Source: a virus. Taken from it: DNA of 41,357 bases. The notes below the pieces were generated by a model, which was given only the letters and a program-made list of their open reading frames with translations, did not search any database and was not told where the DNA came from. The DNA lies in IMG/VR virus record IMGVR_UViG_3300020470_000045, positions 1 through 41,357 of that record; one strand, given 5' to 3'. Both the position numbers and the translations under genes were made by a program. Shown here piece after piece: positions 1 to 41,357 of this stretch. Every line of letters begins with the position of its first letter. Position 1 is the stretch's first letter.

Positions 1-839
1 GATTGCTTACTAGTCCCATCATGCATATATACGTCAGTATTTCCAAAAACGTAATGCTTACCTTCCACTTCTACTACACAGTTTTGGTTTATAACACCTG
101 TATCAGTAAATAGTTTTCTAAAGTTAAATATAAAAGTTCCACCTACGAACTCCATAAGCCAAACTTGATCCTGAGCATAAATAATGAAGTTAGAGCCAAG
201 AGACAATCCATCAACTATTTCAGAACTAATTTCTGAAAGATCGTTAAAGCCAGCTGTCTTAGTTGTGTCAGTTTCATCCCAGCTGTCAGGTACGGCATTA
301 CCTACTGCACCATTCGACCATCGAACTCTTGTAGGAAAGTTTGTGGAGCTTTCTGTCGTATTTAGTGCAAGTAGGTAATTCTTAAATCCTCGTAAAGCTA
401 CACATAAATGATTAGCATTCCAGTTAGGTAAATCTGAGAAGTTTGTTGCTGATGCTAATCTATGAACTGGCTTTTTGTCTGGTCTATTAAGGTACAGGAC
501 ATTACCATTATTTACTCCTGTGTAAGGTCTTGGGTCAGCTGTGCCTGATATAGAGCCTGACCTGTCATTTACTGTTCCACTTGAGTATTCATGGATTTCC
601 CAATCGTCAGTTAAAATTAATACACTATCAAATGATGATGAGTTAATAACACCAAAGCTAAACCTTGGAGTAAATCCTAAGCTGGCTTTTACTGTTCGGA
701 AGATTGGAGACCTTCTTACTTTTCCTTCATCAAATCGAACATTAAATCCACTTGAGAAGCCATTCACTGGCAAGTTATAAGGTGATACATCGGTTACTAC
801 CCCAACTTGACCAAGGTTACGAATTGGAAAGTTAGGCAT
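1..839 (-). CDS. Tail hub/tube protein, N-terminal part (runs off the left edge)
   Basis: The reading frame opens with ATG at 839 and stays open for 279 codons to the edge, so the C-terminus is missing. The start reads MPNFPIRNLGQVGVVTDVSP and the visible end has FRKLFTDTGVINQN, then VYMHDGTSK. I recognise this as the tail protein found in many marine podoviruses beside the tail adaptor; such proteins form part of the tail tube or hub, in the role of T7 gp12 or P22 gp10. Family members normally continue for several hundred residues after the HDG motif. The start lies 4 bp after the collar-domain gene, with only a weak AAAGA-type ribosome site. The family assignment is from memory of conserved motifs; the virion role is inference. 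Confidence 0.72.
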   Translation of the reverse strand, partial: MPNFPIRNLGQVGVVTDVSPYNLPVNGFSSGFNVRFDEGKVRRSPIFRTVKASLGFTPRFSFGVINSSSFDSVLILTDDWEIHEYSSGTVNDRSGSISGTADPRPYTGVNNGNVLYLNRPDKKPVHRLASATNFSDLPNWNANHLCVALRGFKNYLLALNTTESSTNFPTRVRWSNGAVGNAVPDSWDETDTTKTAGFNDLSEISSEIVDGLSLGSNFIIYAQDQVWLMEFVGGTFIFNFRKLFTDTGVINQNCVVEVEGKHYVFGNTDVYMHDGTSKQ

Positions 840-843
840 TGTG

Positions 844-1641
844 TTAAGTCTTTATAATGTAGTTAAGGATAATTGTTGGTTGTACGTTACCATGAGCCGA
901 GGATGCATTGGCAGCACTATTGTTTGCTATAGTACCAGTAGTTGTCACAGTTGAGTTTGTACCACCAGCTGTTGCATTGTCGGTATTTTTTGAGTACCCA
1001 CTACCAAAGTTACCTGATGGTGTGCTTCCTGAAATATCGTGGAAGGTATCTCTACCATAAGTAAAAGCATGGGCATGAGGTGAACCAGTAAAGGTATGTG
1101 TGTGGGCATCCATGGTGAGTGTGTGATTATGAGCTGGAAGTCCACTTTGGGCTGAAGTAAGAGTTATACCTTGGTTGCCCCCAGTATTGCCTAGAGCATT
1201 ACCATCTAAACCACCTAAAGCAGTAGTAAGTAAACTTGCACTTGCCTCTTTACCAGCTACTACCCTTCCCCTTATGTCAGGGATGTTAAAGGTTGTACTA
1301 CCATTCCCAGCTCCATATGTAGTAGCGATAGCTGTAAATAAAGCTGCATAGGTTGATCTTGAAATTGCTGATCCATCACATAGTAGCCAACCAGTAGGAG
1401 CAGAAGAACCACCATATATAATAACACTCCCACTCGGCATGAGTATGTCAGTTGTTGCCAAGCCATCTAATAAATTTAACTCCGTATGTGAAGAAGTGAC
1501 AGCACCAGAGATATTAGGGAATGTTGCCTTTATAGTACTTTTGATCAATCTCATGTGATCATCGGCTTGAGATAGAGCATCTGTCGCTGTTGGATTAGAT
1601 GCATTTAAACTATCTATATATGTTCCAGTTTCTAGTGCCAT
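844..1641 (-). CDS. Tail fibre with phage tail collar domain
   Basis: This 265-residue protein carries a clear phage tail collar domain (PF07484 type) at about residues 68-132, with PSGSVIIYGGSSAPTGWLLC and then FNIPDIRGRVVAG. A His-rich stretch follows (HNHTLTMDAHTHTF, SPHAHAF), resembling the metal-binding HxH repeats in trimeric short fibres such as T4 gp12. The C-terminus ends NVQPTIILNYIIKT, the usual last strand of these fibres. The N-terminal 65 residues have the attachment motif SQADDHMRLIKSTIKATFPN common in marine phage fibres. It sits between a small coiled-coil gene and the tail hub gene and is probably a short tail fibre. Exact receptor and position in the virion cannot be told. 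Confidence 0.85.
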   Translation of the reverse strand: MALETGTYIDSLNASNPTATDALSQADDHMRLIKSTIKATFPNISGAVTSSHTELNLLDGLATTDILMPSGSVIIYGGSSAPTGWLLCDGSAISRSTYAALFTAIATTYGAGNGSTTFNIPDIRGRVVAGKEASASLLTTALGGLDGNALGNTGGNQGITLTSAQSGLPAHNHTLTMDAHTHTFTGSPHAHAFTYGRDTFHDISGSTPSGNFGSGYSKNTDNATAGGTNSTVTTTGTIANNSAANASSAHGNVQPTIILNYIIKT

Positions 1642-1653
1642 ATTCTATCTTTC

Positions 1654-1905
1654 TTAAAAATTGTTATTGAGAATGCCTATGAGACTTCTCATGTCAGTTC
1701 CATGGGCATTGGTTTCTTGGTAGACTTTATGCAGCTCGTCTTTTGCTCGCTTGTATCGTGCCTGAGCCTCGTTGATGAGCTTTTCCTGTCTACCTTGCAA
1801 TTCGTTATAGAGACTATCAAGTTTCTTTTGATGGTTCTCTATTTCTTCCTTAATTTGTGCATTGGTAAGGTCTTCTAGTTCTTGTTCTGTCAATTGTCTC
1901 TCCAT
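1654..1905 (-). CDS. Small coiled-coil protein, first gene after the 2-kb control region
   Basis: I do not recognise this 83-residue protein. Residues 5-65 are almost entirely charged helix (EQELEDLTNAQIKEEIENH onward), predicting one long coiled coil; there is no signal peptide or membrane segment. It is the first gene of the tail cluster and lies 12 bp upstream of the collar-fibre gene. The ATG at 1905 has no good ribosome site. However, GGAGAG falls inside the first codons and stands 4 nt before a TTG at codon 5, so the real start may be TTG at 1893. A structural or assembly role is only inference from position. Confidence 0.6.
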   Translation of the reverse strand: MERQLTEQELEDLTNAQIKEEIENHQKKLDSLYNELQGRQEKLINEAQARYKRAKDELHKVYQETNAHGTDMRSLIGILNNNF

Positions 1906-2061
1906 TTAAAAAGGTGGGAATAATAATAACAACAACAAAAATCTTTAGCTCTTTTTTTGAATTGATTGATTTGATTAACCCATGGGGGTCATTTTTGCCC
2001 AGTATGTAACTAAAATCTGGGAGAGATTGATTGAAGTTGTTGGTATTGCTTGAGTTCTGCT

Positions 2062-2084
2062 GCAACGGATACGTTATCCGATGC
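2062..2084. promoter_or_regulatory. Inverted repeat, possible operator
   Basis: The sequence GCAACGGATACGTTATCCGA followed by TGC forms ten-base arms around a CGT centre with one mismatch; the inner arms CGGATA/TATCCG are perfect. Its left half TGCAACGGAT recurs at 17800-17809 and its right half TCCGATGC at 17553-17560. A dimeric DNA-binding protein would suit such a site; the 93-residue helix-turn-helix protein encoded at 9578-9859 is one candidate partner, by inference only. Confidence 0.4.
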
Positions 2085-2196
2085 GAGTTGAACAATTAAT
2101 AATCATAAGACATTAGATTTGTTATGTTCGTTCTGAAAATTATTGGGAAGGGGCTGGTAAGTGTTTAAAAAAATTGGGACTAAACCCACAGCACCA

Positions 2197-2292
2197 CCTA
2201 AGTCTCTACCTAAGTCCTCTCATCAGTTTAACTGTTGATAGTTTATTGTATTCTTATCGTAGTTGTATTTAGCTTGAGACCTAAGTTCTCTC
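2197..2292. repeat. Three CCTAAGT direct repeats
   Basis: CCTAAGTCTCTA (2197-2208) is followed directly by CCTAAGTCCTCTC (2209-2221), and a third copy CCTAAGTTCTCTC lies at 2280-2292. The first two are spaced by 12 bp, about one helical turn. Such iterated short sites are typical of regulator binding sites, integrase arm sites or replication initiator sites; nothing here decides between these. I did not see further copies in the other intergenic regions. Confidence 0.4.
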
Positions 2293-2408
2293 TTAAGGGT
2301 AGACAAAGTTAAATCTAATAATTATATAGTTAAGCTGGGGTTAGGCTAGTGGAAGAGATATTCGCCAATCTATTTAATTAGGTTACTCTCAGCGATGCCT
2401 GTCATTAG

Positions 2409-2414
2409 TCTAAT
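2409..2414 (+). promoter_or_regulatory. Possible -10 box for tRNA-Ser
   Basis: TCTAAT matches five of six bases of the sigma70 -10 consensus and ends 7 bp before the mature 5' end of the tRNA on the same strand. No convincing -35 element is found at 16-18 bp upstream, so this is tentative. Confidence 0.3.
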
Positions 2415-2421
2415 CCTTTGC

Positions 2422-2511
2422 AGTGGGGTGGCTGAGTGGTTTAAAGCAACGGATTGCTAATTCGTCATACTGGCAACAGTATCGTGGGTTCAAATCCCAT
2501 CCCCACTGCCA
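2422..2511 (+). tRNA. tRNA-Ser (anticodon GCU), CCA encoded
   Basis: A complete type II tRNA folds on the plus strand. The acceptor stem AGTGGGG pairs perfectly with CCCCACT; the discriminator is G and CCA is encoded. The anticodon arm ACGGA-TTGCTAA-TTCGT gives anticodon GCU, reading AGC/AGU serine codons. A long variable arm has a 6-bp stem (ATACTG/CAGTAT) around GCAA, and the T arm is GTGGG-TTCAAAT-CCCAT. It is the only convincing intact gene on the plus strand, opposite to all protein genes, and lies in the control region between the reductase and the tail genes. A second, incomplete tRNA-Ser(GCU)-like sequence lies near the integrase at 15671-15714. Confidence 0.95.
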
Positions 2512-2520
2512 TCACTACAA

Positions 2521-2534
2521 AAAAAACACCGATC
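2521..2534. repeat. 14-bp element shared by both control regions (copy 1)
   Basis: AAAAAACACCGATC on the plus strand is identical to 17906-17919. On the minus strand it reads GATCGGTGTTTTTT, a short element ending in a T run, without an obvious hairpin here. It resembles loosely the ATCTGTT-type class II pause/termination signal known for T7 RNA polymerase. That comparison is inference. Confidence 0.4.
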
Positions 2535-2562
2535 TAAGAGTCACCAGACACATATAAATACA

Positions 2563-2588
2563 CTCTGAGCTACCTTAGTAGCCCAGAG
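2563..2588 (-). terminator. Strong hairpin after the reductase gene
   Basis: On the minus strand CTCTGGGCTAC-TAAG-GTAGCTCAGAG forms an 11-bp stem with one G-U pair and a 4-nt loop, 33 nt after the reductase stop codon. The following sequence is T-rich (TGTATTTATATG) but has no clean U tract. It could be a terminator, a processing site or a stabilising hairpin at the end of the replication transcript. Confidence 0.45.
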
Positions 2589-2620
2589 ATGTCTTCATGC
2601 CTCTGACGAGTCTTATATCG

Positions 2621-4264
2621 CTAAACACCACATGATCCACCTTTTCCACTGATGTCACATATGTCATGTGTTTCTTCTTTATATTCTATGCCAACTTTGT
2701 TGCTTGCTTCATGGAATGGTACTGCATTGAGTGGTTGTCCACCTCTGCTCCCATCAGCATAGAACGTAAGACCTCTTAGCCTGTGAGCATACTTAATTAT
2801 CATCTCAGCATAACTGTCAACTAGGTATTCATTGTTGAGATCAGTTCCCCATGCTGGAAGATTAATTGTGGATGATATACTCATGTCCACATAGTCTTGG
2901 ACATCAGCTTGGAATTTAATTCTTCTTTCAGGATCAGAGGCTAGGTCTAAAGCACTCTCGATCTTATCAGGATTAACCCCATACTTAGAGATCATGTCAG
3001 CAGCTGCACTGTCTACCACATACTGGTAAGTCCAATCTTTACCATTGGTCAGGTATCTTCTTTTGTAGGCAACAGCAAACAATGGTTCTATTCCTGTTGT
3101 AGTGCCAGCTAATATACCGATACTCCCAGTTGGTGCAATAGCACGATTAGCAACAGGTTGAGACACACTGAGATAGTTAGCAAACTCCTTAGAAGTCTTA
3201 TCTGAAACGTCTTGGTAAGCCCCAAGCCAAAGCCTAAGTTCATCATTGATTTCATATTTATATCCTCTCTGTAATAACCATTCGTGAAGACCCATAATGC
3301 CTAAGCCTAATCTTCTGTTTCTTGATCTTACTTCTTTAATCTTTTTGTAAGGGACATCGCCTTTAATAGTGCCACACAATAAAAACTTTGTAGCCAATTG
3401 TACTACATCAATTAACTCAGCAAAGTTTTCTATTCGACTAAAGTTAAGTGAGCCAAGGTTACATAAGTCACTGTCATCAGAGCTGGTTACTTCTGTACAG
3501 GCATTCCTCAGGGTCTCTGTGTCTTTGTTATAATTAAAACTAAAGCCAGCTTCACTGGTTCTAAGAGCCTGAGCTACATTAGTTTTAAATGTAGGATCAA
3601 TCTCCTTAGTCTTAAAATAGTTCTCAAAGAATTCGGTATCGTAGTTGACACTGATGTTAGTCATGTCCATGGGTGCTGGGAAATTAAAGTCAGCCTCTTT
3701 GAGCTTACCAATGTTAGTATCTCCAGCTGGCATATCATACCAGTTCTTCATGGTCTGGAATTCTTCGATGTCTCCATGTTTCCAGTGAAGGGATGCATAC
3801 ATAGCTGATCGTCTAGAACCACCTTGCATGACCTGTCTACCAATCTCATTAATCATCTTCATGGCTGGTATAGCTCCAGAGGCAACTCCACCTGTTCTCT
3901 TTAGGTAGCTGCCAGCTGGTCTATAGACAGAGTAATCAATTCCAATACCACCACCAGACATTAAACAAGATGTAGCTTTCCAAGCTAAGTCAGCCCAATC
4001 TTCTCTGGTGTCTTCCTCAGCCCTGAGAAGGAAACAGTTGTTATAAAACTTAAGCTCCCTTCCAGCATACCAAAGGTATCTACCACCAGCTATAAACTTC
4101 ATATCGATCATGTACTTAGCTAGTTGATCTATCTCAGTAGGTGACATTAAGCTCTCACCAACTTCCTGAGCCAGTGTTTTACTTAAGTCAGCCCAAGTCT
4201 CACAACCTTCATGTTTATATTTTAAATTAAATATGTCTTCAGCGAATTGATTACGAAATTGCAT
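2621..4264 (-). CDS. Ribonucleotide reductase, probably class II (cobalamin-dependent)
   Basis: This 547-residue protein reduces ribonucleotides to deoxyribonucleotides for phage DNA synthesis. Visible family motifs are NNCFLLRAEED near residue 75, GGGIGIDYSVYRPAGSYL near 104 in the nucleotide-binding part, NACTEV and DLCNLGSLN near 255-275 around the active-site Cys/Glu, and APTGSIGILAGTTTGIEPLF near 375, the phosphate-binding loop in class II/NrdJ-type enzymes. The C-terminus ends SGKGGSCGV. There is no separate small (radical-generating) subunit or activase gene in the window, which supports the cobalamin-dependent class. The start overlaps the DUF3310 gene by 14 bp. It is the last gene of the replication cluster, next to a strong hairpin. 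Confidence 0.9.
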   Translation of the reverse strand: MQFRNQFAEDIFNLKYKHEGCETWADLSKTLAQEVGESLMSPTEIDQLAKYMIDMKFIAGGRYLWYAGRELKFYNNCFLLRAEEDTREDWADLAWKATSCLMSGGGIGIDYSVYRPAGSYLKRTGGVASGAIPAMKMINEIGRQVMQGGSRRSAMYASLHWKHGDIEEFQTMKNWYDMPAGDTNIGKLKEADFNFPAPMDMTNISVNYDTEFFENYFKTKEIDPTFKTNVAQALRTSEAGFSFNYNKDTETLRNACTEVTSSDDSDLCNLGSLNFSRIENFAELIDVVQLATKFLLCGTIKGDVPYKKIKEVRSRNRRLGLGIMGLHEWLLQRGYKYEINDELRLWLGAYQDVSDKTSKEFANYLSVSQPVANRAIAPTGSIGILAGTTTGIEPLFAVAYKRRYLTNGKDWTYQYVVDSAAADMISKYGVNPDKIESALDLASDPERRIKFQADVQDYVDMSISSTINLPAWGTDLNNEYLVDSYAEMIIKYAHRLRGLTFYADGSRGGQPLNAVPFHEASNKVGIEYKEETHDICDISGKGGSCGV

Positions 4265-4661
4265 TTGGTAGTTTCCCTTCTAATTGATTTATTCTCATTT
4301 CTGCATAACGAATTGCTTTCCTTAGATCGGTAATTTCGCTCTCAACTTCATCCATACCATCGTAGACTTTTAGTCCAGCTCTGGATGCATATTTAACAAT
4401 GTTGCCTTTCCAAAATGATAATTGATTTTTCATTATGAAATCTGATGGCTCAATTTCAAAGTCATGGTAATGTTTAGGCTTGGTTATTATATCCTCAGCA
4501 TCTTTAAATACTTTACCAACTACGTTTACTAACTTTTGAGCAGCCTCAGCATTCCTTTCAGCTTCTGCAAGTTCCAGTTCATGTTTTTTAATTGCTTTTT
4601 TATAACTCACTCTTGGTCTCCAAAAATTTAAATTAGGTTTACTATTTGCCCACCAAGTCAT
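4251..4661 (-). CDS. DUF3310 family protein
   Basis: I chose the ATG at 4661: its ATGA overlaps the exonuclease stop and GGAG stands 9 nt upstream, whereas the earlier ATG at 4676 overlaps that Shine-Dalgarno. The protein (136 residues) has a helical N-terminus and a C-terminal DUF3310 (PF11753) domain from about residue 60: TKPKHYHDFEIEPSDFI, then FWKGNIVKYASRAG and EITDLRKAIRYAEMRI. The family is common in phage replication regions and is sometimes annotated as a nucleotide kinase-like protein, but its activity is not established. Sandwiched between exonuclease and ribonucleotide reductase, a nucleotide metabolism role is likely by context. Confidence 0.8.
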   Translation of the reverse strand: MTWWANSKPNLNFWRPRVSYKKAIKKHELELAEAERNAEAAQKLVNVVGKVFKDAEDIITKPKHYHDFEIEPSDFIMKNQLSFWKGNIVKYASRAGLKVYDGMDEVESEITDLRKAIRYAEMRINQLEGKLPNAIS

Positions 4662-5392
4662 CGTCTTGGTCTCCATAAGATTGGCTTGTCTTTAACTTTG
4701 TCCCAATCTGACCAGTGTAATATCCTAGCCATCTGGGCTTGCTTAACTGCATCATTCCTAGTAAAGCCAGCCTTAATGTAAGCTCGTTCAACCAGAGACC
4801 AATCAGGTCTGCTGCCCAGTATCTTATCGGCTGTCTTTTCACCAACACCTTTAAGACCTGAGTAGCCATCTGCTTGATCTCCAGTTAAAACTTGCTTGAG
4901 GAAAAACTTCATTGCATCAGCCTCGGACACATCAATTCTTTCTCCTGAGAGAGGTCTATATAATTTAGCTGGAATGGTTTTCATGTCCTTATCATCGGAC
5001 ACAATTATACACTTACCTTTATTGACAGGCATGGTTGCCATAATACCCATACAATCATCAGCCTCTAAATCTGGCTTGCTAAAATATGGGTGCTGGTTCT
5101 TAGCCCACTCTACCATCGCTACATATCCAAGAGGCTTTCTAGCTTTCTTTCTGTTGGACTTATAGGTAGGGTCAATCTTCTTACGAAAATTATTTTTATC
5201 AGACAGGCATAAAACTAAATCAGTAGAATTAAGTGTTGTTGTGATTTCATTTATGGTGTTGTTAAAAACTTCCTTGGCATCTCCTAAGTCTGTCCAGAGA
5301 GACCAGATATCATCACCCCAATCTGTTTCTTCCTCAGCAGCTGCACAGGCACGAAACAAATATAGATCAGCATCAATTAATAATTTAGTCAT
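4658..5392 (-). CDS. T7 gp6-like 5'-3' exonuclease (FEN family)
   Basis: A 244-residue member of the 5' nuclease family. Metal-binding acidic residues are visible at D7/D9 (LLIDADLYLFR), in the LEADDCMGI motif and in VSDDKDMKT. The helix-three-turn-helix DNA-binding element follows as LTGDQADGYSGLKGVGEKTA, the classical GD..DG..GV..GVG pattern. T7 gp6 removes RNA primers and degrades host DNA to supply nucleotides; the same role is expected here. The ATG at 5392 has GAGG 9 nt upstream and overlaps the end of the preceding gene (ATGACTAA), so translation is probably coupled. Confidence 0.9.
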   Translation of the reverse strand: MTKLLIDADLYLFRACAAAEEETDWGDDIWSLWTDLGDAKEVFNNTINEITTTLNSTDLVLCLSDKNNFRKKIDPTYKSNRKKARKPLGYVAMVEWAKNQHPYFSKPDLEADDCMGIMATMPVNKGKCIIVSDDKDMKTIPAKLYRPLSGERIDVSEADAMKFFLKQVLTGDQADGYSGLKGVGEKTADKILGSRPDWSLVERAYIKAGFTRNDAVKQAQMARILHWSDWDKVKDKPILWRPRR

Positions 5393-5759
5393 CGCTATAT
5401 ACCTCTAACTGTTCCATGGCACTTATGCCTTTTGGTGTAATGAACCATTTATTGCCCCATACCTCAGAATTCTTTTTAGTTGTTATCCATCCTTCAGATG
5501 CACACAGCCCAATGTAATCTGCATGGTATCTAGCAAACCTACTTTTAGTCATGTAAGGGTGCTTATGTGTCCGATCTAAAGTTGCCCAGATATCTCTGAG
5601 TGTCTGTACTACTGGATCATCAGGATCAAACTCAGGGTCAAACTTAATGTGTGTTTGCCCAGTTTGTTCCGATTTTAAATTCGGCTTCGATTGGGATTTC
5701 TGTAATGTTGAAATCTTCTCCTGTTTTTTTAGCCATTCTTGAAGTGATATCACCGACAT
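5385..5759 (-). CDS. Unknown protein with possible winged-helix C-terminus, overlapping the DNA polymerase gene
   Basis: The better start is ATG at 5759 (GGAG nine nt upstream), giving 124 residues. I do not recognise a family. Residues about 45-120 (VVQTLRDIWATLDRTH, then SRFARYHADYIGLCASEGWI and KWFITPKGISAMEQL) look like a small winged-helix fold, where a Gly-Trp-Ile turn is followed by a beta wing. The first 116 bp overlap the 3' end of the DNA polymerase in another frame, an unusually long overlap. Placement between polymerase and exonuclease suggests a DNA metabolism or regulatory job; this is inference. Confidence 0.7.
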   Translation of the reverse strand: MSVISLQEWLKKQEKISTLQKSQSKPNLKSEQTGQTHIKFDPEFDPDDPVVQTLRDIWATLDRTHKHPYMTKSRFARYHADYIGLCASEGWITTKKNSEVWGNKWFITPKGISAMEQLEVYSDD

Positions 5760-7404
5760 GATCAGCATCTCCTTTTTTTACTGCTATTTGGACTTCGTCA
5801 TGTACCCATGCAATTATCTTGGCATCTAAATTCTGCCTTCTAATTTCGTGGTCTATGTTGAGTATCCATTGTTTGCAAATAAGAGCTGCACATGATTGCA
5901 GTAAAGTATTAAAACTTTTATGCCGACTTCTTATTTTTAATTTTCTTTTATCAAGCCCAAGGATGTATCCTTTGTTGCTTGCCTGTTCTAAATTATCTTT
6001 AAGCTGTTTAAATGATGGGTTAGCTTTATAAAAGTTGTCTTTAAGCTCTTTGCCTTTTTTAGCATTAGAGCCAGCTATTTTACCTATCATTAAATCACCA
6101 CCACCATAAATCAGTGCAAATATAAATGTCTTAGCTTGGTCTCGTGTTTCTAAGCCAGCATCATTCTGGTTCTTAGTATGTATGTCTCCATTAAGAATTT
6201 CTTTTGCATATGCCCCTTTGTCGTAGGCAGATAAATAGTAAGCTAATGATCTAAGCTCAATTCCAGATAAGTCTGAGCCAACCAATTCATAACCAGTTGG
6301 AACAGTAAATAGTTCTCTACACTCTTTGCCAAACTCAGCTCTAACAGCTGGTACTTGGGCTAAGTTAGGGTATCGATGAGTTGCTCTACCTGTAACAGCT
6401 CCATTAGATATTATTGAATGGTGTAGCTGTCCATTATCTTTGACGAGCTTAAGCCAAGCTGCATTACCTTCAGCTAACATTCCAATTCTTTTATTTAGCA
6501 TGAACATCCTTGCCAGCTTTTTAGCCTCAGGATATGGAAGAGCAGCTAGGATGGTCTCGTCAATTTGAGCATCTCCAGATGGTGTCATCTTCTTTGGTTT
6601 CCACCTGTATTTCTTTTCTAAACAAAACTGGATATGCTTTCTGGAGTTAGGGTTAAATTCTACAACCTTGACTTTATTAAAAGGCTCACCCTTCTTATAT
6701 CCAAGTTTTTTATTATTAACTTTAGGAATAAACTCTGTAACTATTTCCCATGGTTCAAATAAAGTTTGCAGCTCACCTTCTAAAGTTGCTCTCTCCTGAG
6801 CTAACTTTGCATAGAGATGGCTGGCTTTAGTAATGTCAAATGTCCATCCAGCATTACCGATCCTGTCACATAATTCTGCAACCTGATGCTCAAACTTTAT
6901 AGCTTGCTGTGAATACTTTTCTGGAGCTAATCGCTTCCATAGAGCATGAGTAACTTCAACGTCTTGCTTACAATACTCCAGCATCTCCTCAGAGAATTCT
7001 TCCCAGCCACCATCATAGTCACCTTTATGATTTCCTAATCTTAAGCCCCAAGCCTTAAGGGAATGAGACCCATAAAGTTTTTTAGGTAAACTGACCGAGG
7101 TGTCAAAGTCAGTGTTGACTAAGTCAGCCTCGATCAATCTGGAGATAACCAAAGTATCAGTTACTTTGCCTTTGGGAGAAAAGTTAGGATAAACTTTTTG
7201 TATGGCTGGAAGGTCAAAACCTATTATGTTGTGACCTATAATTTCATCTGCATTTTCTAATACACTTAAAATATTATTAAATGATTTGTGCTTAGAGCTA
7301 CTAAAATAAAGCATATCATTATCGATATCTTTAATTACAATGCAGTGAATTTTATCTAGAGTATCTAACAAGCCGTTGGTTTCAATATCAAAAACCAATC
7401 TCAT
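5644..7404 (-). CDS. T7-like family A DNA polymerase
   Basis: This 586-residue replicative polymerase has an N-terminal 3'-5' exonuclease (D6/E8 in VFDIETNGLL, D64 in GFDLPA, D148 in YCKQDVE). The polymerase domain shows VTGRATHRYPNLAQVPA, motif A GSDLSGIELR (D378), motif B with R421, K425, F429 and Y433, and motif C WVHDEV (H535-D536). It ends IGTNWANTH, like the T7 gp5 C-terminus. It is about 118 residues shorter than T7 gp5; the segment between LFEPW and FNPNSR, where T7 carries its thioredoxin-binding loop, is only about 35 residues. Motif B has Phe429 where T7 has Tyr526. It lies in the replication operon after the primase-helicase. Confidence 0.96.
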   Translation of the reverse strand: MRLVFDIETNGLLDTLDKIHCIVIKDIDNDMLYFSSSKHKSFNNILSVLENADEIIGHNIIGFDLPAIQKVYPNFSPKGKVTDTLVISRLIEADLVNTDFDTSVSLPKKLYGSHSLKAWGLRLGNHKGDYDGGWEEFSEEMLEYCKQDVEVTHALWKRLAPEKYSQQAIKFEHQVAELCDRIGNAGWTFDITKASHLYAKLAQERATLEGELQTLFEPWEIVTEFIPKVNNKKLGYKKGEPFNKVKVVEFNPNSRKHIQFCLEKKYRWKPKKMTPSGDAQIDETILAALPYPEAKKLARMFMLNKRIGMLAEGNAAWLKLVKDNGQLHHSIISNGAVTGRATHRYPNLAQVPAVRAEFGKECRELFTVPTGYELVGSDLSGIELRSLAYYLSAYDKGAYAKEILNGDIHTKNQNDAGLETRDQAKTFIFALIYGGGDLMIGKIAGSNAKKGKELKDNFYKANPSFKQLKDNLEQASNKGYILGLDKRKLKIRSRHKSFNTLLQSCAALICKQWILNIDHEIRRQNLDAKIIAWVHDEVQIAVKKGDADHVGDITSRMAKKTGEDFNITEIPIEAEFKIGTNWANTH

Positions 7405-7410
7405 AGGCTG

Positions 7411-7623
7411 TTAGGTTGCACTTAATTGATGTGGAATTTTTACACAAAGACTATACCCATTTAAATATTGTGGGTCTTGTTGTATTTTCATTTTTGCATG
7501 AGCTGTGTACTGCTCACACTTTGCTTGACTAGTAAATGGAAAGTTTACCATTGGGAAATTTACCCAGACACCATTTCCACCTAAATTCCAAGCAACAACA
7601 ATTACTGGTATCCACATTGTCAT
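7411..7623 (-). CDS. Small secreted or membrane-anchored unknown protein
   Basis: A 70-residue unknown protein. The N-terminus (MTMWIPVIVVAWNLGG) is hydrophobic and could be a signal anchor; two cysteines lie in the remainder (C33, C60), which suits an exported domain with a disulfide. Its ATG overlaps the TGA of the upstream gene (ATGA). It shares general architecture with the 60-residue protein encoded at 21286-21468 (hydrophobic start, short Cys-containing tail). Function is unknown. Confidence 0.65.
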   Translation of the reverse strand: MTMWIPVIVVAWNLGGNGVWVNFPMVNFPFTSQAKCEQYTAHAKMKIQQDPQYLNGYSLCVKIPHQLSAT

Positions 7624-7889
7624 TTTGCATTCTCCTTTAGTTTTTTTAATTTAGCTTTAAGCAATATTTTCTCTTTATTCTTTTGATAGTATTCTTTAGC
7701 TCTTTGAGAATTATATTCCTTACGAATTTTATAGTAGTTATGCCCACCACCAAGACCTTGGCTACTTTCATAGTCAATCACCTGATCTAATACTGATGCC
7801 TGACTATATGAATGTTCTCTAGTCTTAGGGTAATATCTTCCAACCTTATCCCAGCTATCAGCTCTGGGATCGTCTTCAAATTTATCCAT
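7620..7889 (-). CDS. Unknown basic protein in the replication operon
   Basis: An 89-residue protein that I do not recognise. The N-terminal half is acidic and Tyr/Ser rich; the C-terminal half is strongly basic and helical (EYYQKNKEKILLKAKLKKLK), as often seen in small nucleic-acid-binding proteins. AAGGAGAG lies 7 nt before the ATG. It sits between primase-helicase and a small membrane protein and overlaps the latter by 4 bp. A DNA- or RNA-binding role is only inference from charge. Confidence 0.65.
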   Translation of the reverse strand: MDKFEDDPRADSWDKVGRYYPKTREHSYSQASVLDQVIDYESSQGLGGGHNYYKIRKEYNSQRAKEYYQKNKEKILLKAKLKKLKENAK

Positions 7890-7904
7890 GTCAACTCTCC
7901 TTAG

Positions 7905-9482
7905 TTAAAAATTAATAAGCTGGTCTGTAAGTCTTCCTTTATCAATGTCGTAATTAACTGAACCAGCAAAACCTGTTTCACCAGTAAATCGATTTTTTAA
8001 AACATGAAGATGCCTGATATTTCCATCAGGTGCTTCAGCATCAACTTGTAATGTTATGCAGATGTCAGAAAGCTGAGCAATGGCATGAGATCCTCTAAGC
8101 TGTCCAAGACGTACCTTTGCACCATCTTCATGTCCTTTGTCTCCCTCTGGTCTTCTCAGATGGCTGACAATTATTAAGCCAATTTCTAACTCTTGAACTA
8201 GTGTCCTGAGTTTAGTCATTGCCATGTCTATTAACTTACGTTCATCACCAGTTGCTAACCCAGATATTAAAATACTAATGTGATCTAAAATGATCCATTT
8301 AATATCCAGAGCTTTTGCCATGTAAGTTATTTTGTTACAGATCAGGTCAACATCAGTTGAACCAAAATGATCATAAAGATAAACCTGTTTATCCATGTTA
8401 GGAAAAAGCTCACCAAATGCCTGATCGATTTCTTCATCAGTTGCCAGTGACCTATCAACACAAATGTTTTTAGAAAGATGAATTCCAATTAAACCCAGCA
8501 AGGTTCTCTTGTTACTTTCTTCCAACATAATCATGCCGATCTTTTCACCAGCCTGATGAAGGTGGTATGCAATCTCTCTAACTAAAGTTGATTTGCCGAT
8601 ACCAGAGCCAGCCGTAATAGTGACCAACTCTTTCCTGAGACCCTTTGTAACCTGTGTAAGTTTCTCGTAAGGATAAGCAATGGATGAAGCAGCATCATCC
8701 ACACTAATACTCGCTCTGATATCGTTAGCTGCTATAATTCCGTCTGGTCTGTAAGCTCTTGCTTGAAAGATTGCAGTGATAACCTCGTCTGCCTTATTCT
8801 TAAGAAGACATTCATTGGCATCTTTCATGGGAAGTCTAGCAATCTTAGCTTTACCTACAGGTAATAGCTCGGCTATTTCCTGAGCAGCTTGCTGTCCCTG
8901 AGTGTCCATATCTAGCATCAAGATAATTTCACCAAACTGGTTAACGTAGTCCCAGTTATTTTGGATCGCTCTCTTAGCAGCTGCTGCACCATTCGGAAGT
9001 GAAACTGTAGCCCACTTATGGTTTTGAATTTGTGAAACTGTCATGGCATCAATCTCACCTTCGGTAATCACAAGTTTCTTTCCTGTGTTCCAAAGATGTT
9101 GCCCAAACAGCTGTAGCTTATTAGTGTCACCAATAATACTAAACTTCTTATCTGGTGTCCTAATTTTATATGCAACAACAGCCCCAGCTTTATTTCTGTA
9201 AGCTGCCATTTCATTTTTATTTATGGCTGTAAGGTAACCAAACTTACGGCAAGTCTCTTCACTTATGCCCCTATGTCTAAGCCCTTTAACCTCTCCCTTC
9301 GGTAATGCTTTTTTGAAGGTTTTATCCTTTTTCGATATTTCAGTGAGCTTAACTCTCTTTTCATTGGGTTTCGGTTTATAGGTTTTACAGGAGAAACAAA
9401 ACGAACTTTTGTCATCATAAACTCCATTTGCATCTGAGCTGCCACACTCTGGGCAAGGCTCATGCCTAATAAAATTACTCAT
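7905..9482 (-). CDS. T7 gp4-like primase-helicase
   Basis: A 525-residue bifunctional protein. The N-terminal zinc finger has C10, C13, C29 and C32 (CPECGSSDANG, FCFSC). A TOPRIM primase domain follows, with EGEIDAM at 141-147 and the LMLDMDTQGQ motif with D191/D193. The C-terminal RecA-like helicase has the Walker A AGSGIGKST at 291-299 (K297), IILDHISIL as the Walker B region and VSHLRRPEGDKGHEDG further on. In T7 this hexamer unwinds the fork and makes primers for gp5. Length is close to T7 gp4 (566). It lies just downstream of tRNA-His, with GGAGAG upstream of the ATG. Confidence 0.95.
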   Translation of the reverse strand: MSNFIRHEPCPECGSSDANGVYDDKSSFCFSCKTYKPKPNEKRVKLTEISKKDKTFKKALPKGEVKGLRHRGISEETCRKFGYLTAINKNEMAAYRNKAGAVVAYKIRTPDKKFSIIGDTNKLQLFGQHLWNTGKKLVITEGEIDAMTVSQIQNHKWATVSLPNGAAAAKRAIQNNWDYVNQFGEIILMLDMDTQGQQAAQEIAELLPVGKAKIARLPMKDANECLLKNKADEVITAIFQARAYRPDGIIAANDIRASISVDDAASSIAYPYEKLTQVTKGLRKELVTITAGSGIGKSTLVREIAYHLHQAGEKIGMIMLEESNKRTLLGLIGIHLSKNICVDRSLATDEEIDQAFGELFPNMDKQVYLYDHFGSTDVDLICNKITYMAKALDIKWIILDHISILISGLATGDERKLIDMAMTKLRTLVQELEIGLIIVSHLRRPEGDKGHEDGAKVRLGQLRGSHAIAQLSDICITLQVDAEAPDGNIRHLHVLKNRFTGETGFAGSVNYDIDKGRLTDQLINF

Positions 9483-9500
9483 AGTCTCTCCTGTATAATT

Positions 9501-9576
9501 TGGGGTGAGTAATGGGAATTGAACCCATATCTACAGGATCACAACCTGTCGATCTTACCTTTGATCTATACTCACC
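9501..9576 (-). tRNA. tRNA-His (anticodon GUG), with G-1 and CCA encoded
   Basis: The minus strand folds into a complete cloverleaf. The acceptor GTGAGTA pairs perfectly with TACTCAC, flanked by the extra G-1 opposite C73 that identifies tRNA-His, and CCA is encoded. The D stem is GATC/GATC, the anticodon arm ACAGG-TTGTGAT-CCTGT, and the T arm ATGGG-TTCAATT-CCCAT. It lies inside the replication operon: its 5' end is one base after the stop codon of the helix-turn-helix gene, and its 3' end is 18 bp before the primase start. It must therefore be cut out of the polycistronic message. Confidence 0.95.
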
Positions 9577-9577
9577 A

Positions 9578-9859
9578 TTAAGTCATTGAAAATAGGTCTC
9601 CAGAATATATTTCCTTACCAACCTGTTCATTGGCATCTTCACCAAGAAAATGATATCTCATGTAACGATGCCCAGTATGGTCTTTCTTAAATTCTTTTCT
9701 TATTGCAAGACCACCTCGAATTAGTTTTGACATCACACATGGAAGATCAACAATTCGATATAAATTTAAAGCCTCTAAACCACTAATGTTACCTACATCT
9801 TTTAAATGCTCAGTTACTAGTTGTAGTTGTGTCGGCTTTTTTCTTTTTGTCATATTCAT
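9578..9859 (-). CDS. Helix-turn-helix protein
   Basis: A 93-residue protein whose middle part resembles the phage HTH_39-type winged helix (PF14090): QLQLVTEHLKDVGNISGLEA, then LYRIVDLPCVMSKLIRGGL and a basic wing ending in RYMRYHFL. It probably binds DNA, as a regulator or a replication accessory. GGGGAGAGTAAAAAGCT precedes the ATG. It overlaps the 3' end of the endonuclease gene by 50 bp and its stop codon abuts tRNA-His. It is the only obvious candidate transcription regulator besides the RNA polymerase; that role is inference. Confidence 0.7.
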   Translation of the reverse strand: MNMTKRKKPTQLQLVTEHLKDVGNISGLEALNLYRIVDLPCVMSKLIRGGLAIRKEFKKDHTGHRYMRYHFLGEDANEQVGKEIYSGDLFSMT

Positions 9860-10283
9860 AGCTTTTTACTCTCCCCTCTAATAGCCATTCTATAGGGATC
9901 ATTTTATGAGCATATTTAAACCCATGCCTTTCACAGTACATGGCATATGTTGTTTTTGATCCTTTATAGAGTTTGTTATTGACACTTTGAAAAACAAAAC
10001 GAATGTCGATGTCTGGAAACTGCTCCTTAATTAATAGGTGCTTATGCCTGTCTTCAGTAAGCCATCGACCTTTCGTTTCAACATAAAAAAAGCCACCCTT
10101 TTTAGGCAGCTTGAAATCTGGTGTATACTTAGCTTGTCGAGCTGGCTGGGTATAGGTAATCTTTTCTTGTTCGTAGATCACATCGTACCCAGCTTCTTTT
10201 ATTTGTTTAGCTATCTTATCTTCTAAGCCTGATCTATACCCTCTAGAAATTATACTTTGGGCTATTCGCTGGATCACTAGCAT
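9810..10283 (-). CDS. T7 endonuclease I-like Holliday junction resolvase
   Basis: A 157-residue protein closely patterned on T7 gp3. The catalytic residues are all visible: E21 in YRSGLEDKIAKQI, D56 in YTPDFKLP, and E69 with K71 in YVETKGRW. The HLLIKEQFPDIDIRFVFQ segment and the LYKGSKTTYAMYCERHGF segment also match. In T7 it resolves branched replication DNA and helps to break down the host chromosome. It overlaps the end of the SSB gene by 41 bp and the start of the helix-turn-helix gene by 50 bp. Confidence 0.93.
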   Translation of the reverse strand: MLVIQRIAQSIISRGYRSGLEDKIAKQIKEAGYDVIYEQEKITYTQPARQAKYTPDFKLPKKGGFFYVETKGRWLTEDRHKHLLIKEQFPDIDIRFVFQSVNNKLYKGSKTTYAMYCERHGFKYAHKMIPIEWLLEGRVKSYEYDKKKKADTTTTSN

Positions 10284-10803
10284 CCTCAGCTGCTAAAACA
10301 ATTTCATCCTGTTCAGCTATAAAGCCATCTTTCTCTTCACCAAATGTAATGCCATCGTCAGCATCACCACCAACTGGGTTGATGATTTGAACTTTAGTAA
10401 GATGCAAAGTAACACCAATATTACCAGCTGTGGAATATGGTGAAACATAGCCAGCTAATTTTAATGTTGATCCACCCCATAATTTAGGAACGTCACCAGC
10501 AATAATATTACCTGTAGCATCACAGAACTTTGGAGCAAACTTTGACTTTGTCACAATAATTGTGTGTCCAGTTTCCTCATCTATTTTAAATGGCATTCTG
10601 GCATTCTTAGCCTTATCCTTGCCAAATTCATCTACAGCTACTTTATTGACAGCTGCTTTGATCTCTTTAGTTTGATCAGTAGGGACAATAAGATTGCATT
10701 TATAAACACCATCAGGATCGAACTGAGTATCTGGTTTGTTCAACCATGGGTATTGGGCTATCCCTTTGTGAGTTATGAATATCGTCTTCTGTTTCGTTGA
10801 CAT
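10243..10803 (-). CDS. T7 gp2.5-like single-stranded DNA-binding protein
   Basis: The ATG at 10803 follows AAGGAG by 9 nt, so I prefer it to the upstream TTG; it gives 186 residues. The N-terminal OB-fold part shows KTIFITHKGIAQYPWLNKPD and GVYKCNLIVP, and the later WGGSTLKLAGYVSPYSTAG matches the T7 gp2.5 family. The C-terminus is acidic (EEKDGFIAEQDEIVLAAEDA) and ends in Phe, as in T7, where this tail contacts the polymerase and helicase. Its first 92 bp overlap the preceding small gene. Confidence 0.88.
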   Translation of the reverse strand: MSTKQKTIFITHKGIAQYPWLNKPDTQFDPDGVYKCNLIVPTDQTKEIKAAVNKVAVDEFGKDKAKNARMPFKIDEETGHTIIVTKSKFAPKFCDATGNIIAGDVPKLWGGSTLKLAGYVSPYSTAGNIGVTLHLTKVQIINPVGGDADDGITFGEEKDGFIAEQDEIVLAAEDASDPANSPKYNF

Positions 10804-10969
10804 ATTCAAATTCTCCTTCTTCTGTTAAATTGATTAAGTTTGTATTTTCACCTAGAACTTCTAGAGATATGCCTAAACTGTCAGCCTCAGCTAACAAGTC
10901 TAAGGGTATGGGCTGGTTTTGTTGACGAAACAACTTAGCCTTGCCCAAGACTTTCTCTCTTGGATGCAT
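10712..10969 (-). CDS. Unknown 85-residue protein upstream of SSB
   Basis: I do not recognise this protein. It begins MHPREKVLGKAKLFRQQNQP, has an amphipathic helix and an acidic middle (TEEGEFEYVNETEDD). CGGAG stands 8 nt before the ATG. It is the first gene after the terminator that follows the RNA polymerase gene, so it opens the replication transcript. Its 3' end overlaps the SSB gene by 92 bp in another frame. The long overlap lowers confidence in the C-terminal part but both starts have good ribosome sites. Confidence 0.6.
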   Translation of the reverse strand: MHPREKVLGKAKLFRQQNQPIPLDLLAEADSLGISLEVLGENTNLINLTEEGEFEYVNETEDDIHNSQRDSPIPMVEQTRYSVRS

Positions 10970-10991
10970 TGTCTTTACTCCGATTTAAATT

Positions 10992-11058
10992 AAAAAAATG
11001 TGTGGGATGGGAGAGTAGTGGTTAATTACTACTCAATTACCTTGGACAACCACCCCAC
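10992..11058 (-). terminator. Large branched intrinsic terminator after the RNA polymerase gene
   Basis: On the minus strand GTGGGGTGG pairs with CCATCCCAC (9 bp, one G-T) and closes an inner hairpin GAGTAGT/ACTACTC (7 bp). The base stem is followed by ACATTTTTTT. It begins 12 nt after the RNA polymerase stop codon. It would stop early transcription by host polymerase, the role of the early terminator in T7. Confidence 0.8.
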
Positions 11059-11070
11059 TAGTTAACCTGA

Positions 11071-13572
11071 TCAGGCAAAGCAGTAGTCGCTTTTTAATAC
11101 ACCCTTCAAGTCTAGGTCTCCTTTTATAGGAAAGCTGGGTAAATCCAGCTCATCTACATTGTCGAGGTCTCTGACTACAAAATCATATATCGATTTATAT
11201 AAATCAAATCCCTCATACATTTCCACAAAAGCCTCTCTAACCACCTTTGCCATTTTATGTGACATTGCTGGTATTGTTGCAAAGCTGTCGTGGATCAGGA
11301 AGAAATCCTTTATGTTATTCTCAAGTCCTTTAAGAACAGTTAAAAGCAAGTGAGCTGCATCCATCGAATGAATGATGTTTGGAGCTATTGCTGATTTGCT
11401 CTTAGACTTTTTGATTAACTTACTTGGTTTCACCCTGAGTGTGACCTGAGTTCTGGTCAACACATTTGCTACCCTGTCATGCAAGAATATTTTAATCTTC
11501 TTAGTATCCCAATCAGAATACTTATGCAAAACAGGAAAGCCCACTGGGGTAAGCCATCTTACTGGTTTACCTTGGTGAGCTGCTAGTCCAGCTAAAGATT
11601 TAAAGAAAGCCATACCAGCTGATGCACCTTGGATAACTTCATTAATAGCTATCCAGTTTTTATCAGCTAAATAATTAGAGGCTTTAAAACCTTCATCTTG
11701 ACCAAATGGATGTGACTTTAGTTCACCAGTTAAAACTTGATCTGAAAGCCCTCGCATAGTGTCTTCCATAATCTGGTTTTTGAAACCAAACTTCTCACTG
11801 GAATAACCATATGTCATTGTATTTCTTTTCACGATTTTTCTGGTAATACCAAAATCAATCCATTGTTCAGCCAATGGACATCCGTTTGAACTGTCCTTTG
11901 AGACACTTGCAAGCACCTTATCGGCTACTGCCTGATAGATGTCTTGAGGTTTATCTGACGGAACTAAGTTAACGAGATGTCCATCGGCTTTACTTCTAGA
12001 TGCTGCACTATAATGCTGCACTCCTGAGTTTGAGCCATCTTGGGCTAGAGGTAATGAACATTCATAATCAATACCATTCTGGAGATATCCTACATATTCG
12101 TGACAAGCTGCTAGAAACTGAAATGGCTTATCAGCAGTTGACCAAATATGATAGCTATCTTCAAAGTTAGTACCAACATCAATAATAAGTTGTTCATTAT
12201 CAACAACCCACCTAAGACGATCTTCATTGCTCTTTTTAGAACATTTATCAAAGTCACCAGTTGTAGCTACATGAAGAGCTAAACGGCTTGCTCCTGAGTG
12301 ACCTAACTTTTGCTTATTAGCTAGGTTAAACATTGCTTTGATATGATCATCTCTATGATGACTAAAATGTGGGACAGGATAAACTCTACCTCTAAAATCA
12401 AAATTGTGAGGTAACCAGAATTTATCGTAAGTTTGAAGCTCATGGGCAGTTGCTAAATCCTGAGACATGACAGCTCTTAGTCCATCAATTTCTCTGTTTT
12501 TAATAACTACTTTTCTAGCTCCAATAGTCCAACCTTTTTTCTCGGCTCTAGATAGTTCATCCCAATCTTTAGGCTTAACCTTTTTATTTACATGGGCTTT
12601 TCTTGGAAACTTACCAAATGATTTGTTTTCTTTCCAAGCCCACTCAACAGCACTAACAATATAGTCGTTGATGTTGAAGGCTGTCCTTTGAATGGCATTT
12701 AAAGCATAAATAGCTGGCATAATAGTTCTATCTTTAAACCCAGCATCTATAGCTTTCTTATGTCCCATATCAGGCGATCTAACCAGAGTAACTTCAGAGG
12801 CTAATGCTGGCTCTAAATAACACCCAGTGTCATAAGATGTCCAATCCTTAGGCTCTACTACCATTGGTTGGAACATAGGCTCTTTCCAGCTTGCCATAAA
12901 ATCTAACTCAGAGAGTTTTTCACTAGCTGCCTCAGTAAGCCCAACCCTACGAACAATTCTATTATTCTTTTTAGGTTGTTCCCAAATGTCAAATATACCT
13001 GACACTTTTAAAACAGCATTAAAAACAGGAGCTGCTACTTGAACTCTTCGCTCCTCTTTCCAAGCATCGACTTTATAACCTTCTTTAGAGGCTATGTTCT
13101 TAACTGCTTTTTCTCTGTATCTTTCAGAAGAATGATCTTTGGTTACTTTGTCCTCAAGTCTCTTAGCGAGTTTACTATTGTATTCCCTGAGACCTTTAGA
13201 CCAATGTTCCATCTCTATTCTTTTACCAATTTTGACAAGAACTTTAGTAAAGTCATACTTAAGACCAACTCCATCCATGGTAGTTGTTAACCCAATATAG
13301 CTTAGTAAATCGACATCTATATCTTTTAAATCTTTATACCAAAGACAAACTCTAGTTGATTTAGTATTTTCTTTGTCAGCCTCTTTATTAAGAACTTTGG
13401 TTATTTCCTCAGACACTCTATGTAAACTTTCGCTCACTAAAGTATGAGGGTTATTTTGTGTTGAAGTTGAATTAAGTTTTTCTTGTCTCTTTAAAAAACG
13501 ATCTCGACCATCTGAGACCATTTTCTTTTCTCTAGAAATTTCATCTAGTACATTAGTCTGTTGAATAGACAT
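11071..13572 (-). CDS. T7-type single-subunit DNA-directed RNA polymerase
   Basis: The start is set at ATG 13572 because AAAGGAG lies 8 nt upstream; this gives 833 residues (T7: 883). Conserved parts in order are FDFRGRVYPVPHF, the catalytic Asp in LAQDGSNSGVQHYSA (D512), the O-helix VKRNTMTYGYSSEKFGF with K582 and Y590, the promoter specificity region after KPVRWLTPVGFPVL, the APNIIHSMDAAHL motif, the second catalytic Asp in IHDSFATIP (D762), and a C-terminus ending YCFA, like the FAFA foot of T7. It transcribes the middle and late genes from phage promoters. It is flanked by an intrinsic terminator on each side of its unit, separating it from the integrase and from the replication genes. 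Confidence 0.96.
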   Translation of the reverse strand: MSIQQTNVLDEISREKKMVSDGRDRFLKRQEKLNSTSTQNNPHTLVSESLHRVSEEITKVLNKEADKENTKSTRVCLWYKDLKDIDVDLLSYIGLTTTMDGVGLKYDFTKVLVKIGKRIEMEHWSKGLREYNSKLAKRLEDKVTKDHSSERYREKAVKNIASKEGYKVDAWKEERRVQVAAPVFNAVLKVSGIFDIWEQPKKNNRIVRRVGLTEAASEKLSELDFMASWKEPMFQPMVVEPKDWTSYDTGCYLEPALASEVTLVRSPDMGHKKAIDAGFKDRTIMPAIYALNAIQRTAFNINDYIVSAVEWAWKENKSFGKFPRKAHVNKKVKPKDWDELSRAEKKGWTIGARKVVIKNREIDGLRAVMSQDLATAHELQTYDKFWLPHNFDFRGRVYPVPHFSHHRDDHIKAMFNLANKQKLGHSGASRLALHVATTGDFDKCSKKSNEDRLRWVVDNEQLIIDVGTNFEDSYHIWSTADKPFQFLAACHEYVGYLQNGIDYECSLPLAQDGSNSGVQHYSAASRSKADGHLVNLVPSDKPQDIYQAVADKVLASVSKDSSNGCPLAEQWIDFGITRKIVKRNTMTYGYSSEKFGFKNQIMEDTMRGLSDQVLTGELKSHPFGQDEGFKASNYLADKNWIAINEVIQGASAGMAFFKSLAGLAAHQGKPVRWLTPVGFPVLHKYSDWDTKKIKIFLHDRVANVLTRTQVTLRVKPSKLIKKSKSKSAIAPNIIHSMDAAHLLLTVLKGLENNIKDFFLIHDSFATIPAMSHKMAKVVREAFVEMYEGFDLYKSIYDFVVRDLDNVDELDLPSFPIKGDLDLKGVLKSDYCFA

Positions 13573-13930
13573 GGGCATTACTCCTTTCACCCTGTTGGCT
13601 TAGGGTGGACATTGTTGGAAGTTGTAGAGTTTCTGCGAATGTCTTGAGTAATGTTGTTATATAAAATTTAAACTTTCTTTGTAGTACATTAATTTTAGAA
13701 TTAGTTCCTACATTAGGTGGAGCATTAATTGGATTTCTGAAAGTGCCAGATTGTAAAGCATCAGTTGTTCCACTTTCTTCTCTTGGGTTCATACCCAACC
13801 CATCTCTGCTTACCGACTTTTTTTGTCCATTCCAATATTCAATTTGACTATTCAAAGTTATATTAATGATTACGTCATTAACCATGAACCTTGAAACTCT
13901 ATTAATAAAGTTTTTCTTGTTGTGTAACAT
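13553..13930 (-). CDS. Unknown protein upstream of the RNA polymerase
   Basis: A 125-residue protein with a strong ribosome site (AAGGAG, 9 nt before ATG) right after the integrase terminator. It is rich in Asn, Thr and Ser with no recognisable domain, membrane segment or signal peptide; it ends with a Gln/Ser-rich tail. Its last 20 bp overlap the RNA polymerase start, so the two are probably translationally coupled. Its place as first gene of the polymerase unit is like that of small early host-takeover proteins, but no function can be assigned. Confidence 0.55.
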   Translation of the reverse strand: MLHNKKNFINRVSRFMVNDVIINITLNSQIEYWNGQKKSVSRDGLGMNPREESGTTDALQSGTFRNPINAPPNVGTNSKINVLQRKFKFYITTLLKTFAETLQLPTMSTLSQQGERSNAHVYSTD

Positions 13931-13966
13931 TTTTCAATCTCCTTAATTTTGTTACGTTATAAAGTT

Positions 13967-13993
13967 AAAAAAAGAGTACCATTACAGTACTCT
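13967..13993 (-). terminator. Intrinsic terminator after the integrase
   Basis: Minus-strand AGAGTAC-TGTAATG-GTACTCT forms a perfect 7-bp stem followed by TTTTTT. It starts about ten bases after the integrase stop codon and closes the integrase transcription unit, leaving the RNA polymerase unit to its own signals or to read-through. Confidence 0.85.
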
Positions 13994-14002
13994 CAAGTTT
14001 AA

Positions 14003-14830
14003 TTACAATGCAAGGTTTTCTACTATATCTAGTAGTGCATCTTTATTTTCATGTACATATTTAGCTGTTGTCGCTTGTGACCTATGTCCCAGTATCTTGC
14101 CAATTATAAGGGTATTGACCTTATGTTCATTAGCCATTCTGGATGCACAGGTATGTCTGCAAATATGAAACACAAAATTAGGATCGCCCTTAGCGAATCG
14201 ATCACGAGCCTCATGCCAGAGGTCATAGAACTTGTGGTGGTTGTACACCGACTTAACTCTTCCTAACCTCTGAAGGGCTTCTAAAGCCTTTCTATTGAGG
14301 GGTACATCCCTAGCATCACCATTCTTGGTCTTAGGTAGATGTAGGAACTTTTTACTAGATGATATAAAGGCTGTGTCTCCAGCTTGCAAAATTTCACCTA
14401 GTCTCATTCCAGTATTGAGACCAACAGTAAAAATATCAGCAACCCAAGTTTCACCACTGTTATTAAAAAACCAATAAAGATTTTCGATTTCTTTATCAGT
14501 GAAATATCTGGGTCTTTCTGACTTAACTTTCTTCCAGTTAAAGTCTGGGGCATGGCTAATTAATTCTTCCTTTACACCATGCTTAAATACAGAAGATAAA
14601 GCAGCTGCATAACGATTTACAGTGCTTAAAGATAGACCTAAGTCATCTTCCAAGAAATTAAAAAAGACATGAATTTGTCTTGGCTTAAAACTGTCTAATG
14701 GCTTGTCACCATATTTCTGGAATTCAAAAAACTTCTGCATCTTTGACATACTTTCAGCGATGTGTCTGTCAGAAGAACCTTCCCATATGTTCCTCTTTTC
14801 GGCATGAGTGAATTCTCTAATAGTTTCCAT
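14003..14830 (-). CDS. int: Tyrosine recombinase (phage integrase)
   Basis: A 275-residue integrase. The N-terminal SAM-like core-binding domain spans about 20-95 (SFKPRQIHVFFNFLEDD, SLSTVNRYAAALSSVFKHG). The catalytic domain has R143 (TGMRLGEI), K167/K169 (PKTKNGDARDVPL), H222 and R225 (HICRHTCASR), H249 (LGHRSQATTAKY) and the nucleophile Y258. All active-site residues are present, so it should be functional. There is no clear arm-binding domain at the extreme N-terminus. It is last in a unit with its own promoter (15756-15785), a tRNA-Ser-like core (15671-15714) and a terminator (13967-13993). Integrases of marine T7-like phages commonly target tRNA genes. Confidence 0.95.
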   Translation of the reverse strand: METIREFTHAEKRNIWEGSSDRHIAESMSKMQKFFEFQKYGDKPLDSFKPRQIHVFFNFLEDDLGLSLSTVNRYAAALSSVFKHGVKEELISHAPDFNWKKVKSERPRYFTDKEIENLYWFFNNSGETWVADIFTVGLNTGMRLGEILQAGDTAFISSSKKFLHLPKTKNGDARDVPLNRKALEALQRLGRVKSVYNHHKFYDLWHEARDRFAKGDPNFVFHICRHTCASRMANEHKVNTLIIGKILGHRSQATTAKYVHENKDALLDIVENLAL

Positions 14831-14835
14831 TTTAG

Positions 14836-15219
14836 TTACTCTCCTTTCCTTGCTTGAATTCTTTTACAAAAAGTTAAAACGTCACAACCAAAGTTGGCTG
14901 CATTGTCATACGATGGTTTTTTATCAAGGTAATAAAACTCGTAATGAGAAAGTATTTTCATAGCAAAGTCATAAGCTGTTTCTACCTCAGTAAACATTTT
15001 AACGTCATCCTTGTTGTAGTTAGCTAAGTCTTCCTTGCGAGATTTAACTTCACTTTCAGCCCAAGTATTACCAGCAGCAATACTAGGCTGACCTTGCTTA
15101 CCAGTGAGGGCATAAAGTTTGCCCTCTTCTGGTTTACCTCTGGTATTAGTTTCATAATACTCACCCTTGCGAATATGCTCAGGCAGTGGTTTATTTTTAG
15201 GTGAAATAATTGGGTTCAT
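14836..15219 (-). CDS. Unknown protein in the integrase unit
   Basis: A 127-residue protein that I cannot place in a family. It begins MNPIISPKNKPLPEHIRKGE, has a middle helix (TEVETAYDFAMKILSHYEFY) and ends RKGE, where GGA GAG is also the Shine-Dalgarno for the integrase. Its ATG overlaps the TAA of the preceding gene (TAATG). A link with integration or excision is possible by position but nothing in the sequence shows it. Confidence 0.65.
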   Translation of the reverse strand: MNPIISPKNKPLPEHIRKGEYYETNTRGKPEEGKLYALTGKQGQPSIAAGNTWAESEVKSRKEDLANYNKDDVKMFTEVETAYDFAMKILSHYEFYYLDKKPSYDNAANFGCDVLTFCKRIQARKGE

Positions 15220-15623
15220 TATCTGCTCTCCACTTCATAAAATTTGCCGTTAGACTTTATTGTCTTTTTGACAGTTGTAAGTACTGGAATTTTAGAACCC
15301 CTCTTTAAAACCTTGGGTCTATCGATCCAGTTAGTTTTACCGAACCTGAGACCAGCTCTGATCTCTCTGTCAGTATAAAAGTATTCACTCAGGGAAAGTT
15401 TCTTCCTGAGCTTACCAAATGTGTTGTGACCTAGCTCAATCATTGCAATGCAATCAAAGGCTACTTTCATTTTGAAACTGTTAGTAAGGCTACGTTTTTT
15501 CTTATCACCAAAAACGTATTTAGTTTCAGTTTTAACAGCTCTAGGCTGTGCTAAATTTGACCTTCCATTTTTAGATCGTTTAAGAAAGTCTGGTATAGTT
15601 AAATCTATTTCAATACTGGTCAT
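15219..15623 (-). CDS. Unknown basic protein, first gene of the integrase unit
   Basis: A 134-residue basic protein, with many Lys/Arg in TKYVFGDKKKRSLTNSFKMK. The central part (FDCIAMIELGHNTFGKLRKK, LSLSEYFYTDREIRAGLRFG) reads like a small helix-turn-helix, so DNA binding is plausible. AAGGAG lies 8 nt before the ATG. It is directly downstream of the tRNA-Ser-like core, so it is the best candidate for an excisionase or a regulator of integration, by position only. It ends in TAATG overlap with the next gene. Confidence 0.65.
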   Translation of the reverse strand: MTSIEIDLTIPDFLKRSKNGRSNLAQPRAVKTETKYVFGDKKKRSLTNSFKMKVAFDCIAMIELGHNTFGKLRKKLSLSEYFYTDREIRAGLRFGKTNWIDRPKVLKRGSKIPVLTTVKKTIKSNGKFYEVESR

Positions 15624-15670
15624 TTTTATCTCCTTCTGTAAGTTACAGGAGACCTGACAGCGATTGATCT

Positions 15671-15714
15671 CGGATTGCTAATCCGTCAACCCGTAAAGGG
15701 TTGCGAGGGTTCAA
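15671..15714 (+). other. tRNA-Ser fragment, candidate attP core
   Basis: This 44-bp stretch has the anticodon arm CGGA-TTGCTAA-TCCG with anticodon GCT, a variable arm CAACCC-GTAAA-GGGTTG with a 6-bp stem, and the first half of a T arm, GAGGG-TTCAA. On both sides the tRNA pattern stops: no D arm or acceptor strand precedes it, and the bases after TTCAA (GTGTAGCAG) cannot close the T stem. It lies in a 164-bp intergenic gap of the integrase unit. Sequence identity between a phage and the middle or 3' part of a host tRNA is typical of tyrosine-recombinase attachment sites. It could also be a decayed tRNA gene. Confidence 0.6.
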
Positions 15715-15755
15715 GTGTAGCAGCTCCGTAATCAACCAGTGTCTGGTCTAATTTG

Positions 15756-15785
15756 ATAATTAATATTTCTACTTTTGTTTGTCAA
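15756..15785 (-). promoter_or_regulatory. Sigma70-like promoter of the integrase unit
   Basis: On the minus strand a perfect TTGACA (15780-15785) is followed after 18 bp by AATTAT (15756-15761), which matches four of six -10 bases. It begins just after the stop codon of the gene ending at 15788 and reads through the tRNA-Ser-like core into the two small genes and the integrase. The integrase unit should therefore be transcribed by host polymerase. Confidence 0.6.
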
Positions 15786-15787
15786 CC

Positions 15788-16003
15788 TTATTGCTGGTAA
15801 ACAGCTCTTTTTAAATTATAGTTACATAAGTTATAAAATCTCTTAGCTTCATCTTTAAATTCAAATAAGCCAAGTCTTTCTGGTGATCTGTAAACAGCTT
15901 GACCATTTTTATTAACTCCTGTTCTAATTTGGTAAACTGCCCATTGATCTCTTTTTTCTGGGGTATGTACTTTGTACATTTGAATTAATGGTACACTATT
16001 CAT
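15788..16003 (-). CDS. Small early protein, unknown
   Basis: I place the start at ATG 16003, preceded by AAGGAGTAACC; the in-frame ATG at 16018 lies inside the upstream gene. The 71-residue product (MNSVPLIQMYKVHTPEKRDQ onward) has alternating short strands and a basic C-terminal helix (FKDEAKRFYNLCNYNLKRAV). No family recognised. It is last in the cassette of six small early genes and its leader is a shortened copy of the repeated junction. Such genes in T7-like phages often act on host functions; this is inference. Confidence 0.65.
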   Translation of the reverse strand: MNSVPLIQMYKVHTPEKRDQWAVYQIRTGVNKNGQAVYRSPERLGLFEFKDEAKRFYNLCNYNLKRAVYQQ

Positions 16004-16005
16004 GG

Positions 16006-16320
16006 TTACTCCTTCCACCCATATTGATTATGGGTTGCTCTACGACCTTTTGCTCTATTAAATTCAGTATTGTAAGAACTCATTATTTGGTTTTCAGCTA
16101 ATGATGCACTATAGCTATCAGTGCCTGTACCAGTATACCACTTAGGATTTTTCACAAACTCATCAAAAGTTTGGAAACCCTCAACCTGTGAAAAGTTATA
16201 CATATCTGTCCAAAAACTATGATACCCACCAGTACCATGGTATGAATTTTCTTTTACAACATAATCTTTGTCGTATGCTTTAGATTTAAGTTGTTCGTAA
16301 TTTAATCTTATTCTTCGCAT
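16006..16320 (-). CDS. Small early protein, unknown
   Basis: A 104-residue protein, basic at both ends and aromatic-rich in the middle (YHGTGGYHSFWTDMYNFSQV, NPKWYTGTGTDSYSASLAEN). No signal, membrane segment or known domain. The ATG follows the full repeated leader (AAAGGAGAGTAACCA), and its last codons AAG GAG TAA form the ribosome site of the next gene. Part of the early cassette; function unknown. Confidence 0.7.
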   Translation of the reverse strand: MRRIRLNYEQLKSKAYDKDYVVKENSYHGTGGYHSFWTDMYNFSQVEGFQTFDEFVKNPKWYTGTGTDSYSASLAENQIMSSYNTEFNRAKGRRATHNQYGWKE

Positions 16321-16323
16321 TGG

Positions 16324-16611
16324 TTACTCTCCTTTAACTAGTTTTTGAATTACATTAAATCTCTTTGCTCCAGCTTTTCTTGTTCTTTGGTAAAAACAAG
16401 CATCAATCATGGTAACTCTATTACCACGAGTTCCTACATAGTAGGCTTTAGTTGTAGCTCCACCATTTTTAGTTTTTACGATTAAATATTCCCATGATAA
16501 ATTTTTAAATGGCTTGTATTCGGTGAGCTGATCTCTGTTAAATATTTTGTGTGAAAAACCATCGCCAGCTTTTTTAAATCCGTTTGCAATTTTATTTAAT
16601 AATTGTTCCAT
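16324..16611 (-). CDS. Small early protein, unknown
   Basis: A 95-residue basic protein. It starts with an amphipathic helix (MEQLLNKIANGFKKAGDGF), continues with short strands (WEYLIVKTKNGGATTKAYYV, RVTMIDACFYQRT) and ends VKGE, where the Gly-Glu-stop codons are the next gene's Shine-Dalgarno. No recognised family; the strand-rich basic character would fit a small nucleic-acid-binding fold, but this is a guess. Confidence 0.7.
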   Translation of the reverse strand: MEQLLNKIANGFKKAGDGFSHKIFNRDQLTEYKPFKNLSWEYLIVKTKNGGATTKAYYVGTRGNRVTMIDACFYQRTRKAGAKRFNVIQKLVKGE

Positions 16612-16615
16612 TTGG

Positions 16616-16822
16616 TTACTCTCCTAACTTTTGAATTTTCTGTTTTATTAAATCGTGGTCTTTATTTAGTCTTGCTAATATTTTATACATTTTATTGATA
16701 GTTTCTTTACGATCTAAACCATCTCTAATTGGTATTGTACCAGCAATTATTCCTTCAACAATTTCAATGTCTAGATTATTTTTTGTTCTATATCTTTCGT
16801 AGTCTTTTAATGTAAATCCCAT
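16616..16822 (-). CDS. Small early protein, unknown
   Basis: A 68-residue, mostly helical and highly charged protein (MGFTLKDYERYRTKNNLDIE; RKETINKMYKILARLNKDHD) ending QKLGE-stop. No family recognised. It is preceded by a GC-rich hairpin at 16840-16856 and by the repeated leader. In this copy of the leader the TAA is not needed to end the upstream gene, whose stop lies about 30 bp earlier. Confidence 0.7.
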   Translation of the reverse strand: MGFTLKDYERYRTKNNLDIEIVEGIIAGTIPIRDGLDRKETINKMYKILARLNKDHDLIKQKIQKLGE

Positions 16823-16839
16823 CGGTTACTCTCCTTTGT

Positions 16840-16865
16840 GGGGGCTTGATGCCCCCTTTTGTTTT
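16840..16865 (+). terminator. Hairpin with U tract on the plus strand, between early genes
   Basis: GGGGGC-TTGAT-GCCCCC is a perfect 6-bp GC stem followed on the plus strand by TTTTGTTTTT, a textbook intrinsic terminator for plus-strand transcription. No plus-strand gene lies nearby. On the minus strand the same hairpin sits just upstream of the ribosome site of the gene starting at 16822, without a T tract, so there it may be a processing or translation-control element. Confidence 0.6.
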
Positions 16866-17266
16866 TATTTATGATATCCTAATTCTTTTGATTGGTACGA
16901 AACTGTGTCATCCCATAATTCCCATAAATCTCCGATATTCTTTTCAAGATTATTATATGGAATGCCTCTTTTCGCTTTTATGTCCCATCTCCACATTGTG
17001 GAATAAAGACACTTACCAATCACCTGACCTTTTCTCTTTTCAATATGACCAGATGATGAATAACGAGTAGGATGATATCCACCAGCTACTACCTTACACC
17101 AGCTTACAACACCCTGAGGCTTGCCAGCATTCTTACCTTTTTTAGCAACTGGTAACTTATCAACCTCTTCCTGACCAAACCACTTAACGGCTAGGTCATA
17201 TCCAAAGTCATCTGAAAGATAAGCTCTTCGAGTTTGGTATTCTGCTTGTTGTCCAAAATGTCCCAT
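16865..17266 (-). CDS. Small early protein, unknown
   Basis: A 133-residue protein, the largest of the early cassette. It has an N-terminal helical part (YLSDDFGYDLAVKWFGQEEV), then a Gly/Lys-rich section with two Cys (VVSWCKVVAGGYHPTRYSS, GKCLYSTMWRWD) and an aromatic C-terminus. I do not recognise the family. The ATG follows AAAAGGAGAGTAACCA. As second gene of the early cassette it is a candidate host-takeover protein by position only. Confidence 0.7.
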   Translation of the reverse strand: MGHFGQQAEYQTRRAYLSDDFGYDLAVKWFGQEEVDKLPVAKKGKNAGKPQGVVSWCKVVAGGYHPTRYSSSGHIEKRKGQVIGKCLYSTMWRWDIKAKRGIPYNNLEKNIGDLWELWDDTVSYQSKELGYHK

Positions 17267-17269
17267 TGG

Positions 17270-17500
17270 TTACTCTCCTTTTAATTCATTTATTATATTT
17301 TGCTGCACACCTAAATATGAACCTTGTGTATTTCTTAGTTCCTCAACTTGATCTTTAAGTGTCATAAGTTTTTCGACTTTTTTAATATGAGGTCTAAGAT
17401 CAGCATCGTCATCAATTCTAATTTCTTCATTCATTTGTGCTTTGATTTCATCTATTTGATTATCGATTACGTCAATGATGTCTAAGTTATATGTAGTCAT
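17270..17500 (-). CDS. First early gene, small acidic helical protein
   Basis: A 76-residue acidic protein with long helices (IIDVIDNQIDEIKAQMNEEI; KKVEKLMTLKDQVEELRN), likely a coiled coil. It ends ELKGE-stop, which doubles as the Shine-Dalgarno of the following gene. It is the first gene after the 425-bp control region and should be among the first phage proteins made. No family recognised. Confidence 0.7.
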   Translation of the reverse strand: MTTYNLDIIDVIDNQIDEIKAQMNEEIRIDDDADLRPHIKKVEKLMTLKDQVEELRNTQGSYLGVQQNIINELKGE

Positions 17501-17783
17501 AGGTTACTCTCCAGTTTCTATGGTTGGTTAAAAAAATTGGAACATCAGATTGTCCGATGCACAAATTTCGCTAACCAGAAAAATATAAAGGGTCTCAGCT
17601 AATTGGTTTGGATCATGTTTACTACCAACTTCTATTTCATAGTGTTTTGGGAGACTTTGGGAAGTTTTTGATCAAGTAGGGAGTATACTCTTGCCACTCG
17701 AAGCTATTTAAATGAGAACCTCTAAACTCATTCGGTGATTTTCATGTTTTTTTTAAATTCTCCTATGTTTCTCTCTTACACTA

Positions 17784-17814
17784 TATATATGGGTATTGTT
17801 GCAACGGATTTCAA
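17784..17814 (-). promoter_or_regulatory. Possible early sigma70 promoter
   Basis: On the minus strand TTGAAA (17809-17814) is followed by an AT-alternating box, TATATA (17784-17789, 19-bp spacer) or CATATA (17786-17791, 17-bp spacer). Position about 280 bp upstream of the first early gene is suitable, but the AT-rich context makes chance matches likely. Confidence 0.35.
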
Positions 17815-17905
17815 GGTTTTAAAGTAAAATATTTCAGAATATTTAAAAAAAGTGCTTTATGTCTCGTCAGAAATTTGACACATAGTTAACTTATTGAATA
17901 AATTG

Positions 17906-17919
17906 AAAAAACACCGATC
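17906..17919. repeat. 14-bp element shared by both control regions (copy 2)
   Basis: AAAAAACACCGATC, identical to 2521-2534. On the minus strand it reads GATCGGTGTTTTTT directly after the stop codon of the last lysis gene. CACTGG 25 bases upstream could pair weakly with the CGGTG, so it may end the late transcript. In both places it marks the end of a long gene block. Confidence 0.45.
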
Positions 17920-17925
17920 CTGATT

Positions 17926-18384
17926 TTAGATAATTCCCAGTGAGAATAGAGAAAGCAAGAGAATCACCATAACAAATGCAATTATCAGTATAATTATTGA
18001 TCCGATTGCAATGTTTTCTTGGATTTTAGCTCTTCTTGCTTCAGCCTTTTTAGCTCTAGCTGCTTTATTTTTACGTTGTTGAGTTCGTATTGATACTATG
18101 TCATTCCAAGCATTTAAATCGCCAGTAGTAGCTATAATCATGTTTTTAAGCTCTTGTTCTTGCTCCCTGATCCTCTTAACTGTCTGCCAAGTGTCCAGAG
18201 CCTCTTCTAGCTCCCCTACAGCTCCTCTTCTTGATCTCTCGGCTCGATGCTTACTTTCAGCCTGTTCAACTAAGCCAGCCCAAGCCGAGATTTTATTTAC
18301 GATGTTGTGAACTTCAGCCCCATTTCCAAGTGCAGTTTTTACAACCTGATAAGCACCATTTAGGGCTGCAAGCTCAGCTAACAT
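17926..18384 (-). CDS. Tail-anchored membrane protein of the lysis cassette
   Basis: A 152-residue protein beginning MLAELAALNGAYQVVKTALG, a start seen in a protein family found beside holins in marine phages. The middle is a charged coiled coil (LDTWQTVKRIREQEQELKNM; KAARAKKAEARRAKI) and the last 25 residues are one hydrophobic segment (IIILIIAFVMVILLLSLF), so it is a C-terminally anchored inner-membrane protein. It follows the holin with adjacent or overlapping codons at 18384. A spanin-like or lysis-accessory role is inference from context and topology. Confidence 0.75.
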   Translation of the reverse strand: MLAELAALNGAYQVVKTALGNGAEVHNIVNKISAWAGLVEQAESKHRAERSRRGAVGELEEALDTWQTVKRIREQEQELKNMIIATTGDLNAWNDIVSIRTQQRKNKAARAKKAEARRAKIQENIAIGSIIILIIAFVMVILLLSLFSLGII

Positions 18385-18755
18385 TACTTGCCTACTTTCT
18401 TAACTCGCTCATAAGTTCTTAAACCACCGAGACCTAACATACCCATTAAGACAGGTAACATTGTTGAAGTATCAGCCTGTGGAATTATAACTCCAAAACC
18501 AGCACAAATTGGTGAGACTAGAAAGTTAACTCCAAAACCTAAAACACACACCCAAGCCGTAGCTGGTCTCCAGCTCGATTGAAACCAATTTCCTTTTGCA
18601 TCTTGCTTGTTAATTTCCAGCTGAGCTAGTAAAGCCTCTTGAGTATGTTTTTCTGTCATCGTATTAATTTCATGTGCCAGCTTTTGTTTAGTGTCGGCAT
18701 CAGGAATAAACTTATCCAGTATCTGGGTTACTGGCTGTATTAAATTTGTTATCAT
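18384..18755 (-). CDS. Holin, three-transmembrane GTA/phage type
   Basis: A 123-residue protein that matches the GTA_holin_3TM pattern (PF11351): an N-terminal amphipathic helical half (LDKFIPDADTKQKLAHEINT), the junction WFQSSWRPATAWVCVLGFGV leading into a first membrane segment, and then a second hydrophobic pair ending in MLGLGGLRTYERVKKV. Holins open the inner membrane so the endolysin reaches the cell wall. Its ATG overlaps the TGA of the endolysin (ATGA), giving the order endolysin, holin, tail-anchored protein. Confidence 0.88.
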   Translation of the reverse strand: MITNLIQPVTQILDKFIPDADTKQKLAHEINTMTEKHTQEALLAQLEINKQDAKGNWFQSSWRPATAWVCVLGFGVNFLVSPICAGFGVIIPQADTSTMLPVLMGMLGLGGLRTYERVKKVGK

Positions 18756-19165
18756 TTTGCACCTCTAATCATATCAGCAACTCTCTTACTCCTGTTTGGA
18801 AGTTGAGAGGCATACTTGCTGTCTAAGAGTTCATCTGCTGCTTTGTCAAAGTCGTGGTTTCTAAGATGAACTAAATGTCTTTTAAATTGTAAATACCTTG
18901 GCATTCCCATATTGAATACAAGGTTGCAAATTGCCTGTTGTACGATGTCAGGTAAAGTATGAAAGAAGTTTATATTCTCTTTAATTTCATGCTGTACTAT
19001 TTCAATATCTTCTTCCAGCATTTGCATAGCTGTCTCATGTGAGATACCTCTGTCATCCAGATTTCTACCTACCCCTATACTGTTTTTACCAGAAGTACAC
19101 TGGTATAATTTAAGCTCAAGCCCCTCGTCTTCTATAAGTGTCTTTTTTAAATTTTCTATGTCCAT
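18752..19165 (-). CDS. Endolysin, T4-lysozyme family (GH24)
   Basis: A 137-residue lysozyme that cleaves peptidoglycan glycan strands. The N-terminus IEDEGLELKLYQCTSGKNSI then GVGRNLDDRGI aligns with the T4 lysozyme active site: E14 is the catalytic acid, C23 takes the place of Asp20, and S29 that of Thr26. The Cys at the second position occurs in a known subgroup with the YxCTxGxxTIGxGRNL pattern. The conserved later segment QQAICNLVFNMGMPRYLQFK is also present. No signal peptide, so export depends on the holin, which overlaps it by 4 bp. Confidence 0.92.
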   Translation of the reverse strand: MDIENLKKTLIEDEGLELKLYQCTSGKNSIGVGRNLDDRGISHETAMQMLEEDIEIVQHEIKENINFFHTLPDIVQQAICNLVFNMGMPRYLQFKRHLVHLRNHDFDKAADELLDSKYASQLPNRSKRVADMIRGAK

Positions 19166-19180
19166 TATTTCTCCGTTTAA

Positions 19181-21286
19181 TTAACCTAATGCAATTGCAA
19201 AAGGTATAGCCTCGGCAGATGCAGCTGAGGCAAAATCTGTTATTGTTGAAGAGGCTTGAGTATGTGAAATAGCAGCACCAGTTGCTGAAGTTAATACATT
19301 GTTTCCATCTACTGCTATTGTTCCAGCTACATTTAGTTGGTCAGCACTTGCATCCCATTCCATATACTTTCCAGAAGTATCTCCAAAGAATTTTACATCG
19401 TGTCCAGTATCGTTTACACCAACTGTAAGAGGAGCATAAACTTTTGCACTACTACTAGAAGGTGGACCAAATTCCATTATTGTGGTAGTAGAACCATTAT
19501 AACCTCTTGCTATTCTTAGAGTTCCAGCACTACTTCCAGAAGACCCATATCCATTTTCAATCTTCCAATCTGTATAGATATCAGCACCCCAAGTATCATT
19601 TGTTCCTCGCATAAGTTGAATTTCAGATACTGGAGAACTCGTAGTATCAGCATGAACAATTAACTCTACATCATCAGCTTTTCTACTAATTATGGTATCA
19701 CTAAAAGTAGCAGTAGTACCTATAATACCTCCAGTAAACGTACCTCCAGCTAAAGGCATCTTAGTAGCAATCGAATTAGTAACTGTTGTTGAGAAGTTTG
19801 CATCATCTCCTAAAGCAGCTGCTAATTCATTTAATGTATTGAGTGTTGAAGGTGAACTATCTACTAAATTACTTATAGCAGTATCAGTATAAGCAGTAGT
19901 TGCTATCTTCGTAGAATTATCACTAGCACTTTGAGTTGGAGCTGTTGGATTTCCAGTTAATGCTGGAGAAGCTAATGGTGCTTTAGCATCTAAACTTGTT
20001 TGTAAATTATCAACATTAGCAATTGTGTGATTGTGACTATCATCATCTATAGTAACTGCTATTGATGTAGTTCCTGATCCTGAGACATCCCCTGACAGGG
20101 TAATAGTTTGGTTAGCAGTTAAGTAATTTGAACTAGCATGGTTTCCCCAACCATAAGCCGTATCCCATTGACCAACTTTTGTATCGGTAATGTTATTACT
20201 TCCCATATCGATGACATTACTATTAGCATCTAATGTTCCACCTAATTGTGGTGAAGTATCTTGTACTAAAGACGTAAATGTTTCTGAAGTAAGTATCCCA
20301 GCTTCAGCTAAAGTTTGGTTTTCCCATTTTGAATTTGAATTATTATATTGAAGAATTTCATTGTCAGCTACACTAGCAATTGTAACATCATTTAGGCTAG
20401 TTATATTACCTATAGAAGATGCTGAGTTTGCAGCTGCCGTAGCACTATTAGCTGCTGCTGTTGCTGAAGTAGCAGCATTAGTAGCTGAAGTTGATGCCTC
20501 ACTTGCTTTTGTAGTTGCCGTAGAGGCACTTGAACTTGCAGAGGTAGCACTGCTTGCAGCTGCTGTTGCACTATTAGATGCATTAGTTGCACTGGTAGAT
20601 GCCTCAGATGCTTTAGTCGTTGCAGTAGATGCACTAGTAGAGGCATTAGTGGCACTTGTAGCAGCTTCACTTGCTTTTGTAGTAGCTGTAGATGCACTGG
20701 TAGATGCCTCACTTGCTTTTGTTGTAGCAGTTGTAGCACTTCCACTTGCTGAAGTTGCACTACTTGCAGATCCTGTTGCACTGGTAGATGCCTCAGTTGC
20801 ATAATGCTTTGCCGAATACAATCCACTAGTTCCACCATTAGTTGATGATAAACTAAAAGTCGTATTGTGATTTGTAACTGCATATTTACCAGCATCAGCT
20901 CTATGGTCACTTGCTAAACCAGCTTGAGTAGTTGCTGTTGTTGCTTGGTTTGTTGCCGTAGTAGCTTGATTTGTTGCCGTAGTTGCTTGGGTTGTTGCCG
21001 TAGATGCACTTGTAGATGCTGACGTTGCACTTGTGGCAGCTTCGGTTGCTTTAGTAGTAGCAGTATTGGCTTGAGTTGTTGCCGTAGTTGCTGAGCTACT
21101 AGCTGTAGTTGCCGAGTTGGATGCATTTGTTGCCGAGGTGGCTGCTGCTGTTGCACTGTTGGCTGCTGCCGTTGCACTGTTGGCTGCATTAGTAGCTGAT
21201 GTTGTTGCACTATCTACCTGAGTTTGGATTGTGCTTTCAGTTGTGGCTGTAGTACCACTTGATTTAAAAAATGATGAATTTGCCAT
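19181..21286 (-). CDS. Tail fibre with long Ala/Ser/Thr repeat region
   Basis: A 701-residue fibre protein. Residues about 15-300 are imperfect Ala-Ser-Thr repeats with a heptad-like spacing (for example KASEASTSATNASTSASTAT), broken by a short unique part near 125-165 (GKYAVTNHNTTFSLSSTNGG), and should form a long trimeric rod. The C-terminal 400 residues are beta-rich (SLNDVTIASVADNEILQYNN; LSGDVSGSGTTSIAVTIDD; PLASPALTGNPTAPTQS), typical of phage fibre shafts and tips. It follows the tail adaptor by a TAATG overlap with a small gene, and precedes lysis. It likely carries a receptor-binding tip. No S74 chaperone domain is present at its end. Confidence 0.85.
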   Translation of the reverse strand: MANSSFFKSSGTTATTESTIQTQVDSATTSATNAANSATAAANSATAAATSATNASNSATTASSSATTATTQANTATTKATEAATSATSASTSASTATTQATTATNQATTATNQATTATTQAGLASDHRADAGKYAVTNHNTTFSLSSTNGGTSGLYSAKHYATEASTSATGSASSATSASGSATTATTKASEASTSASTATTKASEAATSATNASTSASTATTKASEASTSATNASNSATAAASSATSASSSASTATTKASEASTSATNAATSATAAANSATAAANSASSIGNITSLNDVTIASVADNEILQYNNSNSKWENQTLAEAGILTSETFTSLVQDTSPQLGGTLDANSNVIDMGSNNITDTKVGQWDTAYGWGNHASSNYLTANQTITLSGDVSGSGTTSIAVTIDDDSHNHTIANVDNLQTSLDAKAPLASPALTGNPTAPTQSASDNSTKIATTAYTDTAISNLVDSSPSTLNTLNELAAALGDDANFSTTVTNSIATKMPLAGGTFTGGIIGTTATFSDTIISRKADDVELIVHADTTSSPVSEIQLMRGTNDTWGADIYTDWKIENGYGSSGSSAGTLRIARGYNGSTTTIMEFGPPSSSSAKVYAPLTVGVNDTGHDVKFFGDTSGKYMEWDASADQLNVAGTIAVDGNNVLTSATGAAISHTQASSTITDFASAASAEAIPFAIALG
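20400..21250 (-). repeat. Imperfect DNA repeats encoding the fibre rod
   Basis: Within the fibre gene, short units recur at DNA level. Examples on the plus strand are GATGCCTCACTTGCTTTTGT (near 20490 and 20700, with close variants near 20600 and 20665) and GTTGCCGTAGTTGCTTG-like units around 20950-21080. They encode the Ala/Ser/Thr rod and may expand or contract by recombination or slippage. Confidence 0.75.
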
Positions 21287-21468
21287 TACTTACCCTTTTG
21301 TTCTGGAAGACAATAAAATTGAAAATTAGGTTGCCCAGCTATAGCTTGGTGGAATGATTGAGACTTAAGTTGTTCGACAACTTCTAGGCAACGATCTAAA
21401 TCTGAAAAGCTGATAGTTCTCTCAGGTATAATCTCACTATTAAAAAGAACTACTAATACCCAAAACAT
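21286..21468 (-). CDS. Small membrane-anchored or exported unknown protein
   Basis: A 60-residue protein. The first nine residues (MFWVLVVLF) are hydrophobic, and two Cys lie in the remaining domain (C28, C53). It is joined on both sides by TAATG overlaps: its ATG overlaps the stop of the tail adaptor and its TAA overlaps the fibre start. Similar small proteins occur between structural genes in marine phages. Function unknown. Confidence 0.65.
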   Translation of the reverse strand: MFWVLVVLFNSEIIPERTISFSDLDRCLEVVEQLKSQSFHQAIAGQPNFQFYCLPEQKGK

Positions 21469-22109
21469 TAACTAGTAGATGTTGGGCTGTAGCTATTCTG
21501 ATAGTCTGTGTAAGTATAACTTGGCTGGATTATTTGAGTTCCACCATTCATCTCTTGATCGTTTGCTTGTTCCTGTATTTCAGCTAAAAACTGATTATAC
21601 TTTTGTTCAAACAATTGACCTCTTTCATCTAAGTAATAATCAGATGCAAAAGTTAGAGCTGAATAAATAATTAAATCTGATGCAACTTTAGCAAGAGAGT
21701 TCTCATCGCTATCTGCTGACATTGCATCAAATTCTCCATAGTAATCTAATACCACTGTCCCTGAGCTAGGCTGTGGAAACAACAATAACTTTTGCTGTTG
21801 TCTAGTAAAGTTTGTTGGATTACCTGAATAGTTGTTAGCATTAAGAGACCTAAACTTAGACATAGGAACTCTTACTAATTCTGTATTACCATGATAAAGA
21901 TTTACGATTTCTAAAAAATCTGTAGGTAAAGTAAGATATGAAGTTTGAGATGTTATTGTGTAGTTCTTTTGCTTTTCATTTAATGGTGTCCTAAGAGACC
22001 TTTGTATTCTGGAGATACCTTGATCAATAAATGTGGTTGTCAAAGCTGAGGTGATATCTGTACGATTAAGTACATTATCAAATTGGGTTTTTAAGTCACC
22101 ATAGTTCAT
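21468..22109 (-). CDS. Head-tail adaptor / tail tubular protein A-like
   Basis: A 213-residue helical protein beginning MNYGDLKTQFDNVLNRTDIT, with FIDQGISRIQRSLRTPLNEK, the beta part SYLTLPTDFLEIVNLYH and the late YNQFLAEIQEQANDQEM. This is the pattern of adaptor proteins (T7 gp11, P22 gp4-like) that sit under the portal and hold the tail tube. It is located two genes after the major capsid protein, the usual place. Assignment rests on pattern and position, without a database comparison. Confidence 0.75.
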   Translation of the reverse strand: MNYGDLKTQFDNVLNRTDITSALTTTFIDQGISRIQRSLRTPLNEKQKNYTITSQTSYLTLPTDFLEIVNLYHGNTELVRVPMSKFRSLNANNYSGNPTNFTRQQQKLLLFPQPSSGTVVLDYYGEFDAMSADSDENSLAKVASDLIIYSALTFASDYYLDERGQLFEQKYNQFLAEIQEQANDQEMNGGTQIIQPSYTYTDYQNSYSPTSTS

Positions 22110-22120
22110 GTAAGCTCCTA

Positions 22121-22435
22121 CTAATGAATTGTTTTTTCAGTTGTGAAGAAGTCATCCAAGTTTTCTTCTTTTAACTTTTTAATGATTTCTTTACCTGTCA
22201 TATTATAAATGTCGTAGCCCTGTTTCATCCACTGCTCGGCTACAATTACTGGAATAGATGCAACTCTCATAAACTCACCTTCTCTTCTTTTGGTGCTTTC
22301 GTTACGTTGCTCTTTTAAATTGTCCATATGCCAGCTTGGTATTTCTTGGGTCTTTTTAATAAATACACCATCAGAATTTTGACCAAACTGTGCATTAATT
22401 CCTATTAAATTAGTTTTATCTTTTTTATCGCTCAT
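22121..22435 (-). CDS. Unknown protein between capsid and tail adaptor
   Basis: The start is ATG at 22435, preceded by AAAGGAG; this gives 104 residues (MSDKKDKTNLIGINAQFGQN). It is basic in the middle (KEQRNESTKRREGEF) and has a helical C-terminus (EQWMKQGYDIYNMTGKEIIK). I do not recognise it. Position between capsid and tail adaptor suggests a head completion or minor capsid function, which is inference. Confidence 0.7.
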   Translation of the reverse strand: MSDKKDKTNLIGINAQFGQNSDGVFIKKTQEIPSWHMDNLKEQRNESTKRREGEFMRVASIPVIVAEQWMKQGYDIYNMTGKEIIKKLKEENLDDFFTTEKTIH

Positions 22436-22455
22436 TTTTACTCCTTTATTAAAGT

Positions 22456-22490
22456 GAGGAAGAGTAAGGAGAGCATCAAACCTCTTCCCC
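22456..22490 (-). terminator. Hairpin after the major capsid gene
   Basis: On the minus strand GGGGAAGAG pairs with CTCTTCCTC (9 bp, one G-T) around a 17-nt loop, about 20 nt after the capsid stop codon. Only ACTTTAAT follows, so termination would be partial at best. T7 has its main late terminator at the same place, after the capsid gene; a similar role in setting capsid expression or a processing role is inference. Confidence 0.45.
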
Positions 22491-22509
22491 ACAATTTGTT
22501 AACTAGCTA

Positions 22510-23397
22510 TTACGATAAGCCAGTAATCATGCCACTATCAGCAAACGAATTATGCTTAACAGAGTATTCTCCGACAATAAAATGCTTGTCGCTATCTCCG
22601 TTCTTTGCCAATAGAGTTCTTGAGAAAGGTCTTAAGACACATGATCTAAACATAGCTGGATCAATTAAAAATCCAAGAGTAGTCACTTGGTGTCTGTTTA
22701 AGACTATTTTATATTCTCCGTAAGGAGATACATAAAGATCAATCACATTAACGAGGGTTTTATTACCATCGTTAAAGTTTCTGTATCTACCAGAAGCTCC
22801 AGTAAACCCAGCTACAATCTGAGCATCAGCTGGCTTAATCATAAATACAGAAGGGTCTGAGCCATTACCAAAACAAGTTTGACCTAAAGTAAGTAACTTT
22901 GCTTCAGTAAGTGCATCAGTTGCATTAGAACCAGCATCAACAGTTGTTGATATCTGTTGATCAACAGATGCCATTTCTCTTGCAGCACTTTCAGAACCAG
23001 TTACAGCAGCATTGGATACACCAACGTATGCTCTTTCTAGGTCTCTCTTAATTTCTTTAAGGGCTTTACCCATTTGATAGGCTGTTTCTTTCGCTCTACC
23101 ATAAGTCTTAATAGCATCGGCAGTTGCAGACACTTGGAAAGCCTTAGTGAGGATTTGAGTATTATTTGTCCTCATTGTGGTAGGTGAAAGAGTAGCCATA
23201 GAGGCATCTGCACCTTCTATAGCAGCATTGTTGGCAGCAGCTGCTAAGCTGTCTTCTTGCCATTCAAATGTCCTTGCAGACACTTTCTCGGTTTTTACCA
23301 TTGTGGTAAAGGGCGTATCGGTGGGCGAGATATCCGTAATTATATCACTGACATCTTCGGCTTTTCCGACCTGATCGTAAGTACTATATAAAGCCAT
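22510..23397 (-). CDS. Major capsid protein, SU10-like family
   Basis: A 295-residue capsid protein. The N-terminus (MALYSTYDQVGKAEDVSDII, then SPTDTPFTTMVKTEKV and FEWQEDSLAAAANNAAIEGA) is the typical start of the SU10 major capsid/DUF5309 family (PF17236), and the QVSATADAIKTYGRAKETAY segment is the expected spine helix. The C-terminal half (YVSPYGEYKIVLNRHQ, IDPAMFRSCVLRPF, GEYSVKHNSFADSGMITGL) also agrees. It assembles the icosahedral head on the scaffold encoded just upstream. It is not the T7 gp10 type. Confidence 0.9.
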   Translation of the reverse strand: MALYSTYDQVGKAEDVSDIITDISPTDTPFTTMVKTEKVSARTFEWQEDSLAAAANNAAIEGADASMATLSPTTMRTNNTQILTKAFQVSATADAIKTYGRAKETAYQMGKALKEIKRDLERAYVGVSNAAVTGSESAAREMASVDQQISTTVDAGSNATDALTEAKLLTLGQTCFGNGSDPSVFMIKPADAQIVAGFTGASGRYRNFNDGNKTLVNVIDLYVSPYGEYKIVLNRHQVTTLGFLIDPAMFRSCVLRPFSRTLLAKNGDSDKHFIVGEYSVKHNSFADSGMITGLS

Positions 23398-23429
23398 AGT
23401 ATTTCTCCATCTTAAAAGTTAGGTTGAAA

Positions 23430-24470
23430 TTAAGTTTCCCAACGAGATAAGAGAACATCTGCTACATCATCCAAATCAGTACTACTTCTCATCCTTTTTC
23501 TTGCCTCAGCCACTTTAATATTTTTCTGGTTTTGGGCAGTAGGTGGTGCTTTCTTAGATTTTAAAACTCTTTTCGATGTAGGGTTGGCTTTCTTAATTGA
23601 TGCCACTTTTTTACCTTCATCGTATAAACGAGCTTTATTTAAGATATGTATCACCTTAGGATCGACATAGTTATTTACTTCCTGTTCATTGAAGCCCTGA
23701 CCAATTGCATAACCTCTAATGTCATTATAAAGGCTATTAGACCAATCAGGTATTTCCTCTTTTAAGACTTTCACACATTCTTTTGCAGCATTTTGCATAG
23801 CTACTTTCTGTTGTTCTTGTAAGTCTTTATAGAGACCATCTGCCTCTTTAGTTAGAAAGTTAAGGTCTTCATAAGCTGCCTGAGCTTCTTTTCGTAATTG
23901 TGCGAAATCAGTATCAGACATTGTCTTTGATGCTACAAGCATATCAACTTCTTTATAAGGCTTATATCTTTGTTCAGCCTTTTTAATCATTGCATCAAGT
24001 ACAGTAGTAGATTTGGATATTGCATCATCAGCTTCTTTTCGCTGTCGAGCAACTTCCTGAGACTTTCTTGTTAAGGATGCTTCTTGCCCATGAAGTCTCT
24101 TGAGACTTTTGATAGATACCTTCTCAGTTTCTCCATCAACGATAACATCAATTTCAGTTTCGTCAGATAACTCTGGAGTTGTATCCTCACTATCTGCATC
24201 TTCATCCTCATCGATGTCTTCACTTTCGGTGTCTTCATTATCTGAAGGGTCTTCAGTATTATCTTCAAGATTTTCCTCATTAGTTTTTGCTTCCTCATTA
24301 TCCTGATCCTGAGCCTTAGTCTCCTTAGGTTCATTCTCAGTTGCCTCTGTCTCAGTTTCTGATGGATTTTTATCGTCAGACCACCTAGCCAGTATGCTAT
24401 CAGCAGCTTCATCCACAGATAAATTTCGTGGTTCAGCTGGAGAGGGTTGTTGTGTTTGCTCGTTATCCAT
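23430..24470 (-). CDS. Scaffolding protein
   Basis: A 346-residue, very acidic, helical protein between portal and capsid genes, the normal place for the scaffold. Residues about 35-110 are dominated by Glu, Asp, Thr and Asn (EDSDIDEDED-like runs), followed by a coiled-coil-rich half (KSQEVARQRKEADDAISKST; AQAAYEDLNFLTKEADGLYK) and a basic C-terminus (KANPTSKRVLKSKKAPPT), the capsid-binding end in many scaffolds. No protease domain is visible. Assignment is from composition and position. Confidence 0.82.
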   Translation of the reverse strand: MDNEQTQQPSPAEPRNLSVDEAADSILARWSDDKNPSETETEATENEPKETKAQDQDNEEAKTNEENLEDNTEDPSDNEDTESEDIDEDEDADSEDTTPELSDETEIDVIVDGETEKVSIKSLKRLHGQEASLTRKSQEVARQRKEADDAISKSTTVLDAMIKKAEQRYKPYKEVDMLVASKTMSDTDFAQLRKEAQAAYEDLNFLTKEADGLYKDLQEQQKVAMQNAAKECVKVLKEEIPDWSNSLYNDIRGYAIGQGFNEQEVNNYVDPKVIHILNKARLYDEGKKVASIKKANPTSKRVLKSKKAPPTAQNQKNIKVAEARKRMRSSTDLDDVADVLLSRWET

Positions 24471-24475
24471 GGAGC

Positions 24476-24739
24476 TTATTCCTCTTTGTTGTTGTCACTA
24501 TTTTTTTTGTTGATTTCATCTCGTACTGATACTCGCTGTTGTAAAGTATTTACGATATCAACTAATGCACGATAATGTGCATATGCTTCTTCTCGTTTAC
24601 TTGAGTTCTCAGGTTTTGAATTAACAAAAGATTGAAACGTACCTTCTACAAGTTGATTAATAGTTGTATTAAAAACTTCTTGCTTAAGTAATGCTTCAGC
24701 CTGATCGCCCAAGACTACGAGCTGCTCTTCTTTATCCAT
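24476..24739 (-). CDS. Small unknown protein between portal and scaffold
   Basis: An 87-residue acidic helical protein (MDKEEQLVVLGDQAEALLKQ; REEAYAHYRALVDIVNTLQQ) with a ribosome site AAGGAG before the ATG. It lies 12 bp after the portal gene and 5 bp before the scaffold gene. Proteins of this size and character often occupy this position in podoviruses. No function is established; a head assembly role is inference. Confidence 0.7.
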   Translation of the reverse strand: MDKEEQLVVLGDQAEALLKQEVFNTTINQLVEGTFQSFVNSKPENSSKREEAYAHYRALVDIVNTLQQRVSVRDEINKKNSDNNKEE

Positions 24740-24751
24740 ATATTCTCCTTA

Positions 24752-26788
24752 TTAACCTGTTGGAGATGCTATGCCTCTCACATCGGTTGTATTCTTCTTA
24801 AGAACTTCTAGTTCAGCCTTATCTATGACCTTCTTATGCTCTAGTTGTTCTTCGTTAAGTGTTTGTTTATCTGATTGCAGTGCATGGCTGCTTTCAGCTT
24901 TCATTTTATCCAGCTCTAATTTCATCTGTTGGAATTGACCATCCATTTGAGCTTTCATTTCTGCTAACTGTGCCTGTCTTTCCTGTAGCTCTATTTGCTT
25001 TTGAGCTGTCTGCATTTGTAATTGCTGCATTGGATCAGGTTGAGGCTCAGGTAGTTTCTCAGGTGGAGTTAAGTATTCTTCTACATTCTTAATTCCCTGA
25101 TGTTCTAAAGCCTGTTTCATCAGTGCATATCTATTAGACATCTGATACATAGGATTTAAATTTGGGTCTTGAGAGAATAGTCCATGTAATTGTAAATACT
25201 TTTGACTTTCTCTTTCTTGTTCCTGATATCCTAATTTTAATTCAATGGTAACATCTCTTTTGTCTTCCCATTGGCTAGGATTAATTTCAACAAAGTCTCC
25301 AGACAATTCGACAATTTTATTATAGTCTTCGTTTTCTACACACAATCTATAAACTTCATGGAACAGAGGTTTAATAAATTGATTAGCAAAGTTTCTGGCT
25401 ATAATCTTTTGCCTTTGCTGTGACATTGTTGCCAGCTGTTCGACCATAGCAGCTGAATTCTGTTTAGATACTGCATCTTTATTGAGACCCTGAGATAGCT
25501 TACTTGTTCCAGTAAACTGTTCTTTGTCTTCATCTAGCAGTTGTAATGTTTGAAATATAAATGGGTTTAACGATGCCTGTTGCATTGGAGTTACAGCATC
25601 AGGTCTAGTTACATTTACGAGACCACCAACACGATTATCTATAAGCTCTTTTGGATTTGTAAGACCACCCTTAACAACCATATAACGAGGGTTGTTAGTT
25701 ATCGTAGCATGGTCTAAGATTGATCTTGTTAAGATAGTTCTGGCATTCTGTGTAGCTACAACTTTTTCAGCAAAGTTAGAACCATAAAAAGAATGAGGTA
25801 TTGGAAGTGGTGAGAAAGTTACAAATGGTCTTCTTTCGACTTCCTCGATTTCGAGCAATACGTTTCCAGCTTTTGTGACTTTGTGCAGCCTAGCTTCGCC
25901 TGTACCTTCAACATCAAGCATAATATAGCACTCATAGCACATAATATTTCTAATCTGGTCTTGATACCCTGATGCACTAAACCCACGATCTGCTCCTATC
26001 TTTTCAAATCTTGCTAATATTTCTGGATCGGTTTCTAATTCAATATCCTCAGAATTTCCGATGTTTTTAAGTTTTTCTTCTGAGTAACCCATAGCTCTTA
26101 AATCAGTTAAGGTCTTTCGAGTTCTATGAGCTAAAAAGTTTGTACTTTCTAAATCTTTTGCCTGAGCTTCAATAATAAATTCTTCTGGAGCTACAGCCTC
26201 AATAGTTACCTGAGATACATCTCTACTTTTAAATAATGTTCCAGAGACTAAACCTAGATCATCAGTTTCAGTATCTCCAAGTTCAATATCATCTTCAGCC
26301 AATACCATGTCTAACTCATCCTGAGTTAAACTTTCAAATTCCTGTGGTTCAATGTCTTCTTTAATATCCCAGTATACTTTAGCTATACCTACTCTAGAAG
26401 TAAGACCATCATGTATAACTGTAGACATAACACCAAAAAGATCATTCTGCCTAAACATGACATAGTCAGTATATTCGGAACATACTTCAGCCATTTTTAC
26501 ATCTTCAGCATTTTGTGGTGCAAACTTAATAATCTTATTACCAGCTGCAAAGGTTTCTAATAAAGCTGCTTTTAAAGCCTCTACACTATCCCAAACGTCT
26601 TGGCTGATGTATTTACTATTGCCGTCATGTGCTGGTCTTGGAAGTGTGCCGTTATAGTATTCTGTGACTTTCTTTCTTTCTTTTGAAAGTTGGCTGTCAT
26701 AGTAACCAATACTTGATTTGATGTTCACCTCAACTGCTTTGAGAATGTCATCGTCTTCCATTTTCTTATAGTCTTTTTTCTCAGCCAT
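24752..26788 (-). CDS. Portal protein
   Basis: A 678-residue protein. The start has YYDSQLSKERKKVTEYYNGT, PRPAHDGNSKYISQDVWDSV and EALKAALLETFAAGNKIIKF, the N-terminal signature of a P22/SU10-like portal group in marine podoviruses. The centre has SFYGSNFAEKVVATQNARTI and KLSQGLNKDAV, and the last 130 residues form a Gln/Lys/Glu-rich coiled coil (QIELQERQAQLAEMKAQMDG), likely the barrel. The portal is the dodecameric DNA gate that the terminase docks on. Its ATG overlaps the terminase stop (TAATG). Confidence 0.9.
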   Translation of the reverse strand: MAEKKDYKKMEDDDILKAVEVNIKSSIGYYDSQLSKERKKVTEYYNGTLPRPAHDGNSKYISQDVWDSVEALKAALLETFAAGNKIIKFAPQNAEDVKMAEVCSEYTDYVMFRQNDLFGVMSTVIHDGLTSRVGIAKVYWDIKEDIEPQEFESLTQDELDMVLAEDDIELGDTETDDLGLVSGTLFKSRDVSQVTIEAVAPEEFIIEAQAKDLESTNFLAHRTRKTLTDLRAMGYSEEKLKNIGNSEDIELETDPEILARFEKIGADRGFSASGYQDQIRNIMCYECYIMLDVEGTGEARLHKVTKAGNVLLEIEEVERRPFVTFSPLPIPHSFYGSNFAEKVVATQNARTILTRSILDHATITNNPRYMVVKGGLTNPKELIDNRVGGLVNVTRPDAVTPMQQASLNPFIFQTLQLLDEDKEQFTGTSKLSQGLNKDAVSKQNSAAMVEQLATMSQQRQKIIARNFANQFIKPLFHEVYRLCVENEDYNKIVELSGDFVEINPSQWEDKRDVTIELKLGYQEQERESQKYLQLHGLFSQDPNLNPMYQMSNRYALMKQALEHQGIKNVEEYLTPPEKLPEPQPDPMQQLQMQTAQKQIELQERQAQLAEMKAQMDGQFQQMKLELDKMKAESSHALQSDKQTLNEEQLEHKKVIDKAELEVLKKNTTDVRGIASPTG

Positions 26789-28365
26789 TAAATCGCCTCA
26801 ATGTAAAATTCATCTGTACTCTCCACTGGTGTCCAAGCTCCTTCATGGACATAATTTGCTAATGCTAATGACATTACACAATCATCAAAACAGCCTTCTT
26901 CAGCTTGCATAGCTCCTGTTTCTGTAACTATGTAAGAAAGCATTTCCCTGATTGTTGTTTTATCGTTTAGCTCTAATTCACCTTCTCTCATTGATGCCCT
27001 AAGTTGATCAATAACAAGAGGTTTAGTTTTTGTTGTTGTAGTAAAACCTAATTTAATAGTTTCTCTATCAGTAATTTTGTCATGCTGTATTTCAGTATAA
27101 AAATTAGGATAATTAAAATCCTTACCAAGTCTTGTACAGGTTAATATCCCATGCGAATTATTCTCGACAATGATGTAACCCATATTATAATACTCACCCA
27201 AAGCAAAAAGTATTTCTGCCATATAGTCTGGATGAACATGACCTCGCCAAGTTGCCACTTGTCTTTTTTTGCTGTCGAGTACTTGGCAAACTGAGTAGTC
27301 TCCGTTTCGGATACCCATTGCAATATCTGCCCCCAAGACATATTGTTCTCCTTCATCATGTTTTCTATATACAGTTAATTCACCTCTAGGATTGTCTACA
27401 AACTCATTAGCTTCTAAAGCCAGCCTTTGTTCAACATCCCTAGTAGTTGTAATTAGTTTGGTTAATTGATCTGGGTTGAATACAGGTCTACCAGTAGTTA
27501 AAAAAGCCTCATCTGGTTCGGAAGGATATTCCTGACGAAATAAATCCAGACCATTCATAGCTATCTTTTGTCTTCTAAAGTTTAGCTGCTCATTATCTAA
27601 ATTATATTTCTTAGCTAATTCTTTTTCTTCTGGTGTTCTAACAAACTTTCTTTTGCTTGTTATGGGTACTCGATACTCAGGATCAGTAAACCAAGGAATA
27701 AAAACTGGTACAAATCCATTACTTCCATCTACAGCCCCTTTCCATAGATCATAAAATATTCCTGTTAGTCCGTTTGCCGTACTCTCGATAAAGATAGCTG
27801 TATTAGCAGTGTTCGGAACAGCTTGTACCAAGCCATTAAAATTTTCCTGAGCTGTTGTTTTATTCCAGAATGCCAATTCTGAGGCATGGACATGGGATAG
27901 AGTTTCTCCTCTACCAATTGCTTCACTGCCAGCCGTAGCGACCATATAACTACTATCGAGTTGATCAAAACTTAACTCCCTTCTACTAGAATATTTTGTG
28001 TTAGGTTTTAAAATGTCAGGGCAGTTTTCGTGAAACCTTTTAGTCATGTCAAACAATGCTCTAGTACTGTCAGCATGATGGGTAATCACCATAGCTTTTC
28101 TTGCCCTGTTCTGGGATACACTAAAGTATAAGTAACCACCAACGTAGGTACTTAAACCTTGCTGTCGAGCCTTTAAGATAATTATCCTTATCTTTTTCTC
28201 TGACTTTAACTGTTTTTCAACAGCATCTTGTAAAATCTTTTGTGCTGGATTTAATTTTAGATTTTTGATCTCACCTTTTTTTGTTCGTATCTTAAGAGAT
28301 GCCTTTGAGTAAAATGGAAAGTCGTTATAAAGTTTCTTCCTTACTGTCAGTAATCTCTTGTCCAT
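26788..28365 (-). CDS. terL: Terminase large subunit
   Basis: The start at ATG 28365 is favoured by AGAGGAAGAG upstream; an in-frame ATG 7 codons earlier lies within that site. The 525-residue protein has an ATPase domain with the Walker A-type ARQQGLST (about 66-73), IIRIIIL before it, and IFIESTANG as the acidic motif. The C-terminal RNase H-like nuclease has YVLGADIAMGIRNGDYS with the first Asp, the FALGEYYNMGYIIVENN segment and GCFDDCVMSLALA with the last acidic residues. It cuts and packages concatemeric DNA. It overlaps the small-subunit gene by 41 bp. Confidence 0.93.
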   Translation of the reverse strand: MDKRLLTVRKKLYNDFPFYSKASLKIRTKKGEIKNLKLNPAQKILQDAVEKQLKSEKKIRIIILKARQQGLSTYVGGYLYFSVSQNRARKAMVITHHADSTRALFDMTKRFHENCPDILKPNTKYSSRRELSFDQLDSSYMVATAGSEAIGRGETLSHVHASELAFWNKTTAQENFNGLVQAVPNTANTAIFIESTANGLTGIFYDLWKGAVDGSNGFVPVFIPWFTDPEYRVPITSKRKFVRTPEEKELAKKYNLDNEQLNFRRQKIAMNGLDLFRQEYPSEPDEAFLTTGRPVFNPDQLTKLITTTRDVEQRLALEANEFVDNPRGELTVYRKHDEGEQYVLGADIAMGIRNGDYSVCQVLDSKKRQVATWRGHVHPDYMAEILFALGEYYNMGYIIVENNSHGILTCTRLGKDFNYPNFYTEIQHDKITDRETIKLGFTTTTKTKPLVIDQLRASMREGELELNDKTTIREMLSYIVTETGAMQAEEGCFDDCVMSLALANYVHEGAWTPVESTDEFYIEAI

Positions 28366-28840
28366 CTTTTTGCTCTTCCTCTTCATCGTTATCTAATAAG
28401 CTGGCTAAAAACTCCTCAGCTTTAGCTACAGCAATTTCTGATTTTGCTACTGGTTTTGATTTGGTGAAATCCAAAACTAATCGAGCAGCTGCAATTCTAC
28501 TTCGGCTATCTTGTGGCACTCTCATAATTTCAACTGCCGTTGTTAATGCCTCTTTAGAATAATCGTCTTCAATTTGATCAGCCATTATTTCAACTACCTT
28601 TCTCGCTTCTTCTTTCGCTTTTTCCCTGATGGGTAAGATTTTGTCATTTGTAAAACCATCTGGCACTCCTCTCGGTCTTCCTCTTTTTACGTTAGTATTT
28701 TTCTTCCTCGACCACTCGCTCCGTAAAGCTCTTCCCTCTGGGGTACTCATCAAAGTCGAAAAATAATTGTTCTTCGGTCTTCTCTGAGGGTGAGTTCCCA
28801 TCCCCACTTTTGATGGGGATTTTTGTCTCTGTTTTCTCAT
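28325..28840 (-). CDS. Probable terminase small subunit
   Basis: Up to 171 residues. From about residue 50 it has a DNA-binding-like basic motif KRGRPRGVPDG, then helices ILPIREKAKEEARKVVEIMA and EIMRVPQDSRSRIAAARLVL that recall small terminase N-terminal domains, and an acidic tail (DNDEEEEQKDGQE). Location just before the large subunit supports the call. The start is uncertain: the ATG at 28840 has no good ribosome site, an ATG at 28750 is an alternative, and its 5' part overlaps another open frame (28692-28862) in a different frame. Confidence 0.7.
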   Translation of the reverse strand: MRKQRQKSPSKVGMGTHPQRRPKNNYFSTLMSTPEGRALRSEWSRKKNTNVKRGRPRGVPDGFTNDKILPIREKAKEEARKVVEIMADQIEDDYSKEALTTAVEIMRVPQDSRSRIAAARLVLDFTKSKPVAKSEIAVAKAEEFLASLLDNDEEEEQKDGQEITDSKEETL

Positions 28841-28862
28841 TTTTTGGTGTTCCCTCGCTCAT
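28692..28862 (-). CDS. Possible 56-residue overlapping gene at the terminase start
   Basis: An ATG at 28862 overlaps the stop of the giant internal protein as TAATG, the coupling used repeatedly in this genome, with AAGGA about 14 nt upstream. The frame encodes an acidic 56-residue peptide (MSEGTPKNEKTETKIPIKSG through SFTERVVEEEKY) and stops at 28692. It runs in another frame over the first third of the terminase small-subunit frame. It may be a true small gene, with the terminase starting later, or a chance frame. Confidence 0.4.
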   Translation of the reverse strand: MSEGTPKNEKTETKIPIKSGDGNSPSEKTEEQLFFDFDEYPRGKSFTERVVEEEKY

Positions 28863-31800
28863 TATGCAGCCAGTATTCCTTGACCTAAATTTAAAATACC
28901 CTCTTCATCCTCTCCTGAGAGCGATTGAAGCATGGCTTGAATACCAGCAGCACCAATAATTCCAAATAGAGAATTTAGGACTAACATATGTCTGAAATCA
29001 CTATCTGCAACGGCTTTTTGTAACTCTTTGTAAAGCCTTGGATTTTCATTTTTAAATTTGGTATTTTTACCTTCCATGTTTTGAGTAACCATTACAGCAA
29101 AGCTATCAGCTAACAATTCTGCTGGATCAAGATGATAATTCATTAATTCTAAAACTGTTTTATATCTATTAAGTGTTTCTTGTTTCATGTCTTTATCTAA
29201 ATTGGTATTCATAACAATTCGATAAAATTGATCCCTCTTTTGCTGCTGTAAAAATTGACCATCTTTAGTTCTATATTCTGGTGGTAGAAAAATTGTTTCA
29301 CCACTATCAAGCTGAAATTCTCTCCAACCAAAATCAAAAGGTTCACCTGTCTCAGGGTCAATAAATGCCATATTACGATTTGCAAGCTCTAAGGCTGCAA
29401 TATTTTCTTCAATAACTTTCCATCTATGTGGTCTGTATGCAATACTAGCAGAGATCATTTCATTAATTATGGCAAAAGTTTTAGTGTCATAATTGTCTTC
29501 AAAATCAAAAGTTCTATCTATAAAAACATCACCAGAAGTACTATCCAGCATACTTCTAAATTTATCTCTCCATTTTTGTCGTAAACCAATATTATTTTCT
29601 AAAGTATGAAATACTTCATGTATAAAAACTTTTACAAATGCCTCTTCTTTAGACATATCTTGTCGTGAAGAATTCCATTTTGGATCGTCAAGACGTACAA
29701 CTTTTATATTACCACCACTCTCTATAAATTGACCTTCAAGTTCATCAAAAATCCTTTGAGGTGGAAATGCCTCTCCCATAGTTCCATCATTTTGAGGTAA
29801 AAGAAATTCAAAAGTAACTGCCATAGCCTCTCTTAGCCTGTTTATATCTTCTATACTAAGAGGCTTTCCGTCTTTAAGACCTAGATTTATTGCTTTTGCT
29901 TTTTCTCTTATTTCTAGTGGTTGATTTATTAATGCCTTATTTACCAATTCGGCTGCATCAGCCTTAGCCATATCTGGCATTATTTCTGTTAGTCGTTTAG
30001 CAATCCCTGAGTAGATGTTTGGTGTAATAAGGGCTGGTTCAATTCTTGCTGGTCTCCCTGATCCATCTCCGATGCCGAGGTCATCGATTGACTTTTTGGG
30101 TTTCCCTTGGAATTGATTTGGGCTTCTGCTTCGTACAATCCTTGGAGCAACAAGCCCTTTTCTCTTATCATATCCAGAGATGTCCTTTTCAGTGAATTGT
30201 TTCGCCCCTTGGCTGAAATACTCATGGTCAAATGTACCTCCTAAATCATTATATAATGCTTGTTCATATTTCCACAACAGTGCCTGTGCTGTCATGCCTT
30301 TATAACCTAAATTTTTACCTACTTCAAAATAAATTCTTTTCCAAGTTGGTAATTGTTTTGGTGTCGGTGTATCAATAAGTGGTGTTTCATCTTTCATACC
30401 CTTTTTACCAAAATTAGGGTTCTTAAGATTACCAGTTATTCTTCCAATATTTCTAGATGCCCAAAGGTCAACAGTAATATCATCTATACCATTTAAATTG
30501 TGATAGAATGGTGCAACTTTTTGACCAAACATATAAACAGCTGGATAAACTGCATTCATTCCACCTTGTAATTTAGCTTGCTTACCAAGTGGTTTTCCAG
30601 TTAATGGATTAGTAACTTCAGCTCTAATTGCATTAATCTCTTTTACTGTCATTTGAGAATGAAGTAATCTCATAGTACCAGCTAAACCTCTGGTATCTAT
30701 TAAGTGTTGTAATAATCTTAATGCTGGTTCTTTTGATCTGGCTTTACCACCTAGCTTATTACCTGTAGCTGGGTTAACTATTCTGGACTCTTGTATCTTT
30801 CTCCTGACAATTTTACCATCTTCATTTTTTACTTTTTCCCATTGAAACTTACCTTTCTTCATTACATCAAAAAGTTTTTCTTCAATGAATTGAGGCATAT
30901 TTGAGCCTTTTTTTACATTCTCAAAATAATTAAGTGCAAGAGAACCACCTTGTCTCCAGTTCATAATAGGCTTATCGCCAATTGAAGTTATAGCAACCAG
31001 TAATAAAAGTAATTTTCTGTTATTAGCTAATTCTAATGCTGAAAGATTAGGATCAGTTAGCTCAGGCATATACTTAGCTGTTTCTTCCATAGCATCAGCT
31101 ATGTCTTTAGCATACCATTCCCTAATTTTATTATCTCGTTTATCTTCAAAGTCAGCTTCTTCGGTTAAGTCTTTTACAATTAAATCAAAATCTTCTTGAA
31201 CCTCAGGGTCTAGCTTTCGACCATACTTTTGCATTTGCTTTTCTTCTAAGATGTCACCAATTTCTTCTAGCTTTCTTTTCTTTGGTGGTTCTTTTGGGTC
31301 TCGTAGGTCAATGCTTTTATTTCCTTTATTTTGTGCATTTTGCTGTTGAGCAATCCTATCCATGTATGGTGCTAAAAACCTTACAGCCATTTGCTTATCG
31401 TTAAGTTTTGCTAGTGCATTACTGTAAATTGCTTGGGCTGCATTTATTGGGTCTTGACCTAAATTAGTAGCTAAATTTTCTAAGGCTTCAATAATAGCTT
31501 CTGCATCAGCTACATGAGTTGGGTTGTTAGGATCATAAACACCATTTGTAAAATCTTCTTGAAGTTGTATTAATGTATCTTGAATAAATTTTATGTTAGC
31601 ATTAGCACCTCTTCTTTGATTACCTGTCAGACCCTCTAGTGGATCAGGAGTTTGCTGTTGACCTTGTCCCTGTCTAGTTCCTGTAGGGTTAGGATTATTT
31701 GGGTTGTTAGGATCTTTAGGGTCTTTAGGATCAAACTTTCTTTTAGCTTTGAGGTCATCTCTTTTGCTTACAATACTATTAATTTTACGAATTAATTCTG

Positions 31801-33748
31801 TTAACCCTTCAACCTTACCACCTTCTCTAATAGATTTTTTGTAATCGTTTATAGCTTTTCTAAGTGCTGAGTTTACAGGTTTAGATTGAAGAATTTCTTC
31901 TAATATGTCTTCAGTAGTTTGCCTGTCTAAACCAGTAGCTGTTTCTAATACTCCCTGAGGACTATCTGGATGAGGATCAGCTCCTTCATCATAAAGCTGT
32001 CTATTTAATCTTCTACGAGCAGCCTCTGTTCTTGCTGTTCTTGCAGCTTCTCTTCTTTCTTGGTCTTTTTGTTTCTTTTCTGCATCGATGGCTTGCTGTC
32101 GTACAGAAACTCCACTTGGAGTTATGCCTTGCCCACCAATGTTAGCATCAATGAAGTTTTGCACATTACTTCTTGCACCAGTAATTCTATCAATTAATCG
32201 ACCAGCTCCAAATAATGCTGTCTGACCTAATAAAGATGTACCACCAGTTTGTAAAGCAAGACCACCAGTTGCTAAAGGTCTTAATAATCTTTCTGTAGCA
32301 ATAGCACCTCTGTCATAGCCAATGTTTGAACCTAGTGGAGACAATAAGTCTGTGTATTTTGAAACACCACCTTGATAGCCAGAGTTATGTAACTTTGTAA
32401 GTTCATTCATTTGCCTCATAAGAGACAACATCTTTTGACCTTCTAAAGTACCACCAGCTAATTGCTCAATAGCCTCTAGCTCTTGGACACCTACAGTATT
32501 TTTAGTTTTGTTTCGTGCCTCTCTACCACCAGCCATTGCCAATACTTTTTTAACAACAGTATCTAGTTCATCTTTTTGTGTGGCATCTATTTGAAGTTCT
32601 TTTTTAAGGTCTTTTACAAGTTGCTTAATTTCTTCAGCCATTTGTACATGAGCCTTATCGACAGTTTCTCTTGCACCTTCGGTAGAAGTCTTATCTAAGT
32701 CTTGTAAGTCGTAGCCATTTCTATCGGCAATTTCTTTTAGTCTAGTAGCTAATTCACTAGCAGCCTCAGGATCAACAGGAGTTCCATCAGGGTTAAAGAA
32801 ATCAGTAGTAGCACCAATAGCTTTCTTTGTTCCTTTTGCAATACCAGAGGCAGTATCTCCAGCTACACCAACTCCACCACCCATGGATGTACCAATGGCA
32901 GCTGCATCGATAAGCTCATCAGCAACTTCTTGACCAGTGTATTCACCACCACTTAATGCAGTTGCACCAATTGAAGTTCCTTGTTGACCAGCCTCAGTAA
33001 CTCCCTCAAACCCAGCTTTCTTTGCATTACGAGTAAAGAATTGAAAAATGGCTGAGGCTGCATCGTTTCTACCAGCTGATTGTAATGCATTAATAATTTG
33101 TTGAGCTGACATATTTGCCAGTTGAGATTTTGGTATAACTTTACCAGCACCAAATTTATCTAAGACACCTATTATTGCACCAGCACCAGCTGCCATGGCA
33201 CTATCGTATTCGCCAGTTTTATCTTCCATAGATAAAGCAGTTTCACCAGTACCCATTAATGCACTTCCAGCTAATGTGCCTAAACCAACAACAGTTGCTA
33301 ATGGAACACTAACCAAAGCAGTACCAGCTGCAACAACTCCACCACCTAAAGCAAAACCAGCTGAAGCAGCATTCTCGGCAGTTTTTTCGCCAATCCAACT
33401 CATGGCATTGCCAAGACCACCTTCGTTCCAAGCATCTCTTAAACTTCCTTTGTGATGAGGAACGTAGCCACCTTCGGCTATGTCTTTGTCTTGTTGGGCA
33501 ACAATAGACTTGCCCCAATCTTTCATACCTTCAAAACCAGTAAGATCGCCTATTACTTCAATACCTTTACCAGCCATCTTTTGAGCTTGGTCTACAGAGT
33601 ATCCTAAAGCACCTTGCCTATCAGGGTTAATTTGTGGCTGTCCTGTTGTTAATTCTTTTAATGCATTTGCTACAACATTAAAATCATACGAGCCTTTTTT
33701 GTCTTGGTTATTTATTATCCAAGTACTCAGCTGTTCAATTTCACTCAT
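28862..33748 (-). CDS. Giant internal virion (ejection) protein with zinc-metalloprotease motif
   Basis: A 1628-residue protein. Near the N-terminus (about 125-170) a hydrophobic stretch (FALGGGVVAAGTALVSVPLA; VVGLGTLAGSALMG) could insert into membrane. Long helical, Gln/Asn/Lys-rich sections follow. Close to the C-terminus FIHEVFHTLENN holds a perfect HExxH motif (H1377, E1378, H1381), and DPAELLADSFAVM offers a third ligand at about E1544. This arrangement is known from zincin domains in large polyvalent phage proteins delivered with DNA. It lies between the transglycosylase protein and the terminase, in the place of the T7/P22 internal core proteins. Delivery into the host is inference. 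Confidence 0.8.
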   Translation of the reverse strand: MSEIEQLSTWIINNQDKKGSYDFNVVANALKELTTGQPQINPDRQGALGYSVDQAQKMAGKGIEVIGDLTGFEGMKDWGKSIVAQQDKDIAEGGYVPHHKGSLRDAWNEGGLGNAMSWIGEKTAENAASAGFALGGGVVAAGTALVSVPLATVVGLGTLAGSALMGTGETALSMEDKTGEYDSAMAAGAGAIIGVLDKFGAGKVIPKSQLANMSAQQIINALQSAGRNDAASAIFQFFTRNAKKAGFEGVTEAGQQGTSIGATALSGGEYTGQEVADELIDAAAIGTSMGGGVGVAGDTASGIAKGTKKAIGATTDFFNPDGTPVDPEAASELATRLKEIADRNGYDLQDLDKTSTEGARETVDKAHVQMAEEIKQLVKDLKKELQIDATQKDELDTVVKKVLAMAGGREARNKTKNTVGVQELEAIEQLAGGTLEGQKMLSLMRQMNELTKLHNSGYQGGVSKYTDLLSPLGSNIGYDRGAIATERLLRPLATGGLALQTGGTSLLGQTALFGAGRLIDRITGARSNVQNFIDANIGGQGITPSGVSVRQQAIDAEKKQKDQERREAARTARTEAARRRLNRQLYDEGADPHPDSPQGVLETATGLDRQTTEDILEEILQSKPVNSALRKAINDYKKSIREGGKVEGLTELIRKINSIVSKRDDLKAKRKFDPKDPKDPNNPNNPNPTGTRQGQGQQQTPDPLEGLTGNQRRGANANIKFIQDTLIQLQEDFTNGVYDPNNPTHVADAEAIIEALENLATNLGQDPINAAQAIYSNALAKLNDKQMAVRFLAPYMDRIAQQQNAQNKGNKSIDLRDPKEPPKKRKLEEIGDILEEKQMQKYGRKLDPEVQEDFDLIVKDLTEEADFEDKRDNKIREWYAKDIADAMEETAKYMPELTDPNLSALELANNRKLLLLLVAITSIGDKPIMNWRQGGSLALNYFENVKKGSNMPQFIEEKLFDVMKKGKFQWEKVKNEDGKIVRRKIQESRIVNPATGNKLGGKARSKEPALRLLQHLIDTRGLAGTMRLLHSQMTVKEINAIRAEVTNPLTGKPLGKQAKLQGGMNAVYPAVYMFGQKVAPFYHNLNGIDDITVDLWASRNIGRITGNLKNPNFGKKGMKDETPLIDTPTPKQLPTWKRIYFEVGKNLGYKGMTAQALLWKYEQALYNDLGGTFDHEYFSQGAKQFTEKDISGYDKRKGLVAPRIVRSRSPNQFQGKPKKSIDDLGIGDGSGRPARIEPALITPNIYSGIAKRLTEIMPDMAKADAAELVNKALINQPLEIREKAKAINLGLKDGKPLSIEDINRLREAMAVTFEFLLPQNDGTMGEAFPPQRIFDELEGQFIESGGNIKVVRLDDPKWNSSRQDMSKEEAFVKVFIHEVFHTLENNIGLRQKWRDKFRSMLDSTSGDVFIDRTFDFEDNYDTKTFAIINEMISASIAYRPHRWKVIEENIAALELANRNMAFIDPETGEPFDFGWREFQLDSGETIFLPPEYRTKDGQFLQQQKRDQFYRIVMNTNLDKDMKQETLNRYKTVLELMNYHLDPAELLADSFAVMVTQNMEGKNTKFKNENPRLYKELQKAVADSDFRHMLVLNSLFGIIGAAGIQAMLQSLSGEDEEGILNLGQGILAA

Positions 33749-33756
33749 TTTATACC

Positions 33757-35559
33757 TTAGGGATTATTAACTATTGCTAATGCTTGATTTACATTTGATG
33801 AAAAGCCACCAGAGCCACTACCAAATTGATTTATTTGATTGGTTGTTGCTTGTTGTGCTTGAGATACTGTTTGACCAGTAGACATTCTATTTCTAACTCT
33901 ATTTAGAGCTTGCATTCGATCTTGTATCCACTGTATCCAAACTCCTTCGGCATCGCCCATATTTGGAGATGGAGCTAAGAATAAATCCATTTCTTTGTTA
34001 GAGATAGCACCCTTTGTTTGAGCAATTCTCAATAGAGTGTCATCAACTCTTAACTTCTCTAAAAGTTTTCTAGCAGCTTGTCTTGTATTTCCAGCTTTAC
34101 CACCAAACAACTTGTCTTTTGTTGTGCCTAAATATTGTGTAAAGAAACCAGTAAGATTGTATTTATTTAAATATCCTAAAGCTCTATTCATGTCGTACAT
34201 GGTCTCATCAATTTGACCTATTTGAGCTAAAGTATCATCATCAAGACCAGCCTCGGCTTGAGCCTTTGCTAATTCTAAAGCTGATACTCTATTTAAGTCT
34301 TTAATTTCACCATACTTATCTAAAGCCGAACCAAGAGCAGCTGTTGATCCTTTTCCTAAATTACCAAGACCAGCACCAGCCATTCTCATAAGCATTTCAC
34401 CATCAGAAATCATCATAGAAGTACTTGGAGTAGACAAGGCAGTATTGTTTCTTGTCATGTTTGGGTTAGGTGGAAGTTGTGATTGTGTTGATTGAGTGTT
34501 GCCTGATGTAGCTGCTTGGGCAGTATTACTTAAAATCCCACCACCACCACCACCTTTTTTATCTTCAAAACCAAAGGCATTACTTAGGGCAGCTTCTGCA
34601 AATTTCTTTTTATCGTCTTCAGTAACTTCATTTTGTGTGGCTACACTATCATAACTTGTAAATGGTGTATCCCAATATGCTTTGCTCATTTGGTCTGGTG
34701 ACATTTGACCAAGCCAACTATTTGCACCAACATCCCCAGTAGTTGGGTTAATGTCTAAGTTACCTAAATCATCAGGGTCTCTTCCACGATAAATTTGTTG
34801 CCACATTTTTAATTCGTTTTGTACATCGCTGGGTTGTGCTAGACCTAATCTAAGCCTTTCTCCAAAACTCATTTGGTTTGCCATATTGTTAGTTCCTATC
34901 TTTGTATTTGTAATATTGGGTGGTGCAGCTTGGGCTGATTGAATTGGACTTATTTGAGACCAAAAAGAAGGCTTTTGATCGTTTTGTATTTGAGCATCGC
35001 CTCTATAAATTATATCTACTTGTCCTAAATCATTATTGTAATCTTGGTTTATGCCTTGGTCATCGTATGATGCCATCATTGTTTTAGGCTTAGAAACTGG
35101 TAGCATCGATGTTCTTAGAGGATCGACATATCCTTCTTGTAGTTTTTGAGCTACTTTTGTTAAGTAATCTTGAGTTTGAGCTGGTAAGTCTTCAAACTTT
35201 CCACCTTTTTTAATCCACTCATCGACATTTCCTGATCCCCAATTATAACCAGCTAACAATTGTCCTAGATCATAGTTACGATACTTCTTCATTCCTTCAA
35301 GAAGGTCACTCGCTATTTTTCTTGAAGACCAATAATCTTGAGCTTGCTTGTTTGTAATATTTTTTTGAACATCAAAACCAAAATCTGAAAAATGCTCAGG
35401 GTTTAATTGGAAAGCTCCGATTTCTCCTGATGAGCCTATCGCTTGTAATGGGTTGTTCTCGCCCCCTGTTTCTTTCCATCGTATTGCATCGAGTATGGCT
35501 GGTAAGTTGTCATTAATGTTGTAATTGGACAGTATCCCAAATATATTATTTTGAGCCAT
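33757..35559 (-). CDS. Virion protein with lytic transglycosylase domain
   Basis: A 600-residue protein. Residues about 18-145 form an SLT-like transglycosylase domain: AILDAIRWKETGGENNP has the catalytic Glu at E30, followed by SSGEIGAFQLNPEHF and AGYNWGSGNVDEWI. The remainder has no clear enzyme motif; a poly-Gly stretch near 340 and long helical, Gln/Asn-rich parts are seen (LLIRMA-type helices, KLLEKLRVDDTLLRIAQTKG). Such proteins ride in the virion and open the cell wall during DNA entry, as T7 gp16 does. It forms a block with the internal proteins on both sides. Confidence 0.88.
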   Translation of the reverse strand: MAQNNIFGILSNYNINDNLPAILDAIRWKETGGENNPLQAIGSSGEIGAFQLNPEHFSDFGFDVQKNITNKQAQDYWSSRKIASDLLEGMKKYRNYDLGQLLAGYNWGSGNVDEWIKKGGKFEDLPAQTQDYLTKVAQKLQEGYVDPLRTSMLPVSKPKTMMASYDDQGINQDYNNDLGQVDIIYRGDAQIQNDQKPSFWSQISPIQSAQAAPPNITNTKIGTNNMANQMSFGERLRLGLAQPSDVQNELKMWQQIYRGRDPDDLGNLDINPTTGDVGANSWLGQMSPDQMSKAYWDTPFTSYDSVATQNEVTEDDKKKFAEAALSNAFGFEDKKGGGGGGILSNTAQAATSGNTQSTQSQLPPNPNMTRNNTALSTPSTSMMISDGEMLMRMAGAGLGNLGKGSTAALGSALDKYGEIKDLNRVSALELAKAQAEAGLDDDTLAQIGQIDETMYDMNRALGYLNKYNLTGFFTQYLGTTKDKLFGGKAGNTRQAARKLLEKLRVDDTLLRIAQTKGAISNKEMDLFLAPSPNMGDAEGVWIQWIQDRMQALNRVRNRMSTGQTVSQAQQATTNQINQFGSGSGGFSSNVNQALAIVNNP

Positions 35560-35565
35560 GTCATT

Positions 35566-36633
35566 TTAATAAGCTGGGTTTAAGTAAGCACCACTTTGAT
35601 TAAATGGTCTTGAATAAGGATTATAGGCAGAAGTCATTCCACCACCCCAACTAGGCATCATACCAGTAAAGTTACTCATCCAATTTGGATTTTGTTGAGA
35701 CCAACCATAACCACCCATAGCACCCATCATTCCACCCATGGTTGGGTTATACATATTGGCTTGACCACCTTGTGAAGACACTCCACCTAATCCCAATCCA
35801 CCAAAATAATTTTGTAATGCATTCATGTTGAAATCTTGGTCTTCATAATACTTAGCTTTATCAGCATCCATTTGACCTTGCTCATCAGCTTGAAATGCTT
35901 GACCAGCCGTTGTTCCCATACCAGCTAATGTTGGTATCATTCCAAAGCCTTGTTGATAGGTTTTACCTAATGCTTGGTTGGCATTCATTTGGTTAGCAAA
36001 TTGTGCTTGTTGGTCTTGTAGAGACCTTCCTATTAGACTATCTTGAATACTTGCAGTTGTATCAGCTAGTCTATCTCTATATCCTCTTCTAGCTATACCC
36101 TCGGCAACACCAGCTCTTGAGCTATTTTCGTTACCAGTTGCAGTAGCTGATAATCCAATTTGAGGTAAAGTACTTTCAGTAAGAGTTCTTGCATCATCTC
36201 TCATTGCAGCATCAATAAGAGGTTGGGAATTTTGTGTTGCATAATTGATTGCATTTTGAATGTTATCTTGCCCAGCTCGTTTGTAGAGGTCTTGATAATT
36301 TTGACCAAATGATCCACCAGCATCCATAAATCCCTGAGCTTGTCCTCGTAAACCTTGCCCCATTCCACCTAAATAATTATATGCATCAGTTGCAAGAGGG
36401 TTCATCCCAGCATATGTATCGCCTTGGTATGCACCTTGGCTTATTTTATCATCGTAAAACCCTTTACCAGCTGAAAGTGCATCGCTTATGTAAGGTGAAT
36501 ACATATTCCACTTAGCTAATTGTTGCTGGTTGTATGCATTCATTGCATTCCTATCAGCTTTGGCTGCTTTATTTCCCATGAAACCACCAACTACAGTTGG
36601 TATGAGAGATGCAGCGATTTGACCCCAAACCAT
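35566..36633 (-). CDS. Probable ejection/internal virion protein
   Basis: A 355-residue protein with a hydrophobic start (MVWGQIAASLIPTVVGGFMG), helical Ala/Gln/Asn-rich middle (NQQQLAKWNMYSPYISDALS; RSLQDQQAQFANQMNANQAL) and a Gly/Met/Tyr-rich C-terminus (GGMMGAMGGYGWSQQNPNWM). This layout is common for podoviral ejection proteins of the P22 gp7/T7 gp14 type. It has the site AAGAGG before the ATG and precedes the transglycosylase and giant internal protein. Assignment is from composition and position. Confidence 0.7.
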   Translation of the reverse strand: MVWGQIAASLIPTVVGGFMGNKAAKADRNAMNAYNQQQLAKWNMYSPYISDALSAGKGFYDDKISQGAYQGDTYAGMNPLATDAYNYLGGMGQGLRGQAQGFMDAGGSFGQNYQDLYKRAGQDNIQNAINYATQNSQPLIDAAMRDDARTLTESTLPQIGLSATATGNENSSRAGVAEGIARRGYRDRLADTTASIQDSLIGRSLQDQQAQFANQMNANQALGKTYQQGFGMIPTLAGMGTTAGQAFQADEQGQMDADKAKYYEDQDFNMNALQNYFGGLGLGGVSSQGGQANMYNPTMGGMMGAMGGYGWSQQNPNWMSNFTGMMPSWGGGMTSAYNPYSRPFNQSGAYLNPAY

Positions 36634-36710
36634 ACTTTATTTCCTCTTATTTTTTGATTTTTTATTACGTTTTTTAAGTTTTCTTAAAACTTCCCAACAA
36701 TGCCCACACA

Positions 36711-36989
36711 CTAGACAGCTACCCAAGCCGTACCATTGTAGACAACCAACCCTGAGAAACCATTACTTAGGGGATTCCAAGGTGAAATTGCATATCTTAC
36801 CATACCCTTGATTGGGTTATCAGGAGCTTTCTCGGCAACTTGAATAGATGCATTTGTCAGTTGTTGAATTGCTCTTTCTATTCGTTGTAATTCGTTTTGA
36901 AGGTAAACTCCCAAGCCTTCTTCCAAGATTGGAATTTGTGAACGTATGTAATTATTAACTACAACATTTTGATTGTCATCTATTGCCAT
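36711..36989 (-). CDS. Small structural-type protein, unknown
   Basis: A 92-residue protein: helical first part (YIRSQIPILEEGLGVYLQNE LQRIERAIQQL as two helices) and a beta C-terminus with GMVRYAISPWNPLSNGFSGL and VVYNGTAWVAV. The latter segment is familiar from small fibre-like proteins in marine phages, where NGTAW marks a strand-rich attachment module. Follows the membrane protein gene with stop and start 1 bp apart. Probably a virion accessory; function unknown. Confidence 0.7.
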   Translation of the reverse strand: MAIDDNQNVVVNNYIRSQIPILEEGLGVYLQNELQRIERAIQQLTNASIQVAEKAPDNPIKGMVRYAISPWNPLSNGFSGLVVYNGTAWVAV

Positions 36990-36990
36990 T

Positions 36991-37185
36991 TTATTTCATC
37001 ACTAAACTTATTACGAGACCAAGAACGGCTAGGTTAGACCCTATTGTAATTGCTTCAAGTCTCCAGAGACGTTTATCGAGCTGTCCTAGCTTGTCATTTA
37101 CCATTTCGTATCGTATTGCACATTCTTTCTCATGTTGATCAAGCTCCATTTGGACTTTGAGAGAGGGTTCTAGAGTTTGTTTCAT
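36991..37185 (-). CDS. Small C-terminally anchored membrane protein
   Basis: A 64-residue protein with a charged coiled-coil first half (HEKECAIRYEMVNDKLGQLD KRLWRLE as one helix) and a single hydrophobic segment at the end (TIGSNLAVLGLVISLVM). This matches the size and topology of XhlA/DUF7201-type phage membrane proteins, some of which sit near lysis genes. Here it lies among tail genes, far from the lysis cassette. A lysis-accessory role is only possible. Confidence 0.65.
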   Translation of the reverse strand: MKQTLEPSLKVQMELDQHEKECAIRYEMVNDKLGQLDKRLWRLEAITIGSNLAVLGLVISLVMK

Positions 37186-37189
37186 TCTA

Positions 37190-37474
37190 TTAACTTGGTT
37201 TAGTTGGAAATGTTATATTGCTTAAAGCCATATCTGCTGGTTCTGTTTTAGTAATATCTCTTAATGCTTGTCTGTATGTCTTCCAATCGTTACTCATAGT
37301 AACATCAGAATTACCCATCCAATCTGTTTCGGCTAATAGGATATCTCTTTTATTTCTAAGAAGAACCATTCTTTGCACTAATGTACCTTCTAAATTTTGT
37401 TTATCTTCTGCTTGTTTTGATGCAATCTCTGCATCTGTCATTTCTATTTCAATGCCATCAACTAATTTTTTCAT
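37190..37474 (-). CDS. Tail fibre assembly chaperone-like protein, copy 2
   Basis: A 94-residue protein with the pattern of phage tail assembly chaperones (PF16778 type): LLRNKRDILLAETDWMGNSD, then WKTYRQALRDITK and ITFPTKPS at the end. It is clearly paralogous to the protein encoded at 41058-41339 (same start MKK.V, same RD..L.E.D, same YRQ.LRDITK and FPTKPS). Its ATG overlaps the stop of the fibre-like gene upstream. It probably helps fold or attach the neighbouring fibre. Confidence 0.75.
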   Translation of the reverse strand: MKKLVDGIEIEMTDAEIASKQAEDKQNLEGTLVQRMVLLRNKRDILLAETDWMGNSDVTMSNDWKTYRQALRDITKTEPADMALSNITFPTKPS

Positions 37475-38112
37475 GCTGATTTTATCCCATATAAACTAAA
37501 TGTGCCTTGAGCAATATTGCCACTTCCTGCTTGAAATTTTAAATGATTTATTGACTCTCTATTTGAATTAGATGTGCCTATGATTTTTGAACCACCTGTC
37601 CACCAATAGTCATTACCAGTATTATGACCACCATCATTGTCGTGTGCATTATGACAACTATAATACATTGCTTTAAAACCAGTAGTTTGCCTTAAACCAA
37701 TAAACATCAAGTCTGCACTCAAACCTTTATTTGCAGTGTTCTCTGTTCCAGCACCTATTTGTATTTTATATTCACTATTCCCATTTGTTCCAGCATTACC
37801 AAAAGCATTAGAAGCCTTCATGTCATGGTATTGCATATTTTGTTCAATAAGAATGTCGTAAGTTGAACCATTGTCATCAGAAGGAAAAACAAAAAGAGAT
37901 TGACCATTTGTTGATGGTGCATAAAATCTAATGGTAACTCTGTAGTCCATATATGTATCAGTAATTAAAGATGAACTAAAAGATACATTTGCTACAGCAG
38001 AAGAAACTGTAGTTGTGTTAAGATGAACCATTCCAAATGTATCAGTAAGTTTAGAACTCGGTACAGTACTAGAAGTGCCTAATAGGGTTGCAAGTTTCAG
38101 TGCATTACTCAT
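37471..38112 (-). CDS. Tail fibre-associated beta protein
   Basis: A 213-residue, strand-rich protein with Ser/Thr/Asn-rich composition (MSNALKLATLLGTSSTVPSS; FSSSLITDTYMDYRVTIRFY; GTFSLYGIKSA). It starts in an ATGA overlap with the S74 fibre gene and ends in an ATGA overlap with the chaperone-like gene. It resembles receptor-tip or fibre-decoration proteins of marine phages, in which a beta-sandwich follows a short N-terminal linker. Specific role unknown. Confidence 0.7.
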   Translation of the reverse strand: MSNALKLATLLGTSSTVPSSKLTDTFGMVHLNTTTVSSAVANVSFSSSLITDTYMDYRVTIRFYAPSTNGQSLFVFPSDDNGSTYDILIEQNMQYHDMKASNAFGNAGTNGNSEYKIQIGAGTENTANKGLSADLMFIGLRQTTGFKAMYYSCHNAHDNDGGHNTGNDYWWTGGSKIIGTSNSNRESINHLKFQAGSGNIAQGTFSLYGIKSA

Positions 38113-39743
38113 GCTTCCTCCAATGTCTTTACTTTGGCTTCTAATGTTTCTATTCTTGCCATTGCTTCCTGTAAGGCTTTAACTGCTTTCATGTAAAGTA
38201 TAGATTGTTTAATACCTTTAACTTTAGATTTTACTTCTTTAACATCTCCAACTTTCTTATTTTCTGGAATAGTGTCACCATCTTCATACAAAGTGCCAAA
38301 TTCTGGAGTTTGTCTTATTTGACTAGCATCTGGGTCATACTCTTTTACAAGACTAGGACAAACTTTTTCTAATTCTTGTGCAACAACACCTAATTCTTTT
38401 TTCTTTCCTTCACCATAAACAGCAACGTCATCTTTCTTTTCATAGTTTACAAACCTTATTGCTTTCAAATCATCCCATTGTGATTTTGCATCAGTAATAT
38501 TTGTTTTTATTCTTTCATCAGAAATTTGTGTATACGTTCCATCATGGTTATACAAATCACCATCTGAATAAATAGTTGCTCTTGTTGTGCCACCCCCATC
38601 AATACATCTTATAAAATAATTGTCAGTATTGTCTGGTGAGGCATTTGTAAATTGAAAATATGCTCCATAAGGAGAAGATGAATGAGTATTTCTAAAATAT
38701 TGTGCAAGAGAATTTAAATTTGTTTCTGCAACCATTTGACCACTTTGTAAATTTAAAGCTAAAGCATTATGCCAAGTAACAGCAGTTCCAGCAGCAGCAC
38801 TATTATTTGTGCCATTCATAAATGTATTCCAACCATTATATGTATCTATATCTTGCCTATAGACATACCCAGAAGCATTATTTCTTACTCTTGAACCATT
38901 ATTATGCCAATTAGCACCGATTTCTGCTACATAAACACCACTATTATCTGTGCTTTGCATCATCAGAGTTTTGCCTACTGCAAGATATGCTTCGTTGTAG
39001 GAACTATGAAAAGAATGAGGTGTACTACTACCGATATGAAAAACTGTACTTACTGTGCCAGTACCATCTAATGTAGCTTTGTCTGAACCACCAACCTTAA
39101 AATGTATTTTATCGTCTGTATCTGCTGTAATAGATGTATCACCATCAGCATCTAATATTAACTCTGTGCCGTTAACATCAACACCATTAAAAGTAGTTGC
39201 ACCAGTGACAGTTCCACCAGCCGTTTTATCTAAGGCATTTGATATTTGTACAGTTTTCCATGCAACAATAACTAATTCATCACTAGTTGTTGCCCCTGAG
39301 CCTAATACTACACTAGTTCCATTAGTTGCAGTAAAATCGCTCTCGTCAAGATGCACTCCATTCAAATAGCAATCGATATTTCCAGTTGTATAAGATAAAG
39401 TTAACGAGTTAGCATCAGCTCCACTAAATGTAGTTTGATTGTTTGTAGCAACATACTTATATCTGGTTGATTGTGTATAAGAAGTTGGAACATCTATTTG
39501 TCTTCCTAAGTATCGGATAACAATTGTATCCCCATTAGGTACGTTCTCAGTAAATGTTATAGAGTTGCCACTTGCAGTATAAGCCGTTACAGGTTCTTGT
39601 ACTACATTTCCGATTGTTACAATTATACTATCAGCATCAGCTACATATTGATCTAATGTAAAAGTTGCCGTAGAGCCATTAGCCGTAGTTATGGTTTGAC
39701 TATGGAGAGTACCATAGTTTGGAGTAGTTCCTATATATGTCAT
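38109..39743 (-). CDS. Tail fibre with C-terminal S74 self-cleaving chaperone
   Basis: A 544-residue fibre. The N-terminal 160 residues have two beta modules with YTASGNSITFTENVPNGDTI and YLNGVHLDESDFTATNG, the attachment repeats common in marine fibre proteins. A beta shaft follows. The C-terminus from residue 405 is an intramolecular chaperone (Peptidase_S74): ISDERIKTNI with the Ser408/Lys413 dyad, then RFVNYEKK, GVVAQELEKVCPSLV and a final coiled coil (ALQEAMARIETLEAKVKTLE). It should trimerise the fibre and then cut itself off before Ser408, as known for the K1F endosialidase family. Confidence 0.92.
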   Translation of the reverse strand: MTYIGTTPNYGTLHSQTITTANGSTATFTLDQYVADADSIIVTIGNVVQEPVTAYTASGNSITFTENVPNGDTIVIRYLGRQIDVPTSYTQSTRYKYVATNNQTTFSGADANSLTLSYTTGNIDCYLNGVHLDESDFTATNGTSVVLGSGATTSDELVIVAWKTVQISNALDKTAGGTVTGATTFNGVDVNGTELILDADGDTSITADTDDKIHFKVGGSDKATLDGTGTVSTVFHIGSSTPHSFHSSYNEAYLAVGKTLMMQSTDNSGVYVAEIGANWHNNGSRVRNNASGYVYRQDIDTYNGWNTFMNGTNNSAAAGTAVTWHNALALNLQSGQMVAETNLNSLAQYFRNTHSSSPYGAYFQFTNASPDNTDNYFIRCIDGGGTTRATIYSDGDLYNHDGTYTQISDERIKTNITDAKSQWDDLKAIRFVNYEKKDDVAVYGEGKKKELGVVAQELEKVCPSLVKEYDPDASQIRQTPEFGTLYEDGDTIPENKKVGDVKEVKSKVKGIKQSILYMKAVKALQEAMARIETLEAKVKTLEEA

Positions 39744-39746
39744 AGT

Positions 39747-40265
39747 TTAACCTTGTATTTCCATTGCTGTTAATGTGGCAATGTAACTTTCATTTAATCC
39801 AGTATCTCTTAAATAGTAAAAAGTTTGTCCGTTAAAGTTATTATATTGAACTTTATATGTAGTAGCACTTGTAGTGCTTGGACTATCTAAAAATTGAGGT
39901 AATACACAATTATAAACAGCATTTACGTCACCAGTGGCTCTACCTCTAATACCAGTGCTTCCTCCAGTTCCAGTATCAAAAGCACCACCAATAGTTGTGC
40001 TACCTCTTACATATTTAAAAGCTACTAAATAAGAAGGTTGATTATGGTCAACACAACCTATTTGACAAGAAACTAATATCTTACTGCTACTAGAACTAGG
40101 TGTAATTGAAACAGATAGATTTCCCAAATCAGCCCAAGTATTTGTAGTTGTATATTCTAAATCAGTAGTATCAGTTGCTTGTTTAACTTGAAGTATAGTG
40201 CCAGATGGCATATTTGTAGCTGCCAAAGTTGAGACTTGATTAGTTCCAATTTTTGATAGTGGCAT
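39747..40265 (-). CDS. Fibre-like beta protein, paralogue A
   Basis: A 172-residue protein starting MPLSKIGTNQVSTLAATNMP SGTILQV, with SVSITPSSSSSKILVSCQIG in the middle and ATLTAMEIQG at the end. This is the frequent small marine fibre domain (P.G.VLQ start, ITPSS.SSKILV strand). It is a paralogue of the 185-residue protein encoded at 40489-41046. It overlaps the small gene upstream by TAATG. Likely a tail decoration or receptor-binding module. Confidence 0.75.
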   Translation of the reverse strand: MPLSKIGTNQVSTLAATNMPSGTILQVKQATDTTDLEYTTTNTWADLGNLSVSITPSSSSSKILVSCQIGCVDHNQPSYLVAFKYVRGSTTIGGAFDTGTGGSTGIRGRATGDVNAVYNCVLPQFLDSPSTTSATTYKVQYNNFNGQTFYYLRDTGLNESYIATLTAMEIQG

Positions 40266-40492
40266 TATAATTTATCCATTTCGGTTTTTATCTGTGACCA
40301 TGTAACACCAAACTTACTTGAGTCATTACTTGTTGTAGCATTATTGTCATCATCTACACTTATAACTTTATGAAACCTAGCTAAGAATTCTGTTTCATTA
40401 GTTGGGTCATCTCCATGAACTGTCCAACCACTAACCTTTAAATTTTTTAATGCTTGTGAAAATTTTCTCACTTTAGCTGTTGGTGTTGTCAT
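40265..40492 (-). CDS. Small unknown protein between fibre paralogues
   Basis: A 75-residue protein (MTTPTAKVRKFSQALKNLKV; FLARFHKVISVDDDNNATTS) with a basic start and an acidic Asn/Asp-rich middle. It is bound to its neighbours by ATGA at its start and TAATG at its end. No family recognised with certainty; the linked position between two paralogous fibre proteins suggests a fibre accessory or chaperone. Confidence 0.65.
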   Translation of the reverse strand: MTTPTAKVRKFSQALKNLKVSGWTVHGDDPTNETEFLARFHKVISVDDDNNATTSNDSSKFGVTWSQIKTEMDKL

Positions 40493-41046
40493 CCTTTTAT
40501 CTCCTGTAATGTAAGAGTAGTTATAGTAGTCGCTGAGTAAAGAGCATCTGCATCTGAATGTTGGCGATTTATGTCTACATCATAAGAACCTGCATCATTT
40601 GGACTACAGGCTTTTATTTTATAAGTTATAGCTGATGTTGTATTTGGATAATCTAATAAAACAATAGTTGGTGTATTTGAACTCCATGAAGTAAGATAGT
40701 TAGTAACAGTATAAAAATGTGCAGCACTTCTTACTCTATTTGAACCTACTTGGTTACCTATCCCTACACCAGTTCCACTTGCATTTTCAATATTAGCATC
40801 ATTTCTAGTTACTTTTATGTCAAAGTGTCCATAACCACTTACTGTAACATAAGCCATTACAAGAATACCACTTGATGTTGCAGATGGTGTAATTGATTTT
40901 GTTAAAACATCTACAAATGATACACTTTCTATTAATTGGGTATCTGTTTTATTTGCTTGTAGTGTTTGTAATACAGAACCAACAGGCATATTAGCTGAAG
41001 ATATGGCTTCACCTATTGATGCATTAGTAATTTTAGATAGTGCCAT
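40489..41046 (-). CDS. Fibre-like beta protein, paralogue B
   Basis: A 185-residue protein starting MALSKITNASIGEAISSANM PVGSVLQ, with SITPSATSSGILVMAYVTVS and a closing TITTLTLQEIKG. The start, the ITPS..SS.ILV strand and the end match the 172-residue paralogue at 39747-40265. AAGGAA stands 9 nt before the ATG. Probably a tail fibre or decoration subunit; duplication followed by divergence is the simple explanation for the pair. Confidence 0.75.
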   Translation of the reverse strand: MALSKITNASIGEAISSANMPVGSVLQTLQANKTDTQLIESVSFVDVLTKSITPSATSSGILVMAYVTVSGYGHFDIKVTRNDANIENASGTGVGIGNQVGSNRVRSAAHFYTVTNYLTSWSSNTPTIVLLDYPNTTSAITYKIKACSPNDAGSYDVDINRQHSDADALYSATTITTLTLQEIKG

Positions 41047-41057
41047 ACTATTATTCC

Positions 41058-41339
41058 TTAACTCGGTTTCGTTGGAAAAGTTACGTTATCCAAATCGGCT
41101 GCTTTTGTTATATCTCTAAGCTCTTGTCTATACTTTCGCCATGCAGTTGCATCACCACCACTATCTGTAAGTGTGTTTATTTTATAGTCAGCTTCTTCTA
41201 ACAATGGTTTTCTTGTATCTCTTAAATTATTTTTTTTACGTTCAGTAGCTCCATCAGCCCAAGCCTTTAATTCGGCTTCTCTTGCTTTAACTTCTTCTGA
41301 AGTCATTTCTACTATTAAGTTATTAACCATTTTTTTCAT
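41058..41339 (-). CDS. Tail fibre assembly chaperone-like protein, copy 1
   Basis: A 93-residue protein with the same pattern as the gene at 37190-37474: DTRKPLLEEADYKINTLTD, WRKYRQELRDITK and VTFPTKPS. Tail assembly chaperone-like (PF16778 type) by motif. Its ATG is preceded by TA, so the sequence reads TAATG. An upstream gene ending YGLKD-stop in that frame would overlap the start, as at many other junctions here, but the window ends 16 bases further on. Confidence 0.75.
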   Translation of the reverse strand: MKKMVNNLIVEMTSEEVKAREAELKAWADGATERKKNNLRDTRKPLLEEADYKINTLTDSGGDATAWRKYRQELRDITKAADLDNVTFPTKPS

Positions 41340-41357
41340 TAGTCTTTAAGCCCATAA

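Follow-up and report, generated by a model that had tools for sequence, protein, structure and literature searches.

A tRNA-Ser fragment lying between a promoter-like site and a tyrosine integrase gene raises the question of whether a marine T7-like phage integrates at this point and, in that case, what integration would do to the host tRNA gene and to transcription of the integrase. An open question is how marine T7-like phages could persist as prophages when no repressor is known; for cyanophages, no stable lysogens were obtained (PMC8776855). The locus lies in a virus record of 41,357 bases, analysed here at its full length and referred to as the window. It encodes (i) a single-subunit RNA polymerase, (ii) a single-stranded DNA-binding protein, primase-helicase, DNA polymerase, exonuclease, and ribonucleotide reductase, and (iii) portal, scaffold, capsid, tail, and terminase proteins, with all these genes on the minus strand. 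The single-subunit RNA polymerase, together with the T7-like replication and structural genes, identifies a T7-like phage of the Autographiviridae type; among the named phages searched, only distant relatives and no near DNA relatives of the window were found. Read along the minus strand, the region comprises small genes, the promoter-like site (15785-15756), the tRNA fragment in antisense orientation, ORF134, ORF127, the integrase, ORF125, and the RNA polymerase, with the following features:

11071..13590, minus strand: T7-like single-subunit RNA polymerase, expected at the integrase end once integrated at attP
13553..13930, minus strand: ORF125, between the integrase and RNA polymerase genes, with a 46% homologue in L070
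14003..14830, minus strand: tyrosine integrase (Pfam E 2.4e-19)
14836..15219, minus strand: ORF127, between ORF134 and the integrase
15219..15623, minus strand: ORF134, first gene after the putative attP, with a homologue in the corresponding position of L071 (33% identity)
15636..15648, no strand assigned: palindrome CTGTAAGTTACAG, on the integrase side of the core
15671..15716, plus strand: putative attP core (46 bp; nt 27-72 in the tRNA-Ser(GCU) of SAR116), lying antisense to the integrase operon
15735..15747, no strand assigned: ACCAG-TGT-CTGGT inverted repeat, between the core and the promoter-like site
15756..15785, minus strand: promoter-like site (TTGACA-18-AATTAT), directed across the core toward ORF134, ORF127, and the integrase

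The integrase preserves the catalytic residues R143, K169, H222, R225, H249, and Y258, all six invariant in a nine-member alignment, and lies with two small genes beside the core, as an earlier sequence-only reading of this DNA had described. The inverted repeats which that reading proposed as integrase sites are indeed present on both sides of the core; no evidence for such a role was found.

The core matches the 88-nt host tRNA-Ser(GCU) gene exactly from nt 27 to nt 72; within it are the complete anticodon arm, the variable arm, and the greater part of the T arm, and the tRNA continues into neither flank. The fragment had been recognised correctly in place and on the plus strand, but its length had been given as 44 bp, whereas the exact identity extends over 46 bp. 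An exact search with a 42-bp stretch of the core across a collection of 84,980 species returned only four genome records (L032-L035), all of them SAR116 single-cell or metagenome-assembled genomes, each match sitting within an intact tRNA-Ser(GCU) as called by ARAGORN; compared with a set of 56 tRNAs, the core gave a BLAST E value of 4e-14. The search of marine alphaproteobacteria suggested in the sequence-only reading thus yielded an exact match inside the anticipated gene, and the contrary outcome it had considered, that no bacterial tRNA-Ser shares a long exact stretch with the core, is contradicted by the 46 bp in SAR116. Because the other tRNA-Ser genes found in 136 SAR116-order genomes are only ~70% identical to the core's tRNA, the host is predicted within the small SAR116 group having the matching gene; the host group of an uncultured phage can in this way be named from 46 bases. 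No lysogen or junction of the window phage was found in these 136 genomes. Among other viral contigs none carries 44 bp of the core, a 20-bp pattern matching only an already known relative, and an Rfam scan of the window disclosed two complete tRNAs as the only credible matches, the core not being reported.

SAR116 genomes also contain extra tRNA-Ser(GCU) 5′ parts (G001:C2:40329-40376, G003:C44:2912-2959, G004:C24:15794-15852 and 13992-14022), mostly comprising nt 1-48 with promoter-like DNA upstream and with the intact gene 1-3 kb away. These are probably scars of other elements using the same tRNA; as junctions of the window phage they were rejected, being 5′ halves from other elements.

Direct evidence for the place of integration comes from a relative. 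A closed genome of the SAR116 order (2,753,527 bp) contains a related prophage, G078:C1:384647-424564, bounded by 50-bp exact repeats that comprise the 5′ half of a tRNA-Lys plus 6 nt. On its minus strand the integrase and RNA polymerase come first and the lysis genes last, the prophage being colinear with the window opened at the window's attP, which indicates that the group integrates just upstream of the integrase. The host identity of the core and the att position in G078 together bear out the proposed role of the fragment as an attP core matched to the tRNA-Ser(GCU) of marine alphaproteobacteria, and on these sequence grounds 15671-15716 is almost certainly an attP core, the phage being T7-like and its predicted hosts SAR116 alphaproteobacteria. 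The order promoter, attP, integrase, RNA polymerase is not universal. The alphaproteobacterial T7-like prophage G458:C1:77633-118253 is opened between integrase and RNA polymerase at a tRNA-Leu(CAA), with the integrase beside the tRNA-Leu at one end and the RNA polymerase at the other, a topology unlike that of the window; pelagiphage-like contigs also carry a tRNA-Leu between the two genes.

The core lacks nt 1-26 and nt 73-88 of the host tRNA and, since it has neither tRNA end, both integration junctions should be broken tRNA genes. The sequence-only reading, right about the attachment site, had overlooked that neither end is restored and that a complete tRNA-Ser(GCU) is present elsewhere in the window:

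2289..2330, plus strand: possible promoter of the spare tRNA, a TCTCTTAAGGGTAGACA block identical in L071, 19 bp, and TATAGT (TATAAT in L071)
2422..2511, plus strand: complete tRNA-Ser(GCU), proposed to stand in as a spare for the host gene that integration would break

The host tRNA and the spare fold into cloverleaf-like structures and neither predicted junction does; given to ARAGORN, neither junction was called as a tRNA. One full-length tRNA-Ser(GCU) was found per genome in four SAR116 genomes, where a second copy is possible because the genomes are partial, and the closed genome of G078 has one among its recovered tRNAs. The sequences make it probable that integration breaks the host tRNA gene, which is presumably essential, and that the phage spare compensates for it. 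The anticodon stem reads ACGGA/TTCGT in the spare compared to GCGGA/TCCGT in the host gene, and differences of this kind between spares and cores may keep the spares from integrase targeting. AGC/AGU account for 37% of serine codons, a usage compatible with a translational role for the spare but not calling for one.

The relation between core and spare was followed among relatives collected through integrase similarity, in which tRNA fragments were sought upstream of the integrase. Most relatives having enough upstream sequence carry such a fragment, in those checked a half running to CCA or beginning at nt 1, and a half that reaches one end of the tRNA implies repair of the host gene at one junction. 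Truncated cores comprise, besides that of the window, (i) that of L071, a tRNA-Ser core of 25 nt in the equivalent position, this phage having a 64% identical integrase and a full tRNA-Ser(GCU), and (ii) a 30-nt tRNA-Arg(UCU) core in G139/L116, accompanied by a complete tRNA-Arg(UCU) that differs from the core in the anticodon stem. Among full-size records, a truncated core occurs with a spare of the same isoacceptor in 3/3 (window, Ser; L071, Ser; G139, Arg-UCU), and an intact repairing half occurs without any other tRNA in 14/14, namely the G078 prophage and 13 virus records with a length of 31 kb or more. The association, 3/3 vs 0/14, gives a Fisher p = 0.0015, or p = 0.008 (2/2 vs 0/14) with the window and L071 counted as one lineage, and the rule accounts for some such phages carrying exactly one particular tRNA. 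In addition, L237, L240, L255, L267, L269, and other relatives such as L274 display, in place of a half, a whole or near-whole tRNA (Met or Leu-UAA) where attP lies.

This pattern is that of the tRNA-dependent lysogeny of actinobacteriophages, where deletion has demonstrated that the phage tRNA is necessary (Guerrero-Bustamante & Hatfull 2024; PMC10865867), a need that is only predicted for the window phage. Fionnbharth, LeBron, and Gaia resemble it in having a tyrosine integrase, an attB in a host tRNA gene that is not reconstructed, and a phage tRNA of the same isotype as the target, and their sisters with a long repairing core have no tRNA, as here (PMC10865867). The common core comprises 8-17 bp in actinobacteriophages (PMC10865867) as against internal cores of 46 bp in the window, 25 in L071, and 30 in G139; a short core is a described trait of tRNA-dependent lysogeny, not part of the mechanism. 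Unlike the actinobacteriophages, the phages described here are T7-like with their own RNA polymerase, and their attP lies between promoter and integrase. Given the shared pattern, the phage is predicted to be a new member, marine and T7-like with a long internal core, which offers a partial answer to the published question of whether tRNA-dependent lysogeny extends beyond actinobacteriophages. A tRNA-dependent pattern has also been reported for two Sinorhizobium meliloti prophages similar to Mesorhizobium phage vB_MloP_Lo5R7ANS (PMC11476347, PMC12429752; NC_025431). As in the window, these are T7-like Autographiviridae, integration at the middle of a tRNA-Leu(UAG) gene disrupting it and the prophage carrying a tRNA-Leu(UAG), but the hosts are terrestrial, the isoacceptor differs, and the tRNA-Leu of Lo5R7ANS lies between integrase and RNA polymerase, whereas the window spare is ~11 kb from the integrase on the opposite strand. 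The T7-like cyanophages P-SSP7 and S-TIP37 share with the window an integrase and a tRNA-identical attP, and their integration has been shown; unlike in the window, the attP is downstream of the integrase and matches tRNA-Leu, and there are no stable lysogens (PMC8776855). Similar designs are known, and the combination in the window appears to extend them to a large marine group.

Two alternatives concern the fragment and the tRNA themselves. The fragment might not be an attP at all: it could be what remains of a decayed tRNA gene of the phage, or a regulatory element resembling a tRNA and situated among early genes. Such a reading is in keeping with the absence of integration of the window phage in the 136 genomes and with an integrase-side flank that starts GGAG, like the host tRNA. 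Nevertheless, a decayed 5′ tRNA half on that side was rejected as not significant (p 0.28 against shuffles, 0.06 against genome windows), the corresponding alignment on the integrase side of the L071 core being only suggestive. The exact host identity over 46 bp with abrupt ends, and the homologous position that serves as att in G078 and holds different tRNA halves in relatives, further argue against this view, which we regard as highly improbable. A less remote, though still unlikely, alternative accepts the core as attP and assigns the phage tRNA-Ser to lytic translation or to the replacement of tRNAs cleaved by host defence, with integration transient or lethal and never leading to stable lysogens. 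The presence of a tRNA-His in the same phage fits this account, as do the integration of T7-like cyanophages without stable lysogeny (PMC8776855) and the lack of a lysogen among the SAR116-order genomes; on the other hand, the match between truncated core and spare isoacceptor recurs in an independent lineage (Arg-UCU, G139), the 14 relatives with a repairing half have no tRNA at all, and G078 is a stable T7-like prophage.

The sigma70-like promoter of the sequence-only reading holds in sequence and position, but not in significance when taken alone: the window contains 13 such sites within 5 kb vs 16.8 expected by chance, and in a 150-bp shuffle test the site gave p = 0.27, which alone is not beyond chance. 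Relatives, however, are enriched at the same place. When 150-bp stretches from 42 non-redundant loci whose attP precedes the integrase were compared with dinucleotide shuffles, promoter-like sites at p<=0.05 occurred in 15/42 upstream of the core vs 2/42 beside the integrase, ~2 being the number expected (binomial P = 8e-10, loci with shared ancestry being treated as independent); L229 and L231 display a perfect consensus, TTGACA-18-TATAAT, upstream of attP. The order promoter, attP, (small genes), integrase, RNA polymerase is recurrent in relatives, and with this order integration should separate the promoter from the integrase and RNA polymerase genes, a topology that we consider very likely. 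The core position and the gene order in G078 accordingly support the claim that integration puts promoter and integrase at opposite ends of the prophage. In ICEclc, Pcirc, the promoter that serves the integrase in the circular form, lies across the element from the integrase once integration has occurred, a likeness to the arrangement that the core position implies for the window; ICEclc is a conjugative element (PMC2892462 and references therein) and not a phage, and no phage RNA polymerase is cut off along with its integrase.

The claim that integration thereby switches the integrase off is upheld as to the separation but not as to silencing, as host promoters could read toward the integrase. 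In G078 and sense-oriented relatives the host tRNA promoter would do so after integration, and the host sequence downstream of the SAR116 tRNA-Ser contains antisense promoter-like sites of 7.4-8.9 bits vs 8.4 bits for that of the phage. The chances that integrase and RNA polymerase are silent in a lysogen seem about evenly balanced, and it is doubtful that no repressor is involved. In the corresponding alternative, attP is as described, the integrase is under a conventional repressor (MarR-like or ORF134), and the promoter separation is incidental. MarR-like winged-helix genes lie between integrase and RNA polymerase in L116, L238, L258, and L117, and ORF134 may conceivably be a winged-helix DNA-binding protein, its predicted structure (pLDDT 62) having a winged-helix-like order of elements and giving no significant fold match against the PDB; the MarR-like genes of these relatives, possibly together with ORF134, suggest protein regulators as well. 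LUZ100 and other temperate T7-like phages, for which MarR control has been proposed, resemble the window in an integrase upstream of the RNA polymerase and a tRNA beside the integrase, and in LUZ100 a host promoter precedes the lysogeny genes, the phage being described without attP or spare-tRNA analysis (PMC10134795). The window, on the other hand, contains no significant match to regulator families, and the promoter before attP recurs in relatives. We give repressor control with incidental separation somewhat less than an even chance; it is compatible with the preferred explanation and not exclusive of it.

That explanation, combining attP, tRNA-dependent lysogeny, and promoter separation, is likely as a whole, as far as the sequences can tell. 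The tyrosine integrase would recombine the attP core with the tRNA-Ser(GCU) gene of the host, the probable crossover point being the anticodon arm, leaving two broken tRNA genes as junctions, and the phage tRNA-Ser(GCU), with its own promoter-like site, would replace the lost function. Opening of the genome would separate the upstream promoter, which would come to lie at one end with the early genes, from the integrase and T7-like RNA polymerase at the other end, so that the host-polymerase promoter would no longer read into these two genes. We infer that the window phage integrates, that its spare is expressed and needed, and that integrase and RNA polymerase fall silent in the lysogen. A more far-reaching version, in which integration itself is the lysogeny switch of a large marine T7-like group, the opening at an attP that follows the early host-type promoter disconnecting integrase and RNA polymerase and ending lytic transcription with no repressor, while the cell is rescued by a tRNA half that repairs the gene or by a spare tRNA (the latter in at least two lineages), is tentative and rather unlikely to hold in full. 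The layout nonetheless offers a testable answer to how such phages might become prophages, the integrase and phage RNA polymerase being moved off their start signal by integration.

Besides these elements, several relatives (L229, L234, L238, L250, L267, and others) display a conserved GTGTCCACCC after a terminator-like GATCGGTGTTTTTT and before the promoter preceding attP; the GTGTCCACCC block is perhaps a phage RNA polymerase promoter or a genome end. A tRNA-His(GUG) is found at 9501-9575 of the window and 12838-12911 of L071, with no att role seen. Comparison of L071 1-21453 with window 1905-17926 discloses that in L071 the entire block of early genes up to ribonucleotide reductase is inverted relative to the structural genes, possibly an assembly error; despite the inversion the tRNA-Ser remains beside the tail gene. 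Upstream of the early genes, a noncoding block of ~100 bp (window 17632-17732, L071 4717-4820) is 89% identical, the proteins near it being much less alike between the two phages, and this block is perhaps a promoter or packaging signal.
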